DNA from: Vibrio sp. Isolate32
GTDB taxonomy: Bacteria > Pseudomonadota > Gammaproteobacteria > Enterobacterales > Vibrionaceae
DNA: 64,000 nt
Direction of reading: 5' to 3'
NCBI RefSeq assembly: GCF_022397955.1
Contig: NZ_JAKEUQ010000001.1
Coordinates: forward strand, 215,866 to 279,865
Made by a program: the position numbers and the translations under genes. Below are positions 1-64,000 of this stretch, in pieces. Within the stretch, counting starts at the first letter, position 1. The number at the start of each line of letters is the position of its first letter. The notes below the pieces were generated by a model. It was not told the DNA's origin. It saw only the letters and a program-made list of their open reading frames with translations, and ran no database searches.

Positions 1-57
1 CGCTTGTAGCTCGGCAACATCTTGGCTTTCTGGGTTGATATCTGGCGTCCTTTTCAT
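1..57 (-). CDS. tnpC: IS66 transposase TnpC, N-terminal fragment (runs off window)
   Basis: The minus strand from base 57 reads ATG followed by 18 open codons (MKRTPDINPESQDVAELQA). It sits directly downstream of tnpB, where IS66 elements carry their large DDE transposase gene. Only 19 codons are visible, so the assignment rests on position and element organisation rather than on any catalytic motif. Spacing from the tnpB stop is about 60 bases. Confidence 0.6.
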   Translation of the reverse strand, partial: MKRTPDINPESQDVAELQA

Positions 58-116
58 GGCATTTATTATACTAAAATCATGCCATTTATGCTTGGTGGAT
101 AAGGCTTTATTATCGA

Positions 117-470
117 TTAAGTCATTGTAAAATCATTTATTTGAACGGGTTTATGGCCGATAATCGTGAAGCCAGAAAGCAGTCTATCAAGCTCGAATTG
201 AGTCAGGGTAAACACTTCATTTTTCTCTTTTGTAGGCCACTTATACTTGGCTTTTTCGAGGCGTTTGTACCAAAGCGCAAAGCCTGTTTTATCCCAGTAC
301 AACACCTTGATTTTGTCGCGCTGTTTTTTGGTTAACAGGAACAGTGCGCCACTTCCCAAAGGCAGGTCGGTGTCACTTTCGATAATCGCCGCGAGGCCAT
401 TGATGGACTTTCTAAAATCGACACTCTCACGATAGAGGTAAATCTCTGGAGCACTGAGCATGCGTTTCAT
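117..470 (-). CDS. tnpB: IS66 accessory protein TnpB (Orf2)
   Basis: This 117-residue protein matches the IS66 Orf2 family. Diagnostic stretches are VDFRKSINGLAAII near residue 17, the KIKVLYWDKTGFALWYKRLEKAKYKWP block at about 53-80, and the LDRLLSG motif near 95. TnpB is a required accessory factor of unknown biochemistry in IS66 transposition. The start overlaps the tnpA stop by four bases (ATGA), implying coupled translation. Length is normal and no frameshift is visible. Confidence 0.9.
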   Translation of the reverse strand: MKRMLSAPEIYLYRESVDFRKSINGLAAIIESDTDLPLGSGALFLLTKKQRDKIKVLYWDKTGFALWYKRLEKAKYKWPTKEKNEVFTLTQFELDRLLSGFTIIGHKPVQINDFTMT

Positions 471-778
471 GATAACGCACCGATGAGTGCAGCAAGATAG
501 ACCGCTGGCGTGCCTTGAGGAATGCTCAGCTCCACATCATTGATGAGAAGTGTCATGTTAGCCGTGGCTATTTGAGCTTGATACTTCATCGTCTTTTCAA
601 CGACCTCTGCTCGCACAAAGCCTTGAGAGATATCCGCTTCCTTGAGTTGCTGGCGTTTGGCATAAAACGTGGAGGGGTTGAGTTCATTGAGCTTACAAAA
701 TGCTAGCGTTGACAATGAACGCGATTCAAATTGCTCGATAAGTGTTTGCCATTCTTGATTGGTGCGTCGTTTTGCCAT
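467..778 (-). CDS. tnpA: IS66 accessory protein TnpA (Orf1)
   Basis: About 103 residues with the IS66 Orf1 layout: an N-terminal helix-turn-helix-like segment (EWQTLIEQFESRSLSTLAFCK then NPSTFYAKRQQLK) and a C-terminal part ending in a leucine/alanine-rich tail. The ATG at 778 is preferred over the upstream one at 793 because a strong AGGAGA ribosome site lies about seven bases ahead of it. It is the first gene of the three-gene IS66 operon and overlaps tnpB. Confidence 0.85.
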   Translation of the reverse strand: MAKRRTNQEWQTLIEQFESRSLSTLAFCKLNELNPSTFYAKRQQLKEADISQGFVRAEVVEKTMKYQAQIATANMTLLINDVELSIPQGTPAVYLAALIGALS

Positions 779-859
779 TTCAAATCTCCTCATAGTTGGA
801 GACTTGATCTTAATTCTTCGTGCTAGGTGATTAGAATGCGGGGTTTATGACGCGCTAAC

Positions 860-1151
860 GAACGATACTCGTAACTGGAAAGAACAGTCTTCTCGAATCA
901 AAAAAGGCGTGGTAACAAAGTCTCTGGGATGGCCAACTCAAGAAATGGACGCCATGTTTGGCTTCAAAAAGCATATTGGTATTTTTCACCCCAAATCAGT
1001 AGAAGGGCACCCGACAAGTATTCCAACTGAATCAATTTTAGATTGGGCTAGAAGGGTTATTGAGAAGCTTAAGATAGACGCTCCCAACCACCTACGGCAG
1101 TGGGTGGTTATCATTAACTTCAGCTTTGCTGCCCTATTTAGTGATAATTAG
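860..1151 (+). pseudogene. 3' remnant of an unrecognised gene cut by IS66
   Basis: From codon 861 an open frame continues to a TAG at 1151 (NDTRNWKEQSSRIKKG, then a GTG at 909). The reading frame is open right up to the inferred IS66 end and has no ribosome site at the internal GTG, which is what a gene truncated by insertion looks like. The roughly 97 residues contain FGFKKHIGIFHP and a helical segment ILDWARRVIEKLK, but I do not recognise the family. Function unknown; the 5' half, if it survives, would lie beyond the far end of the IS. Confidence 0.5.
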
Positions 1152-1173
1152 GAGTAAGTTTTGGGTATGTAAA

Positions 1174-2640
1174 CTACATAGCAGCTTCCATAACTGCCTT
1201 CTTTGCTCCTTTCTGTTCAATATTGATGTATGCCTGAGTGATAGCATCAATTACAGATTGTTGCTGAACAATGGATTGATCGAAGATTGTTTCTTCACTC
1301 AAAAGTGCCTTAATCAATGACTCAATTGAGTCGTGTTTTTTGCAGATTGACAATAAATGATCAGAGAGAGGATCCACTACGTCTATTGGTTGATTGTTTT
1401 CATCAATACCATTGATGTAGCGCATCCATGCCGCAGTGACCAATGCTAAAGCGGTAAAATCATGCTTGTCTTTGGCCAAAATGCCCATCGATTCAATAAT
1501 ACGTTGTGGAAGCTTTTGGCTGCCATCCATAGCGATCTGATGGGTCTTATGTTTTAAATATGGATTTGAAAATCGATTTAAGAGCAGCTCGGAATACTCG
1601 ATGAGATTGATATTATCGAGCTCTTGTAGGGTTGGTTTTTGCTCATTGAGCATAAGCCGACGAGTCATTTCTTTGAAACTAGGATTTTCCATCGTATCTG
1701 AAATGTATTCATATCCGGATAAGTACCCTGTGTAAGCGAGAAAAGAGTGGCTACCATTGAGCATTCTAAGCTTCATTTCTTCATACGGCTGCACATCTTT
1801 TACGAGTGATACACCATCAATTAGCTGCCATTCAGGGCGGCCAGAGACAAAGCTATCTTCAATAACCCATTGTAAAAACGGTTCTGTGATCAGGCCACAA
1901 GGATCAAACTTACCGGTTAATGACTCGATAGTTTTCAATGATTCGTCGGTCATTGCGGGTACAATTCTATCGACCATTGTGCCAGGGAAGCTTGTATGGA
2001 TTGAAATCCATTCGGATAGATCCGGGTCTATCATGTTGGCGTAAGCAATAATGGCGGCTTTCGTTACTTCACCGTTATGGGGCATGTTGTCACATGACAT
2101 GATACTGAAGGCGGGTAGGTTTCGTTCTTTTCTCAAACTTAACGCAGCAACTATTACACCTAAAGCAGATTTTGGAGCTTTGGGATTAGCGATGTCTTGA
2201 GCGATTAACGGGTGCCCTGCATGAAGTTGGCGAGTGTTCGGGTCTACACAGTAGCCTTTTTCAGTAATCGTTAGTGAAACGATCGATACTTGGGGCTCAG
2301 CCATTCTTTCTGTAATAGAGTCAATCCCGTCTAGGTTAGGGTGCATACTATCTATCACTGATTCGATAGTGTGAATATTGGTAGTGGTATGATCTTGTTC
2401 AACGACAGTGTAACGATGGTCTTGCTCTCTCAACTCTTGAATAAAGGGCTTTCCACTAAACAAGCTTACGGTCGTATAGCCCCAATCACTAGGAGTTATC
2501 TGATTGAGTTTGTCTAATACCAAAGCTTGGTGAGCACGGAAAAATGCACCACAACCAATATGAACAATTCGGTTTTTAAGTGACGAGCGATCATAATTTG
2601 AATGTGGTGGCTGATCATATTCTGTTCGACTAGAAGCCAT
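1174..2640 (-). CDS. uxuB: Fructuronate reductase / mannonate oxidoreductase (mannitol dehydrogenase family)
   Basis: This 488-residue protein belongs to the long-chain mannitol dehydrogenase family. The N-terminal dinucleotide-binding motif HIGCGAFFRAHQA lies at about 27-39, followed by the family block ITEKGYCVDP near 125. The middle has SIMSCDNMPHNGE, and the catalytic-domain segment MKLRMLNGSHSFLAY lies near 290. The family reaction is reversible NAD(H)-dependent interconversion of D-fructuronate and D-mannonate. The ATG has a good AAGGATA site. It is the last gene of the gntR-dehydrogenase-uxuB operon, 122 bases after its neighbour. UxuB is favoured over mannitol or altronate dehydrogenase because uxuA, kdgK and eda are close by. 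Confidence 0.85.
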   Translation of the reverse strand: MASSRTEYDQPPHSNYDRSSLKNRIVHIGCGAFFRAHQALVLDKLNQITPSDWGYTTVSLFSGKPFIQELREQDHRYTVVEQDHTTTNIHTIESVIDSMHPNLDGIDSITERMAEPQVSIVSLTITEKGYCVDPNTRQLHAGHPLIAQDIANPKAPKSALGVIVAALSLRKERNLPAFSIMSCDNMPHNGEVTKAAIIAYANMIDPDLSEWISIHTSFPGTMVDRIVPAMTDESLKTIESLTGKFDPCGLITEPFLQWVIEDSFVSGRPEWQLIDGVSLVKDVQPYEEMKLRMLNGSHSFLAYTGYLSGYEYISDTMENPSFKEMTRRLMLNEQKPTLQELDNINLIEYSELLLNRFSNPYLKHKTHQIAMDGSQKLPQRIIESMGILAKDKHDFTALALVTAAWMRYINGIDENNQPIDVVDPLSDHLLSICKKHDSIESLIKALLSEETIFDQSIVQQQSVIDAITQAYINIEQKGAKKAVMEAAM

Positions 2641-2690
2641 ATAAATATCCTTAGATGTAATGCGAATTTGGGAGAGCGAATGAGCTATCG

Positions 2691-2717
2691 AAGTCTCCGA
2701 ATGAGTATTGGAGACTT
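2691..2717. other. Intercistronic hairpin between dehydrogenase gene and uxuB
   Basis: AAGTCTCC at 2691-2698 is perfectly repeated inverted as GGAGACTT at 2710-2717, with an 11-base spacer. It lies in the 122-base gap inside an apparently co-directional operon. No U-run follows on the minus strand, so an RNA-processing or stability element, or an operator, is more likely than a terminator. Confidence 0.5.
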
Positions 2718-2762
2718 AATATGTTGAATAAAAAGTATACGGATGATTGCCAGTACTAAGTG

Positions 2763-3779
2763 TTACTGCATTTTTATCAATGCTTTACGTACTTTTTGTG
2801 GGGCGTTCTCAATAAGTGCAATAGCATCAGGAGCGGTATCGAGAGTGAACTCATGACTGATTAAAAACTCGGTGTCGAGTTTTCCTTGAGCCATCCAGTT
2901 AATCACTTTCGGGAACATTTTGTTATTCAGACGAGAGCCTACAATGGTCAGCTCTTTCTTGATCACTTCGACTTGCTGAAGTGGGCTATCTTCACTAGAG
3001 AAGCCGAGCAAACATACAGTCCCCGCAGGAGCAGCTAACCTCATAATTTCAGGAATAAGAGCAGGAATACATGCTGCGTCAGCGATCAGTGGTACACCTT
3101 GCCCATTTGTCAGCTCCATGACTCGCTGCTCGGTGTTTTCTTGTTTAGGGTTAATGGTATGAGTTGCCCCTAATTGCTTGGCGGTTTCTAACTTTTCATC
3201 AAGAAGATCGACAATTATAGATGGAATACCTAAAACATTAGCAATTTGTACAATGGTTAATCCAATAACGCCTGCACCGTAGATCAATATTGTGTCATCC
3301 GAAGAAGCGTCTAATCGGTTAAACACATTAGCTGCGATACTGTAAGGTTCTATTAAGGTGGCATCTCTTAAGTTGATGTTGTCTGGTAGGGCAATGATAT
3401 TGGCTGCAGGCACGGCTTGAAATTGTGTGAATCCGCCATCGGTGTGAACACCTATCACTTGAAGTTCATTACACACATTCGATCGACCGATTTTGCAAGG
3501 TCGGCATTGGCCACAGCTGATCACAGGGTTCACGACCACTTTTGCTCCAACTTCCAGCCCAGTTAAGCTGTTTCCAATCTTTTCGATAGTTCCTACAAAC
3601 TCGTGCCCAGTGATTCTAGGGTAGGTAGCAAATGGGTTTTGGCCGTGAATGATATGCAGATCAGAGCCACAAATCCCGGCGTACTCTACACGAACTAATA
3701 CTTGGTCATCAGAGAAAGAGGGTACGTTTTGTTCGACGACTTGGTAGTCATTAATTCCATTAACAATAAATGATTTCAT
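2763..3779 (-). CDS. Zn-dependent dehydrogenase, RspB/L-gulonate 5-dehydrogenase-like
   Basis: This 338-residue medium-chain dehydrogenase/reductase resembles E. coli RspB over its whole length. Catalytic zinc ligands are visible in AGICGSDLH (Cys about 37) and GHEF (His-Glu about 59). The structural zinc cysteines form the CGQCRPCKIGRSNVC cluster at about 89-103. The NAD-binding loop YGAGVIGLTIVQ lies near 167. RspB relatives include enzymes acting on L-gulonate or L-galactonate at C5. Beside uxuB and uxuA, oxidation of L-gulonate to D-fructuronate is the most economical role, but this is inferred from context. The start lies two bases after the gntR stop, so the genes are probably translationally coupled. 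Confidence 0.75.
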   Translation of the reverse strand: MKSFIVNGINDYQVVEQNVPSFSDDQVLVRVEYAGICGSDLHIIHGQNPFATYPRITGHEFVGTIEKIGNSLTGLEVGAKVVVNPVISCGQCRPCKIGRSNVCNELQVIGVHTDGGFTQFQAVPAANIIALPDNINLRDATLIEPYSIAANVFNRLDASSDDTILIYGAGVIGLTIVQIANVLGIPSIIVDLLDEKLETAKQLGATHTINPKQENTEQRVMELTNGQGVPLIADAACIPALIPEIMRLAAPAGTVCLLGFSSEDSPLQQVEVIKKELTIVGSRLNNKMFPKVINWMAQGKLDTEFLISHEFTLDTAPDAIALIENAPQKVRKALIKMQ

Positions 3780-3781
3780 TT

Positions 3782-4474
3782 TTAGTTACTCAACTTATCT
3801 ATCACGTTATCGATGTGCTTGATCATTGCCGATTCAGCTTGTTCAGGCTCTCCGGACTTGATCGCGTTGAAGATCGCTTGATGATCGTCAATCCAAATTC
3901 CTTTTGCAGTCGGTTCGTTAGCAATGACTTCCATGCGATCCCACATTTTCCCTTTCATATGTATCGACATCAGATCTTGGTGGAAGATAGTTAATAGTGG
4001 GTTCTGGCAAGCACTAGCGATCGCACAGTGAAACTGTTGGTCAGCATCATGAGATGTTTTATGTCTTAACTCGATACTTGAGAAAAATTGAGACGCATTC
4101 ATCATGTCAAGGCATTGCTGAAGTTCGTTGATCAACTCAGGCGTATTGTTCAGCGCTGCTTGTTTCGCAAACTCACCTTCAATAATTTTTCTAGCCGATA
4201 AAATGTCGTTTGGCGTAAATTCACTCAGTGACGGAGAAGGCAGGTGAGGCTGACTTTGTAAGACGAAAACCCCAGCTCCTTTCTTGATTTCAGCAATGCC
4301 AGATAGCTCCAAATAGACCATCGCTTCACGTATGACGGTACGGCTCACATTGAGCTCTTCTGACAGCTTCCGTTCTGGTGGGATTTTGTCCCCTACGAGG
4401 TATTGCTTAGCATTAATTCGGTTAATGATCTGATTGGCGACGGTTATGTACAGCCTGTCATTTTTTATTGTCAT
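3782..4474 (-). CDS. GntR-family (FadR/FCD subfamily) transcriptional regulator
   Basis: 230 residues. An N-terminal winged helix spans about residues 8-75, with the characteristic GDKIPPERKLSEELNVSRTVIREAM segment. A C-terminal FCD helical ligand-binding domain follows at about 90-225. FCD regulators of the UxuR/ExuR type respond to uronate-pathway intermediates. It heads the minus-strand catabolic operon and faces the divergent TRAP operon, so it probably controls both. Matching FadR-like palindromes lie in the shared intergenic region. The exact effector cannot be read from sequence. Confidence 0.85.
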   Translation of the reverse strand: MTIKNDRLYITVANQIINRINAKQYLVGDKIPPERKLSEELNVSRTVIREAMVYLELSGIAEIKKGAGVFVLQSQPHLPSPSLSEFTPNDILSARKIIEGEFAKQAALNNTPELINELQQCLDMMNASQFFSSIELRHKTSHDADQQFHCAIASACQNPLLTIFHQDLMSIHMKGKMWDRMEVIANEPTAKGIWIDDHQAIFNAIKSGEPEQAESAMIKHIDNVIDKLSN

Positions 4475-4661
4475 GCCTCTACCTTGTTCATAATCGATCC
4501 TTTATGCCGCTAATGATTAGTTGTGCGCCCATCTCTTTTCTCAGTCTATTTAATGGTATTAACCGTGAAAGATGTTGGCTCACTCTGCAGCGTTGTTATG
4601 TATCAATTAAACCATCATTTATCTTAAAGTTATGTGACCAAAGGCATGTTAATACAATGAT

Positions 4662-4676
4662 ATTGTCCAGACCAAT
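4662..4676 (+). promoter_or_regulatory. Putative GntR operator, copy 1
   Basis: ATTGTCCAGACCAAT matches 14 of 15 bases of the reverse complement of the site at 5218-5232. The shared core (TTGGT-STG-WMCAA when read the other way) resembles FadR-subfamily operators with TGGT and ACCA half-sites. Its placement upstream of gntR suggests autoregulation. Confidence 0.6.
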
Positions 4677-4693
4677 TATTTTTATGTGGATTT

Positions 4694-4708
4694 TTTGGTG
4701 TGACCAAA
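4694..4708. promoter_or_regulatory. Putative GntR operator, copy 2 (best palindrome)
   Basis: TTTGGTGTGACCAAA is a perfect inverted repeat (TTTGGT, 3-base centre, ACCAAA). It fits the TGGT-N3-ACCA pattern known for FadR-type GntR proteins and lies 18 bases after copy 1, so the pair could be bound cooperatively. Confidence 0.6.
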
Positions 4709-5154
4709 TATATTTCTACACGGCGTTATATAGCTTCGACAATAGAGTAAATAAGCAGAGCTAAGCGGTGTGGTGTTATTTTTATAGATCGGAAATGGTA
4801 AAACAGGCACTAGGTCAATGATTTACAGGTTTTTAGTAAAAAATCATACTTTATCGTCTTGGAATATTGCACTTCGAATTTGGTTTAGGTTGTATTTTGG
4901 TTTTTAATTTAACCTGTTGTTTTTAATTAACTTTATTTTCATTTTTACTGGGTTGTAAAACTTGACCAAGTTAAATGTTCTTAAAGTGATGCGGAGTTCT
5001 CATCGTGGATTCAGCCCAAATCGAGAAAGGTAAAGCAAGTGTGACAAATAGAGTGATTCGCATAAAAATGACTATTCTTGATCGAGATGTGGTTTTTCTG
5101 GTTGCGAAAGATGAAACTTTGCACATAAAAATTCTATGCTAAGTAGGGTCTTTC

Positions 5155-5170
5155 TGTCACATTTATCACA
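5155..5170. promoter_or_regulatory. Putative CRP (cAMP receptor protein) site
   Basis: TGTCACATTTATCACA matches the TGTGA-N6-TCACA consensus at 9 of 10 defined positions. It is about 86 bases upstream of the dctP start, a workable position for activating a sugar-acid uptake operon under carbon limitation. Confidence 0.55.
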
Positions 5171-5217
5171 CTTAATGTTATTAATTATTGTAAAATGTTA
5201 ATTCAATGTTAGGTTGA

Positions 5218-5232
5218 ATTGGTCTGTACAAT
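5218..5232 (-). promoter_or_regulatory. Putative GntR operator, copy 3
   Basis: ATTGGTCTGTACAAT is the inverted counterpart of copy 1 with one mismatch. It ends about 23 bases before the dctP start, so bound repressor would sit over the promoter or transcription start of the TRAP operon. Confidence 0.6.
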
Positions 5233-5255
5233 AAAAGATAGAAATGGAGAACACG

Positions 5256-6221
5256 ATGAAGCAAAAACTATTGAACGTCGCTATATTAGCGTCTTCTCTT
5301 TTCACTGGAATTGCATCTGCTGCCGACTACACTTTGAAATTTGGCCATCTGGCAAACGATGACAATGTTTGGAACAAAGCTGCCCTACATTTCCAAAAAA
5401 CGGTGGAAGAAAAATCTGAAGGACGAATTGAAGTTTTGGTATATCCGAACTCTGAATTAGGATCTGAGATGGATATCATTAACGGCATCCAACTAGGCAC
5501 GGTCGACCTAACAATCTCGGGGGAATCATTGCAAAATTGGGCACCGAAAGCAGCACTGCTTGCAATCCCATATGCAATCCGTGATAGCGAGCACTTGGCG
5601 GCAGTTGCCAATGGTGAGATCGGTAAAGAGATTGAAGAACAAATCACTCAGCTTTCAGGCCTGGTGCCACTAACTTGGTTCGAACGTGGTTCGCGTAACC
5701 TAACTTCGAATAAACCAATCACAACGCCAGAAGACCTTAACGGTATGATTCTGCGTGTTCCAAATGTTCCAATTTTTGTAAAGGTGTGGGAGCAACTTGG
5801 TGCTAAACCGACTCCGATGGCGTTCTCGGAAGTGTTTACTTCTCTACAACAAGGCACGATCCATTCTCAAGAAAACCCGTTATCACTGATCAACAGCGCA
5901 TCCTTCTTTGAAGTTCAAGGTTATGTGAATAAAACAGAGCACGTACGCAGTTGGATTTACGTTGTTATGGGTAAGCGTCAATTAGAAAAACTACCTAAAG
6001 ACTTGCAAGCTGTGGTTAAAGAAGCCGCTGCCGAAATGCAGGCCTATGAACGAGAGTTATTCCTAGAAGATGAAAGAAAGCTTGGTGAGATATTGCAAGA
6101 AAGAGGGATGAAATTCGTTGATGTCGATCAAGAGGCATTCCGTGAAGCTGCGCTTCCGGCTGTTCGCAAAAGTTTGAATAAAGAGCAGTTAGCGCTGTTT
6201 GAAGATATCCAAAAACTATAA
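5256..6221 (+). CDS. dctP: TRAP transporter substrate-binding protein (DctP family)
   Basis: About 321 residues. A signal peptide of basic residues and a hydrophobic core ends at GIASA|ADY, so the protein is periplasmic. Mature motifs are FGHLAND, ENTMV-type spacing, the ligand-arginine segment MILRVPNVPIF near 155, and GTIHSQENPLSLI near 205, both typical of DctP proteins that bind carboxylates. The ATG at 5256 is preferred over 5244 because GGAG lies seven bases before it. It starts the dctPQM operon. The neighbouring enzymes suggest an aldonate or hexuronate ligand; sequence alone does not define which. Confidence 0.9.
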   Translation: MKQKLLNVAILASSLFTGIASAADYTLKFGHLANDDNVWNKAALHFQKTVEEKSEGRIEVLVYPNSELGSEMDIINGIQLGTVDLTISGESLQNWAPKAALLAIPYAIRDSEHLAAVANGEIGKEIEEQITQLSGLVPLTWFERGSRNLTSNKPITTPEDLNGMILRVPNVPIFVKVWEQLGAKPTPMAFSEVFTSLQQGTIHSQENPLSLINSASFFEVQGYVNKTEHVRSWIYVVMGKRQLEKLPKDLQAVVKEAAAEMQAYERELFLEDERKLGEILQERGMKFVDVDQEAFREAALPAVRKSLNKEQLALFEDIQKL

Positions 6222-6231
6222 GTAACCCTTG

Positions 6232-6249
6232 GGGAGGTGGATACCTCCC
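6232..6249 (+). other. Hairpin between dctP and dctQ
   Basis: GGGAGGT at 6232-6238 and ACCTCCC at 6243-6249 form a perfect 7-bp stem with a GGAT loop just after the dctP stop. Only a few T residues follow. It probably protects or partly terminates the dctP message so that the binding protein is made in excess over the membrane subunits. Confidence 0.6.
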
Positions 6250-6270
6250 TATTTTCTCATGAGGGAAATT

Positions 6271-6807
6271 ATGACGACAATTGTAAATGTGGCCGAAGAA
6301 CAAAAAGAGTCACTCGTTTCGAGAGCCGTAAATCACATTGATCGACTTGCCACTCGCTTTTTTAGTTTTTTTACAATTTGTAGCTTAGTTGCTTTATGTG
6401 GTGTGGTTTTACTACAGGTATTTGCGCGAATGTTTTTAGAAAGTACTCCTGCTTGGACAGAAGAACTTTCTCGCTACTTCTTTATCTATACCGTTGCTTT
6501 TGGCTCTGGATTAGCGTTCAAGTCAAAAGAACTAGTGAGTGTCGATATTATAGTTTCTAGACTAAATGAAAAATGGCAAAGCATATATCAACTAATTGTT
6601 AATATCGTTATTTCTATTTTTATCTTTATTGCTTTGCCAAATGCATTTAAATTTATGAATATCGGTGAATGGCAAACATCACCAGTACTTGCAGTTCAAA
6701 TGGACTACATCTTTTTTGCAAGTGTTCTTATCTTTGCAAACCTACAACTATTTATAGCTTTAGATTCTATAAAAATAATTATTAAACACACAAGTCGAAG
6801 AGGATGA
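6271..6807 (+). CDS. dctQ: TRAP transporter small permease (DctQ family)
   Basis: About 178 residues with four hydrophobic membrane segments (roughly 30-50, 65-85, 103-122 and 142-160). The TPAWTEELSRYFFIYTVAFGSG motif marks DctQ small subunits. It pairs with DctM in the inner membrane to make the sodium-driven translocator. The ATG at 6271, preceded by GAGGG, is preferred over the longer in-frame start at 6229, which overlaps the hairpin. One base separates its stop from dctM. Confidence 0.88.
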   Translation: MTTIVNVAEEQKESLVSRAVNHIDRLATRFFSFFTICSLVALCGVVLLQVFARMFLESTPAWTEELSRYFFIYTVAFGSGLAFKSKELVSVDIIVSRLNEKWQSIYQLIVNIVISIFIFIALPNAFKFMNIGEWQTSPVLAVQMDYIFFASVLIFANLQLFIALDSIKIIIKHTSRRG

Positions 6808-6808
6808 T

Positions 6809-8083
6809 ATGGAAGTCTATATATTATTTTCGGTTTTCTTTATTTTATTAACATTAGGCTTTCCTATTGCAATTACGCTTGGAATAGCATCAATGGCTTA
6901 CTTATTGATGGCCGATATTTCATTAACCGTGATTCCACAAAAAATGTTTGCGGGCATTGATTCATTTGTACTCCTTTGTATCGGTGGTTTCATCCTTGCC
7001 GGAAACTTAATGAATCGGGGAAACATCACCGAACAGATCATCGGGCTAAGTAACGCGATGCTGGGGCATATTCGCGGTGGGCTTGGGCTAGCGAATGTTA
7101 GTGGTTCAATGTTGTTTGGTGGCGTTTCGGGTACTGCGGTTGCTGATACAGCATCGATTGGTTCGGTCATGATCCCAGGGATGGCAAAAAGTGGTTACGA
7201 CAAACCATTTGCAGCCGCGGTGACGGCTGCCTCATCAACCATCGGGCCAATTATTCCTCCTAGCGTACCTATGATCATTGTCGGTACGTTGACCAGTATC
7301 TCGGTTGGAAAACTGTTTCTAGCTGGTGCTGTACCGGGGTTATTGTTGGGTGTGGGGATGATGGCAACGACTTATTTTCTATCGGTAAAACGAGGTTATC
7401 CGAAAGAAAAACGTGCAACTCTATCGGAAATTATTCTTCACTTGAGAACAAGCTGTTGGGCGATTTCACTGACATTTCTAATACTGATTGGCATTGTAGG
7501 TGGCTTCTTTACACCGACGGAAGCCTCTGTCGTCGCAGCGCTTTATGCAATGATTATCGGTATATTTGTTTATAAAGGACTTTCGTTTAGAGATCTTCCC
7601 AAAATACTACTTTCGACTGCGGTTACCACAGCATCACTAATGCTGCTTGTAGGTTTAGCGAATGTTTTTGGATGGATACTAACGTCAGAAAAAATCCCAC
7701 AAATGATAGCATCTGCGATATTAACGGTCAGTGAAAATCCAATCATTGTATTGCTAATCATCAACTTATTGTTGCTGTTGGTAGGCTCGTTCATGGAGAC
7801 CATTGCGGCACTGATCATACTATTTCCTACATTATTAGGCGTAGCGACTGCTGTGGGTGTTGACCCAGTGCACTTTGGTATTATCGCTGTGCTTAACTTG
7901 ATGATTGGTCTAACTACACCACCTGTTGGAGTTTGTTTGTTCGTTGCTGCGGGCATTGGCGGAATTCCGATGGAGAAAGTCGTAAAAGCAATCGTGCCTT
8001 TCCTATTGTGTAATTTAGCCGTGTTATTGATGGTCACATATATACCAGCTGTATCACTTTGGCTACCAAGCGTGTTCTTATAA
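6809..8083 (+). CDS. dctM: TRAP transporter large permease (DctM family)
   Basis: This 424-residue polytopic protein of about 12 membrane segments has DctM hallmarks: GGFILAGNLMNRGNI near 70, SGSMLFGGVSGTAVADTASIGS near 98, ASSTIGPIIPPSVPMII near 140, and a second inverted-repeat counterpart LTTPPVGVCLFVAAGIGGIP near 370. It forms the ion-coupled transport channel with DctQ, delivering ligand from DctP. Full length and intact. Translation is probably coupled to dctQ. Confidence 0.92.
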   Translation: MEVYILFSVFFILLTLGFPIAITLGIASMAYLLMADISLTVIPQKMFAGIDSFVLLCIGGFILAGNLMNRGNITEQIIGLSNAMLGHIRGGLGLANVSGSMLFGGVSGTAVADTASIGSVMIPGMAKSGYDKPFAAAVTAASSTIGPIIPPSVPMIIVGTLTSISVGKLFLAGAVPGLLLGVGMMATTYFLSVKRGYPKEKRATLSEIILHLRTSCWAISLTFLILIGIVGGFFTPTEASVVAALYAMIIGIFVYKGLSFRDLPKILLSTAVTTASLMLLVGLANVFGWILTSEKIPQMIASAILTVSENPIIVLLIINLLLLLVGSFMETIAALIILFPTLLGVATAVGVDPVHFGIIAVLNLMIGLTTPPVGVCLFVAAGIGGIPMEKVVKAIVPFLLCNLAVLLMVTYIPAVSLWLPSVFL

Positions 8084-8101
8084 AAAACTAGAGTTGATGC
8101 A

Positions 8102-9238
8102 ATGTTAGATGGTCGATACCCAGATTATTCTCGAATGAGAAAAAAAACAGAAGCGAATATCCCCAAGTTTATATATGAATATTTAGAGGGAGGATGTTTT
8201 GATAATATTGGATTGGAGACAAACCGTTTAGCATTGCAGAAATCTAGGTTAGCACCAAGGTATTTAGCGCCGTATTCAAAGTGCGATTTAAAAACTACAA
8301 TTCTTGGGAAAGAATATAGCGCTCCATTCGGCATTGCACCAATCGGTTTACAAGGCCTAATTTGGCCTAATTCACCGGTTATTTTGGCGAAAGCAGCAAA
8401 GAAGTACAATATTCCATATGTTCTAAGCACCGTTTCATCTGAGTCGATAGAAGTAATCGCAGAGTTAGCAGAAGACAATGCATGGTTTCAACTCTACAAC
8501 CCAGTGGATGAAGCAATACAAGATTCAATATTGGGACGTTTGAAGAGCTGCGGCTATAAAAACTTGGTGGTCACGGTTGACATTCCGACGTTTGGGTTTA
8601 GGCCCAATGACATCGCGAATGGATTAACTATGCCTCCTAAGCACTCTGTTAAGAACTTCATCGATGTATGCAAAACGCCGCAGTGGGCTACTCAAACTCT
8701 CAAGTATGGAATTCCAAAATTTAAAAACTTGGAACCATACATGAGAGAGCATCATCTGGATTTACCAGAAATGATGCGCTCGATGGCGATGGGGAAAGTG
8801 GACACGGTAGGCTTGAAAAGAATAAGGGACAAGTGGGAAGGGAATTTAATAGTAAAAGGTGTTTGTTCTAGCGGCGATCTCAAGTTACTTGAAGAGGTGA
8901 ATGCCGACGGGGTTATTTTATCTAACCATGGAGCTCGGCAGTTAGATGCTTGTGAATCCCCAATAGATCTTCTAAGAAAAATAGGTGGAGATTCAGTGCC
9001 CGCAGATATGGCGATGATGATGGATAGCGGTATTCGATCGGGAGTGGATATTGCCATTTCCTTAGCATCCGGGGCTCAATTTACATTTTTGGGTCGCTTT
9101 TTCATGTACGCCGTGTCGTCATTGGGTAAGGAAGGTGGAGAGCATGCAATTGAAGTGCTAATGCAGCAACTGACTCAAGTAATGGAACAAATTAGGTGTG
9201 AGAAACCCGCTGATTTGTCAGGGTTCCTCGCAAACTAG
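8102..9238 (+). CDS. FMN-dependent alpha-hydroxy-acid dehydrogenase (LldD/lactate oxidase family)
   Basis: This 378-residue TIM-barrel flavoprotein keeps the family's active-site pattern. The N-terminal Tyr is in FIYEYLEGG (about 22), with WFQLYNP (Gln about 130) and VTVDIPTFGFRPND with Thr and Arg. The FMN lysine is in IVKGV, the catalytic His-Arg pair in SNHGARQLD (about 277), and the phosphate-binding segments are MDSGIRSGVD and FLGRFFMYA. Family members oxidise L-lactate, glycolate, mandelate or similar 2-hydroxy acids. No membrane anchor is obvious. It lies 18 bases after dctM, so it is part of the TRAP operon. Its substrate is unclear; a sugar-acid or 2-hydroxy acid imported by the transporter is plausible. 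Confidence 0.85.
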   Translation: MLDGRYPDYSRMRKKTEANIPKFIYEYLEGGCFDNIGLETNRLALQKSRLAPRYLAPYSKCDLKTTILGKEYSAPFGIAPIGLQGLIWPNSPVILAKAAKKYNIPYVLSTVSSESIEVIAELAEDNAWFQLYNPVDEAIQDSILGRLKSCGYKNLVVTVDIPTFGFRPNDIANGLTMPPKHSVKNFIDVCKTPQWATQTLKYGIPKFKNLEPYMREHHLDLPEMMRSMAMGKVDTVGLKRIRDKWEGNLIVKGVCSSGDLKLLEEVNADGVILSNHGARQLDACESPIDLLRKIGGDSVPADMAMMMDSGIRSGVDIAISLASGAQFTFLGRFFMYAVSSLGKEGGEHAIEVLMQQLTQVMEQIRCEKPADLSGFLAN

Positions 9239-9451
9239 ATATAAATAAAAGCTTATTTAATTTTGGAAAATAGTTGCTCATTATCGAATAACTAGGCTGG
9301 TCCGTTTCTACAATAAAAATATTTGTTGGATGGATATATGAATTATGTCTATAGGGTTGGATCGATATTATCTCAATTAATGTTGCATTAAGACTCTAAA
9401 CTCTCATTCGTCCGATTTATTGAATAAGTAAAAACTTTTTGGGAGATAAAT
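9239..9451. other. Gap before uxuA, possible internal promoter
   Basis: 213 AT-rich bases between the flavoprotein gene and uxuA. A partial operator-like half-site TGGTCCGT at 9299-9306 is visible, but the other half is poor. No terminator with a U-run is evident, so read-through from the TRAP operon plus an internal promoter is possible. Confidence 0.3.
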
Positions 9452-10525
9452 ATGAAGATGTCATTTCGTTGGTATGGCGAAGGGAATGATGAGGTAAGTT
9501 TACCTTTTATTAAACAGATTCCTGGTGTTGAAGGCATTGTTTGGTCATTGCATGATATACCTGCTGGAGAAGTTTGGAGTGAAGAACGTATTCTCGCTGA
9601 AAAAGAAATAATAGAGAAAGCAGGTTTTCATATTGATGTCGTTGAAAGTGTTAATGTTCATGAAGACATTAAACTCGGTCTGCCATCAAGAGATAAGTAT
9701 ATTGATAACTATATTGAAACCTTAAAAAGACTGGCTAAAGTCGGGGTGAAAGTTGTCTGCTACAATTTTATGCCAGTATTCGATTGGACCAGAACCGAGC
9801 TGTATAAAGAAATGGAAGACGGTTCTAACGCTCTGTTTTTCGAAAAGAGTAAAATCAGTGACATTGAGCCTATTGAGCTTATCGAAAAATTATCAAAGAA
9901 CGTATCTGTAACAATGCCAGGGTGGGAACCAGAACGACTATCCCAATTAAAAGAAACGTTTGAGAAATACAAAGGTTTTACAGCGGAAGACCTTTGGGGA
10001 AACCTCCAGTATTTCTTAAAAAAAGTTATCCCCGTTTGTGAAGAATTCGATATTAAAATGGGGGTTCACCCAGATGACCCTGCATTTCCTATCTTTGGGT
10101 TACCTAGAATTATTATTAATAAAGAGAATATTCTAAGGCTTTTAAACTTGGTCGACAGCCCATATAACGGCTTAAGTTTATGTACCGGATCACTTGGTTC
10201 GAGCAATAACGATATTCCAGATATCATTGACGAAGTTCATGAACGAATTCATTTTATACATATACGTAATGTAAAAAGATTTGAGAATGGTGACTTTATA
10301 GAATCTTCTCATCGAGCGTGTGATGGATCCGTCGATACGATCAAAGTAATACAAACACTTCATAAGCACGATTATCAAGGTTATGTACGACCAGATCATG
10401 GTCGCCATATTTGGGGTGAAGAGAAATGGGCTCGTCCTGGTTATGGTTTATATGACCGAGCTCTTGGGATTATGTACATCCTTGGTGCATGGGATAACTT
10501 GCAGGCGCAGCAAGCTGGTAAGTAA
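9452..10525 (+). CDS. uxuA: Mannonate dehydratase
   Basis: 357 residues. It catalyses dehydration of D-mannonate to 2-keto-3-deoxy-D-gluconate (KDG). Family signatures are the opening MSFRWYGEGND, GVEGIVWSLHDIPAGEVW at about 24-41, MGVHPDDPAFPIFGLPRI near 205, the metal-ligand Cys in LSLCTGSLGS near 245, His in HFIHIRN near 270, and Asp/His in VRPDHGRHIWGE near 320. A clear GGGAGA site precedes the ATG. The length matches the shorter UxuA group rather than the roughly 394-residue E. coli protein. It feeds kdgK and eda downstream. Confidence 0.93.
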   Translation: MKMSFRWYGEGNDEVSLPFIKQIPGVEGIVWSLHDIPAGEVWSEERILAEKEIIEKAGFHIDVVESVNVHEDIKLGLPSRDKYIDNYIETLKRLAKVGVKVVCYNFMPVFDWTRTELYKEMEDGSNALFFEKSKISDIEPIELIEKLSKNVSVTMPGWEPERLSQLKETFEKYKGFTAEDLWGNLQYFLKKVIPVCEEFDIKMGVHPDDPAFPIFGLPRIIINKENILRLLNLVDSPYNGLSLCTGSLGSSNNDIPDIIDEVHERIHFIHIRNVKRFENGDFIESSHRACDGSVDTIKVIQTLHKHDYQGYVRPDHGRHIWGEEKWARPGYGLYDRALGIMYILGAWDNLQAQQAGK

Positions 10526-10571
10526 ATCGCGAGTTCGATAGACGAATAAGTCGTGTGCTAATAGTAAGATT

Positions 10572-10598
10572 CAGCCCGATTAAGCGATATTCGGGCTG
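10572..10598 (+). terminator. Possible terminator or attenuator after uxuA
   Basis: CAGCCCGA (10572-10579) and TCGGGCTG (10591-10598) form an 8-bp GC-rich stem with an 11-base loop. Only TTCT follows, so termination would be weak and kdgK may still receive read-through. Confidence 0.45.
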
Positions 10599-10659
10599 TT
10601 CTACAGCAAGTACATACTATTGTTGACCATTTAATTTCCCAGCGCTGCTGAGGCTAAAG

Positions 10660-11580
10660 ATGAAAAAAAAAATAGCCATTATTGGCGAATGCATGGTTGA
10701 GCTACAGCATAAAAATGGGGCGCTGCAGCAGTCATTCGGCGGAGACACACTAAATACAGCACTTTATTTCTCTCGCCTGTGCAAAGCTCAGGATATCGAA
10801 ACCTCCTATGTGACGGCATTGGGTGAAGACCCTTATAGTCGAGCAATGCTAGACGCTTGGAAAGAGGAGGGGATTGATACTTCTCTAATTCATCAAATTC
10901 CAGGCAAACAACCGGGAATCTATCACATTGAAACCGATTCAACTGGTGAGCGCAGCTTTTATTATTGGCGTAATGAAGCTTCTGCAAAGTTCATGTTTGA
11001 CCAAGATAACGCGCATGAATTACTAGCTAAATTGAAGCAATTTGATGTGATTTACCTTAGTGGTATTACGCTTGCAATTTTGACTGATACTAGCCGAGGC
11101 ATGCTATTTGAACTATTGGATAGTTTTTCTGGTCAAGTTTTCTTCGATAACAACTTTCGCCCCAAGTTATGGCAAGACCGTAATGAAGCGCAGAAAGTAT
11201 ATTTAAAAATGCTGTCATACACCGACACTGCCTTGCTGACCTTCGATGATGAAGAAGCGTTATATGGTGATGAGGACGTTGAGCAATGTATTGCACGTAC
11301 AAAAGACGCTGGTGTCTCTGAAGTTATCGTTAAACGAGGCAGTAAGGATTGTCTTGTTTATGACGGTGAAACTCGTGCTTCAGTTGCCGCGAATCAGGTC
11401 AAAAACGTCGTGGATACGACAGCTGCCGGTGATTCATTTAGTGCCGGTTTTCTCGCTAAACGTCTTAGTGGTGGTAGCGGAACACAATCAGCAGAAGCAG
11501 GGCACATTGTAGCCAGTACCGTCATTCAACATAAAGGCGCGATCATCCCAAGAGATGCAATGCCAGATTTGTATTTATAA
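10660..11580 (+). CDS. kdgK: 2-keto-3-deoxygluconate kinase
   Basis: 306 residues of the PfkB sugar-kinase family. The first signature is GECMVELQ plus SFGGDTLNTALYFSRL at about 9-35, a substrate-binding region with the two-glycine motif. The second signature DTTAAGDSFSAGFLAKRL near 250 carries the catalytic Asp and the anion hole. The enzyme phosphorylates KDG to KDPG with ATP in the cytoplasm. Between uxuA and eda, the KDG assignment is strong compared with fructokinase alternatives. The stop lies 25 bases before the eda start. Confidence 0.9.
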   Translation: MKKKIAIIGECMVELQHKNGALQQSFGGDTLNTALYFSRLCKAQDIETSYVTALGEDPYSRAMLDAWKEEGIDTSLIHQIPGKQPGIYHIETDSTGERSFYYWRNEASAKFMFDQDNAHELLAKLKQFDVIYLSGITLAILTDTSRGMLFELLDSFSGQVFFDNNFRPKLWQDRNEAQKVYLKMLSYTDTALLTFDDEEALYGDEDVEQCIARTKDAGVSEVIVKRGSKDCLVYDGETRASVAANQVKNVVDTTAAGDSFSAGFLAKRLSGGSGTQSAEAGHIVASTVIQHKGAIIPRDAMPDLYL

Positions 11581-11605
11581 CCCGTTCAACGAAGAGAGAG
11601 TCCTA

Positions 11606-12232
11606 ATGACTACGTTAAATGAACACTTAGCAAACCTAAAAGTTATTCCCGTTATTGCAATAAATAACGTTGAAGATGCAATTCCACTAGGCCATGCACT
11701 GCTTGAAAATGGTATGCCTTGTGCTGAAATCACTCTGCGCACCGAATGCGCTATTGAAGCGATTCGTTTAATGCGTAAAGAGTTCCCTGATATGTTAATT
11801 GGTTCCGGCACTGTACTAACTAATGAGCAGGTAGATGCCTCTATCGAAGCGGGCGTAGATTTCATCGTTAGCCCAGGTTTCAACCCTCGCACCGTACAAT
11901 ATTGTATCGATAAAGGTGTCGTAATTGTTCCTGGTGTCAACAACCCAAGCCTTGTTGAGAAAGCCATGGAGATGGGGCTAAGTACATTGAAATTCTTCCC
12001 AGCAGAAGCCTCTGGCGGTGTAGGCATGCTAAAGGCGCTTACTGCTGTTTACCCTGTTAACTTTATGCCAACTGGTGGTGTGAGCCCGAAGAATGTGGAT
12101 GAGTACTTATCTATACCGTCAGTATTAGCATGTGGCGGCACTTGGATGGTTCCGACAAAACTTATGGATGAAGGAAAATGGGATGAACTAGGTGCTTTAG
12201 TTCGAGATGCTGTTACACATGTAAGTGCTTAG
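11606..12232 (+). CDS. eda: KDPG/KHG aldolase
   Basis: About 208 residues of the class I KDPG aldolase family. Motifs in order are VIPVIAINNVEDAIPLG near 12, the catalytic Glu and Arg in CAEITLRT near 40, SGTV near 70, FIVSPGFNP near 90, the Schiff-base Lys in LKFFPAEASGG near 130, and MPTGGV near 158. It splits KDPG into pyruvate and glyceraldehyde-3-phosphate, the last step of the island's pathway. The ATG at 11606 with a GAGAGAG site is preferred over an upstream in-frame ATG inside kdgK. Confidence 0.92.
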   Translation: MTTLNEHLANLKVIPVIAINNVEDAIPLGHALLENGMPCAEITLRTECAIEAIRLMRKEFPDMLIGSGTVLTNEQVDASIEAGVDFIVSPGFNPRTVQYCIDKGVVIVPGVNNPSLVEKAMEMGLSTLKFFPAEASGGVGMLKALTAVYPVNFMPTGGVSPKNVDEYLSIPSVLACGGTWMVPTKLMDEGKWDELGALVRDAVTHVSA

Positions 12233-12710
12233 TATTTAAATTTCATACTTTATTGTTACTTTAGACCTTGTTTACGACGTAATAATAAGGCCTGAACGAG
12301 GGATATGTTTCAATCATTAATGTTCCACCGACAAACATGTGTGAGTAGAATAAAGTTTGTTACCAAGTAATTGTAGTGGACGAGAAAATTTGGCCACTCG
12401 ATTAGAAGATTTGGCCTTAAATCTGATAATTCACGATAAGCTAAATTAGCAAAGCCGCTAACTCAGAAATGTCCAAAAATGAGTTTCAAATGTTTGTAAC
12501 TGTGTGTTTGTAACTGGCAAACGATAAATGAATCCTTTTATCAGGCTTCATCTTAACTACCCCAATTTATGTGAGATCGCATCAACTATCAGATATAGAG
12601 TGGCTAAATGGGCAATGAAATTATCGCCACTTCATCGCCACTTTGACCGTACTGGCTTTGTAAGGTGTTATTTTATATTGTTTTTAATTTGTTGGCGATA
12701 TAAAAGTTAA
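12233..12710. other. Gene-free stretch between eda and IS66, possible IS remnant
   Basis: 478 AT-rich bases. A 60-codon frame at 12528-12710 runs into the IS66 end and shows no family resemblance or ribosome site. Several GGCCACT or CGCCACTT words recur (around 12389-12398 and 12633-12654), resembling the end of a decayed insertion element, but I cannot assign one. No strong terminator for eda is visible. Confidence 0.35.
12703..12710 (+). repeat. IS66 target-site duplication, left copy
   Basis: AAAGTTAA, identical to 15091-15098. Eight bases is the usual IS66 duplication length. Confidence 0.95.
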
Positions 12711-12726
12711 GTAAGCGTCTAATTAA
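12711..12726 (+). repeat. IS66 left inverted repeat
   Basis: GTAAGCGTCTAATTAA, an exact inverted match to the right end at 15075-15090; the next base differs. Confidence 0.95.
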
Positions 12727-12785
12727 CCACATATTCTAATTTCAGCAAGCCTTTGTCATAGTTTCGCCAGCCTAATGGAGGAACT

Positions 12786-13085
12786 ATGACACAATCAGAA
12801 AAGCACCAACATTGGACGGCCATTGTTTTCAAGCAACAAGAAAGCGGCCTTTCTATTCCACATTTTTGTAAAGAGCACGACATCAACTACGCCACTTTTC
12901 ACTACTGGCTGAAAAAGCTCAAGCAAACCGACGATGAACAAGTAGCTCACCAAGTGGTCATGAATGATCACCCATCTTTCAGTGGGGAAATGGTTGTCGT
13001 CCACTTGCCTAACGGACTCCGAGCCGAGTTGCCAACGTCACTTTCATTGGTTCAGATTCAAACATGGCTTAAGGCGCTGCAATGA
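12786..13085 (+). CDS. tnpA: IS66 accessory protein TnpA (Orf1)
   Basis: 99 residues. The N-terminal half is a helix-turn-helix-like segment (HWTAIVFKQQESGLSIPHFCKEHDINYATFHYWLKKLK), followed by a beta-rich tail (GEMVVVHLPNGLRAELP). This is the IS66 Orf1 architecture. A GGAGGA ribosome site at 12777-12782 precedes the ATG. The stop overlaps the tnpB start (ATGA), so the pair is translationally coupled. It is diverged from the TnpA at 467-778. Confidence 0.92.
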   Translation: MTQSEKHQHWTAIVFKQQESGLSIPHFCKEHDINYATFHYWLKKLKQTDDEQVAHQVVMNDHPSFSGEMVVVHLPNGLRAELPTSLSLVQIQTWLKALQ

Positions 13086-13426
13086 TCCCAAGTGGCGCTG
13101 TCTATCTTGTCTCAGGTATTACCGACATGAGAAAGTCGATTGATGGCCTCTCTCTCGTTGTGGCCGATGTGCTAGAAATGGATCCATTGAGTAGCGCATG
13201 GTTCATCTTCTGCAACCGAGGACGAGATAAAATCAAAATCTTGTTCTGGGATACCAATGGTTTTTGGCTCTATTATCGCCGCTTAGAAAAAGGCCGCTTC
13301 AAGTGGCCAAGGCCTACGGCGTCTGGTCATATCCACATCTCTACCCAACAACTCAACTGGCTGCTCTCTGGGTTAAAACTTGAAAATCCGCAAGCACATC
13401 AGCCTCTCTATGGGCGAGAAGTGTGA
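13082..13426 (+). CDS. tnpB: IS66 accessory protein TnpB (Orf2)
   Basis: 114 residues with the defining IS66 Orf2 blocks GITDMRKSIDGLSLVV near 12, FIFCNRGRDKIKILFWDTNGFWLYYRRLEKGRFKWP at about 41-76, and the LNWLLSGLKL end near 93. It is required for transposition in the family but has no known catalytic activity. It overlaps tnpA by four bases and is followed after 85 bases by tnpC. Confidence 0.95.
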   Translation: MIPSGAVYLVSGITDMRKSIDGLSLVVADVLEMDPLSSAWFIFCNRGRDKIKILFWDTNGFWLYYRRLEKGRFKWPRPTASGHIHISTQQLNWLLSGLKLENPQAHQPLYGREV

Positions 13427-13511
13427 GCTAGAATGTTGATCATCATACTGGGCTTGAATGATCTTTTTTCGCTGTCAGACTAGGTGAAAATATTGAATTA
13501 AGAGCCCTCAC

Positions 13512-15002
13512 ATGACCGAACTTCCTGATGATGTTGAACAACTCAAAGCGATGCTGCTCAAACTTCAGGAGGAAAACCAATCTAAAGATAATGCGATAGC
13601 GACATTAGAGAAAACCGTTCAAACTCAAGCAGAAGAAGTCGTTGAGCTAGAAAACAAAATGCAGTTACTCATCGAACAGCTTAATCTCAGTAAATCTAAG
13701 CGCTTCTCTGCCAAAAGTGAAAAAGAACCCAAAGGTACCTTCAATGAAGCTGAGCAACAAAATGCCTTGCCTAAACCTGCACCGAAGCATCATAAGAAAG
13801 GCCGAAAACCTCTGCCTCAAGAGCTAGAGCGAGAAGTGCTACAACACACACTCAATGCACCTTACTGCGACTGTTGCAATGAACCATTACATGAGTGCGG
13901 AACCGACGTCTCGGAAGAGCTAAAAATCATCCCTCAAAAGGTCAGCGTTATACGCCATAAGCGCACCAAATACGCTTGCCGACACTGCGAAAACACACAA
14001 ACCAGCAGTAAAATCATTACCGCCCCTAAGCCTGCTAATATGATCCCAAAAAGCATGGGCAGCCCTGAAGCGTTCGCCGCGGTTGTTACCGCAAAATATG
14101 TGGATGCACTGCCGCTTTACCGTCAGGTCGAAATTTTAAAGCGTTCTGATATCGAGCTAAGCCGAGGTACACTGGCGAACTGGTGCGTTCAACTGGGCAA
14201 CAAAGTGAATGTCATCATTGAAGCGATGAAAGCCCACTTACTGAATGAAAAGCTCATCTGCGCCGATGAAACCACCGTTCAAGTGCTGCGAGAAAAAGAT
14301 AGAACAGCACAAAGCAAATCTTACATGTGGGTCTATCGCAGTGGTGAGTTCGTTAAACAGCCAGTAGTAATTTACGACTATCAGCCAAGCCGCGCTGGGC
14401 AATGCGTTAAAGATTTTTTAGGTGGTTACTCGGGCTACTTGCTCACCGATGGTTATCAAGCCTACAGCGGTTTAAACAATGTTATCCAAGCTGGTTGTTT
14501 AGCTCACGCCCGACGTAAGTTTACTGATGCGCAAAAAGCACAACCAAAGAAGAAGTCAGGCCGTATTGAAAAGGTCATCAACTTCATCGCCAAGCTATAT
14601 GTTGTCGAGCAAGAAGCCAAGAGGTTAAATACTGTTGAAAGGCAGCAACTACGCCAACAAAAATCGAAACCAATCTTAGATAAGTTCCATCAGTGGTTGC
14701 TTGAAAGCCAAGAAAAAGTGCTGCCCAAAAGTCAGCTCGGCGGAGCCATTAATTACACCGTCAACCAATGGCCTAAGCTGCTCACTTATCTCGAAGATGG
14801 TGATATCAGCATAGATAATAATGTGACTGAGCGAGATATCCGCCCGTTTACTACGGGTCGTAAAAACTGGATGTTCTCCACGTCTGTTGAAGGTGCCACT
14901 GCGAGTGCTAACTTATATAGCTTAGTAATGACGTGTCGAGCGAATAACATCAACCCATATTACTACTTCGCGCACTTGTTCAAAGTGCTTCCAACGCGTT
15001 AG
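13512..15002 (+). CDS. tnpC: IS66 transposase TnpC (DDE)
   Basis: This 496-residue protein has an N-terminal coiled-coil with leucine-zipper character (about 5-55) and a helix-turn-helix/zinc-ribbon region with CDCCNEPL and CRHC cysteines near 115 and 155. A DDE catalytic core follows: ADETTVQVL (first Asp near 252), LLTDGYQAY (second Asp near 316), and NNVTERDIRPFTTGRKNW (Glu near 441). A C-terminal segment ends NPYYYFAHLF. Full length and undamaged, it should be functional. It catalyses strand transfer at the inverted repeats. Confidence 0.97.
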   Translation: MTELPDDVEQLKAMLLKLQEENQSKDNAIATLEKTVQTQAEEVVELENKMQLLIEQLNLSKSKRFSAKSEKEPKGTFNEAEQQNALPKPAPKHHKKGRKPLPQELEREVLQHTLNAPYCDCCNEPLHECGTDVSEELKIIPQKVSVIRHKRTKYACRHCENTQTSSKIITAPKPANMIPKSMGSPEAFAAVVTAKYVDALPLYRQVEILKRSDIELSRGTLANWCVQLGNKVNVIIEAMKAHLLNEKLICADETTVQVLREKDRTAQSKSYMWVYRSGEFVKQPVVIYDYQPSRAGQCVKDFLGGYSGYLLTDGYQAYSGLNNVIQAGCLAHARRKFTDAQKAQPKKKSGRIEKVINFIAKLYVVEQEAKRLNTVERQQLRQQKSKPILDKFHQWLLESQEKVLPKSQLGGAINYTVNQWPKLLTYLEDGDISIDNNVTERDIRPFTTGRKNWMFSTSVEGATASANLYSLVMTCRANNINPYYYFAHLFKVLPTR

Positions 15003-15074
15003 CCTCAAGATGATCTTACCGATCTTATGCCATGGAACTTTGACATCAATGAGACCGAGTAAGGCCTCACTGCT

Positions 15075-15090
15075 TAATTAGACGCTTACA
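15075..15090 (-). repeat. IS66 right inverted repeat
   Basis: TTAATTAGACGCTTAC, inverted match to 12711-12726. Confidence 0.95.
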
Positions 15091-15098
15091 AAGTTAAT
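15091..15098 (+). repeat. IS66 target-site duplication, right copy
   Basis: AAAGTTAA, identical to 12703-12710. Confidence 0.95.
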
Positions 15099-15170
15099 TA
15101 CTTTTATTTATTTTGATACCTCTTGCAAACCCTTATGATTGCTTGTTTATCAAGGGCTTGTTGATTTATT

Positions 15171-15200
15171 AAGCATGGTTAATCGTATTTAACCATGCTT
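15171..15200. other. 12-bp stem hairpin downstream of ptrB
   Basis: AAGCATGGTTAA (15171-15182) and TTAACCATGCTT (15189-15200) pair perfectly across a 6-base loop. No U-run follows on either strand. It may be a barrier to RNA decay or a leftover of the sequence into which IS66 inserted. Confidence 0.5.
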
Positions 15201-15209
15201 GATAATGTA

Positions 15210-15240
15210 TGTCGCCATTTGTAGAGATAAAATGGCGACA
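15210..15240 (-). terminator. Probable ptrB terminator-like hairpin
   Basis: TGTCGCCATTT (15210-15220) and AAATGGCGACA (15230-15240) form an 11-bp stem with a 9-base loop, about 29 bases past the ptrB stop. On the minus strand the stem is followed by ATACATT, so the U-run is poor. Confidence 0.5.
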
Positions 15241-15268
15241 TTAAATGACGTGGATACTTGTTTTGAAT

Positions 15269-17434
15269 CTATTGAGTCTTGAGTAAATCTAAAAAGAACG
15301 CGTATTCCAGTGCGTCTTCTTTTAGTCGTTTAAATCTCCCCGACGCACCGCCGTGACCAGCTTCCATCTCGGTTTTGAACACAAGTACGTTGTTGTCTGT
15401 TTTCATCTCACGTAACTTCGCTACCCACTTCATAGGTTCAAAGTACTGTACTTGCGAATCATGCAGACCTGTTGTCACCAACATGTTCGGGTAGTTCTGA
15501 GCTTTCACGTTGTCGTATGGCGAGTAACTCAACATGTAATCGTAGTAGGTCTTATTATTTGGGTTACCCCATTCGTCGTACTCGTTGGTTGTAAGAGGAA
15601 TCGATTCATCAAGCATGGTCGTTACTACATCAACAAATGGAACATGAGCGCCAATGCCTCGATACAAATCAGGTGCTTGGTTGATGATTGCTCCCATCAA
15701 CAGACCGCCAGCCGAACCGCCCACCGCGAATACCTTTTCTTTCGAGGCATAACCTTCTGCACCTAGGCCTTTGGTGACATCTATGAAGTCGTTGAACGTG
15801 TTTTGTTTAGTCAGTTTTTTGCCATCTTCATACCAAGGGCGTCCTAGCATCTCTGAACCACGAATATGTGCAAGAGCGTAAACGAAGCCTCGATCAAGCA
15901 GGCTGAGACGAACTGAGCTGAAGGTCGGTTCTATGGTTGAACCATAAGAACCATAGCCGTATTGGTAAATTGGGTTAGTGCCGTCTTTTTTGAATAGATC
16001 TTTGCGATAAACCAAAGAGACAGGTACTTGCTTACCATCACGAGCCGTAATCATGATTCGCTCTGATTGGTAATTATCTGCGTCGAAATCACCTAATACC
16101 GGTGTTTGCTTCATGATTTCGGATTCACCTGTATTAAGGTCGAAATCATAGTAAGTGCCTGGAGTCGTTAAGCTGCTGTAATAGACTCGAACTTTTGAGT
16201 TATCTAACTCATAGTTACTTGTTAGGTAGGCAGCAAAGGCGGTGTCGTTGAACTCAAGTGTGAACTCTTTGCCTGTTGAGAGTTGGCGAACTTTCACTGT
16301 AGACAAGCCATCTGCGCGTTGCTCGTAAACAAGATGGTCATCAAACAACTCGAAATCAACAAGCTGAGTATTATCGTCCGCCGGAATGACATCGACCCAT
16401 TTTGAACGGTCATGCTTCTCTTCGGCTGTGACTTTCATTAAACGGAAGTTGACCGCTTGGTAGTTGGTGTAGATGTAATACCAATCCTCTAGCTTGGCGA
16501 TGCTGTATTCTATGCCTGTTTCTCTTGGGTAGAAGGCTTCGGCTTTTGCATTTGGGTTATTGGCATCAATAATTGAAACACCACTGGTTTCTGTGCTCGA
16601 GTGCCAAATGTATACCTGCTGGCTATCTTTACTCTTACTTATGCTGGTGTAGTAAGCGCTGTCAGCTTCTTCATAGATTAGTTCATCGCTTGTTTGAGGT
16701 GTGCCTAATACGTGGCGGTAAACTTGATAGCCGAGTAAAGTTTGTGGATCTTTTTTGATGTAATAGAACGCTTGGTTGTCGTTTTGCCATGCGATAGCGC
16801 TCGAAGCACCTTCAATTTCATCGTTCAGGTATTCACCTGTTGTGAGATCTTTAATCTTAATGGTGTAAATACGACGGCTCAGTGTATCTTCGCCATAGGC
16901 CAGCATATTTTCGTTCGGGCTGACTGATAGGCCACCAATGCTGAAGAATTCATGTTCTTTGGCGAGTTCGTTAACGTCTAAGATGACTTGTTTGTCTATT
17001 CCTAAAAAGTGTTTTTCGCGCAAATGAACTGGGTATTCGTTGTCACCTGTGACTTTATTTGAGTAGTAATAGCTACCTTTACGAACTGGTACCGAATTGT
17101 CGTCTTTGGCGATTCGGCCTTTGATCTCTTCAAATAACTGTTCTTGAGATGCTTCTGTGTGTTTCAGAACAGTTTCGGCATACTGGTTTTCTTGCTCGAG
17201 GTGCCGCAATATCTCTGGGTCTTGGCGTTCATCATCGCGCATCCAATAGTAATCATCAATTCGTGTGTCACCATGAGTCGTCATTGAATGAGGGGCTTTC
17301 TTAGCAACGGGAGCTTGAGTTTGTTGAGCGATAAGTTGCGATGGAGAGTATTGGTTCATGGTTGTTATTCCTTGATTGCTGCATCCGGCGATAAGCGCGA
17401 CTGATACGGCTAATGTGGTAAAAGCGAAACGCAT
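15269..17434 (-). CDS. ptrB: Oligopeptidase B-like S9 serine peptidase (lipoprotein form)
   Basis: About 721 residues. An N-terminal lipoprotein signal ends at LIAGC near residue 18, so the enzyme is probably membrane-anchored, unlike cytosolic E. coli PtrB. A seven-bladed propeller follows (about 40-430), beginning APHSMTTHGDTRIDDYYWMRDDER. The C-terminal alpha/beta hydrolase domain carries the nucleophile Ser in GGSAGG near 577 and the catalytic His in EAGHGGASGRFK near 697. The family cleaves short peptides after basic residues. The ATG at 17434 with an AAGGAT site is preferred over 17455. Confidence 0.88.
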   Translation of the reverse strand: MRFAFTTLAVSVALIAGCSNQGITTMNQYSPSQLIAQQTQAPVAKKAPHSMTTHGDTRIDDYYWMRDDERQDPEILRHLEQENQYAETVLKHTEASQEQLFEEIKGRIAKDDNSVPVRKGSYYYSNKVTGDNEYPVHLREKHFLGIDKQVILDVNELAKEHEFFSIGGLSVSPNENMLAYGEDTLSRRIYTIKIKDLTTGEYLNDEIEGASSAIAWQNDNQAFYYIKKDPQTLLGYQVYRHVLGTPQTSDELIYEEADSAYYTSISKSKDSQQVYIWHSSTETSGVSIIDANNPNAKAEAFYPRETGIEYSIAKLEDWYYIYTNYQAVNFRLMKVTAEEKHDRSKWVDVIPADDNTQLVDFELFDDHLVYEQRADGLSTVKVRQLSTGKEFTLEFNDTAFAAYLTSNYELDNSKVRVYYSSLTTPGTYYDFDLNTGESEIMKQTPVLGDFDADNYQSERIMITARDGKQVPVSLVYRKDLFKKDGTNPIYQYGYGSYGSTIEPTFSSVRLSLLDRGFVYALAHIRGSEMLGRPWYEDGKKLTKQNTFNDFIDVTKGLGAEGYASKEKVFAVGGSAGGLLMGAIINQAPDLYRGIGAHVPFVDVVTTMLDESIPLTTNEYDEWGNPNNKTYYDYMLSYSPYDNVKAQNYPNMLVTTGLHDSQVQYFEPMKWVAKLREMKTDNNVLVFKTEMEAGHGGASGRFKRLKEDALEYAFFLDLLKTQ

Positions 17435-17640
17435 CTGTATATCCTTAGTGTGCACCTTATTCGTTTAATGACAGCACCCTTTGTTGGAGAGTTGAGGTAC
17501 CTTGGTGTTCTTCCAGTGATGCTATTTATAATTGGATTCTGGATATGCACTTCATCATAAGTGTCTGTTATTGTTTTCAAAAAATCAAAGTAATGTTAAA
17601 TGAAATTACTGATACGTGAGAGTGGAATAAATGTACAACA

Positions 17641-17670
17641 AAAAAGGGACACACTTTTCAGTATGTCCCT
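17641..17670 (-). terminator. Rho-independent terminator of the EmrD-like gene
   Basis: Read on the minus strand, GGGACA and TGTCCC pair across a 12-base loop and are followed by TTTTTT. It lies 30-60 bases past the stop at 17702. Confidence 0.8.
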
Positions 17671-17701
17671 CTTCTTTGTTTCGGCAAGGTTCGAATTTGT
17701 T

Positions 17702-18907
17702 TTAGATAGCCAATGGCATTTCGTTTGAGTGATCAGGCTTACGATTAACCCAACGTAAACCAAGCATAGCGATAAGTGACATGGTAATCATCAAGCAACC
17801 CAGTGGCAGTTGATCTTGAGCTGGGAAGAACGATGCCAACAGTGTTGCGATACCGGCACCTAGATTCTGCATACCACCTAAGATCGCGCCACCCGTACCA
17901 GCGTGGTATGGGAATGGCGAAAGTGCTCCCGTTGTTGCTGCTGGGAATAAGATACCAGCGCCCAAGAAGTAAATGGTTGCACCGCCAATCAAAGTTAATG
18001 CTGTTGTTTGACCAAACAGACCTGGGATAAGCACGACAGCTGAGCCTACTAAGATCGACACTAGGCCAACATTCAGTGCGCGGCGCTCAGAGCGACGTTG
18101 TGCGATGTAACTCGATAGGCCTGCACCGACTAAGTAACCTGGAATGGGTAAGACAAACAACAAGCTTACTGTGGTTGCAGGTAATCCAAGTACGCCGCCC
18201 AGCAATACACCAGCCGCTGCTTCAAATACGGCTACGCCCGCAAATGTTGCCACCAGTACCAGTAAGAAACCTTGGAAGCGTTTATCAGACATAACGAACT
18301 TGTAGCTATCTACGACCGATTCATGTTTGCGTCGTTCTGTTGGCAGCGTTTCCATCATGCTCGTCATCATGGTGATCACTACTGCTATACCAAATAGCGC
18401 TAGAAATAAGTAGCTTGAACGCCAACCGAAAGCTTCTGTTAAGTAACCGCCCAGTACAGGAGCCATCAATGGTGAGAAAATCACGCACATGCTGATCAAA
18501 CTGTTTGCGCGGTGCAGTTCTGCGCCCTCAAAACAGTCACGAGTCAATGTACGAGACATCGCGCCGCCACAGCCGATACCCAAACCTTGGATAAAGCTAC
18601 CCGCCAAGAACCATTCATATTCATGAGCGAACAAGGCTACCAATGTACCTATGATGTAGATGATCAAACCAGCGACGATGATCGGTTTACGACCTAGGCG
18701 ATCAGAAAGCGGGCCATAAACAAATTGCGACAGACCATAAGGGATCAAGTAGCACGCCATCACAGCTTGAAGTGAAGACGCAGAAACCAAGAACTCACCT
18801 GCCATATGACCGATAGAAGGCACGTACATCGTTTGAGTCATTTGACCTACGGCTGTCAGAATAGCGATTAAAAAGGTAAGTTTCACTAATGGAAACGAGG
18901 CTGACAT
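17702..18907 (-). CDS. emrD: EmrD-like multidrug efflux MFS transporter
   Basis: 401 residues with 12 predicted membrane helices and the MFS signature GPLSDRLGRKPIIV in the loop between helices 2 and 3 (about 65-78). The opening AVGQMTQTMYVPSIGHMA and the block GLGIGCGGAMSRTLTRDCFEG near 110 match the EmrD branch of the Bcr/CflA drug/H+ antiporters. It is probably an inner-membrane exporter of hydrophobic compounds. It stands alone with its own terminator. The exact substrate is not predictable. Confidence 0.85.
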   Translation of the reverse strand: MSASFPLVKLTFLIAILTAVGQMTQTMYVPSIGHMAGEFLVSASSLQAVMACYLIPYGLSQFVYGPLSDRLGRKPIIVAGLIIYIIGTLVALFAHEYEWFLAGSFIQGLGIGCGGAMSRTLTRDCFEGAELHRANSLISMCVIFSPLMAPVLGGYLTEAFGWRSSYLFLALFGIAVVITMMTSMMETLPTERRKHESVVDSYKFVMSDKRFQGFLLVLVATFAGVAVFEAAAGVLLGGVLGLPATTVSLLFVLPIPGYLVGAGLSSYIAQRRSERRALNVGLVSILVGSAVVLIPGLFGQTTALTLIGGATIYFLGAGILFPAATTGALSPFPYHAGTGGAILGGMQNLGAGIATLLASFFPAQDQLPLGCLMITMSLIAMLGLRWVNRKPDHSNEMPLAI

Positions 18908-19405
18908 TTGCGTATCTCTCCAAAAATTAAAGACGTAAAAATCTTTAGCGCTCCGTTGAGGAGAGCCAAAATAATAAAGTATTCAGGGAATCTAGGCGCG
19001 AGATATTAGAGCTTGATTGCCGACTTATCAATCAAAAAATGTGAACGTAAGCAAGATAAAAATCTATAATTTTGATTAAAAAAACTAATCCGAAATGCCG
19101 TGTTTTAAAGATGTAAGGTGGTGGAGTTGGCTCCTTTTAAACATCGCTTCGATAAAGAAACATCCCCTTTAATGATGATAGTTTAACTTGGCGCGACAAA
19201 CTGAAAGCTCTTGAAATCACAACAACGAAAGACAATAAACACGTCCTATTAACATTTATGTAAACTTTCGTTTTATATGTGCGCAAATTGTGCTGTAATC
19301 ATCTGCTAAGCTATTCGTCTAACTCATTTACATTGTGTACAGCAATTTGTTGTCGGTGTGATAGTTATGGTTATGGAAGTCTTTTGGCTTAAATAAGGAT
19401 ATTAA
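18908..19405. other. Intergenic region between emrD and chemotaxis receptor
   Basis: 498 AT-rich bases holding the divergent promoters. No conserved RNA motif, strong hairpin or gene-like frame was seen. A usable ribosome site (AAGGA) precedes 19406. Confidence 0.5.
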
Positions 19406-21523
19406 ATGCGCTCTCTATCGGTACAGTGGAAAATCACCCTGCTTGCAGGCTGCTGTCTAATCATTACTTCACTGTGTCTTATTGGTTTCTCGATTTACAA
19501 CGCGACGAGCAATCAACAAGTCATCAAATCTCAAAGCTCAGAATCAGTGATCAATAAAACTCAGCAGTTGTTGGCGTCTGTTTCTCAGCTTAATGCTCAA
19601 GAAACTCAACGTTACGTCGACGAAGCGATTTATCGCGCAGAGATGCTTGCGGCGAGTGCTCAGTTTCTAAAGAACAATGCAGATGAAAACTTTACGCCAA
19701 GTGAAGAGCTTCGTACTGCCTTGGACGAGATGGTGCGTCGCTCAGTACTAAACTTCGATTCGATTCAAGGCGCATACCTAGTCTTTAAGCCAGACTTACT
19801 CGATGGTGAAGATGCGAATTATGTAGATGCTGACTACGTTGGCTCTAACGAAAAAGGGCGTTTCGCTCCTTACTGGAAGGTGGCGGATAATGGTGAGAAT
19901 GTTCTATCGAACGTGCTTTCGGAATCAGCATTGAATGACAACAGCAATAGCGAACGTTTTTACTGTCCTTTATCTTCAGGGCAAACCTGTATCAGCACCC
20001 CACGAGTGCTGAACAGCGGCGGTACAGCATTACTGACGTCCTCTATTTCAGTTCCAATTTTAGTCGATGATGTCGCGATTGGTTTTCTTGGTATCGATTT
20101 AAGACTTGATGGCTTAACTCGTGTGATTACTCAATCTGACCAGAGCTTGTTTAACGGTGCAGGTAAAGCTTACGTGGTTAGCTTAGATGGTTCAGTTATC
20201 GCTTCAGACGATTCTAGCATTGCAGTCGGTTCGAATTTCCCAAGTGATAATACCCATAGTGACCTAATGACCGACTTTATCTTCGGCGGTGAAGTAACAA
20301 CGCAATGGAGTGAGAACGGTGAGTGGTTACTCGCATTTGCGCCTGTTGTAGCCGCTAACCAAACTTGGGGTGTGTTGTTTGAGATACCGAGAGAAAGTGT
20401 CGTCGCTGATGCAAATGAATTGGATTCCATTATTAGTACTAAGCTAAGTGAAGGTATCAAAACAGAAGTGATCGCCGGTACGGTATTTATTATCTTTGGT
20501 TTAGCTATAATCGCATTTGCTTCGTTGTCTATTGTGAAGCCGATTCGTCAAGTAGTGGAAAGGTTGAATGATATTGCTTCTGGTGAAGGTGATTTGACCC
20601 AGCGTTTGGAAGTGAAATCTCAAGACGAAATTGGTCAGTTATCTAAAGGGGTTAACTTATTCTTAGATAAGCTACAACACACGATCAAAGAAGTGATTCA
20701 CACTACTGAGCAAGTGGCGAGCACGACAAGCCAGGCTAAAGCATCAGCATCAAGCACTCGTGAAAGCAGCGAATCTCAATTCAAAGAAGTGGACTTAGTG
20801 GCGACTGCGGCTGAAGAGATGACTCAAACCGCAGGTTTAGTGGTACAAAACGCAGAAGTTGCTGTAGACGCAGCTTGCGAAGCGAATCGTTCAGCTCAGC
20901 AAGGGCAACAAGTTATTGAGCTCTCAGCGGGTGAAATGAGAAAGCTGGTGGAGCGTATGTCGAGCGCTGTACCTATTGTTGAAGAATTGGCTAAAAATAA
21001 CGGTAACATCACCGAGATCTTAAGTGTTATTGAGGGGATCTCTGAGCAAACTAACTTACTGGCATTGAATGCCGCGATTGAAGCGGCTCGTGCTGGTGAG
21101 CAAGGTCGAGGTTTTGCCGTCGTTGCTGATGAGGTAAGAAACCTCGCAAGTCGCACACAGTCATCGGTTGGTGAAATCAGAGCGGTGATCGACAAGGTCC
21201 ACGCGGGCACTCAAGATGTCGTTGAAGCGATACAAGAAGGTAATATTCTCGCTAACGACACGGCATTACATGTTCAAAAAGCGGTCGAAGATCTGGGTTC
21301 GATCTTTACTTCGATAGAAGCGATCAGTGATATGAACAACCAGATCGTAAGAGCGGCAGAAGAGCAGCAATCGGTGTCTGGTGAAGTGAATCAAAGTGTG
21401 GTTAATATTCGAGACTTGAGTGCGAAGATCTTGGAACAAGCAGCGGCTTCTGAACAAGTGGGTAATGAAATTGATCAGCTGTCTCAGCAGCAACAGAAAT
21501 TGGTTAATCAGTTCAAGGTATAA
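19406..21523 (+). CDS. Methyl-accepting chemotaxis protein
   Basis: 705 residues. One membrane helix lies at about 10-30, followed by a large periplasmic ligand domain of the double-Cache type (about 35-345, with [14 protein letters not shown] and [14 protein letters not shown]). A second helix lies at about 355-375. A HAMP domain follows (about 376-430, [10 protein letters not shown]), then a cytoplasmic signalling domain with the conserved hairpin tip [20 protein letters not shown] near 550. It senses an external solute and controls CheA. The Cache domain suggests an amino-acid or organic-acid ligand. Monocistronic. Confidence 0.93.
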
Positions 21524-21551
21524 CTCTTAAGGACTAAGCAACTCTTGAATT

Positions 21552-21588
21552 AAAATGGGACAAATGAAGATTTCATTTGTCCCATTTT
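21552..21588 (+). terminator. Strong terminator after chemotaxis receptor
   Basis: AAAATGGGACAAATGAA pairs with TTCATTTGTCCCATTTT across a 3-base loop, giving a 17-bp stem ending in T residues. Its near-perfect symmetry means it may also stop roxA transcripts from the minus strand. Confidence 0.92.
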
Positions 21589-21634
21589 TAGTTGTTTCTT
21601 GAAAAACAGGTCAATAATTAGCGCCTGACGCTGC

Positions 21635-22768
21635 TTACTCTTCGATGAACCAGTAGCCCTTGTTAACTAAATCAGTCACGACAGTTATACCCGAAGTCGA
21701 TAGGGCAGTAGCTGATGTGATCACGGTATCATCGCAAAGTATGTTGAGTAATGAAGAGTCCGCTTCATCCACCTTAACCACTTCGCCATTTATGTAAGCT
21801 GTGTTGCTTTGATTTTCGTGGTAGAGCGCTTTTAGGCCGGATACTCGGTGAATCTCACCTTCTGACTCTAAATGTTGGGCGATCTCTTCTTGAATCCATA
21901 GTGGCTCTGGAGCAACGATATCGAGCTGGTGGCGTGATTGGCTCAGTAAGCAACCCATGAAGTCGCTCACTGTTTCTGGTTGATCAAGGGCTGATTTGAG
22001 CATATCAGTTAGGTTACTCAAATCAGACGAACGAATCTTGCCGTAACCATCTTGCATTTTAAACTCAGGGTCGTGAAGATGAACGTCACCCATATCATGA
22101 GCAAGCACAAAGTCGGCAAAGTTACTGATTAGCTCTTGCTCTTTAGGAAAGCGGTAGCCAATAGAGTAGCTTATTGATGGTTCTAGCGTATTGCCTTCGT
22201 GTGGAAAGCCTGGCGGGATATAAAGGATATCACCTGGTTCTAGAGTTTCATCAATGATAGGCTCAAAGCCTTCTATTTGACGAAGAGCAGAAGCTTGGAC
22301 AGTTTCTTTATATTGACCAATATCTTTAGCGCCTACTTTCCATTGACGCTTACCTTGGCCTTGAATGATGAATACATCGTATTGATCAATATGCGGGCCA
22401 ACACCACCTTCAGGTGCTGAGTAGCAAATCATTAGATCATCGAACAACCAGTTTGGTAATTGTTGGAACGCTTTCGTCAGCTCGTTGGCACCTTGATGCC
22501 AATGGTTGGCTGCTTGAACGATCAATTGCCAATGTGTTTCAGTGAGTTCACCAAACTTCTCTTCAGTGAATGGACCGTGTTCGGCTGTCCATTTATTGTC
22601 GAGGTTAGAAACAAAGCGAGAATCCACTTCTTCTTCCATCGATAAACCAGCAAGTTCTTCCGGCGAAATTGGGTCGACGAAGTTTCGGAAGCCACCTTTT
22701 AAGATGGTTGGTTTCTTATGCCAGTAATTTTCAAGAAACTCGGGCATAGAAAAGCTAAGTTGGTACAT
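21635..22768 (-). CDS. roxA: Ribosomal oxygenase RoxA (50S L16 arginine 3-hydroxylase, JmjC/cupin)
   Basis: 377 residues of the YcfD/RoxA family. The cupin/JmjC fold at about 90-230 shows the Fe(II)-binding HxD in GGVGPHIDQYDVF (about 126) and the distal His in PPGFPHEGNTL near 190. The opening FLENYWHKKPTILKGGF is typical of the family. The C-terminal part is a dimerisation/winged-helix-like region. The enzyme uses 2-oxoglutarate and oxygen to hydroxylate an arginine of ribosomal protein L16. An AGGA site precedes the ATG. A 7-bp tandem repeat array lies just upstream. Confidence 0.9.
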   Translation of the reverse strand: MYQLSFSMPEFLENYWHKKPTILKGGFRNFVDPISPEELAGLSMEEEVDSRFVSNLDNKWTAEHGPFTEEKFGELTETHWQLIVQAANHWHQGANELTKAFQQLPNWLFDDLMICYSAPEGGVGPHIDQYDVFIIQGQGKRQWKVGAKDIGQYKETVQASALRQIEGFEPIIDETLEPGDILYIPPGFPHEGNTLEPSISYSIGYRFPKEQELISNFADFVLAHDMGDVHLHDPEFKMQDGYGKIRSSDLSNLTDMLKSALDQPETVSDFMGCLLSQSRHQLDIVAPEPLWIQEEIAQHLESEGEIHRVSGLKALYHENQSNTAYINGEVVKVDEADSSLLNILCDDTVITSATALSTSGITVVTDLVNKGYWFIEE

Positions 22769-22790
22769 GTGAATCCTGTATATTTTTTTG

Positions 22791-22843
22791 CTAGATGCTA
22801 GATGCTAGATGCTAGATGCTAGATGCTAGATGCTAGATGCTAG
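22791..22843. repeat. 7-bp tandem repeat array (CTAGATG x 7.6)
   Basis: Seven complete CTAGATG units (22791-22839) plus CTAG. The array spans the 3' end of ybaM and the ybaM-roxA gap, ending 23 bases from the roxA start. On the minus strand the first units supply the last ybaM codons and its TAG stop. A 7-bp unit is prone to slippage and changes spacing out of frame, so copy number may vary between isolates. Confidence 0.95.
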
Positions 22844-22996
22844 TTTGGCTTGTAAATCTTGTTCGACAATCTTAATTGCTTCTAACGCAACCTTTGGGTT
22901 GATCTCGTTGCTTTCGAGTAGGTAGATCAAGTCGACAGCTAACTTAACTTCTTCTGGTGCGTTATCCAATGGTGATGATGTGTTATCAGTGCTCAT
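22826..22996 (-). CDS. ybaM: YbaM/DUF2496 small protein
   Basis: A 56-residue frame on the minus strand starts at ATG 22996: MSTDNTSSPLDNAPEEVKL, then a helix with LAVDLIYLLE and KVALEAIKIVEQDLQAKL. This matches the YbaM family (DUF2496), whose E. coli member lies directly after priC, as here. The start overlaps the priC stop by 11 bases. The last residues (LASSI) and the stop are encoded by the 7-bp repeat array, so the C-terminus has been set by the repeat. Function unknown. Confidence 0.85.
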   Translation of the reverse strand: MSTDNTSSPLDNAPEEVKLAVDLIYLLESNEINPKVALEAIKIVEQDLQAKLASSI

Positions 22997-23534
22997 TTCG
23001 CTTAGGGTTCTCTAAGTTAATCAATCTCTCAATGTTCTTCATTGAATCCTCACAGCGTTCCAATCGTTCTTTTGCGAGTTGCCAAGCCTCTTCCGCTTTT
23101 TTCTTATGGTGGCGTGGCGCTGAATCAAACGCTAACTTTCGTGTTTGAACTAATTCGACGAGCCGCTTTTGCCAATCTTGGTGTTGTGCGAGTCCGTTGT
23201 ATAAGTCGTTTAAGCTTTTTCCTGATTTACTTTTCCTGTCTAGGCGCAAATCGTGATTGGCTAACTCTCGTTGAATCGCTGCAATCTGGTTGGTTAGCCT
23301 TTCAGTCAGATAATTCGCTCGTGATGAAGTGAGCTGATTGGTGAGCTGTTCACGAATGATGGTGTTATAAGTCGCCTGAGTTTCAAGGGCATAAGGAAGA
23401 AGAGTCGAGGCACCACACTTAAACAAGGCTCTATCAAACAGCGCTTGATGATAAGCGCCACGAGACTTATCGACCTGAGAGCAATGGCCAATCAAGGTAT
23501 CAATAACGCTTTTTAGCTTTGAAAAATGGTTCAT
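22986..23534 (-). CDS. priC: Primosomal replication protein N'' (PriC)
   Basis: 182 residues, mostly helical. It matches PriC by its basic, helix-rich profile (LNDLYNGLAQHQDWQKRLVELVQTRK near 105-130) and by its position before ybaM. PriC loads DnaB onto repaired forks in one of the replication restart pathways, binding SSB and single-stranded DNA. Family sequences are divergent, so assignment relies partly on context. It is 22 bases after the TSUP permease gene in the same direction. Confidence 0.8.
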   Translation of the reverse strand: MNHFSKLKSVIDTLIGHCSQVDKSRGAYHQALFDRALFKCGASTLLPYALETQATYNTIIREQLTNQLTSSRANYLTERLTNQIAAIQRELANHDLRLDRKSKSGKSLNDLYNGLAQHQDWQKRLVELVQTRKLAFDSAPRHHKKKAEEAWQLAKERLERCEDSMKNIERLINLENPKRNEH

Positions 23535-23556
23535 ATTGCTTCTCGTTTGTTGGTGG

Positions 23557-24336
23557 CTATAAGTTTACAAACCACGCTTCGTAAGCCAGTTTAATTGCAA
23601 GTACGCTTACAACTGTAACAAAAACCGGTCGTATAAACGTCGCACCAAAACGAATTGCAGAGTGTGCCCCAACAAATGCCCCAGCCATTAAGCAAACACC
23701 CATGGTTAAACCAAGAACCCAATCAATATGACCAAGCATTGCAAAGGTCACTAAAGAAGTGAAGTTACTGGTAAAGTTCATTGCTTTGGATAGGCCTGAA
23801 GCAAGCAAGATATTTAGGCGGTAAAGCGCCATAGAACTTACTGTCCAAAATGCGCCAGTTCCTGGGCCTGCAACGCCATCGTAAAAGCCCAGAATGAATC
23901 CTTGGTACCTTTGCTTTTTCTTAAGCACAGGACAAGGTTTCGGTGACACGTTGTGATTGGCGTTCGGTGTCTTATGAAAAATGGTGTAGATAGCGGCTGC
24001 AAGAATGATCAGTGGTAGGACTTTCTCTAGCCATTGAGTGCTGATGGCATCGACTGTTAGCGTACCGATGGTTGCGCCGATCAAGGTAGCTATAAATGTA
24101 TTTATCCAACATTCTGGCTTAAACAGCTTTTTACGATAATAAGTAAAAGCCGCTGTTGAAGAAGCGAACGTGGCTGCGAGCTTATTTGTACCAAGCGCGA
24201 TATGTGGCGGTAGGCCAAGGGATAACAATGCAGGGACCGTTAACATGCCCCCACCACCGGCGACAGCATCAATAAAGCCTGCTGCAAATGCAACCAGAGC
24301 AAGTATGACCAACATGGTTGGCTCAATCATTTCCAT
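23557..24336 (-). CDS. TSUP-family (TauE/SafE) membrane transporter
   Basis: 259 residues with about eight membrane segments arranged as two repeats, each starting with the glycine-rich family motif (FAAGFIDAVAGGGGMLTVPALLSLGLPPHIALGTNKLAA at about 17-54; FILGFYDGVAGPGTGAFWTVSS at about 150-171). Relatives export or import sulfite, sulfoacetate or other organosulfur and organic anions; the E. coli counterpart is YfcA. Substrate unknown. A second ATG at 24330 is an alternative start. Confidence 0.85.
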   Translation of the reverse strand: MEMIEPTMLVILALVAFAAGFIDAVAGGGGMLTVPALLSLGLPPHIALGTNKLAATFASSTAAFTYYRKKLFKPECWINTFIATLIGATIGTLTVDAISTQWLEKVLPLIILAAAIYTIFHKTPNANHNVSPKPCPVLKKKQRYQGFILGFYDGVAGPGTGAFWTVSSMALYRLNILLASGLSKAMNFTSNFTSLVTFAMLGHIDWVLGLTMGVCLMAGAFVGAHSAIRFGATFIRPVFVTVVSVLAIKLAYEAWFVNL

Positions 24337-24463
24337 AAATAGCTAGTGTTCTCGTTATCGCCTGTTAGGGCTGCCACACGAATAATCGATGGATTAATCA
24401 TGTTGGGTTGTGAATGCAGGGCCTAGCGATAACTGGCCCATAACTACCTTTAGGGTAGGAAAA

Positions 24464-26539
24464 TTAGTATTTTATTGTTCTTTTAAAAGGCGGTAGCGAA
24501 TCGAGTAGGGACTTGCCGTATCGCTTCGTTATTATGCGTCTATCAAGGATCGTGACTTTACCAGAATCTCTCTCCTTACGCAGCAATCGACCCACAGATT
24601 GAATAAGCTTTTTACTCGCTTCTGGAACAGTAATCTGCATAAAGGGATTACCGCCGCGTGATTCAATATATTCCGAATGCGCTTGTTCTACTGGTGAGGT
24701 TGGAACACCAAAAGGAATCTTGGTAATTACAAGGTTTTCAAGAAGCTCACCCGGCAAATCCAGACCTTCAGAAAAGCTACCAGTTCCAAACAGAACGCTG
24801 GTTTTTCCTTGGTCAATTAGCTTTTTATGTTTTTTTAGAATTTCAGCGCGTGAAGTATCACCTTGCACTTGCAACGCCCATGACTTTTTTACGAAATCTG
24901 TTGCCAAAGCTTCAGCAACTTTATTCATTTGCCAGTAAGAAGAGAATAGAACGAGATTGGCTTTGTTGTCTTCTATTACCTTAGGCAGAATTTCAATAAG
25001 ATATTCGGTAAATTGAGGTGCTTGTGGTTCGTATTTCATAGCTGGCACGATTAACTCCGCTTGATTCTGATAATCAAACGGTGACGCTAGGGCAAGAAAC
25101 TGCACACCATCTTCTTCTTTTTGACTAATACCGGCTTGATGGCAGAAAAAGCTGAAAGAGTTGAGTGCTCTCATCGTTGCAGAAACGAGTACTGCACCAA
25201 CACAGCGGCTCCAAATTTGCTGGTCAAGTTGCCAGCCAACCTCAAGCGGAGAAACATTGACAACAAAATCGCCCTCACTCTCTTTGTTAAGCTCTAGCCA
25301 GCGCGCTAAAGGCGCACCTTTTTCACGTTTTGGTTCAGCCATCAAGCGCCAAACTTGCGCTAAGTTCTCGGCTCTCTGTATATAGAAGCCGATTTCGGCG
25401 AGCGCAGGTTCTGCAAGCTTGGCTGAAAGCTCGCCATCTTTAACTCGTTCTGCAATCAGGTCTGCAATTTTAGCGACAGCCTGACTCGCTTTCTGAGAAA
25501 GTTGTTTGAGGTCTTTAGATTCGTTCTCTAACCATTCTGGTAAGTCACCATGTTCAAAGCGGTAAAGCCCATCTTCAAAATGAGTGGCATCGAACTGCTT
25601 ACTGAGCTGCGTTAGAGTTGGTATTAGCTGCTGTACTGAATCCTGCAATTCATTCCTGAATCGGCCCACTCGTTTTTCGTCCGCCAAGCCTGAAAGCTTG
25701 GTTATCGATTGGTTTAAACGCTCTAACCATGAAGCGGCACCCTTCAAGCTCGCCGCTGCAGAAGAGTGATCTCTGGCTACGTGTGGTAAATGGTGTGCTT
25801 CATCGAAGATATAGATGCTATTTTCCGGCTCTGGCAGTATCACGCCACCACCTAGATCGGCATCAGCCATCACTAAACTGTGGTTAGCAATGATAACGTC
25901 TGCTTTATCTAGCTCTGAACGTGCTTTTTGGAAAGGGCAATCTCTGTGAGTTGGCATGCTGTTGTTACAACTATGCTTATCACTGACAATCATTTGCCAA
26001 ATCATATTATCGATAGGCTTTGGCCATGAATCTCGGTCACCATCCCATTTGCCTTGAGCAAGGCTGCGATACATGGTTTGCAGTTGCTCAATATCTTTCT
26101 GTTTTGGCTTAGATTCGAACATTGCCATCTGGCCGCCATCAACTCCGCAAGCGGCCGCTAATTTTTCCGCACAGCAGTAACGCTGTCGACCTTTCGCTAA
26201 TATAAAAGAGAACTCCCTGTCAGTAAGTCTTCTGTATAAAGGGAGGTCTTTGTTTACAAGCTGTTCTTGTAGAGCAACCGTTGCGGTTGAAATAACAATT
26301 TTTCGGTTGTTTAAAACGGCAACAGGGATCGCAGCCATTAAATAAGCCAGTGATTTACCGATTCCGGTTCCCGCTTCAGCAACGATCATACGATTACTTT
26401 TGTGGTATTGACCACAAAGTGTCTTGGCAATCTCTGCAACAAGGTAGTTTTGTGCACGCCTAGGTACAAAGTTATCCAACTGTTCTTGGAGGTTTTGATA
26501 ACTGGTGCGAATAGAATTTTGAATTTTAGTAGTTAGCAT
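24464..26539 (-). CDS. dinG: ATP-dependent DNA helicase DinG
   Basis: 691 residues of the XPD/DinG superfamily 2 helicases. Walker A is AEAGTGIGKSLAYL near 54. An iron-sulfur domain has cysteines in RYCCAEKLAAACG and in SCNNSMPTHRDCPF (near 118-205). The DEAH box is IFDEAHHLPHVA near 245. C-terminal motifs are GTGSFSEGLDLPGE near 585 and QSVGRLLRKERDSG near 655. DinG unwinds DNA 5'-3', including R-loops, and is damage-linked in E. coli. The ATG at 26539 gives the usual family length. Confidence 0.93.
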   Translation of the reverse strand: MLTTKIQNSIRTSYQNLQEQLDNFVPRRAQNYLVAEIAKTLCGQYHKSNRMIVAEAGTGIGKSLAYLMAAIPVAVLNNRKIVISTATVALQEQLVNKDLPLYRRLTDREFSFILAKGRQRYCCAEKLAAACGVDGGQMAMFESKPKQKDIEQLQTMYRSLAQGKWDGDRDSWPKPIDNMIWQMIVSDKHSCNNSMPTHRDCPFQKARSELDKADVIIANHSLVMADADLGGGVILPEPENSIYIFDEAHHLPHVARDHSSAAASLKGAASWLERLNQSITKLSGLADEKRVGRFRNELQDSVQQLIPTLTQLSKQFDATHFEDGLYRFEHGDLPEWLENESKDLKQLSQKASQAVAKIADLIAERVKDGELSAKLAEPALAEIGFYIQRAENLAQVWRLMAEPKREKGAPLARWLELNKESEGDFVVNVSPLEVGWQLDQQIWSRCVGAVLVSATMRALNSFSFFCHQAGISQKEEDGVQFLALASPFDYQNQAELIVPAMKYEPQAPQFTEYLIEILPKVIEDNKANLVLFSSYWQMNKVAEALATDFVKKSWALQVQGDTSRAEILKKHKKLIDQGKTSVLFGTGSFSEGLDLPGELLENLVITKIPFGVPTSPVEQAHSEYIESRGGNPFMQITVPEASKKLIQSVGRLLRKERDSGKVTILDRRIITKRYGKSLLDSLPPFKRTIKY

Positions 26540-27050
26540 ACTGTGACCTACGTAACGGAGCGAGGATAGTAGCACATATCACTAGCCGGTACATTTACCG
26601 CAAAATAGCTTGCTTTTGAATCAAAGGTAGATCTTGTTCACAAAAAAAAACTGAACCATCAGGAACTTAACGTTTTTATTTATGTTGTGAAACATAAATA
26701 TCAATAAATGTCATATTGTTAGTGTTAAGTTCTGATTTTTGGTGTCAATTGAGTTTTTTGTGGGTTTAAGTTCTATTTTATTCTTTTGGGGACTATTATA
26801 TTTTCTGGTAAAACTATGGGTAAGTTGCTCATAAAATAATGAAAAAATATGTAAGTTGTTGGTTTTGATTGTTTTTTGTTTTTTTAGCTTTGCTTTTAGT
26901 TTATTTGACACGCAGGATAATCTTTTGCAATCTAGACCTCGGAATTTAGTGACAGTGATTAACCAACAAAGAGTGGTAATGACCAGTCACAATCAATAAA
27001 AGGGAACCGGGCAAGGATCTCCCATTCTTAGAAAAGGCAGTGGATTTATT
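26540..27050. promoter_or_regulatory. AT-rich control region upstream of the porin
   Basis: About 510 bases, very AT-rich from 26640 to 26900. It contains a 10-bp perfect inverted repeat at 26677-26700 (TATTTATGTT, 4-base spacer, AACATAAATA) that could be an operator or a dinG-side hairpin. A 66-codon minus-strand frame at 26711-26911 is low-complexity lysine/asparagine and not credible. The long leader before the porin ATG could host sRNA pairing. Confidence 0.45.
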
Positions 27051-28073
27051 ATGAAAAAAACTCTATTAGCGCTAGCTATCGCAGCTACAGCAACTTCTGT
27101 TAACGCAGCAGAAATTTACTCTAACGACGATACAAAGGTGAGCCTGAAAGGTGAAGTAGATATCTACCTTCAACAATCTGAAGTAGATGAAACTCTAGCT
27201 ACATCTGTTAAAAAAGAAGCTGACGTTTCTACTTGGGCTAAAATCCAACTAGACGCTGAGCAAAAACTAAATGACACATTCACAGGCTTTGCTTCTTTCG
27301 AAATCGAATCTGATGGTAGCGATGCGAAGTTCGATGACGTTCTAGTGGGTTTCAAAACTGACACTTGGGGTATGGCTTTCGGTGAAACTGGTGACCTAGC
27401 AGAATCTGCAGACGCTATTCAAAAAGACGATATCACAAACGAAGGTAAATACATGGGCTCAACTGGTGGTCACCACCGCGAGTCTGCTGGCCACGGTGCT
27501 GTCTTTAAAGGTCAATTCGTTGAAGGCTTGACTATTGTAGCTGACGTTAACACTGATTCTACTGAAGACGTTGACAACACATACGGCATCTCTGCTGATT
27601 ACGCATTCAGCAACTTCTCTATCGGTGCTTCTTACATCACTGGTGATGCTGTTAAAGACGTAGATTACTCTCTTGCTGGTGTTTCTGCTTCTGCTGAATT
27701 CGGCGGCCTATACCTAGCTGCAACTTATGCACAGTTCGAAGGTAACAACAAATACGGTTTCTGGAAGATAATAGACGTTTCAGGCGGTGATATTTACGGT
27801 AACGGTGAAACAATGGGTCTAGCTGCTGCTTACCAAATCGATGCAGTTCGTCTATACACAACTTACGCCGTAGCTACTACTGATGAGCTAGCAACAGCTG
27901 CTAGTACTTCTAAGATCTCTGACCTTGACTCTACTAACCTAGTTGTTGGTGTTGACTACGCATTCCGTGACAACATCCTATTCCTAGCTGAATACCAAAC
28001 TGCTGATTTCGAGTACGATTCAAAGACTCTAGATGCTGACAGCGTTATCGCTGGTGTTTACTACTCATTCTAA
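27051..28073 (+). CDS. General outer-membrane porin (Gram-negative trimeric type, OmpU-like)
   Basis: 340 residues. A signal peptide is cleaved after SVNA|AEIYS. The mature protein is an alternating-beta sequence with porin features: DTKVSLKGEVDIYLQ at the first strand, a terminal aromatic in AGVYYSF, and regular tyrosine/glycine turns. It forms a 16-strand trimeric barrel in the outer membrane. Codon choice is strikingly restricted (GCT, GGT, AAC, GAC, CTA), which marks very high expression. It is OmpU-like, but which Vibrio porin paralogue cannot be settled by eye. A strong terminator follows. Confidence 0.85.
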   Translation: MKKTLLALAIAATATSVNAAEIYSNDDTKVSLKGEVDIYLQQSEVDETLATSVKKEADVSTWAKIQLDAEQKLNDTFTGFASFEIESDGSDAKFDDVLVGFKTDTWGMAFGETGDLAESADAIQKDDITNEGKYMGSTGGHHRESAGHGAVFKGQFVEGLTIVADVNTDSTEDVDNTYGISADYAFSNFSIGASYITGDAVKDVDYSLAGVSASAEFGGLYLAATYAQFEGNNKYGFWKIIDVSGGDIYGNGETMGLAAAYQIDAVRLYTTYAVATTDELATAASTSKISDLDSTNLVVGVDYAFRDNILFLAEYQTADFEYDSKTLDADSVIAGVYYSF

Positions 28074-28099
28074 TTAGTAGTTAACTATGCTATACAAAG

Positions 28100-28122
28100 G
28101 CCAGCGTTAAGCTGGCTTTTTT
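28100..28122 (+). terminator. Porin terminator
   Basis: GCCAGC, GTTAA loop, GCTGGC, then TTTTTT, 27 bases past the porin stop. Confidence 0.93.
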
Positions 28123-28147
28123 ACATTTATTGATTAAGGAATCTTAC

Positions 28148-28795
28148 ATGAACAAGTGGTATTTGAGTTTTGTCTGCCTACTCTCTGCACCATACGCAAC
28201 GGCTGCTCTTGACTTGGCTTCTGGTATTTCGCTAAATACTTTGAACGGAGAGGTTGTAGAAAGTGTGCATGACGCGGTATTCACCCCAGGTGAAAACCAA
28301 CTTGTCTTAGATTACACAGGTTATTTGAGCGATAAAGGTAAACGCGAATTTATCAGTACAGTTCCTTATATCATGGTAGTTACTGTTCCTGAAAATGCAG
28401 ACGTTGATGTTGATCTCATAAGCCGAAAATATGAGAAAATTGCAAAAAAAGTAGACAGAGAACTTCCTATTTTCAATATCTCTGTAAACGGTGATGATGT
28501 AAAAGTCGTGCAAGAAGTATTACCGCCATCTCAAGGCGCGTTGCCTTACAGCGATATTCCTCAGTTGGTTAAAGATTACAACCAAGAAAGAGGTTTAGTT
28601 TTTGATTCTGGAAAAATTCGCTCATTGAAAGAAGAACTCGCGGCGGTTCAAACTGGTGCTGTGGTTGGGGCGACTGTTACTGCGGATAGCACGGTTCAAG
28701 AGTCTGAAAATACGCTTCAACTTAAGCTTTGGTATTCAAGAGCCAGTGAAGAAGAGCGTAAAGCATTTCAAAAATGGTTGATTGACCAAAAATAA
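28148..28795 (+). CDS. DUF2057 (YccT/CsgI-like) secreted protein
   Basis: About 215 residues. A signal peptide ends ATA|ALDLA. The mature protein matches DUF2057/UPF0319: an opening ISLNTLNGEVV, LVLDYTGYLSD with beta-strand pattern, and the family C-terminus LQLKLWYSRASEEERKAFQKWL. E. coli YccT (CsgI) is a periplasmic curli modulator; a Vibrio role is unknown. The ATG at 28148 with an AAGGA site is preferred over 28130. It follows the porin terminator by 25 bases, so it probably depends on read-through or its own promoter. Confidence 0.75.
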   Translation: MNKWYLSFVCLLSAPYATAALDLASGISLNTLNGEVVESVHDAVFTPGENQLVLDYTGYLSDKGKREFISTVPYIMVVTVPENADVDVDLISRKYEKIAKKVDRELPIFNISVNGDDVKVVQEVLPPSQGALPYSDIPQLVKDYNQERGLVFDSGKIRSLKEELAAVQTGAVVGATVTADSTVQESENTLQLKLWYSRASEEERKAFQKWLIDQK

Positions 28796-28811
28796 GACCA
28801 AAAGTTTTTAG

Positions 28812-28848
28812 AGCGAGGTGTTCTTATGTAATAGACACCTCGCTTTTT
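28812..28848. terminator. Bidirectional terminator between DUF2057 gene and rluE
   Basis: AGCGAGGTGT (28812-28821) and ACACCTCGCT (28835-28844) form a 10-bp stem with a 13-base loop and T run on the plus strand. It sits between convergent genes. Confidence 0.85.
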
Positions 28849-28868
28849 CATTTCTATTTAGTCCTTTG

Positions 28869-29597
28869 TTAAATCTCTTTCCATTCTCCTGGCTGAAGCT
28901 GACCTAAGTTCATGTCACCCATTGAACAGCGAATAAGGCGTAGAGTAGGGAAGCCGATGTTTGCCGTCATTCGTCTTACCTGACGGTTACGTCCTTCGAT
29001 GATAGTAATCGCTAACCAGGTCGTTGGTATCGCAGCTCTGAATCTTACCGGTGGGTTTCTGTCCCACACCTCTGGCTCTGCCATTAGCTCCACCTTAGCA
29101 GGTAGCGTCATACCATCTTTTAGTTCGACGCCTTTTCTCAATTTATCTAAATCTTCCTCAGAAGGTGCGCCTTCAACCTGTACCCAGTAAGTCTTTGGTG
29201 ATTTTGAGTTTGGTTGAGTTAGCTTGGCTTGAAAGATACCGTCATTGGTTAAAACCATTAACCCTTCACTGTCACGATCAAGTCGTCCGGCAGCATAGAC
29301 GTCTTTTACTGGAATAAAGTCGGCGAGCGTCTTTCTACCTTCACCATCAGTGAACTGACTTAAAGTATCGAATGGTTTATTGAACAAAATGACTTTGCGA
29401 TCTTCGAGTGCAATTTTAGGTTTTGTGTTCGCCGTTTTAGGTTTGTATCTGTGCTTACTTGAGTGCGATTTCTTGTGTGAATTGCCAGTGTTATTTCTAT
29501 CACTGTTCCGGCTTTGTCTATTACCGCTTTGTTTTAATGTTGCACCAGAACGAGCTGGTTTGTCTGAACGAGATGCGCTGCGTGAGCGAGTAGACAT
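28869..29597 (-). CDS. rluE: 23S rRNA pseudouridine synthase RluE (with basic N-terminal extension)
   Basis: 242 residues of the RsuA/RluE family. The catalytic motif is [19 protein letters not shown] near 102 (the active Asp in RLDRD), with [16 protein letters not shown] before it and [25 protein letters not shown] near 197. It isomerises U2457 (E. coli numbering) in 23S rRNA. Residues 1-65 are a Ser/Arg/Lys/Asn-rich low-complexity tail likely to bind RNA. The gene is divergent from icd, the same arrangement as rluE-icd in enterics. Confidence 0.88.
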
Positions 29598-32161
<2,564 letters not shown>

Positions 32162-32213
32162 AACGCAGCGTTTCTATGTGAGTGTTTTCTAAAGCGCTTA
32201 CAGACGACATAAT

Positions 32214-32250
32214 AAAAGACGCTTTAACGTAACCGTTAAAGCGTCTTTTT
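32214..32250 (+). terminator. icd terminator
   Basis: AAAAGACGCTTTAACG and CGTTAAAGCGTCTTTT form a 16-bp stem with a TAAC loop and a trailing T. Confidence 0.95.
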
Positions 32251-32436
32251 CGTTACTGCCTGTTTCAATTTCAATGTCGACCGTAGTATCAAACTGCCAC
32301 TATGAAAAAAAATGTATCTCCCAAGATCAAAAAAACAGCTCATTTAATCCTTCGTATAGGTATTAAAGGAGCGGTTTTCATAATCTGTTAACTTTCAATT
32401 AGTGCTATTTAGGTGGACACGATATGGCAGTTTTGC

Positions 32437-32658
32437 CTATTTACTGGAACTGCCTTCTACAGGAACAATGGAGCTAGCGTGCGAGCCTTTAGGTCCAACT
32501 TCTACTTCATAGTCGACCTGCTGCCCTGCCTTTAAGGTTCTGTAACCTTCCATCTGTATTGTGGAGTAATGTGCGAAAATATCGCCCTCTTCACCTTCTG
32601 GACAAATAAAGCCAAATCCTTTGGCATTGTTAAACCATTTTACTGTACCTGTAGCCAT
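32437..32658 (-). CDS. cspD: Cold-shock-domain protein CspD
   Basis: About 73 residues of the cold-shock fold with RNP1 KGFGFICPE near 14-22 and RNP2 DIFAHYST near 28. Its longer C-terminus compared with CspA and its location divergent from clpS/clpA, as in E. coli, support CspD, which binds single-stranded DNA and slows replication in stationary phase. ATG 32658 with GAAGGA seven bases ahead is preferred over 32667. Confidence 0.88.
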   Translation of the reverse strand: MATGTVKWFNNAKGFGFICPEGEEGDIFAHYSTIQMEGYRTLKAGQQVDYEVEVGPKGSHASSIVPVEGSSSK

Positions 32659-33227
32659 GGTATACATCCTTCATGCATTTTGTTACTAACGTTGTTTACA
32701 TCAAATAAATGTAAATTCGATTGACATCATTCCCGCCAACTAAAAATGTTAGTTGGCTGCTTGAATCTTAGAAATTGCCTACGGGAACTAACGCTGCCCT
32801 GCGTAATTATTCCTTTTTGTTAAATTTTCAAGCGTGTTATGAAAATGTTTTAGAAAAACCTTTTAGCTCCAATGTAGCTAATGATTGAGCGCAGTCAATA
32901 GTAAATTGGTATAAAAGTGATCAATTTTACTAGCAAATCACATTCGAGATTACCGATAAACTATTAACTAAATAGTAACTTAACGGCTGTTGCATGGTTA
33001 GCGTCAATGGTTATGGCGTCTTTTTAATCAATCACATATGTTAATCCTGTTAATTGAGATCTTTTATTTGCAGCGATGGAAATGGTGGATTAGGCTCAGT
33101 ATAGAGGAATGTTTTTTTGGTACTGTTTCTCGGTGCAGTTTCTTAGTACACCGTAAAGCGTGAATATGGTAAATTTGAGTGAGGCAAACATTCACGATTC
33201 CCGAAAAATAACCCTTAGCAAAGCGAT
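32659..33227. promoter_or_regulatory. Divergent cspD/clpS region with cspD leader hairpin
   Basis: About 570 AT-rich bases. A perfect 9-bp hairpin (GCCAACTAA / TTAGTTGGC, 5-base loop) lies at 32735-32757 in the presumed cspD leader. A 74-codon minus-strand frame at 33064-33288 overlaps the clpS start region, has no ribosome site and is considered spurious. Confidence 0.5.
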
Positions 33228-33548
33228 ATGAGCAGAAACTTTGAATGGGCATCTCCAGGCTCAGATTTACTGGAGCAAGAAGCAACAAAAGTCAAGCCAC
33301 CGGCAATGTATTACGTCGTACTGAATAACGACGATTACACGCCCATGGACTTTGTAATCGAGATCCTAGAGCGATTCTTCTCACTAGATATCGAAAAAGC
33401 AACGGAAGTGATGCTCAAGGTTCATTATGAAGGTAAAGCTATATGCGGCACATACAGTGCTGAAATAGCGGAAACAAAAGTAGCGCAAGTCACGATGTAC
33501 TCAAAGGAAAATGAGCATCCGCTATTATGTACAATGGAGCAAGTATAA
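33228..33548 (+). CDS. clpS: ClpS N-degron adaptor
   Basis: 106 residues. The ClpS core shows the binding-pocket motif [19 protein letters not shown] near 28-46 (Asn/Asp pair contacting the N-terminal residue), the pocket His in [11 protein letters not shown] near 68, and the helix [18 protein letters not shown]. It captures proteins with N-terminal Leu/Phe/Trp/Tyr and hands them to ClpAP. The unstructured N-terminal tail needed to engage ClpA is present. The gene is 39 bases upstream of clpA. Confidence 0.97.
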
Positions 33549-33587
33549 ATTGCTCGAACAACACTGTTGTTCCCTTAGGAGGTACTT

Positions 33588-35861
33588 ATGCTAAATAAAG
33601 AATTAGAGTCGAGTTTAAATGGCGCATTTGCTCGTGCGCGAGACAAGCGACATGAATTTATGACTGTCGAACACCTCCTACTAGCATTATTAGAAAATGA
33701 TGCGGCCAAGGAAGCGCTAAAAGCTTGTCAGGCTGATCTTGATGCTCTTCGCAACGAGCTCGATATTTTTATTGATCAAACGACCCCACTTATTCCAGAA
33801 AGTGACGAAGCTCGTGAGACCCAACCTACGTTGAGCTTCCAACGAGTACTTCAACGTGCTGTTTTTCATGTCCAATCTTCGGGTCGCAGTGAAGTAACAG
33901 GCGCTAACGTACTTGTCGCTATTTTCAGTGAGCAAGAGTCTCACGCGGCATATCTTCTTAAGAAAAATGATATTAGCCGTTTAGATATTGTTAACTTCAT
34001 CTCACACGGTATTACTAAAGCCAGTAATGAAGGCGATAGTGCTTCATCATCAGATTCGTTTGGTGGTGCTGAGAATGCCGAAGAAGCAAATTCAGAAGAC
34101 CGTTTAGAAAACTTTGCGACCAACCTAAATGAGGTTGCTAAACAGGGTAATATTGACCCACTAATCGGTCGTGATAAAGAGCTTGAGCGTACTATCCAAG
34201 TCCTGTGTCGTCGCCGTAAAAACAACCCTCTGTTGGTTGGTGAAGCTGGTGTAGGCAAAACGGCGATAGCTGAAGGCCTTGCATGGCGTATCGTCGAAGG
34301 ACAAGTGCCTGAAATTATTCAGAGCAGCGTAATTTACTCTTTAGATATTGGTTCACTGCTTGCGGGCACTAAGTATCGTGGTGACTTTGAGAAACGTTTT
34401 AAAGCAATTCTTAAGCAATTAGAGAAAGAAGAAGACGCGATTCTGTTCATCGATGAAATCCATACCATTATTGGTGCGGGCGCAGCATCGGGCGGTCAGG
34501 TAGATGCGGCTAACCTAATCAAGCCACTACTAAGTAGCGGTAAGTTGCGTTGTATCGGTTCAACGACATACCAAGAATACAGCAGTATTTTTGAGAAGGA
34601 GCGCGCGCTATCTCGTCGCTTCCAAAAAATCGATATTGTCGAGCCTTCGTTAGATGATACGACTAAGATTCTGATTGGCTTGAAGCCAAAATACGAAGCT
34701 CACCACGAAGTACGTTACACCAACAAGGCGTTGCGTGCGGCTGTGGAGTTGTCTGCGAAATACATTAACGAACGTCACCTTCCTGATAAGGCGATCGATG
34801 TTATTGATGAAGCGGGTGCTCGTAGCCGTCTAGCTCCAGCAAGTCGTCGTAAGAAAACGGTCAGCGTAGCGGATATTGAGTCAATGGTTGCGAAAATGGC
34901 CCGTATTCCAGAAAAGTCTGTCTCTTCTTCTGACAAAGATACGCTGCAGAAGCTAGACGAACGCATGAAAATGTTGGTGTTCGGACAAGACCCAGCTATC
35001 GATGTATTGAGCGAAGCGATCAAACTAACGCGTGCAGGACTTGGCGCTGACAATAAACCAGTTGGTTCATTTCTATTTGCAGGCCCTACTGGTGTAGGTA
35101 AAACTGAGGTGACGGTTCAACTATCTAAGCTAATGGGTATTGAACTACTTCGCTTTGATATGTCTGAGTACGGTGAGCGTCACTCAGTGAGCCGTTTGAT
35201 TGGTGCTCCTCCAGGTTATGTTGGATACGATCAAGGTGGTCTGTTAACTGACGCGGTTATTAAGAATCCGCACTCGGTTGTACTGCTTGACGAGATCGAG
35301 AAAGCTCACCCAGACATCTTCAATCTACTACTTCAGGTGATGGATAATGGTACGCTGACTGATAATAATGGTCGTAAAGCGGACTTCCGCAATGTGATCC
35401 TAGTGATGACTACCAACGCGGGCGTGGCTGAGACTGAGAAGAAATCGATCGGCCTTATCCAACAAGATCACGCACCAGATGCGATGGGAGAAATTAAGAA
35501 AGTCTTTACTCCTGAGTTCCGTAACCGTCTTGATAATATCATTTGGTTCAATAGTCTTGCCCCAAGTGTGATTAGTCAAGTTGTCGACAAGTTCATTGTT
35601 GAGCTTCAGGTTCAGCTAGATGCTCGTGGCGTATCCCTGGAAGTTTCTGAAGATGCTCGTCACTGGTTAGCAGACAAAGGCTATGACAAAACAATGGGGG
35701 CTCGTCCAATGGGGCGTGTGATTCAAGAGAAGCTTAAGAAGCCTCTTGCGAATGAATTGTTGTTCGGTAGCTTAGTTGATGGTGGTACGGTTAAAGTAAC
35801 ACTTAAAAAAGACGAACTGCATTTTGTCTATGTTGGTGCTAAAGAAGAAGTGATGCACTAA
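33588..35861 (+). CDS. clpA: ClpA ATP-dependent unfoldase
   Basis: 757 residues. The N-terminal ClpS-binding Clp-N repeats lie at about 1-145. The first AAA+ module has Walker A GEAGVGKT near 215 and Walker B LFIDEIHT. The second has Walker A GPTGVGKT near 498 and Walker [13 protein letters not shown]. The IGL-type loop SIGLIQQ near 618 docks on ClpP. It unfolds substrates, including ClpS-delivered N-degron proteins, into the ClpP chamber. An AGGAGG site precedes the ATG. A terminator follows. Confidence 0.98.
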
Positions 35862-35893
35862 CGAAGTGGCAAATAGCTCTATAGCGTAGACAT

Positions 35894-35924
35894 AAAACGC
35901 ATGACTTAGGTTGTGCGTTTTTTT
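35894..35924 (+). terminator. clpA terminator
   Basis: AAAACGCA and TGCGTTTT pair across a 12-base loop, followed by more T residues (35918-35924). Confidence 0.88.
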
Positions 35925-35975
35925 ATGCATGCGAGATTTGAGGTTGGTTTTGCTTGTTAGTAAAAATTTCGGGCA

Positions 35976-36008
35976 ATAAGAAACGGAGCATTAAGCTCCG
36001 TTTCTTAT
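35976..36008 (-). terminator. infA terminator
   Basis: ATAAGAAACGGAGC (35976-35989) pairs perfectly with GCTCCGTTTCTTAT (35995-36008) across a 5-base loop, about 20 bases beyond the infA stop. Confidence 0.88.
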
Positions 36009-36027
36009 CGTATTCGATAATTAAAAA

Positions 36028-36246
<219 letters not shown>

Positions 36247-36327
36247 CTAATCCTCTTTCGAAACTTGGCTGTTTTCAACGGCTTGATTGTGCCGTCAAAA
36301 TCAAAATATGTAAAGTTGTGGCGTATT

Positions 36328-37026
36328 CTACCCTTGCCACCGCTGATTTACTAGCCTTTGATGACGTTGAAATCGTACTTTATAGTTCATAGCAGGGCAT
36401 TCATCGATTTGATAACCCAAATATAGCCACTGTTTGTGTTCTTTCTGAGCATGTTGGATTTGGAACAAAACGCCAAGCGTCCCCATGGATATATCGATAT
36501 CCGGATTGAAAAAGGTATAAAACGCACTGGTGCAGTGAGACATTACATCGGTCACAGCGATGCCAACGAGATCGGTCTCGTTATAAATATGCATGAACTT
36601 AGTGGTTAACCACTCATTTTGAGAAAATTGTAGAAACTCTTCTTTTTTAGGTGGGTACATAGTGCCTGAACGATGGCGAGCGGTGATATAACGGCTATAT
36701 AAGTCAAACCAGTTATCATCCATTGTATCTTTGAGCTCCCAACGAAAGGTTTTCGCTTTGTTAAGAACTCTTCGCTGACTTTTGGAAAACTTAACATCGG
36801 GGATTGAGAGACGAATCGCCTGACATGCAGAACAGTTGTCGCAATGTGGCTTATAAATGGTCGCGCCACTACGACGAAACCCATTCGCAAGCAGAACTTC
36901 ATAGTGATTTGAGGTGTGCATGTGCTCATCAAGCGTAACAGCAACTCTTTCTTCAAGGTGAGGCAAATAGCTGCAAGCGTGATTGTCTGTCAATCCAATT
37001 CTGATTTGTTGTAAATCTGGATTCAT
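36328..37026 (-). CDS. bpt: Aspartate/glutamate leucyltransferase (Bpt)
   Basis: About 232 residues of the arginyl-transferase superfamily. Conserved cysteines appear in KPHCDNCSACQAIRLSI near 60-76. The core has RRSGATIYKPHC, RHRSGTMYPP near 130 and YLGYQIDECPAMNYKVRF near 205. Bacterial Bpt proteins, first described in Vibrio vulnificus, add Leu to N-terminal Asp or Glu and so create ClpS substrates. The ATG at 37026 shares one base with the aat stop (TAATG), indicating tight coupling, and AAAGGAAA lies just upstream. Confidence 0.92.
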   Translation of the reverse strand: MNPDLQQIRIGLTDNHACSYLPHLEERVAVTLDEHMHTSNHYEVLLANGFRRSGATIYKPHCDNCSACQAIRLSIPDVKFSKSQRRVLNKAKTFRWELKDTMDDNWFDLYSRYITARHRSGTMYPPKKEEFLQFSQNEWLTTKFMHIYNETDLVGIAVTDVMSHCTSAFYTFFNPDIDISMGTLGVLFQIQHAQKEHKQWLYLGYQIDECPAMNYKVRFQRHQRLVNQRWQG

Positions 37027-37736
37027 TAAGGCATTTCCTTTAGCCATTGGGTTTGAAAGCATGCATCGTCAACGGAAAGTTCTTTGAGTAATTGCAGAGA
37101 ACCTAGGAATTCATCCCTATCAACCTCGATAGCGCCTAAGGATTCCAAGTGAGGGTTCATGACTTGGCAATCAATCAGTTGTCCGCTGAATTGTGTAAAG
37201 TGTTCACAAAAGTACCACAGCGCAATTTTAGAGGCATTGGTCTTTAAGCTAAACATGGATTCACCGCAAAAGACTTGTCCTCTTTGTAAGCCATACAGCC
37301 CACCGACTAGCTCGTCACCTTGCCACACTTCCACCGAGTGACAGAAGCCTAACGAAGCGAGCTCTCGGTAGGCAGCCTGCATGTCGCTGTTTAGCCAGGT
37401 CTCTTCTTCCGGTCTTAACGATGAGCAATAACCGACGACTCTATCCGTTGCTTTGTTGATGCTGACACGGTAATTGTGTTTTCTTTGAAACTTTTTAAGA
37501 CTTTTCGATGGTTTGAATGTCTTAGGATTAAATACCGCTCGTGGTGCTGGGCTCCACCAAAGTATAGGCTCACCTGGGCCATACCATGGAAATATACCGT
37601 GACTATAAGCATTTAAGATTCGCATTGGCGATAGATCTCCCCCAAAAGCAAGAAGGCCATTTGGCTCATCCAGTGCATCGAAGGGAGATGGAAACTCTAT
37701 ACTAGTAGTATCAAGTTCAGTTAGGTATATAGTCAT
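37026..37736 (-). CDS. aat: Leucyl/phenylalanyl-tRNA-protein transferase
   Basis: 236 residues. Signatures are PNGLLAFGGDLSPMRILNAYSHGIFPWYGPGEPILWWSP at about 26-64, EVWQGDELVGGLYGLQRGQVFCGESMFS near 138, and IDCQVMNPHLESLGA near 193. It transfers Leu or Phe from tRNA to proteins with N-terminal Lys or Arg, making primary N-degrons. It is the first gene of the aat-bpt pair. Confidence 0.97.
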   Translation of the reverse strand: MTIYLTELDTTSIEFPSPFDALDEPNGLLAFGGDLSPMRILNAYSHGIFPWYGPGEPILWWSPAPRAVFNPKTFKPSKSLKKFQRKHNYRVSINKATDRVVGYCSSLRPEEETWLNSDMQAAYRELASLGFCHSVEVWQGDELVGGLYGLQRGQVFCGESMFSLKTNASKIALWYFCEHFTQFSGQLIDCQVMNPHLESLGAIEVDRDEFLGSLQLLKELSVDDACFQTQWLKEMP

Positions 37737-37789
37737 AAGTACCGCGTAACAGATTAATCACTGACCATGAGGTCATTAGGAGTTCTACC

Positions 37790-38245
37790 ATGAAGAAGTT
37801 GCTTTGGATTTTACTTGTTTTGCCCATGTTGGCAAATGCAGCTTATAACCGAAATCAAGCTCGACCGGTGAATGAGGTTGTTTATGGTGAGATTGATACC
37901 GTGCGATATATTACTCAGCAAGAGATAGTGGAATCGAAAGCGAGCGGCTGGGAGACCCTATTAGGTGCTGCGATTGGTGGTTTAATTGGTAATCAATTTG
38001 GTGGGGGTACAGGTAAAGAAGTAGCAACGGCTGTCGGTGCTGTTGCTGGAGCTGGAATCGCTCGCAACCGAGGTAATAGTCAATATCGAGTGGAGTATAA
38101 ATTGGTTGAACTGCTGGTTAAAACCAAAGATGACAAGCTCGTCAATATCATCCAAGACGTCGATAGCACGATGTTGTTTAACCGAGGTGACGACGTGAGA
38201 ATCCTCTATTTTTCAGATGGCGTTCGTGTTGATCTTTTGTACTAG
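37790..38245 (+). CDS. Glycine-zipper envelope protein (SlyB/17 kDa-antigen type)
   Basis: 151 residues. A signal peptide is cleaved near MLANA|AYNRN, with no lipobox, so it is periplasmic or outer-membrane associated. A glycine-zipper hairpin lies at about 63-93 (LLGAAIGGLIGNQFGGGTGKEVATAVGAVAGAG), after which the C-terminal domain is beta-rich. Such proteins insert in or line the outer membrane; the specific role is unknown. An AGGAG site precedes the ATG. It is divergent from aat. Confidence 0.75.
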   Translation: MKKLLWILLVLPMLANAAYNRNQARPVNEVVYGEIDTVRYITQQEIVESKASGWETLLGAAIGGLIGNQFGGGTGKEVATAVGAVAGAGIARNRGNSQYRVEYKLVELLVKTKDDKLVNIIQDVDSTMLFNRGDDVRILYFSDGVRVDLLY

Positions 38246-38407
38246 TATTAAAATACGATTGGTTGGCTAATTTATCACCTTTTTGAAGGAGATTAGCTCT
38301 GGAGTTCATTGGAAAAGTTCGTTAGTCTGCAAGTACGAAGAATTATTGATCACCCGAAAATAAATACTCGCCAGTGACTTCGGGTGGTACAAGGACTAAA
38401 AGATTTA

Positions 38408-39688
38408 ATGGAAAGCCTTACGTTACAACCAATTCAAAAAGTGAGTGGGGAAGTTAACCTACCTGGCTCTAAAAGTGTTTCTAACCGTGCGCTTCTTTTG
38501 GCTGCGCTTTCAACCGGAACGACTCGCCTAACTAACTTATTAGACAGTGATGACATTCGCCACATGTTGAATGCTCTGACCCAGTTAGGCGTCGATTATC
38601 AGCTATCAGCGGACAAAACCGTATGTGAAGTGACGGGCGTTGGCGGTGCATTTTCAAGCGACAAAGCACTCGAACTTTTCTTAGGTAACGCAGGTACTGC
38701 GATGCGTCCGCTTGCGGCTGCGCTTTGTTTAGGTCGTGGTGAATACGTTCTAACTGGTGAGCCGCGCATGAAAGAGCGTCCGATTGGCCACCTAGTGGCG
38801 GCTCTACGAGAAGCTGGCGCTGACGTTGAATATTTAGAAAATGAAAACTACCCACCGTTGAAAATCACAGGCACGGGTCTGAAAAGCGGTACGGTTTCGA
38901 TCGACGGTTCTATTTCTAGCCAATTTTTAACTGCATTTCTGATGGCTGCACCATTGGCTGAAGGTGAAGTGACCATCATGAGTGACGGTGAATTGGTTTC
39001 TAAGCCATACATCGATATCACACTACACATTATGAAACAATTTGGTGTGGACGTGATAAACAATGATTACCAAGAGTTTGTCATTCCAGCGGGTCAATCA
39101 TACAAAGCACCGGGTGATTTCCTTGTTGAGGGCGATGCATCTTCAGCGTCTTACTTCCTGGCAGCTGCTGCGATTAAAGGTGGTGCGATTAAGGTAACGG
39201 GTATTGGTAAAAACAGTATCCAAGGTGATATCCAATTTGCTGATGCACTTGAAAAAATGGGTGCTGAAATTGAATGGGGTGATGACTATGTTATCTCTCG
39301 TTGCGGTGAGCTGAAGGGCATTGATATGGACTATAACCATATTCCTGATGCAGCAATGACGATTGCAACAACAGCACTCTTTGCAAAAGGCACAACAGCG
39401 ATTCGTAATGTCTACAACTGGCGCGTGAAAGAGACCGATCGTCTTGCGGCCATGGCAACCGAACTACGTAAAGTGGGTGCTGAGGTAGAAGAGGGCGAAG
39501 ACTACATCATAGTTAATCCTGTGGCTGAATTGAAACATGCGGCGATTGATACTTACGATGATCACCGGATGGCAATGTGTTTTTCGTTGGTCGCGCTTAG
39601 TGATACGCCTGTAACGATTAAGGATCCAGGTTGCACATCAAAGACATTCCCTGACTACTTCGACAAGCTGAAGATGCTGAGCCAATAA
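38408..39688 (+). CDS. aroA: 5-enolpyruvylshikimate-3-phosphate synthase
   Basis: 426 residues. Two-domain EPSP synthase: [17 protein letters not shown] near 20-36 (phosphate-binding), [17 protein letters not shown] near 92-108 with the family's NAGTA(M/T)R core, [13 protein letters not shown] near 168, and [22 protein letters not shown] near 341. It adds enolpyruvate to shikimate-3-phosphate for aromatic amino acids and is a class I (glyphosate-sensitive type) enzyme by motif. ATG 38408 is chosen over an upstream in-frame GTG because it matches family length and follows AAGGA. Confidence 0.98.
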
Positions 39689-39718
39689 GAGTGCTAAGTT
39701 GATAAAGCTCAGGAAGTA

Positions 39719-39747
39719 AAAAAGCTTGCCTAAATGGCAAGCTTTTT
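39719..39747. terminator. Bidirectional terminator between aroA and yciN
   Basis: AAAAGCTTGCC and GGCAAGCTTTT pair across a 5-base loop, with A and T runs on both sides, suiting convergent genes. Confidence 0.92.
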
Positions 39748-39749
39748 AA

Positions 39750-39995
39750 TTACTGCTGAAGCGTAAATTCTTTTGAAAGATGGTGCGCTAAGTATTTAAA
39801 CATGTTAAATACTGCGGTTGTATTTTCTGTCGGCATCCCATTGCTGTCTAGGAAGTATTCGCCTTTGAAGACGAGCACATCGTCTTTCTCTACTACGCTG
39901 TTTGCGCGCATGCCTTCAATGTAGTCATCATGTGATTGGATAATTTGGTTTGCGATAAGCAGTAAATCAAATTCTGCTATTACTTTCTTTGTCAT
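39750..39995 (-). CDS. yciN: YciN/DUF2498 family small protein
   Basis: 81 residues matching YciN: LLLIANQIIQSHDDYIEGM, VLVFKGEYFLDSNGMPTENTTAVFNMFKYLAHHLS. In E. coli yciN is divergent from topA, as here, which supports the call. Function is unknown; it is cytoplasmic and acidic. Confidence 0.9.
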   Translation of the reverse strand: MTKKVIAEFDLLLIANQIIQSHDDYIEGMRANSVVEKDDVLVFKGEYFLDSNGMPTENTTAVFNMFKYLAHHLSKEFTLQQ

Positions 39996-40434
39996 GAGTT
40001 TATCTCTGATAACTGAATATAACGTTGAGTTTATGGTGTCGAACTAGAAATTCAATGATTTCACAACCGATTAAGAGAGTCTTTTCGAATATCCACAATT
40101 TATTTTGTGATTTATGGCAAAAATAATGGAATGGGGCTCGCGTTCGATTCATGGACAAGCTTAGTATGAGCCCGTTTAGAGTTAATGCCTGATGAATAGG
40201 CCCTTGCTAGTATTCTTTTCGAGTACTTTATAGCTTCTTTATATTGTGACCCTTTTATCTGTGAGTCGACGAATTGTCGAGCGATCAGATCCAATTTTGA
40301 AAAAAGCGGTTGATCTTCTAGTAATCTCGCACAATAGTAAAAAAAGAAGCAATGAATTTAGAATATCATGCGTAAAAGCCCACAAGTTAAATTGTTGGTG
40401 CTAAAGCATCGTGATTAAGGACGTTAGAGTCAAT
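39996..40434. other. Divergent yciN/topA region
   Basis: 439 bases. A 60-codon minus-strand frame (40112-40294) has no ribosome site and no recognised family and is not called. Probable topA promoter sequences lie here but no supercoiling-specific element can be read. Confidence 0.4.
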
Positions 40435-43065
40435 ATGGGTAAATCGCTCGTTATAGTGGAGTCGCCGGCCAAGGCTAAAACCATCAATAAATACCTTGGC
40501 AAAGACTTTGTCGTTAAGTCGAGTGTAGGTCACGTACGTGACTTACCAACGGCAGGTCAAAGTACTGGTAAAAAGGCTGCTGCAGTTTCAACAAAGGGTA
40601 TGAGCCCAGAAGAAAAAGCTCGTATCAAGAAAGAAAAAGATCGCAAAGCTCTTATCAAAAAGATGGGTATTAACCCGTATAAAGAGTGGGAAGCAAATTA
40701 CCAAGTATTACCGGGTAAAGAAAAAGTCGTTGCTGAATTGCAAAAACTGGCTGAGAACGCAGACCATGTTTATCTCGCAACCGATTTGGACCGCGAAGGA
40801 GAAGCTATCGCATGGCACCTTCGTGAGATCATCGGTGGCGATGAAAAGCGATACAAGCGAGTGGTGTTTAACGAAATCACCAAGAACGCAATTCAACAAG
40901 CTTTTGAAACTCCTGGTGAGCTGAATATCGATGGCGTAAATGCACAGCAAGCACGACGTTTTATGGACCGTGTTGTTGGTTTTATGGTGTCCCCTCTGCT
41001 TTGGAAGAAAGTAGCACGAGGCCTATCCGCTGGCCGTGTTCAATCAGTGGCTGTAAAGCTTCTTGTTGAGCGTGAGCGCGAGATCAACGCCTTTATTCCG
41101 GAAGAGTTCTGGGATGTGCATGCTGATACCAAAACAGCAGAAAAAACAGACTTTAGACTTCAAGTTGCACAAAAAGACGGTGTTGCGTTTAAACCTGAAA
41201 ATGAAGCGCAAACGCAAGCTGCATTGAGCGTTCTTGAAAAAGCACAATACGAAGTATGTAAACGCGAAGACCGCCCAACGAAGAGTAAGCCGTCTGCACC
41301 GTACATTACTTCAACGCTTCAACAGGCTGCGAGTACCCGTCTTGGTTATGGCGTAAAGAAAACCATGATGTTGGCGCAGCGCCTATATGAAGCGGGCTAC
41401 ATTACTTATATGCGTACTGACTCTACTAACTTGAGTTCAGAAGCGGTAGAAGCAGCTCGTGAATACATCGGTTCTGAGTTTGGTGCAGAGTACCTGCCAC
41501 CTAAAGCGCTAGTATACGGCAGTAAAGAGGGCGCTCAAGAGGCTCACGAAGCGATTCGCCCCTCAAGCGTTGATGTTAAGTCAGAAGACTTAAATGGCGT
41601 AGACGCAGACGCACACAAGCTTTACTCGCTGATCTGGAATCAATTCGTAGCGTGTCAAATGACCCCTGCGCAGTACGACTCAACAACAGTAAGCGTGAAA
41701 GCGGAAGAGTACACACTAAAAGCGAAAGGTCGTATCCTTAAATTCGACGGCTGGACTCGTGTTCAACGTCCTATGGGTAAAAACGAAGATACGATCTTAC
41801 CAGCAGTACAAATTGGCGATAAGCTGGATCTCATTGCATTGGATCCTAAGCAACACTTTACTAAGCCACCGGCTCGTTTCACTGAAGCGGCGCTTGTTAA
41901 AGAGCTTGAGAAACGTGGCATCGGTCGTCCTTCAACATACGCGTCGATCATCTCTACTATTCAAGATCGTGGTTACGTGAAAGTTGAACAGCGTCGCTTT
42001 TACGCTGAGAAGATGGGTGAGATTGTTACCGACCGTTTAGACGGCAGCTTCAATGACCTAATGAACTACGACTTTACTGCTCGTATGGAACAGAAGTTAG
42101 ACCAAATCGCTGAAGGCGAAGCAAGCTGGAAAGGCGTGCTAGATAACTTCTTCAAAGATTTTACTGGTGATTTGGAAAAAGCGGATCTTGACGAAGATGC
42201 AGGCGGCATGAAGCCAAACCACATCGTAGAAACTGATATCGAGTGTCCAACTTGTGGCCGTAATATGGGTATTCGCACTGCCTCGACAGGCGTATTTTTG
42301 GGGTGTTCTGGTTATGCACTTGCACCAAAAGAGCGTTGTAAGACAACGATTAACCTTGGTGATGAAGAAGGTATTATCAACGTTCTTGAAGAAGATGTTG
42401 AAACCGCAGCACTTCGTGCTAAAAAGCGTTGCCCAATTTGTGAAACGGCAATGGATGCTTATCTGATTGATGATAAGCGCAAGATGCACGTATGTGGTAA
42501 TAACCCGAACTGTGAAGGTTACGTGGTTGAACACGGCGAATTCAAAGTGAAAGGCTACGATGGCCCACTTGTTGAGTGTGACAAGTGTGGTTCTGACATG
42601 GTTCTGAAGAATGGTCGTTTCGGTAAGTACATGGATTGTACGAGTGAAGATTGTAAGAACACTCGTAAGATTCTGAAAAACGGCGAAGTTGCGCCACCTA
42701 AAGAAGATCCAGTACATTTTCCTGAACTTCCATGTGAAAATTCAGATGCGTACTTTGTGCTTCGTGATGGTGCTTCTGGCCTGTTTATGGCAGCAAGTAA
42801 CTTCCCTAAATCACGTGAAACGCGTGCACCGTTAGTGGAAGAGCTGGTTCGTTTTAAAGACCGCATCTCACCTAAATTCCAATACCTGACGACAGCACCT
42901 GTAGCTGATCCAGACGGTAAGCCGACAGTGGTTCGCTTTAGTCGTAAGACAAAAGAGAACTATGTTCGTACTGAAGTGGATGGAAAGCCATCCGGTTGGA
43001 CCGCTTTGTACATTGACGGTAAATGGGAAGTAACGGACAAGCGTAAAAAGCCTAAAGAGAAGTAA
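40435..43065 (+). CDS. topA: DNA topoisomerase I
   Basis: About 876 residues. The Toprim domain lies at about 1-150 with [14 protein letters not shown] and the [13 protein letters not shown] acidic triad. The catalytic Tyr is in [13 protein letters not shown] near 322. C-terminal tetracysteine zinc ribbons include [11 protein letters not shown]...C near 605, CPICETAMD near 666 and CDKCGSDMV near 715. It relaxes negative supercoils in one-strand steps. ATG 40435 ([10 protein letters not shown]) is the family start. A G-U-containing hairpin terminator at about 43085-43110 follows. Confidence 0.98.
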
Positions 43066-43084
43066 CTGAACGTTATTGATATAA

Positions 43085-43110
43085 AAAGCAGCCAATTGGT
43101 TGCTTTTTTT
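43085..43110 (+). terminator. topA terminator
   Basis: AAAGCAGCC and GGTTGCTTT (one G-U pair) around AATT, followed by eight T residues. Confidence 0.88.
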
Positions 43111-43601
43111 TCGACTCAAATATGATTATTTATGCAACATGTTGAGATTCAATCTCGCGTTTAGGTATTTATTAATTTCACATCGCAAAATAAATCTATG
43201 TATTAATCACAGCATCTTATGTAACTGTAACGAATGTGTAACTTAATTAGAATATTGTAACTCACAGATCAGCATTTAGTTGTATACCCGATGTGTGTCG
43301 AGTGTTAATGTAATGTTTCGCTTAGACGGTGTAATGTGAGCTGCTTTAAGTCTTAGGAAAGCAATCAGCTTACTTAGCACAGAATGGCGTATTAAAAATT
43401 GAAATCGGCAGGAAAGTCGATAACGTATATAAAACCAAGTGCAAAGAATAGTGCACACATAACAACGTTTGGCTTAGGATACTGTTACTGTATGTGAATG
43501 GATATTCGCTAAGTACCGAAAACATTGTTAGTGCTCATCCCCCAGAGGAAGATCCTCTACGAGCACTGACATCGACAAGCTATAAATATATGGAGAATAA
43601 A
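43111..43601 (+). promoter_or_regulatory. glgC leader: structured, GGA-rich, candidate CsrA target
   Basis: The last 110 bases before glgC contain a small hairpin GAAT-GGAT-ATTC at 43496-43507 with GGA in its loop. A nested stem follows (AGTGCTC 43530-43536 with GAGCACT 43561-43567, enclosing AGAGGA/TCCTCT), and the ribosome site is GGAGA at 43592. GGA in loops and at the ribosome site is the pattern of CsrA-bound leaders, and E. coli glgC is a known CsrA target. The frame is open upstream of the start to 43494 but is not coding-like. Confidence 0.5.
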
Positions 43602-44819
43602 ATGGCTGGTGTATTGGGAATGATTCTTGCTGGTGGTGAAGGCTCTCGCTTAAGACCTTTAACTGAATCTCGCAGCAAACCCTCGGTTCCTTTCGGTGGT
43701 AGTTACCGCCTAATTGATTTCGCTTTGAATAATTTCGTAAACGCGGATCTAATGAAGATCTATGTGTTAACGCAGTTCAAGTCACAATCACTGTTCCATC
43801 ATATGAAAAAAGGCTGGAATATCAGTGGTATAACAGATCGTTTTATCGACCCAATCCCTGCGCAAATGCGTACAGGCAAGCGTTGGTATGAAGGAACTGC
43901 AGATGCGATTTATCAAAACCTTCGTTTCATGCAGCTAGAAGAGCCGGATCAAGTTTGTATCTTTGGTTCAGACCATATTTACAAAATGGATATCAAGCAG
44001 ATGCTAGATTTCCACAAAGAAAAGAAAGCTGCACTAACGGTATCAGCATTGCGTATGCCTCTTGCTGAAGCCTCTGAGTTTGGTGTTATTGAAGTGGATG
44101 CAGAAGGTCGCATGATTGGTTTTGAAGAGAAGCCCGCAAACCCTAAAGCAATTCCGGGAGATCCTGAATCAGCGCTAGTTTCTATGGGTAACTACGTATT
44201 TGAAGCAAACGAGCTTTTTGCAGAGCTGGTTGAAGATGCAGATATAGAAGACTCAACTCACGACTTCGGAAAAGATATCATTCCGAACATGTTCCCACGT
44301 GGTGATGTGTTTGTTTATGACTTCAGCACCAACCGCATTACTGGCGAGAAAGAAGAAGTTTACTGGCGTGATGTAGGTACGATTGACGCGTACTGGCAAG
44401 CGCACATGGATCTTCTTGAGAAAGATGCGCCATTCTCACTATACAACCGCAAGTGGCCACTGCACACTTACTACCCACCATTACCACCTGCGACGTTTAC
44501 AGACTCGGCTAATGGTCGTGTTCAAATCATCGATAGCTTAGTGTGTAATGGTAGTTATGTTCGTGGTTCTCGTATCGAGAAGTGTGTACTTGGCTTCCGT
44601 AGCAACATCGCATCAGCATGTGATATCAGTGAGAGTATCTTATTGGGCGACGTAAAAGTGGGAGAGGGCTGTGTACTTCGTCGTGTTATCGTCGATAAAG
44701 ATGCAGACATCGCACCGGGTACACAGATTGGTGTAAACCTGAAAGAAGACAAAAAGCATTACCACGTCTCTGACGATGGTGTAGTAGTAATCCCTAAAGG
44801 AGCACGAGTTGGTTACTAA
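43602..44819 (+). CDS. glgC: Glucose-1-phosphate adenylyltransferase
   Basis: 405 residues. Nucleotidyltransferase signature GMILAGGEGSRLRPLTESRSKPSVPFGGSYRLIDF at about 6-40, GTADAIYQN near 106, ADHIYKMD-like FGSDHIYKMD near 122, and EKPANPKAIPGDP near 178. A C-terminal left-handed beta-helix follows (about 290-405). It makes ADP-glucose, the committed step of glycogen synthesis. ATG 43602 with GGAGA upstream gives the normal length. It overlaps glgA by 11 bases. Confidence 0.96.
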   Translation: MAGVLGMILAGGEGSRLRPLTESRSKPSVPFGGSYRLIDFALNNFVNADLMKIYVLTQFKSQSLFHHMKKGWNISGITDRFIDPIPAQMRTGKRWYEGTADAIYQNLRFMQLEEPDQVCIFGSDHIYKMDIKQMLDFHKEKKAALTVSALRMPLAEASEFGVIEVDAEGRMIGFEEKPANPKAIPGDPESALVSMGNYVFEANELFAELVEDADIEDSTHDFGKDIIPNMFPRGDVFVYDFSTNRITGEKEEVYWRDVGTIDAYWQAHMDLLEKDAPFSLYNRKWPLHTYYPPLPPATFTDSANGRVQIIDSLVCNGSYVRGSRIEKCVLGFRSNIASACDISESILLGDVKVGEGCVLRRVIVDKDADIAPGTQIGVNLKEDKKHYHVSDDGVVVIPKGARVGY

Positions 44820-46266
44820 GACTCTCTCGGTACTTTTTGTAGCGTCTGAAGTTGAAGGCTTGATTAAAAGCGGTGGCTTGGCTGATGTAGCCAAGGCACT
44901 GCCTAAAGCGTTACAAACACTCGAACAGGACGTTCGAGTGACCATCCCCGCTTACCGCAATATCCCAAATATTGATTCTGCAGAAGTTGTTCTATTGACA
45001 GAGCTCGATCATTGGCCGCACACGGCTTATCAAGTTAAGAAGTTAAGCGTTGAAGGCGTACAAGTATTTGGTATTGAATGTGCTAAATACTTCGACCGTC
45101 CAGAAATGTACGCTGAAAATAATCAGGCGTACGCTGATAATGGCGAACGCTTTTCGTTTTTCAGTGCAGCATGTTTGGATATGCTTCCTAAGCTTGGTTT
45201 CCAACCAGATATTATTCATACAAACGATTGGCATACAGGTTTTGTCCCTTTCTTGCTTAAATCTCGTTACCAACAGCATGACTTCTTTGAGAACACGCGC
45301 AGTGTAATTTCAATCCACAACGCGGTGTTCAAAGGCGTATTCTCATATGACGAGCTGCAATGTCTTCCTGAAATGCACAGTCGTAATGTTCCGGAAGCCG
45401 CGGTCAGTGATACGCACGTGACTATGCTTAAAGCTGGTGTCTTATGCGCAGATAAAGTGAACGCAGTTAGCCCAACGTATGCGGAAGAGTTAAAAACAGA
45501 GCTTGGTAGTCATGGTATGGCGGCTGAGTTTCAACTTAGAGCTTCAGACTTAGTCGGAATCCTAAATGGTTGTGACTACGGTGCTTGGAATCCAGAAACG
45601 GACGCCTTCATTCCTCGCAAATACAAAGCGACCAAACATAGTATGGCGCGTGGAAAGTCAGCGTGTAAGCAGAAACTGCAACAAGACGTCGGCTTGCCGG
45701 TTATCGATTGTGCTGTGTATGGGATGGTTTGTCGTTTAACGAACCAAAAAGGCGTTCACTACTTGTTGCCTATCATTGAGCAATTCTTGAAGAACGATCT
45801 TCAGATTGTGATTGTAGGTACGGGTGACCCTGTTTTAGCGAGCCAGCTTAAAGAGCTATCAGCGCTGCATTCAGAAAAATTCTCTTTTGTAGAGGCATAC
45901 AACAATGAGTTAGCGCATCTAGTTGAAGCGGGTTCTGACTTTTTCTTGATGCCTTCTGAGTTTGAACCTTGTGGTTTAAACCAGATCTACAGTATGGCTT
46001 ATGGCACCTTACCTATCGTTCGCTCTGTCGGTGGTCTAAAAGACAGTGTTAATGATTATGACGAGGATCCAAAGGCTGCAACCGGCTTTGCTTTTGAAGA
46101 GCCGACTCCGCAGGCTTTGTTGGCCGTCCTACATCGTTCGTTGTTGCTTTACGCACAAAACCCATCTGAAATTAAGCGTGTTCAGCTTTATGCAATGCAG
46201 AAAGATTTTAGTTGGGAAGATGCTGCAAAAGAGTATTTAGCAATGTATCACTCTGCTATGAAGTAG
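44809..46266 (+). CDS. glgA: Glycogen synthase
   Basis: 485 residues of GT5. The N-terminal ADP-glucose-binding motif KSGGLADVAKALPKAL lies at about 20-35, followed by HTNDWHTGFVP near 138. The C-terminal EX7E region MPSEFEPCGLNQIYSMAYGTLPIVRSVGGL lies near 382. It elongates alpha-1,4-glucan from ADP-glucose. The start appears to be TTG at 44809, inside glgC, with AAAGGAG six to seven bases ahead; no other start codon gives the intact N-terminus (VTKTLSVLFVASEVEG). It is coupled to glgC. Confidence 0.96.
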   Translation: MVTKTLSVLFVASEVEGLIKSGGLADVAKALPKALQTLEQDVRVTIPAYRNIPNIDSAEVVLLTELDHWPHTAYQVKKLSVEGVQVFGIECAKYFDRPEMYAENNQAYADNGERFSFFSAACLDMLPKLGFQPDIIHTNDWHTGFVPFLLKSRYQQHDFFENTRSVISIHNAVFKGVFSYDELQCLPEMHSRNVPEAAVSDTHVTMLKAGVLCADKVNAVSPTYAEELKTELGSHGMAAEFQLRASDLVGILNGCDYGAWNPETDAFIPRKYKATKHSMARGKSACKQKLQQDVGLPVIDCAVYGMVCRLTNQKGVHYLLPIIEQFLKNDLQIVIVGTGDPVLASQLKELSALHSEKFSFVEAYNNELAHLVEAGSDFFLMPSEFEPCGLNQIYSMAYGTLPIVRSVGGLKDSVNDYDEDPKAATGFAFEEPTPQALLAVLHRSLLLYAQNPSEIKRVQLYAMQKDFSWEDAAKEYLAMYHSAMK

Positions 46267-46316
46267 CAGTTTAACTAGATACCCAAATAAGCAAAGTAGA
46301 TAAAATGAAATCACAC

Positions 46317-46349
46317 AAGGCGCTCTGAGAATAGGGCGCCTTTTGTTTT
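46317..46349 (+). terminator. glgA terminator
   Basis: AAGGCGC and GCGCCTT pair across a 12-base loop and are followed by TTGTTTT. Confidence 0.85.
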
Positions 46350-46545
46350 CTGGTCCGAGCACATCGAGTATATTAAGACAAAGCTTGCAAACTCATTGTA
46401 GTTCGGTAGAAAAGGTAGTTAAGGTATTCACGAGGCTAATTATAGGTTTGACACTATTATCACCGAATCTTCTCGATTGCGTGATATCCTTAGTCATCGC
46501 CTTGTGATGAGGCATAGCTCCATATTAATAATTAAAGCGATAGGT

Positions 46546-47343
46546 ATGTCTGAGAGTTTACTATTTCATAAAACATTTACTCACCCTACGAGCGATGAGT
46601 GGGTGGTATTTGTGCATGGCGCTGGAGGTAGCTCCTCAATCTGGTTCAAGCAGATCAAGGCGTATAAACAACATTTCAATTTACTTCTCATTGATCTGAG
46701 AGGGCACGGTAAATCAGACAATATCCTTAAAGATCTGATGTCGAATCGTTACACGTTTAAAGCGGTTACTCTCGATATCCTTAAAGTGCTCGATCATCTA
46801 AAAATTCGTTCAGCGCATTTCGTTGGTATGTCCTTAGGGACTATCATCGTCCGTAATATTGCAGAGCTAGCCACAGGGCGTGTTCGTTCAATGGTATTAG
46901 GTGGTGCGGTTACTAAACTTAATACTCGCTCTCAGGTATTAGTTAAACTTGGAAACCTAAGCAAACACATCATTCCTTACATGTGGCTTTATAGCCTTTT
47001 TGCTTACATCGTAATGCCACAAAAAAGCCAAAAAGAGTCCCGTCACCTGTTTATCCGTGAAGCTAAAAAACTGTGTCAAAAAGAGTTTAAGCGTTGGTTT
47101 ATATTAACTGCTGATGTGAACCCTCTAATGAAGTACTTCAAAGACCGCGAATTGCCAATTCCAACCCTCTACTTGATGGGAGAGCGTGATTACATGTTCA
47201 TCAAGCCCGTTAAAGAGATGGTTGAGGCGCATGAGTCGAGTGAACTGGTCGAAATTGCTAACTGTGGTCATGTGTGTAATGTTGAAAATCCTGAAGAATT
47301 CAATCAACAATCTATCGCTTTTATTCAAAAGCAAATTCAGTGA
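46546..47343 (+). CDS. Alpha/beta-fold hydrolase
   Basis: About 265 residues. Oxyanion motif VVFVHGAGGSSSIW near 21, DLRGHGKSDN near 52, nucleophile elbow HFVGMSLGTIIVRN (Ser near 92), acid in MGERDYMFIKP near 224 and catalytic His in NCGHVCNVENPEEF near 248. A helical cap lies between. The substrate is unknown; it could be an esterase or a menaquinone-pathway-like hydrolase, but no diagnostic residue decides. ATG 46546 is preferred over the upstream frame (46477), which adds a sequence not resembling the family. Confidence 0.7.
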   Translation: MSESLLFHKTFTHPTSDEWVVFVHGAGGSSSIWFKQIKAYKQHFNLLLIDLRGHGKSDNILKDLMSNRYTFKAVTLDILKVLDHLKIRSAHFVGMSLGTIIVRNIAELATGRVRSMVLGGAVTKLNTRSQVLVKLGNLSKHIIPYMWLYSLFAYIVMPQKSQKESRHLFIREAKKLCQKEFKRWFILTADVNPLMKYFKDRELPIPTLYLMGERDYMFIKPVKEMVEAHESSELVEIANCGHVCNVENPEEFNQQSIAFIQKQIQ

Positions 47344-47389
47344 TTATTAGGGCATTATCAGAACAGTTACTTGAATAGAATGAAATAGA

Positions 47390-47420
47390 AACGGGAAGCC
47401 ACTTTTAGCTTCCCGTTTTT
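47390..47420. terminator. Terminator between hydrolase and DUF2007 genes
   Basis: AACGGGAAGC and GCTTCCCGTT pair across an 8-base loop with a TTTTTT run on the plus strand; A-rich on the other side, so possibly bidirectional. Confidence 0.9.
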
Positions 47421-47467
47421 TGGGGAGGAGGTAAGTGGTGAAGTGACCGATACTCTATTTAAAGCTG

Positions 47468-47785
47468 TTATTTTTGAGAGGCGGCGCCGCACTGCCAACA
47501 TGACCCAAATTGCGCTTCGTTCACTTCGTGACATTCACCGCAGCGCCACTCTTCATAGATGATAGAATCATGCTGTTTCTGATAGTCGTTGACAATAGCA
47601 CGAGCTTTACTGGCCAATTCTGGCTCATATAACCATATGTAAGGGTCAGTTTCTTCAGTAAATGGAATTTCCCCTTTTAAACCAAATAAACCTTCACCAC
47701 GGACTTCACACGCGATATTTTCACTTTCTAGCAATCCGCAGATGATGTGAGCTTCTGTCGGATTCGATGCACTGAAGATTTTCAT
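47468..47785 (-). CDS. DUF2007 protein with C-terminal zinc ribbon
   Basis: 105 residues. The N-terminal DUF2007 ACT/PII-like fold is at about 1-70 (MKIFSASNPTEAHIICGLLESENIACEV...). A rubredoxin-like zinc ribbon CGECHEVNEAQFGSCWQCGAA (CxxC-x11-CxxC) follows at about 81-100. Such proteins may be signal-binding or regulatory; function unknown. A small cytoplasmic protein. Confidence 0.75.
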   Translation of the reverse strand: MKIFSASNPTEAHIICGLLESENIACEVRGEGLFGLKGEIPFTEETDPYIWLYEPELASKARAIVNDYQKQHDSIIYEEWRCGECHEVNEAQFGSCWQCGAASQK

Positions 47786-47832
47786 TAAAATTGAACCTTA
47801 TTCGGCTATCTGTGTTATTTAGCTATTATAAA

Positions 47833-48513
47833 TTATTCAGCGACAGGCGCTGAACGAAACTTACTCATCAACCATTTGGCGATAATTGGGAATACGCCCA
47901 GTAATGCAAATGACAATAGTACAGAAGGTGAAACGATGCCCGAAAGCGAATCAATTTCTGCGAGTTGAGTACCAGCATTTAAGAATACAGCAGTACCCGG
48001 CAGCATGCCGATTTGACTTGTTACGTAGTAGCGAGTCACAGACATTGGCGTCAAGCCCATTAGAAGGTTGATAACGAAAAACGGGAATACAGGGATAAGG
48101 CGCAAAGAGAACAAGTAAAATGCACCGTCTTTTTCTACACCTTTATTAATCGTAGACAGTTTGTCGCCAAACTTAGTTTGTATCCAGTCACGTAGCAGGT
48201 AGCGGCTACTTAAAAAGGCAAGAGTTGCGCCGATCGCACTGGCGAAAGAAACCAAAAGTAAGCTGTTCCAAAATCCAAATAGAGCAGCGCCAAGTAGTGT
48301 CACAACCGCAGCCCCTGGAATAGAGAAGGCGGTGATCAATACATACGCGATGAAGTAAGTCGCCGCAGCTACAATAAAGTTACTTTCTATATAGTCGTTT
48401 AACAAGGCTTGTTGAGCTTTGGCGTTTTCCAGCGTGAGGTATTGACCAAAGTTGATGCCTAATAAAACAATCGTCACGACTAGCACAATACCCAATATCA
48501 TTTTCTTACTCAT
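47833..48513 (-). CDS. TVP38/TMEM64-family inner-membrane protein
   Basis: 226 residues with about six membrane helices. The VTT/DedA-like core spans about 50-175, with FSIPGAAVVTLLGAALFGFW near 62-81 and LRLIPVFPFFVINLLMGLTPMSVTRYYVTSQIGMLPGTAVF near 138-178. The re-entrant helices and conserved Arg/Pro are visible. DedA-superfamily proteins are linked to lipid scrambling and membrane homeostasis; the specific role is unknown. A terminator separates it from tfoY. Confidence 0.8.
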   Translation of the reverse strand: MSKKMILGIVLVVTIVLLGINFGQYLTLENAKAQQALLNDYIESNFIVAAATYFIAYVLITAFSIPGAAVVTLLGAALFGFWNSLLLVSFASAIGATLAFLSSRYLLRDWIQTKFGDKLSTINKGVEKDGAFYLFSLRLIPVFPFFVINLLMGLTPMSVTRYYVTSQIGMLPGTAVFLNAGTQLAEIDSLSGIVSPSVLLSFALLGVFPIIAKWLMSKFRSAPVAE

Positions 48514-48595
48514 TGATACTTCCTCAAATTTTCAATGTATACCATTAGTATAGATAGACAGGCGAAGCATAGATTAACTTTCATAAGATATAAAA

Positions 48596-48620
48596 AAGCC
48601 GCAGAAATGCGGCTTAGTTG
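48596..48620 (-). terminator. tfoY terminator
   Basis: On the minus strand AAGCCGCA, TTTC loop, TGCGGCTT, then TTTT; about 30-50 bases past the tfoY stop. Confidence 0.9.
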
Positions 48621-48645
48621 TATAAAAAAGAGTGTACTGACAATG

Positions 48646-49236
48646 TTAATTGACGCGACTGATAAGCTCTTCGCGACGTTGCTGTGGGATAACCGACCAA
48701 TGGGTGCCATTGATCGCTCCTTCTAATGCCCAAAGCAGTTCAATACTGACAGAGGACGTATGAGATTCCTTGATGGCGTTAAATGCGTTTACAGAGCCAG
48801 ATTCATATAAACGCTCTACGGAATCAATCCCAGCTTTCTTCAACATGCGCTCAGTGGCAAGTCGAAGATTAGGGAGGTCTTTTAGTCGAGTAGGCTTAGC
48901 AGCGGACTGTTCAGCTTTCTCTTCTTTTGCAAAGCCCAGAGACGTAGTCGCAAGTTGCAAGATTTTCTCTTGCTCTTGCCACAGGCCTTCTGGTAAAGCG
49001 AAGTATTTAGTTACGACAGGGAAACCACGTTTTTTGTAGACGTACGGTTGAAACCCTTGTTGCTCGAACTGTTTTGTTGTGCATTTGTCTGCTCGTATGT
49101 GCAACTGGTCATTAACAACCAGAGCAAACATCGTGTCATCAGCAAAAAGACCGAATCCACCAAACATTGAGCGTGATTTTATTTTTCCTAGGGGCTCAAA
49201 TAACTTCATTGAGTCCTTTAGTATCGGTTTATCCAT
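48646..49236 (-). CDS. tfoY: TfoX/Sxy-family regulator TfoY
   Basis: 196 residues. The N-terminal TfoX domain (about 1-95: [34 protein letters not shown]) and the C-terminal TfoX_C helical domain (about 110-190: [30 protein letters not shown]) are both complete. TfoY in vibrios controls motility and type VI secretion rather than competence. Assignment as TfoY rather than its paralogue TfoX rests on the c-di-GMP riboswitch upstream and on location between glgA and purR/torD/torR. Confidence 0.92.
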
Positions 49237-49361
49237 GTTATTTATCTCGGTGTATTTGAACTACGCCACCAAATAAGCAGGTCCGAGAGATTAGCAAAAT
49301 GTTGCAATTACATTGTCAATAAGCCGTAAATTACTAAATTATTAGTAGTTACTGCATTTTG
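49237..49361 (-). promoter_or_regulatory. Expression platform between riboswitch and tfoY
   Basis: 125 bases of leader between the aptamer and the tfoY ATG. No canonical terminator stem with a U-run was seen, so control may act on ribosome access. Confidence 0.5.
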
Positions 49362-49450
49362 CCATCGGTAACTCCGCTACCATACCAACGAGTGGTTTAG
49401 GCCGGAAGCTTTGCGTCTCACCTTTTCAAGTGATTTGCCCTGTGCGTGAC
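49362..49450 (-). ncRNA. Cyclic-di-GMP-I (GEMM-I) riboswitch
   Basis: On the minus strand the sequence reads GTCACGCACAGGGCAAA, then a variable stem-loop, GACGCAAAGCTTCCGGCCTA, then a second stem ending GGTAGCGGAGTTACCGATGG. These are the conserved blocks of GEMM-I. They match the well-known Vc2 aptamer, which also sits upstream of the V. cholerae tfoX-like gene VC1722. Rough helices: P1 from the terminal GTCAC/GATGG regions, P2 with a GAAA-like loop, P3 containing GGTAGCGGAGTTACC. It senses c-di-GMP and should control tfoY. Confidence 0.97.
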
Positions 49451-49618
49451 TGATTGAATAGAATAAAGTTTTTGTTGAATGAGGCTCACACTTGTTATTT
49501 TAAAGTGTGACATTGCTTCAATTAATGATCTTTACCATATGAAACTAGGTTTATTTTATCTGCTGATAAAAAAGCGCTCCCAAAGGTGCGCTTGATGAAA
49601 ATAAACTCAATTTATCAG
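49451..49618 (-). promoter_or_regulatory. purR-tfoY gap and purR terminator
   Basis: Contains the purR terminator at 49572-49593 (minus strand: AAGCGC, 10-base loop, GCGCTT, T-run). The remaining bases to 49451 should hold the tfoY promoter. An inverted TCACACTT/AAAGTGTGA pair lies around 49486-49510. Confidence 0.6.
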
Positions 49619-50623
49619 TTAATTTAACGGTTTAACTGTACTACGCTCAACAATTTCTGGGTGCATTTCGAAGACGCGTTTTTCATGGTCTTTGTCTTTA
49701 ATGCGTTCAAGCAGAATTTCGAAGGCGTTCTTACCGACACGACGTTTCGGTTGGTGAACGGTGGTTAATGGTGGAGAGAAGTACTCAGCCAATTCGATGT
49801 TATCGTAGCCAATGATTGAGATATCCTCTGGAATACGGATGCCTTTCTGCTGTAAGCGACTCATTAAGCCGAGCGCCATGGTATCGTTAAAGCAGAACAC
49901 TGCTGTAGGGCGCCCTTTCATCTCAACAATTTTGTCTGCGGCAAGTACAGCTGTATCACATTCGAAGTTACCTTCAATGATCATGTCGTCATTTGCAGTG
50001 ATGTTTGCTTCTTCTAAAGCGCGCTTGTAACCAGCGATACGTTCAACACAGGCAGCTTTGTCTAAGTGGCCACTTAAACAAGCAATCTTTGAGTGACCGC
50101 GGTCGATTAGGTATTTAGTTGCTAGGTAGCCGCCTTCTTCGGAGTTATCAATGATCTTATCTGCTTGAGAACTCTCAGGGCCCCAGTCCATGACTACTTT
50201 AGGGATGTCAGCGTGACGGTCTAACATCTCTCTAAGTTCTTCAGTTAGGTCTGAACACATAACTAAGATGCCATCTACACGTTTCTCTGCAAGCATTCGA
50301 ATGTAGTCACGTTGCTTCTCATAGATACCACCAGTGTTACACAGGATCAAAGTGTAGCCTTGACGGTAGCAGTAGCTCTCAACACCATCGATAACTTCAG
50401 AGAAGAATAGGTTTGTTGATTGAGTCACTAGCATGCCGATGGTTCGTGTTGAATTACACTTCAAACTACGAGCAACAGCACTTGGTGCATAGTTTAATTC
50501 GTCTACCGCTTTATTTACTTTTTCTTGAGTCGCTTCTGCAACAAAACGTGTTTTGTTGATTACGTGAGAAACGGTTGTGGTTGATACGCCTGCTAAGCGA
50601 GCGACATCTTTTATAGTGGCCAT
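49619..50623 (-). CDS. purR: LacI-family purine repressor PurR
   Basis: 334 residues. The LacI helix-turn-helix [29 protein letters not shown] lies at 1-29, with the hinge helix [11 protein letters not shown] near 46. A periplasmic-binding-protein-like core with [10 protein letters not shown] and [24 protein letters not shown] near 275 is typical of PurR. In enterobacteria it represses purine biosynthesis with hypoxanthine or guanine. The location beside tfoY matches other vibrios. It has its own terminator. Confidence 0.92.
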
Positions 50624-50939
50624 GGTTTTATCCTATTAGAAGCTACTTTCCCCAAAGTACGGAGTGAAGTAGCCGTTAAGCTACCTAACTAAGAGCTTAA
50701 ATTTGTAGGGCTCTTTGGGTACTAAGGTGTTAAAAAACAAAAAACCGCTAGTGAGCGGCTTGTTTTAACACCGAAATGCTCTGAACTTAATAAGCATAGC
50801 ATTTCGTGAATGTTTCATATTTTATCGTTTGCGCTCACAATTCTAGACTGACTAGAAGATACTCGCAATACAATTCACCCAGAAATCCGGGTGAATTGTC
50901 ACATTCTACGGAATTTATTTACCTAGTCATCAATTAAGC
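50624..50939. promoter_or_regulatory. torD-purR gap with two hairpins
   Basis: A perfect 11-bp stem ACAATTCACCC/GGGTGAATTGT at 50870-50899 follows the torD stop. A longer stem lies at 50729-50769 (core AGCCGCT/AGCGGTT on the minus strand, extended by GGTGTTAAAA/TTTTAACACC) with T-rich tail. The second looks like a true terminator. The purR promoter should lie between about 50640 and 50720. Confidence 0.7.
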
Positions 50940-51587
50940 TTATTCACCAGCTAAATATTGAGCATCTAATTGACAGAAAGCCCTTAGCAGAGAAGAGACA
51001 GCAGCGTAGAAACCGAATTCATCAACATCGTGACACTTAACGTTGAATTTCGGGATCCAAGTTAATAGCTGTTGTTCGATAAATTGTTGCTGAACTTCGA
51101 AGGATTTTTCTAACTCTTCTTCTGATTCTGTTTCATTAGATCGAATGATTAAGTTGCCTAGGAAGTCGAGCTCGATAGCGATGTGGTCTGCTGGTTCTTT
51201 TAGATCTTGGTTAACCACTAAGTTGTGCTCAGCCATGATCTCTTCCATCTCTTTCGCTGGCTTATCGTTTAATAGGCCAGTTTCCCCGATGTACATTGAT
51301 GCATAAGGAAGGGCGCCATGCTTATCTGTCTTTAGGAAAAGGTCGCAAAAGTCAGCGGACAGTTCTAGTTGAGCATCTTCGCGAGTTTGTAGGCGGTTCA
51401 GTGCATCAACCAACTTATCAATAGCAGGCTTTAGAGTTTCATTTTCGCCTAAACCAGTTAAGAAAGAACGAATTTCAACAGAATGGTAGTGGTCAAGTTC
51501 GTCTTGAGTGAGTTCTTTGGCGAATAAGCTGGATAGCCACCAGTAAATTTCTGCTCTTTGCTCATTGAACGCTTTCGTATCTTTCAT
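50940..51587 (-). CDS. torD: TorD-family molybdoenzyme chaperone
   Basis: 215 residues, all-helical Tat-proofreading chaperone fold. Markers are [18 protein letters not shown] near 15-32, [19 protein letters not shown] near 91-109 and [14 protein letters not shown] near 136-149 with the conserved EPxDH-like segment. It binds the twin-arginine signal of TMAO reductase TorA and keeps it from export until cofactor insertion. torA is not in the window. It is divergent from torR. Confidence 0.93.
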
Positions 51588-51843
51588 TACATAGATCCTG
51601 ATTTAGTCTTGTGGTGTCTTTTCGCACACCAAGGCTGATGACGAGGTTATTTGCCAAATGCAAAGTTACTCGTTAGTAGTAATGCCTATATTGAATTGTG
51701 CTAGACGACAAATAGCAAGGTTTAAGATTGTCTTGTATCAAAAAAAATCCATGTTTCTGGCATTTATCTTCAGTACCACTAGAATTGTTACTAGTTATGA
51801 ATAGAATAGTCACCGAAACTATTAAATAAGAAAAGTGGTGTAG

Positions 51844-52557
51844 ATGAGCTATCACGTATTAGTCGTAGAAGATGATGTGGTGACCCGTAGTAAACTGGTT
51901 GGTTATTTCCAGAACGAAGGTTACACAGTTAGCGAGGCCGAGAGCGGTGCTCAAATGAGAAGCGTGTTAGAAGAAAACAACGTTGACCTCATTATGCTAG
52001 ACATCAACTTACCAGGCGAAGATGGATTGATGCTAACTCGCGAATTACGCAGTCAATCAGACATTGGAATTATTTTAGTTACTGGACGCACGGATAGCAT
52101 CGACAAGATTGTTGGCCTTGAAATGGGCGCTGACGATTACGTTACTAAACCTTTCGAACTTCGCGAGTTATTAGTTCGAGTTAAAAATCTACTTTGGCGT
52201 ATTTCTGCTGCTCGTAAAACGACAGCAGGCGAGGCTGAAGAGTCACAAGATGAGTCAGTGGTTCGTTTTGGCGAGTGGACATTTGATATCCCTCGTCGTG
52301 CGTTAAGCAAAAACGGCGAACCAGTAAAACTGACGAAAGCAGAATATGAATTATTAGTTGCACTGTCTTCTTATCCTAATCAGGTATTAAGCCGCGAACG
52401 TATTCTTAATATGATCAGCCACCGTGTTGACGCGCCGAATGATCGTACTATTGATGTACTGATTCGTCGCATGCGCGCAAAAATGGAGTTCGACCCTAAG
52501 AACCCACAAATTTTTGTGACGGTGCACGGCGAAGGTTACATGTTTGCTGGTGACTAA
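51844..52557 (+). CDS. torR: Response regulator TorR
   Basis: 237 residues. The receiver domain (1-115) has phospho-acceptor Asp in LIMLDINLPGEDG near 53, the Thr/Lys switch residues in LVTGRT and DDYVTKPF near 81-108. An OmpR-type winged helix follows (about 135-235, ending RIMRAKMEFDPKNPQIFVTVHGEGYMF). It pairs with a TorS-type hybrid kinase to activate TMAO respiration genes. The call of TorR rather than another OmpR member rests on the adjacent torD. Confidence 0.9.
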   Translation: MSYHVLVVEDDVVTRSKLVGYFQNEGYTVSEAESGAQMRSVLEENNVDLIMLDINLPGEDGLMLTRELRSQSDIGIILVTGRTDSIDKIVGLEMGADDYVTKPFELRELLVRVKNLLWRISAARKTTAGEAEESQDESVVRFGEWTFDIPRRALSKNGEPVKLTKAEYELLVALSSYPNQVLSRERILNMISHRVDAPNDRTIDVLIRRMRAKMEFDPKNPQIFVTVHGEGYMFAGD

Positions 52558-52597
52558 TTCTTGCGGGGCATATTAGTTCGCTAGAATATTGAGTGTT

Positions 52598-52634
52598 AAA
52601 AAGCCGAGACATCATTAATGACTCGGCTTTTTTA
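52598..52634. terminator. Bidirectional terminator between torR and elyC
   Basis: AAAGCCGAG and CTCGGCTTT pair, with an inner CAT/ATG extension across an A-A mismatch, and T-run on the plus strand. Confidence 0.92.
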
Positions 52635-52659
52635 TTATTTAGTATTTTGTGTCATTTGC

Positions 52660-53514
52660 CTATTGAGGCAGTGCTGCAGAAACGGAGTTGTCGTCTTCAG
52701 CTAAGCTAGATGCTTCAGGTACTACTATTGGCTCTTCGGCAACATCGCTACTGGTGTCTAACCAGTCGCGTAGGCTTTGCCAAACTAATCCTAGCGTCTC
52801 GTGCCAGTAACGTTCTGTCTGTTCAAGATAAATCGCTTTAGGCATGTATTTGTTCCAAGGCTCTACTATGCCGTCTTGAGCAAGGTAGTTGGTTGGCGCT
52901 GGCAATGGTTTCATGCCTGCTGCATTAAATTCGTTTAGAGCACGTGTCATGTGGCTTGCTGAAGTCACCAATACCATTTTCTTGTTTTTCACGAACGCTG
53001 CTGCTTGGCGAGCTTCTTCCCACGTATCTTTGGCTGTTTCCAGCAAAATAATGTCAGGCTTTGCCACACCAAGTGCTAATGCAACTTTAGCCATCATTCT
53101 TGCGTTACTTACTTCAGTGCCTGCGCCATAGCCAGACAAAATGAGTTTTGCACCAGGGTAAAGACGTAGAATACGAATCCCTTCGCTTAAACGCATTAAA
53201 CTTGTGCGGCTAAGTTCTGAAGTCGGCGGAATTTGGTCGTCTACGACATGCGCATGACCGAGAACCATCACGTAATCGACAGTCTCGTCGACTGGTAAAA
53301 ATGCAGTGTGCTGCCTTTCCATGGGCATTAATAGTTGACTAGATACTGGTTGGAAAGCAATTAAGAAAATACCACAGAGGGCCGAGAGGGTAATTAAGCA
53401 ACCAGTCTTCCTTTTAGTAGTAAACATCACTAGGGCTAAGCCCAGAAATGCGAGAATTAACATTGCTGGTAGTGGCATCAGTAATGAAGACACTACTTTT
53501 TTCAGCTCAAACAT
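52660..53514 (-). CDS. elyC: ElyC/YcbC-like envelope biogenesis factor (DUF218)
   Basis: About 284 residues. Two N-terminal membrane helices (about 8-28 and 35-52) are followed by a DUF218 domain (DYVMVLGHAHVVDD near 87, ELSRTSLMRLSEGIRILRLYPGAKLILSGYGAG near 107-140, KKMVLVTSASHMTRALNEF near 184). In E. coli ElyC supports peptidoglycan and envelope integrity at low temperature. ATG 53514 (MFELKKVV) is chosen over the 33-codon longer frame by family alignment. It lies convergent with torR and divergent from cmoM, the enteric neighbour. Confidence 0.85.
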   Translation of the reverse strand: MFELKKVVSSLLMPLPAMLILAFLGLALVMFTTKRKTGCLITLSALCGIFLIAFQPVSSQLLMPMERQHTAFLPVDETVDYVMVLGHAHVVDDQIPPTSELSRTSLMRLSEGIRILRLYPGAKLILSGYGAGTEVSNARMMAKVALALGVAKPDIILLETAKDTWEEARQAAAFVKNKKMVLVTSASHMTRALNEFNAAGMKPLPAPTNYLAQDGIVEPWNKYMPKAIYLEQTERYWHETLGLVWQSLRDWLDTSSDVAEEPIVVPEASSLAEDDNSVSAALPQ

Positions 53515-53629
53515 ATCCGAATAGTCCGAAAAAACATCACTTAGTAGTAAAAAGAGACATCGTCTCTTTATTCCTGAAATTCCTGTGACAGAATAGCAGG
53601 CACGATAAGACATAATAACTCAAGTAGCT

Positions 53630-54415
53630 GTGACTGAAGACCGTAATTTCGACGATATTGCCCACAAATTTGCAAAAAATATTTACGGCTCTGACAAAGG
53701 AGAGATCCGTCAGATCATCGTATGGGAAGATTTAGAACAAGCTTTGAGCAAGTTTGAAGATTCTGCTTCTCCACTGCATGTACTTGATGCCGGAGGCGGG
53801 TTGGCACAGATGTCGCAAAAAATTGCGGCGCTTGGTCATAAGGTTTCTCTATGTGATCTGTCTTCTGAGATGCTAAAGCTAGCTCAAGAGGGGATCACCG
53901 AAGCGGGGCTATTAGAGCAATATCAGTTTATCCATTCTCCAGTACAAAAAGTGGCAGAGCATCTCGACGATCAAGCTGATTTTGTGATGTTTCATGCCGT
54001 TATGGAGTGGTTAGCCGACCCTAAAGAAGCACTCGATTTGCTACTTGAACAAGTTAAACCAGGTGGTATCGCCTCGATAATGTTTTACAACCACCACGGA
54101 TTAGTCCTGAAAAATGTGATTTGTGGCAACATTCCTCATGTATTGAATGGGATGCCACATCGAAAACGGTTTAAGCTGCAACCACAAAAAGGCTTGAAGC
54201 CTGAAGAGGTTTATCAATGGATAGAAGACGCTGGTCTAGAAATCTGTGGTAAATCAGGCATTCGCTCCTTCAGTGACTACATAGGTAATATGGAGTACAT
54301 GGGCGATTACCAATTTGAAGATGTATTGGAACTAGAAAAGCAGCTATGTCGCCAAGAGCCATATCTGTCACTAGGCCGTTATATTCACGTTTGGGCTCAA
54401 AAACCTGCGCAATAA
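53630..54415 (+). CDS. cmoM: tRNA 5-carboxymethoxyuridine methyltransferase (CmoM)
   Basis: 261 residues of a class I SAM methyltransferase. Opening DRNFDDIAHKFAKNIYGSDKG as in E. coli SmtA/CmoM, SAM-binding motif VLDAGGGLAQM near 45-55, and FMFHAVMEWLADPKEAL near 108. It methylates cmo5U34 of tRNA to mcmo5U. The start is GTG at 53630, the only in-frame start just before the conserved DRNF motif. It is first in the cmoM-mukFEB set. Confidence 0.92.
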   Translation: MTEDRNFDDIAHKFAKNIYGSDKGEIRQIIVWEDLEQALSKFEDSASPLHVLDAGGGLAQMSQKIAALGHKVSLCDLSSEMLKLAQEGITEAGLLEQYQFIHSPVQKVAEHLDDQADFVMFHAVMEWLADPKEALDLLLEQVKPGGIASIMFYNHHGLVLKNVICGNIPHVLNGMPHRKRFKLQPQKGLKPEEVYQWIEDAGLEICGKSGIRSFSDYIGNMEYMGDYQFEDVLELEKQLCRQEPYLSLGRYIHVWAQKPAQ

Positions 54416-54540
54416 CAGTGATGAATGTGGTAAAAGAAGCTACGACATGCGCTATGCAATCGTAACAAGCCCGCGTTATAAAGAAATAGGCGTCATTTCA
54501 AACGTATTCGATATGACGAAGAACAGTAACAGGAACCACA

Positions 54541-55878
54541 ATGAGTGAAATGACTCAAACTGCCGAAGAGCAGCCAATTGATGAGTTGGTGGGCTGGGTC
54601 AAGCAGCATGATTTTTCATTAAACTTGCCGCCAGAGCGCTTAGCATTTTTGATTGCTATCGCAGTATTAAGCAATGAAAGGTTCGATGAAGAGTTGGGCG
54701 AGGGTGAACTGCATGATGCATTTACTATCGTCACTCGACTGTTTGAAGATACTGGTGAAGCGTCAGCGTTTCGCGCTAATAACGCAATTAATGAGTTGGT
54801 TAAACAGAAGATGATAAGCCGCTTTACCAGCGAAATTACCGATGGCGCAAGCATCTACCGCTTGTCACCGTTGGCTATTGGTATCTCAGATTATTACTTA
54901 CGTCACCGTAAGTTCTCTAAATTAAAATTGTCTATCCAGCTTTCTATGGTTGCGGACGAGATGGCTAAAGCCATTGAAGCAGCGCAGAAGGGCGGAACTC
55001 CAGGACATTGGAGAAAGAACGTTTACGGCGTGCTCAAGTATTCTGTTGGTGAAATTTTCGATCAGATCGATCTTAACCAACGTGTGATGGATGAGCAGCA
55101 GCAAACCGTTAAGCAGCAAATTGCCGACCTTTTAAACAAAGATTGGCGAGAAGCGATCAACAACTGTGAAACCTTGCTATCAGAAACCTCGTCCACGCTA
55201 AAAGAATTGCAAGACACCTTGCAAGCGGCGGGTGATGAACTGCAAACACAGATCCTCGATATTCAAGAAATTGTTTACGGTGACGATGAACTCGAGTTTG
55301 TTGGTGAAACCCTGTTTGGCTTGCAGATGAAGCTCGACCGAATCACAAGTTGGGGTCAGCAAGCGATCGACTTGTGGATCGGCTACGACCGCCACGTTCA
55401 TAAGTTTATCCGTACCGCGATTGATATGGATAAAAACCGTGCCTTTAGCCAACGCTTGCGTCAGTCGGTTACCGACTACTTTGACGCGCCTTGGTTACTG
55501 ACCTACGCCGATGCTGAAAAGCTCACCGATCTGCGTGATGAAGCCTTGGTACTTCGTGATGATGAAGTAATGGGCCAAGCACCAATCGACGTAGAATATG
55601 AAGAATTTGAGCAAGTGAATGATCTGCTTTCAGACCGAATTGCAGAGATGTTGAAAGCTCACAAACAGCAAGGTGCGCCAATTGATCTTGGCCTTGTGCT
55701 ACGCGATTACCTCGCAGCACACCCTCGCACACACCATTTTGATTTAGCCAGAATTGTTGTCGACCAAGCGGTGCGCTTAGGTTACTCAGAGTCTGACTAT
55801 CAGGCTATTCAGCCAGATTGGCAGGCAATCAACGATTTCGGTGCAAAGGTACAAGCAAATGTCATTAACAAGTACTGA
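54541..55878 (+). CDS. mukF: Chromosome condensin kleisin MukF
   Basis: 445 residues. The N-terminal winged-helix dimerisation domain (about 1-115) opens with [45 protein letters not shown] long helical middle (about 120-330) contains the MukB neck contact and coiled coil, and the C-terminal winged helix ends [21 protein letters not shown]. MukF bridges MukB heads and recruits MukE. An AGGAA site precedes the ATG. Its end overlaps mukE. Confidence 0.97.
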
Positions 55879-56665
55879 TGATTACATGCCAGAGAAACTG
55901 GTAAAAGCGATAGCGAACCCATTGTTCCCTGCGCTAGACAGCATGCTACGTTCAGGTAAGCATATTTCAACAGAAGACCTAGATAACCACGCGTTACTTT
56001 CTGATTTTGAAGTTGAGCTTCAGCATTTCTACCAACGCTACAACACAGAACTTGTGAAAGCACCGGAAGGTTTCTTCTATCTGCGTCCACGTTCTACGTC
56101 TCTGATCGGCCGCAGTGTGTTGTCTGAGCTAGATATGCTTGTTGGTAAGGTATTGTGTTTCTTATACCTAAGCCCAGAGCGTTTAGCTCACGAAGGTATC
56201 TTCACTAACCAAGAGTTGTTTGAAGAGCTAATGGCGTTAGCGGATGAGAAAAAACTCATGAAGCTAGCAACCAACCGTGCGTCTGGTTCTGACTTAGACA
56301 AAGAAAAGCTGTTTGAAAAAGTACGTACATCTCTACGCCGTTTACGTCGTATCGGCATGTTGATTGCGATTGGTGAGACGGGCAAGTTCCGTATCAGCGA
56401 AGCAGTGTTCCGCTTTGGTGCTGACGTACGTGTTGGCGATGATATGAAAGAAGCTCAACTGCGTCTGATCCGTGACGGTGAAGCTGTGGTGCATACTCAA
56501 GAGCCTAATCAAGGTAGCTTGTTGAATGAAGAGCAAGCGGAAGCCGTATCAGAAGTCGATGCAGACGTAGACGAAAACGGTCAACAAGACATTTTTAACG
56601 ATCAAGCTGACTTTGACCTTGGGTCAAACGACGGCGAACAAACAAAAGTAGAAGGTGAAGCATGA
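55859..56665 (+). CDS. mukE: Condensin subunit MukE
   Basis: About 268 residues (E. coli about 234). Family core [35 protein letters not shown] near 10-44, then [43 protein letters not shown] near 66-108, and [14 protein letters not shown] near 183. Two winged-helix domains bind MukF. The C-terminal roughly 45 residues are an extra acidic tail (Glu/Asp-rich). The ATG at 55859 overlaps mukF by 20 bases; the stop overlaps mukB (ATGA). Confidence 0.95.
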
Positions 56666-59600
56666 TTGAAAGAGGTAAGTATCAATCATTAACCATGGTC
56701 AACTGGAACGGCTTCTTCGCGCGTACTTTTGATATTGATGGATTGGTTACAACGCTTTCTGGCGGTAACGGTGCAGGTAAGTCGACCACGATGGCGGCAT
56801 TCATTACAGCACTTATCCCAGACCAAAGCCTTCTGCATTTCCGTAACACTACGGAAGCGGGTAGCTCACAGTCATCTCGTGATAAAGGCCTTTACGGTAA
56901 GCTTCAGCCAGGCGCATGTTATGCCGCACTGGATGTAGTGAACTCTCGTAACCAGCGCCTACTGTTTGCAGTAAAACTGCAGCAAGTGGCGGGCCGTGAT
57001 AAGAAAGTCGACATCAAGCCGTTTGTTATCCAAGGCCTTCCTAGCCATGTGAAACCAACGGATGTACTGATTCAAAACGTTTCAGACAGCCACGCTCGTG
57101 TATGTCAGTTGAACGATGTGAAAGCAGCGGTAGCGCAATACGAAGGCGCACATTTCAAAGCCTTCTCTTCGATTGTTGATTACCACTCACAGATGTTTGA
57201 GTACGGTGTCGTACCGAAGAAACTGCGTAATAGCAGCGACCGTTCTAAGTTCTACCGCCTGATTGAGGCATCACTTTACGGTGGTATCTCAAGTGCGATT
57301 ACACGTTCTCTGCGTGATTACCTTCTGCCGCAAAATGGTGGTGTGAAGAAAGCATTCCAAGATATGGAATCGGCACTGCGTGAGAACCGCATGACGCTAG
57401 AAGCGATCAAGACAACTCAGTCGGATCGTGACTTGTTCAAGCATTTGATCACTGAATCGACCAACTACGTGGCAGCAGACTACATGCGCCATGCGAACGA
57501 TCGTCGTAACAAGCTTGATCAAACCATGAAGTTCCGTGGTGAGCTGTTTGGTTCGCGTGAAACTTTACTTGAGCAAAACAACTTGTTGAATCGAGTTCAA
57601 GAAGAGCTTGAGTTGCTGGTGGATCAAGAATCGTCTCTAGAACAAGACTACCAAGCAGCTTCGGATCATCTTCAATTGGTTCAAACTGCACTTCGTCAGC
57701 AAGAGAAAATTGCTCGCTACAGCGAAGATCTAGAAGAGCTTAATGAGCGTCTAGAAGAGCAGATGATGGTGGTTGAGGAAGCTCAAGAGCGCGTACTTTT
57801 GGCTGAAGAGCAGGCAACCATCACTGAAGAAGAAGTGGATAGCCTGAAGACTCAGCTTGCTGATTACCAACAAGCGTTGGATGTTCAGCAGACTCGTGCA
57901 CTTCAATACCAGCAAGCCGTTCAAGCTTTAGAGAAAACCAAGCAGTTGCTAGGTGATGAATCTATTACTGCAGAAAGCGCGTTAACCTTGGTTTCTGAGC
58001 TAAAAGCACAAGAAGAATCAAGCACGCAGACGCTACTGTCGACTAAGCACAAGCTAGACATGTCTTCTGCAGCTTCTGCACAGTTCGACAAAGCTCTGTC
58101 TTTGGTTAAGAGCATCGTTGGTGACGTTGAGCGTAAAGAAGCGTCTGATAGCGCTAAGCAAGCTCTAGAAAAAGGCCGCAACGCTAAACACGTTGTTGAA
58201 AACGAACAGCAATGGCGTGCTCAGCACCGTGACATGGCTCGTGACGTAGCGCAGCAACGTCAAGCTAAAGAGCTAGCGACTGAATACCAAAAGCAACACA
58301 ACATTTCACTGACTGACGAAGCGGTTTTCGAAGAAGAACGTGAACGTCATGCAATGCAGATCGAAACGCTTGAGTATGCTCAAGAAGAGCTGCGTGAAGC
58401 GAAGAGTGAACAACGTCGTGTTCAGCAAAACCACGATCAAGAGATTAAAAAGCTTGAATCTGTTGCTCCTGCGTGGATCACAGCAAATGATGCGCTTGAG
58501 TCGTTGAGAGATCAAACCGAAGCTGAGCTAGAAGATAGCCAAGCTGTGATGACGCAAATGCAGCAAGTGCTTGAAGATGAAAAATCTCAAGCGGTGGCTA
58601 AAGATCAACTGGCAACGCGCCGAGCTGAACTTGAGCAAGAGATAGAGCGTCTAGCGTCACCTGGTGGTTCTAACGATCCTCGTTTGAAAGGCTTAGCAGA
58701 CACACTTGGTGGCGTTCTGCTTTCTGAGATCTACGACGACATCACGATTGGCGATGCACCATACTTCAGTGCGATGTATGGCCCGGCTCGTCATGCGATT
58801 GTGGTTTCAGATCTTGATGGCATCAAAGAGAAACTGATTGATCTTGATGATTGCCCTGAAGACCTTTACATCCTTGAAGGTGATGTAGACGCGTTTGATG
58901 ACAGCTCGTTCAATGCCGATGAATTAGAAGGCGCGGTGTGTGTTCAACTGAACGATCGCCAGATGCGTTACTCTCGTTTCCCTGAGATCCCACTGTTTGG
59001 CCGTGCAGCTCGTGAGCAACGTTTAGAGAAACTGCGTGAAGAGCGCGATGTGGTTGTTGAGAATCACGCGAAAGCTGCGTTTGACTCTCAAAAACTGAAT
59101 CGTTTATACCAAGCATTCAATAGTTTTGTAGCGAAGCACCTGCACGTTGCGTTTAACGCAGATCCAGAGCAAGCCCTGACAGTCGTTCGTGAGAAACGCA
59201 ACCAAGTAGTGCGCTCGTTAGCTGAACTGGATTCGAAAGAGCAACAACAACGCAGCCAGCTTCAACAAAGTAAACAGGCGATTGCTGCGCTTGATAAGTT
59301 AGCGCCTATGGTTCGTATTATAGAAGACGAAACATTAGTTGAGCGTTTGGCTGAACTAGAAGTACAACTAGAACGCCTGAGCGAAGCTAAGTCTTACCTG
59401 AACACTCACGGCAAAGCACTTGCTTCACTAGAGCAAATCGTTTCTGCACTAGACGCAGACCCAGAGCAATTTGAAGCTTTGGAAGCAGAGTACCGCCAAG
59501 CGGACAACGCGCTGCAAAAGTTAAAAGGCAAAGTGTTCGCGCTGTCTGATCTGATTGAACGTCGTCACTACTTTGCTTACGCAGACTCGATTGACCTGCT

Positions 59601-61122
59601 TAACAAGAGCAGCGAACTGAGCGAACAACTGAAAGCGAAACTGGTTCAAGCGGAACAAGCAAGAACCAAAGGCCGTGATGGCTTGAAGCAAGCTCGTGAA
59701 CAGATGAACCAATATAACCAAGTATTGGCGGCACTGAAGAGCTCACATCAAGCGAAGCAAGAGACGGTTCAAGAGTTCAAACAAGAGCTACAAGAGTTTG
59801 GCGTAAACGCTGATGAAGGCGCTGAAGAGCGTGCTGTACGTCGTCGTGACGAGCTTCAAGAGCGTTTACACACATCTCGCAGCCGCAAGAGTGAATACGA
59901 GCGTACGATTACGTCAACAGAACTTGAGATGAAAGCCCTGGCTAAGCGTCTTAAGAAAGTACAGAAAGAGTACACAGAGCTTCGTACCTTCGTTGTTGCA
60001 GCAAAAGCCGGCTGGTGTTCAGTACTTCGCTTAGCTCGTGAAAATGACGTTGAGCGTCGTCTACACAAGCGTGAACTGGCTTACCTAACTGCGGGCGAGC
60101 TTCGCTCTATGTCGGATAAATCGTTGGGTGCATTGCGTTTGGCAGTAGCTGACAATGACGACCTACGTGATGCGTTGCGTCTATCTGAAGACAACGCACA
60201 TCCAGAGCGTAAAGTTCTGTTCTACATTGCGGTTTACCAACATCTTCGCGAGCGTATTCGCCAAGACATCATTCATACGGATGATCCGGTTGAAGCAATC
60301 GAAGAGATGGAAGTTGAGCTCGCTCGACTAACTGAAGAATTGACACAGCGTGAAAACCGCTTGGCGATTAGCTCTGAGTCGGTAGCAAGCATTATCAAGA
60401 AAACAATTCAGCGCGAGCAGAACCGTATTCGAATGCTGAACCAAGGCTTGTCTAATATTTACTTTGGTCAGGTTAAGGGCGTTCGTCTGAACGTTAAGAT
60501 CCGTGAAAGCCACGAAATCTTGCTGTCAGGCCTAGCGACTCAGCAAGAGCAGCACAAAGACTTGTTTGAATCAACGCGCTTTACCTTCTCTGAAGCAATG
60601 GCGAAGTTGTTCCAACGTGTGAACCCCCATATCGATATGGGTCAACGTTCTCCGCAAGTTCTGGGTGAAGAGTTACTGGATTACCGTAATTACTTAGAGT
60701 TAAGTGTTGAAGTAAACCGTGGTTCAGATGGTTGGCTACAAGCGGAATCGGGCGCTCTGTCTACGGGTGAGGCGATCGGTACTGGGCAATCTATCCTACT
60801 GATGGTCGTTCAGAGTTGGGAAGAAGAGTCTCGTCGACTTCGTAGTAAAGACATCGTTCCATGTCGCTTGTTGTTCCTCGATGAAGCAGCACGTCTGGAT
60901 GCGAAATCTATCTCTACGTTGTTTGAACTGTGTGACCGTCTAGGTATGCAGCTTCTGATTGCAGCCCCTGAGAACATCAGCCCAGAGAAAGGTACAACCT
61001 ACAAACTGGTACGTAAGGTCTTCAAAGATCACGAACATGTACACGTTGTTGGTTTGCGAGGTTTTGCTCAAAACAAACCTGCATCTCCAGTGCAAGAGCT
61101 TATCGAAGAAACTGAGCAATAA
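56662..61122 (+). CDS. mukB: Chromosome condensin SMC-like ATPase MukB
   Basis: 1486 residues, identical in length to E. coli MukB. Walker [16 protein letters not shown] near 33-47. Two long coiled-coil arms lie at about 330-660 and 790-1110, with a hinge near 665-785 ([21 protein letters not shown]). The C-terminal ABC signature [17 protein letters not shown] lies near 1365 and Walker [17 protein letters not shown] near 1399. MukBEF organises the chromosome axis in gammaproteobacteria. It is last in the operon and is followed by a terminator. Confidence 0.99.
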
Positions 61123-61153
61123 GCTCGATAGCGATTCAACGATACTAATTCAT

Positions 61154-61178
61154 AGCCCCTAATCATTAGGGGCTTTTT
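61154..61178 (+). terminator. mukB operon terminator
   Basis: AGCCCCTAA, 3-base loop, TTAGGGGCT, then TTTT. Confidence 0.95.
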
Positions 61179-61440
61179 AGTACCTAAGTCTAGCGTTCTG
61201 CAATTGTTCTAACTCCCTTTATGCAACCCACTTAATATACTTCGTGTCTAGCCCTCTTTGACTTACTGTTAAGACCACTCATATATTAGGGGTAATCTCA
61301 ATAGAACTTGTTTGAAGTCACACGCACAAAACCACAAATAATGTATGGTAATGGTATGACAGTAGTGTCTACACACTGCTGAACGACTAATTAGTATTTT
61401 TGAGCGTGACTATTACGCAAACTGGAAGGTAGGACTCAAT
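61179..61440 (+). promoter_or_regulatory. Upstream region of the formate-dehydrogenase-like gene
   Basis: 262 bases without a gene beyond the terminator. AT-rich, with AGGA six bases before the ATG at 61441. No FNR or other operator could be assigned with confidence. Confidence 0.4.
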
Positions 61441-64000
61441 ATGATTCAAATCGTTATTGATGGGAAATTTCGAATCGTCGAACAAGGACAAACCGTACTT
61501 GAAGCGGCAAAAACATGTGGTTTAGAGATCCCATCTCTATGTGGTTTGAACAAAACAACTGATAAGATTCCATGCGATTTATGTGTCGTCGAGGTTGATG
61601 GCGTGGGCATGAAGCGCTCGTGCGAGCTTGAAGTGTCAAATGGGTTGAATATTACGACTCAGTCAAAGCAGTTGACCAACCATCGACAAGAAGCGTTGAA
61701 CCGCATCATGACAGACCACTATGCAGATTGTGAGGCACCATGCCAAACTGCGTGCCCTGCAGGAGTCGATATTCAATCTTACCTGCATCATATTGCTCAA
61801 AATGATCACATGAAAGCGATTGAGGTGATCAAAAAGACATTACCAATGCCACTTTCGATTGGTCGTGTATGTCCTGCATTCTGTGAAACTGAATGCCGTC
61901 GCAACTTGGTTGATGAATCCATAGCGATACGCCAACTCAAACGACACGCAGCCGATGCAGATTTAGCGGCTCAAGAGAGCTACATGCCAGCTAAGAAACC
62001 AAATAAAGGTAAAAGCATAGCGATTGTTGGTAGTGGCCCCGGTGGTCTTACGGCCGGTTATTATCTATCTAACGAAGGTTATGAGGTCAGAGTTTATGAG
62101 TCTATGCCTAAAGCTGGTGGTTGGTTACGTTACGGCATCCCGGAATATCGCTTACCTAAGTCGATTCTAGATAAAGAAATCGAATTGATGTGTCGTAACG
62201 GGATGTCGGTAGAGTGCGACAAGAAGCTCGGTGTTGATTTTACTTTATCGGATTTAAGCAACGATTTTGATGCGGTTTGTTTAGCCGTTGGTGCATCACA
62301 AGCTGTCGAGATGAATTATCCCGGTAGCGAGCTTGGCGGCTGTTATCTAGGCGTCGATTATCTTAAAGATTATGTGACTGACAAACAGTTCACTACGGGC
62401 AAAAAAGTGGCGGTTATTGGCGGTGGTAATACTGCAATTGACTGCGCACGAACCGCAGTGCGTGATGGCGCTGATACAACACTCATTTATCGTCGTACTC
62501 GAGATGAGATGCCAGCCGAAGATTACGAAATCGAAGAGGCTGAACATGAAGGCGTCAAGTTCCACTTCTTGACTAATCCTGCGGAAAACATAGCCGATGA
62601 AAGTGGCCATGTATCAGAAATACGATTAGAGCGTATGGCTTTGGGGCCAGCAGATGCTTCAGGTCGTCGCAGCCCTAAACCAACTGGCGAGTTCTTTGTT
62701 GAAGCGTTCGATATGGTTATCGCTGCGGTGTCGCAAAAGCCAGACTTAAGCTTTATGGACAATGAAGCGATTGATATTCCTCTTACCCGTTGGAATACCG
62801 CTGATGCCGATCCGCAAACCATGCACACGGGTACAGGTAACATCTTTAGTATTGGTGATTTCCGACGTGGCCCTGCGACAGCGGTGGAAGCGGTGGGGGA
62901 TGGTCGTATTGCTGCACAAGCGATCGATCGCTTCTTCAATGGCGACATGGATAATATTCCGGCGAAACCGTTTAATTCAAGAAAACAAAAACAACTCAAA
63001 GCCGTTGATCCCGAGCAGTACAAGTCAATACAACGAATAGCTCGTAAGATTATGCCCGAGTTAACGCCCGAGCAGCGTGAACAAAGTTTTGAGGAAGTCG
63101 AGACTGGCTTTGATAATGCCGATGCAATCGCAGAAGCCTCAAGATGTCTGGAGTGTGGTTGCCAAGCCAATACCGACTGCGACCTTCGCGATTACTCGAC
63201 TGAATACAAGGCAACTCAAACGCACCCTGAATACAAGATTGATATCGCTTCGAATGAAAGTTGGCAGGCGATTCGCGCAGAAGAAGCGAAGGTTGGTCTA
63301 ACAAGACAAAAATTTGCCGTTGATGACAGCTCAGAATTTATTATCTTTGATGCTAACCGTTGTATCAGTTGTGGACAGTGCATCCAAGCATGTCGTGAGC
63401 AGAATGTTCATGGCGTTCTAAGCTTCATGAGCCAATCCGATGGTAAGCCTGCATCAAGACCAGAGTGTCGCCCGAATTTCGGGGCTAACCAGACTTTGAT
63501 GGGCGATTCGAACTGTGTTCAATGCGGCTCTTGTGTTCAGGCGTGTCCAACTGGTGCAATGGTCGATGCGAGAGATAGAAAGCAGGGCGACACTGACGTA
63601 CTCAAGAAAGTCGATACGATCTGCACCTATTGTGGCGTGGGTTGTAAGCTCACAATGCATGTTGATGAGCAGAAAAACAAAATCCGCTATATCGAAGGTG
63701 GTGACTCTCCAGTTAATGAAGGCATGTTGTGTGTTAAAGGGCGATTCGGCTTCGATTTTGTGGGCAGCGATGCACGTTTAACGACGCCATTAATTCGTAA
63801 AGATGGCTGGTTACAACCTGCAAGTTGGGATGAAGCGATTAAGCTCATTGCCGAGAAGTTTACAGCGATTAAGCAAGGCTTTGGCAGTAACGCTTTGGCG
63901 GGGTTCTCGTCGGCGAAAACCACCAACGAAGATAACTATGCGTTCCAAAAATTCATTCGTCGTGAACTAGGTACCAATAACGTCGATCACTGTGCTCGTC
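61441..64000 (+). CDS. Fused formate-dehydrogenase-like alpha subunit with GltD module (3' truncated by window)
   Basis: 853 codons are visible and the frame is open to the window end. In order: a [2Fe-2S] domain with Cys 34, 45, 48 and 61. Next is a GltD-type dihydropyrimidine/GOGAT-like Fe-S and flavin module, with CEAPCQTACPAGV near 97, GRVCPAFCETEC near 141, FAD motif VGSGPGGLTAGYYL near 199, and NAD(P) motif VIGGGNTAIDCA near 325. Ferredoxin-like clusters are CISCGQCIQAC near 641 and CVQCGSCVQACPTGA near 692. Then the molybdopterin oxidoreductase opens with CTYCGVGC near 728 and MLCVKGRFGFDF near 763. The catalytic Cys/Sec lies beyond the window. It probably oxidises formate with flavin-mediated NAD(P) reduction; direction is uncertain. 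Confidence 0.88.
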   Translation, partial: MIQIVIDGKFRIVEQGQTVLEAAKTCGLEIPSLCGLNKTTDKIPCDLCVVEVDGVGMKRSCELEVSNGLNITTQSKQLTNHRQEALNRIMTDHYADCEAPCQTACPAGVDIQSYLHHIAQNDHMKAIEVIKKTLPMPLSIGRVCPAFCETECRRNLVDESIAIRQLKRHAADADLAAQESYMPAKKPNKGKSIAIVGSGPGGLTAGYYLSNEGYEVRVYESMPKAGGWLRYGIPEYRLPKSILDKEIELMCRNGMSVECDKKLGVDFTLSDLSNDFDAVCLAVGASQAVEMNYPGSELGGCYLGVDYLKDYVTDKQFTTGKKVAVIGGGNTAIDCARTAVRDGADTTLIYRRTRDEMPAEDYEIEEAEHEGVKFHFLTNPAENIADESGHVSEIRLERMALGPADASGRRSPKPTGEFFVEAFDMVIAAVSQKPDLSFMDNEAIDIPLTRWNTADADPQTMHTGTGNIFSIGDFRRGPATAVEAVGDGRIAAQAIDRFFNGDMDNIPAKPFNSRKQKQLKAVDPEQYKSIQRIARKIMPELTPEQREQSFEEVETGFDNADAIAEASRCLECGCQANTDCDLRDYSTEYKATQTHPEYKIDIASNESWQAIRAEEAKVGLTRQKFAVDDSSEFIIFDANRCISCGQCIQACREQNVHGVLSFMSQSDGKPASRPECRPNFGANQTLMGDSNCVQCGSCVQACPTGAMVDARDRKQGDTDVLKKVDTICTYCGVGCKLTMHVDEQKNKIRYIEGGDSPVNEGMLCVKGRFGFDFVGSDARLTTPLIRKDGWLQPASWDEAIKLIAEKFTAIKQGFGSNALAGFSSAKTTNEDNYAFQKFIRRELGTNNVDHCAR

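Follow-up and report, generated by a model that had tools for sequence, protein, structure and literature searches.

A gene for an FMN-dependent (S)-2-hydroxy-acid dehydrogenase (the FMN gene) stands between dctM and uxuA in an L-gulonate-type operon of Vibrio sp. Isolate32, where it is a lineage-specific but stable addition whose link to the operon is not accidental. The window analysed is the whole stretch of 64,000 nucleotides (contig NZ_JAKEUQ010000001.1, positions 215,866 to 279,865), and the features of the operon region are collected in Table 1. The enzyme class, the intact active site, the place in the operon, its conservation and its restriction to one lineage are established. From this context, it is quite possible, and our tentative reading, that the substrate is a (2S)-aldonate of the pathway.

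Table 1. Predicted features of the operon region, with positions in the window.
Feature	Position	Strand	Basis
UxuB-like fructuronate reductase	1174..2640	-	best NCBIfam match PRK15037, 538 bits (cut-off 603)
Zn-dependent dehydrogenase, GulD/RspB-like	2763..3779	-	PRK10083, 371 bits (cut-off 376); best solved relative RspB 4ilk
GntR/FCD-family regulator, ExuR/UxuR-like	3782..4474	-	GntR and FCD domains
Candidate operator before gntR	4661..4677	-	one mismatch to the site before dctP
Candidate operator before dctP	5217..5233	+	17-base AATTGGTCTGTACAATA-type site
DctP, TRAP solute-binding protein	5244..6221	+	TIGR00787 above cut-off; nearest solved protein 4pc9/4pcd
DctQ, TRAP small permease	6229..6807	+	weak YiaM match under cut-off, position between dctP and dctM; TTG start is a mechanical assignment
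DctM, TRAP large permease	6809..8083	+	TIGR00786 above cut-off
FMN-dependent (S)-2-hydroxy-acid dehydrogenase (FMN gene)	8102..9238	+	PF01070, 348 bits; best solved relative 6bfg
UxuA mannonate dehydratase, short form	9452..10525	+	TIGR00695 and PF03786 above cut-off
KdgK 2-dehydro-3-deoxygluconokinase	10660..11580	+	NF052444 above cut-off
Eda/KdgA aldolase	11555..12232	+	TIGR01182 and PRK05718 above cut-off; the actual start codon may be an internal one

The FMN gene is an intact open reading frame of 378 amino acids with an ATG start, separated from the end of dctM at 8083 by 18 bases, as the original prediction had stated. Its product matches PF01070 (FMN_dh) with 348 bits against a gathering score of 24.9 (E 6e-104), which is far beyond chance. 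It is a PF01070 enzyme, predicted from its sequence to bind FMN and to oxidise (S)-2-hydroxy acids. This match, together with the gene set around it, bears out the earlier description of an FMN-dependent 2-hydroxy-acid dehydrogenase within a TRAP sugar-acid operon, which is here a complete aldonate operon. Eleven residues (Y27, S109, Q130, Y132, D160, R167, K252, H276, R279, D308 and R332) are identical in 97 of 97 relatives, a comparison that excludes LldD and the Shewanella protein L052 described below, and the active-site residues are thus kept, as had been claimed. We take their catalytic and FMN-binding roles to be those of the corresponding residues in glycolate oxidase, and on this assignment the catalytic set (Y27, Y132, D160, R167, K252, H276, R279) is complete in the predicted product.

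The original prediction had also pointed to an SNHG-A-R variant as a small departure from the consensus. The residue was read correctly (A278), but it is no departure, since the solved L-lactate oxidase 7f22 has SNHGARQL in the alignment and alanine occupies the same position in 6 of the 97 relatives. The SNHGAR motif is therefore no anomaly, and it was ruled out as a sign of novelty.

By both phmmer and fold, the top solved relative of the FMN gene product is the (S)-mandelate dehydrogenase 6bfg, a monotopic membrane form. The predicted model (mean pLDDT 89) has its best fold match there, with a TM score of 0.91. In the profile search, the fused double chains of the L-lactate oxidase structures 7f22 and 7f20 outrank 6bfg on summed pieces. 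Residues from about 178 to 215 align with the membrane-loop segment of native MdlB (6bfg), a segment which sits between the two barrel halves in the membrane-bound LldD/MdlB type and is present in the FMN gene product. This alignment and the best fit to 6bfg make a membrane, quinone-linked dehydrogenase more likely than a soluble oxidase, with quinone as the presumed acceptor.

The remaining genes describe a well-known route. In Haemophilus influenzae, a proven pathway converts L-gulonate to D-fructuronate (GulD), then to D-mannonate (UxuB) and to 2-keto-3-deoxygluconate (UxuA), and a kinase and an aldolase follow UxuA to give pyruvate and glyceraldehyde 3-phosphate, not lactate (PMC5788505). 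The binding protein of that pathway is described there as taking L-gulonate and D-mannonate (PMC5788505). No known step of the L-gulonate route requires an FMN enzyme. The earlier remark that the pathway has no obvious need for the FMN gene is consistent with this, as the H. influenzae route has no FMN step (PMC5788505).

In the Vibrio operon, UxuA, KdgK, Eda, DctP and DctM pass their curated cut-offs. The UxuB-like (538 of 603 bits) and GulD-like (371 of 376 bits) proteins fall just under theirs, and their names therefore rest on best match and context. The zinc-dependent dehydrogenase is probably an L-gulonate 5-dehydrogenase, a substrate suggested by its neighbours. The best NCBIfam matches of the GntR/FCD regulator are ExuR and the uxu regulator, both far under cut-off. 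The uronate isomerase UxaC is absent from the genome in a PF02614 search, which was positive in 7 of 14 control genomes, and was likewise not found in G949, G1007 and G072, genomes that also carry the FMN-bearing operon. It is present in all three genomes of the same genus that have the operon without the FMN gene (G979, G942, G952). The lack of UxaC in the window's genome, G949, G1007 and G072 means that import of an aldonate, rather than of a uronate, fits these operons. A hexuronate (glucuronate) operon was considered and rejected, as there is no UxaC in the genome. G936, in which the FMN-bearing operon is present, has UxaC in two overlapping pieces with one stop (C39; L227, L229), which could reflect disruption of the gene or a fault in the assembly.

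The operon was searched for through DctP at three levels, with the own genome counted in each: 7 of 196 genomes matched in the genus (E 1e-110), 3 of 150 in the family (E 1e-100) and 13 of 396 in the phylum (E 1e-90). Together these searches gave 22 loci with a related binding protein, and the FMN gene is found in five of them, namely the window, G949, G1007 and G936 of the same genus, and G072 (Photobacterium). In all five of these tight-clade operons its place is between dctM and uxuA, and the identity is 85-96%. The other 17 loci, at each of which 14-19 kb was examined, lack it; three belong to the same genus, 13 (from 12 genomes) to other families and one, in G013, to another Vibrionaceae genus. 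Within the genus, a search with UxuA (E 1e-140) matched 20 of 192 genomes. Four of these are the FMN-bearing ones, and the UxuA of the other 16 is 74-86% identical. None of these 16 loci has the FMN gene; 15 have a different TRAP system, and in one no TRAP system was seen. Relatives of the FMN gene itself occur in 25 of 150 genomes of the family (E 1e-60), where besides the window only G072 exceeds 51% identity. At E 1e-105, three of the 369 genomes drawn from the class have one, as do three of the 398 drawn from the phylum, again counting the own genome. Its absence from the 17 wider loci marks the FMN gene as a lineage-specific addition, rather than a standard component of operons of this type.

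At four loci of the same family without the FMN gene (L154, L155, L156, L200), the mannonate dehydratase next to gntR is ManD, which is above cut-off in three and partial in G013. Two unrelated mannonate dehydratases are thereby swapped within one family, UxuA in the FMN-bearing operons and ManD in these. The G013 operon (L200, G013:C7:24000-43000), whose DctM is 88% identical to that of the window, is decaying, with gulD and gntR in pieces and manD partial.

The transporter could in principle explain the extra gene, if the TRAP system imports a further hydroxy acid and DctP takes more than L-gulonate and D-mannonate. DctP is indeed nearest to the Roseobacter protein 4pc9/4pcd (55-56% identical) and 4pbq, the gulonate-binding protein of H. 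influenzae, is more distant (29% by structural alignment). The Roseobacter structures were reportedly solved with D-mannonate and L-galactonate. We nevertheless regard such a further import as unlikely, as the FMN gene is missing from the 16 loci whose DctP is 55-68% identical to that of the window and also from G013, where DctP is 79% identical, and the remaining operon genes fit one linear aldonate route.

The dN/dS of the FMN gene is 0.12 against G949, 0.12 against G1007 and 0.03 against G936, and against G072 the synonymous sites are saturated (pS 0.74) with pN at 0.08; the other operon genes range from 0.01 to 0.16. These values indicate that the gene is under purifying selection. A 17-base site, AATTGGTCTGTACAATA, and a copy with a single mismatch lie before dctP and gntR, flanking the divergent promoters, and are conserved in the five operons. 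This site is likely a GntR operator. It occurs twice in the window against 0.15 expected, and no third site with at most one mismatch was found in the genome. A wider regulon that might have revealed a partner pathway was rejected: the genome holds 11 sites in all, equal to the 11 of a reversed-pattern control, and nine of these carry three mismatches, only the two local ones having one or none. Between the FMN gene and uxuA the intergenic sequence shows poor conservation, and crude scans called no promoter-like or terminator-like site on its coding strand. The simplest reading is a single predicted transcript from dctP to eda.

The original prediction had proposed a neighbourhood survey and had held that absence of the gene from related uxuA-TRAP loci, together with high activity on L-lactate alone, would indicate an accidental neighbourhood. 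The gene is indeed absent from the 17 wider TRAP loci, so that the original interpretation is borne out only in part; the link is nevertheless not accidental, since the gene is kept in all five close operons and is under purifying selection. A passenger gene, inserted between dctM and uxuA and retained for some cause that has nothing to do with the pathway, would agree with the low count (5 of the 22 loci with a related DctP) and with the IS66 genes that flank the operon. Such a passenger is nonetheless quite improbable, as the FMN gene holds the same place in two genera at distances where neutral sites are close to saturated, remains under purifying selection and, as far as the candidate sites show, has the regulation of the operon in common.

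The IS66 genes comprise a TnpB-like gene at window positions 117-470 on the left and TnpB with a transposase at 13082-15002 on the right. A repeat search of window positions 1-15300 (seed 11, minimum length 25) found no direct repeats and a single inverted pair of 27 bases at 74%, which does not lie between the two IS66 copies. Since no shared long repeat links them, the two copies look like separate insertions, and a composite transposon carrying the operon was rejected.

The nearest named relatives of the FMN gene product point to its origin. The 80 best named relatives, out of at least 585 confirmed, are 47-53% identical to it. Fifty of these 80 stand near sugar catabolism genes, 19 of them near L-fucose and 31 near L-rhamnose genes, counts based on clusters that were annotated for part of their members. 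In the annotated representative loci, FucP, L-fucose dehydrogenase and a bifunctional rhamnulose-1-phosphate aldolase/dehydrogenase are above cut-off; fuconolactonase, an FAA-type hydrolase and rhamnose isomerase are best matches under cut-off. The remaining 30 of the best 80 have neither gene set, and eight of these have a fucosidase, an MFS transporter or an enolase-type gene in their vicinity. The L-fucose route can end in L-lactate. The L-rhamnose route can also do so, and lldD is reported in RhaR regulons of other phyla (PMC3870299). The FMN dehydrogenases of these loci are, from their context, probably L-lactate dehydrogenases, and the ancestor of the FMN gene was likely one too.

The FMN gene product may have remained a dehydrogenase of L-lactate or of another small L-2-hydroxy acid (glycolate, L-glycerate or 2-hydroxybutyrate), a plausible but doubtful reading. 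It would then be expressed with the operon and burn an acid which arrives with the natural substrate or is formed as a by-product, and we regard this role as equally doubtful. The 50 relatives in loci whose end product is L-lactate speak for it, as do the pocket residues that they have in common with the FMN gene product. In G936 and G072, no LldD-like gene other than the FMN gene was found at E 1e-30, so that a plain lactate role is possible there. Against this, the window's genome, G949 and G1007 carry a separate, true LldD, and the operon route gives pyruvate and glyceraldehyde 3-phosphate, not lactate (PMC5788505).

The divergence of the operon clade also counts against this role. In a tree of 99 sequences, left from 104 after removal of identical rows and of sequences with a stop or shorter than 350 amino acids, it sits on a long stem (support 100/100, length 1.14). 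Among the columns conserved in 90% of the remaining sequences, 13 carry a change fixed in this clade, where the eight control clades have 0-4 such changes. Only LldD was left out of this comparison, and the controls are imperfectly matched, the operon clade being 47-50% identical to all others and the most similar control, Salinivibrio, 47-51% to most others and 64% to one. Against a shift in function, every residue that the clade has at the tabulated catalytic and pocket positions also occurs among the relatives from L-lactate-yielding loci. I81, T158 and A278 are minority residues, present in 17, 17 and 6 of the 97 relatives. The changes cluster at residues 224-235 (6 of 31, p 0.02), a post hoc result, as the 12-residue segment was picked with the data in view and 31 of 33 positions were used, two end positions being dropped. 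In helix 221-228 and at the adjoining residue 229, the clade carries M224, R226, M228 and A229, for which the majority of relatives have F, D, T and F. A lone FMN dehydrogenase of Shewanella (L052, 10001-11122) groups with the operon clade at 100/94, a placement which is flagged as a long-branch join and is possibly long-branch attraction. Its neighbours belong to the TldD, DarP, RPE65-like (carotenoid-oxygenase-like) and peptidase U32 families and are uninformative on function.

Our preferred reading is that the FMN gene product acts on an aldonate. It would be a membrane-associated (S)-2-hydroxy-acid:quinone dehydrogenase, the membrane location and quinone coupling being suggested by the loop described above, and would share a common ancestor with the dehydrogenases found alongside the L-fucose and L-rhamnose genes, whose pathways end in L-lactate. 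The gene would have been recruited into the Vibrionaceae form of the L-gulonate operon and would be expressed jointly with dctPQM and uxuA-kdgK-eda under control of the GntR regulator, if the candidate operators are read correctly. Its substrate would be an aldonate handled by the operon, either L-gulonate or D-mannonate or a relative imported with them. Oxidation of the (2S)-hydroxyl would give a 2-keto-aldonate, and the electrons would pass via FMN to the quinone pool. Oxidation at C2 would be a side branch of the main route, which starts by oxidation at C5.

L-Gulonate, D-mannonate and L-galactonate all have a 2S hydroxyl, which is the stereochemistry oxidised by the FMN alpha-hydroxy-acid dehydrogenase family, so the C2 oxidation of an imported aldonate suggested in the original prediction is chemically possible. 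No member of the family is known to us to act on a sugar acid, and the operon shows no recognisable gene for processing a 2-keto-aldonate, which counts against the aldonate reading, as does the lack of the FMN gene at 17 of the 22 loci. In its most specific form, an FMN-dependent, quinone-linked aldonate 2-dehydrogenase would convert L-gulonate or D-mannonate to 2-keto-L-gulonate or 2-keto-D-gluconate, as a respiration-linked branch beside the NAD-linked C5 route; this we put forward with some doubt, as one possibility.

Since every other step of the pathway is known, the conserved extra gene poses a clean and testable question, namely what a relative of lactate dehydrogenase does in a cell living on L-gulonate or D-mannonate. 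A true aldonate enzyme would widen the substrate range of a well-studied family and offer a one-enzyme route to 2-keto-aldonates such as 2-keto-L-gulonate, which is the industrial precursor of vitamin C. If it is instead an L-lactate enzyme, the operon has retained a gene that has no evident connection with its pathway. No report of an FMN aldonate dehydrogenase, or of the FMN gene in such an operon, was found in the titles and opening abstract text of the open-licence literature. Both the enzyme family and the operon type are known, and the pairing is a small, stable variant not met in that part of the literature.

Among known systems, LldD (NF033901, PRK11197) has its family, catalytic residues and membrane-type loop in common with the FMN gene product, which scores only 199 bits against a cut-off of 550 with NF033901 and 232 against 376 with PRK11197. 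The separate LldD of the same genome (paralogue P0002) is above both cut-offs, with 724 and 706 bits respectively, and is 33% identical to the FMN gene product. The identification of the FMN gene as LldD itself was rejected, as it is under both curated cut-offs. MdlB is 34% identical and has an alanine in the pocket where V111 stands here; its context also differs, with no aromatic pathway near the FMN gene. The FMN dehydrogenases of the L-fucose and L-rhamnose loci (PF01070; Bacteroidota and Gammaproteobacteria) have the same pocket residues and stand in a different operon from that of the window's clade. The L-gulonate genes of H. influenzae (GulPQM, GulD, UxuB, UxuA, KdgK, KdgA) form, on the assignments of Table 1, the same gene set as found here (PMC5788505). 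Transporter, two dehydrogenases (in the Vibrio operon named by best match and context), dehydratase, kinase, aldolase and a GntR-type regulator are shared between the two, and the FMN dehydrogenase is the addition of the Vibrio operon.
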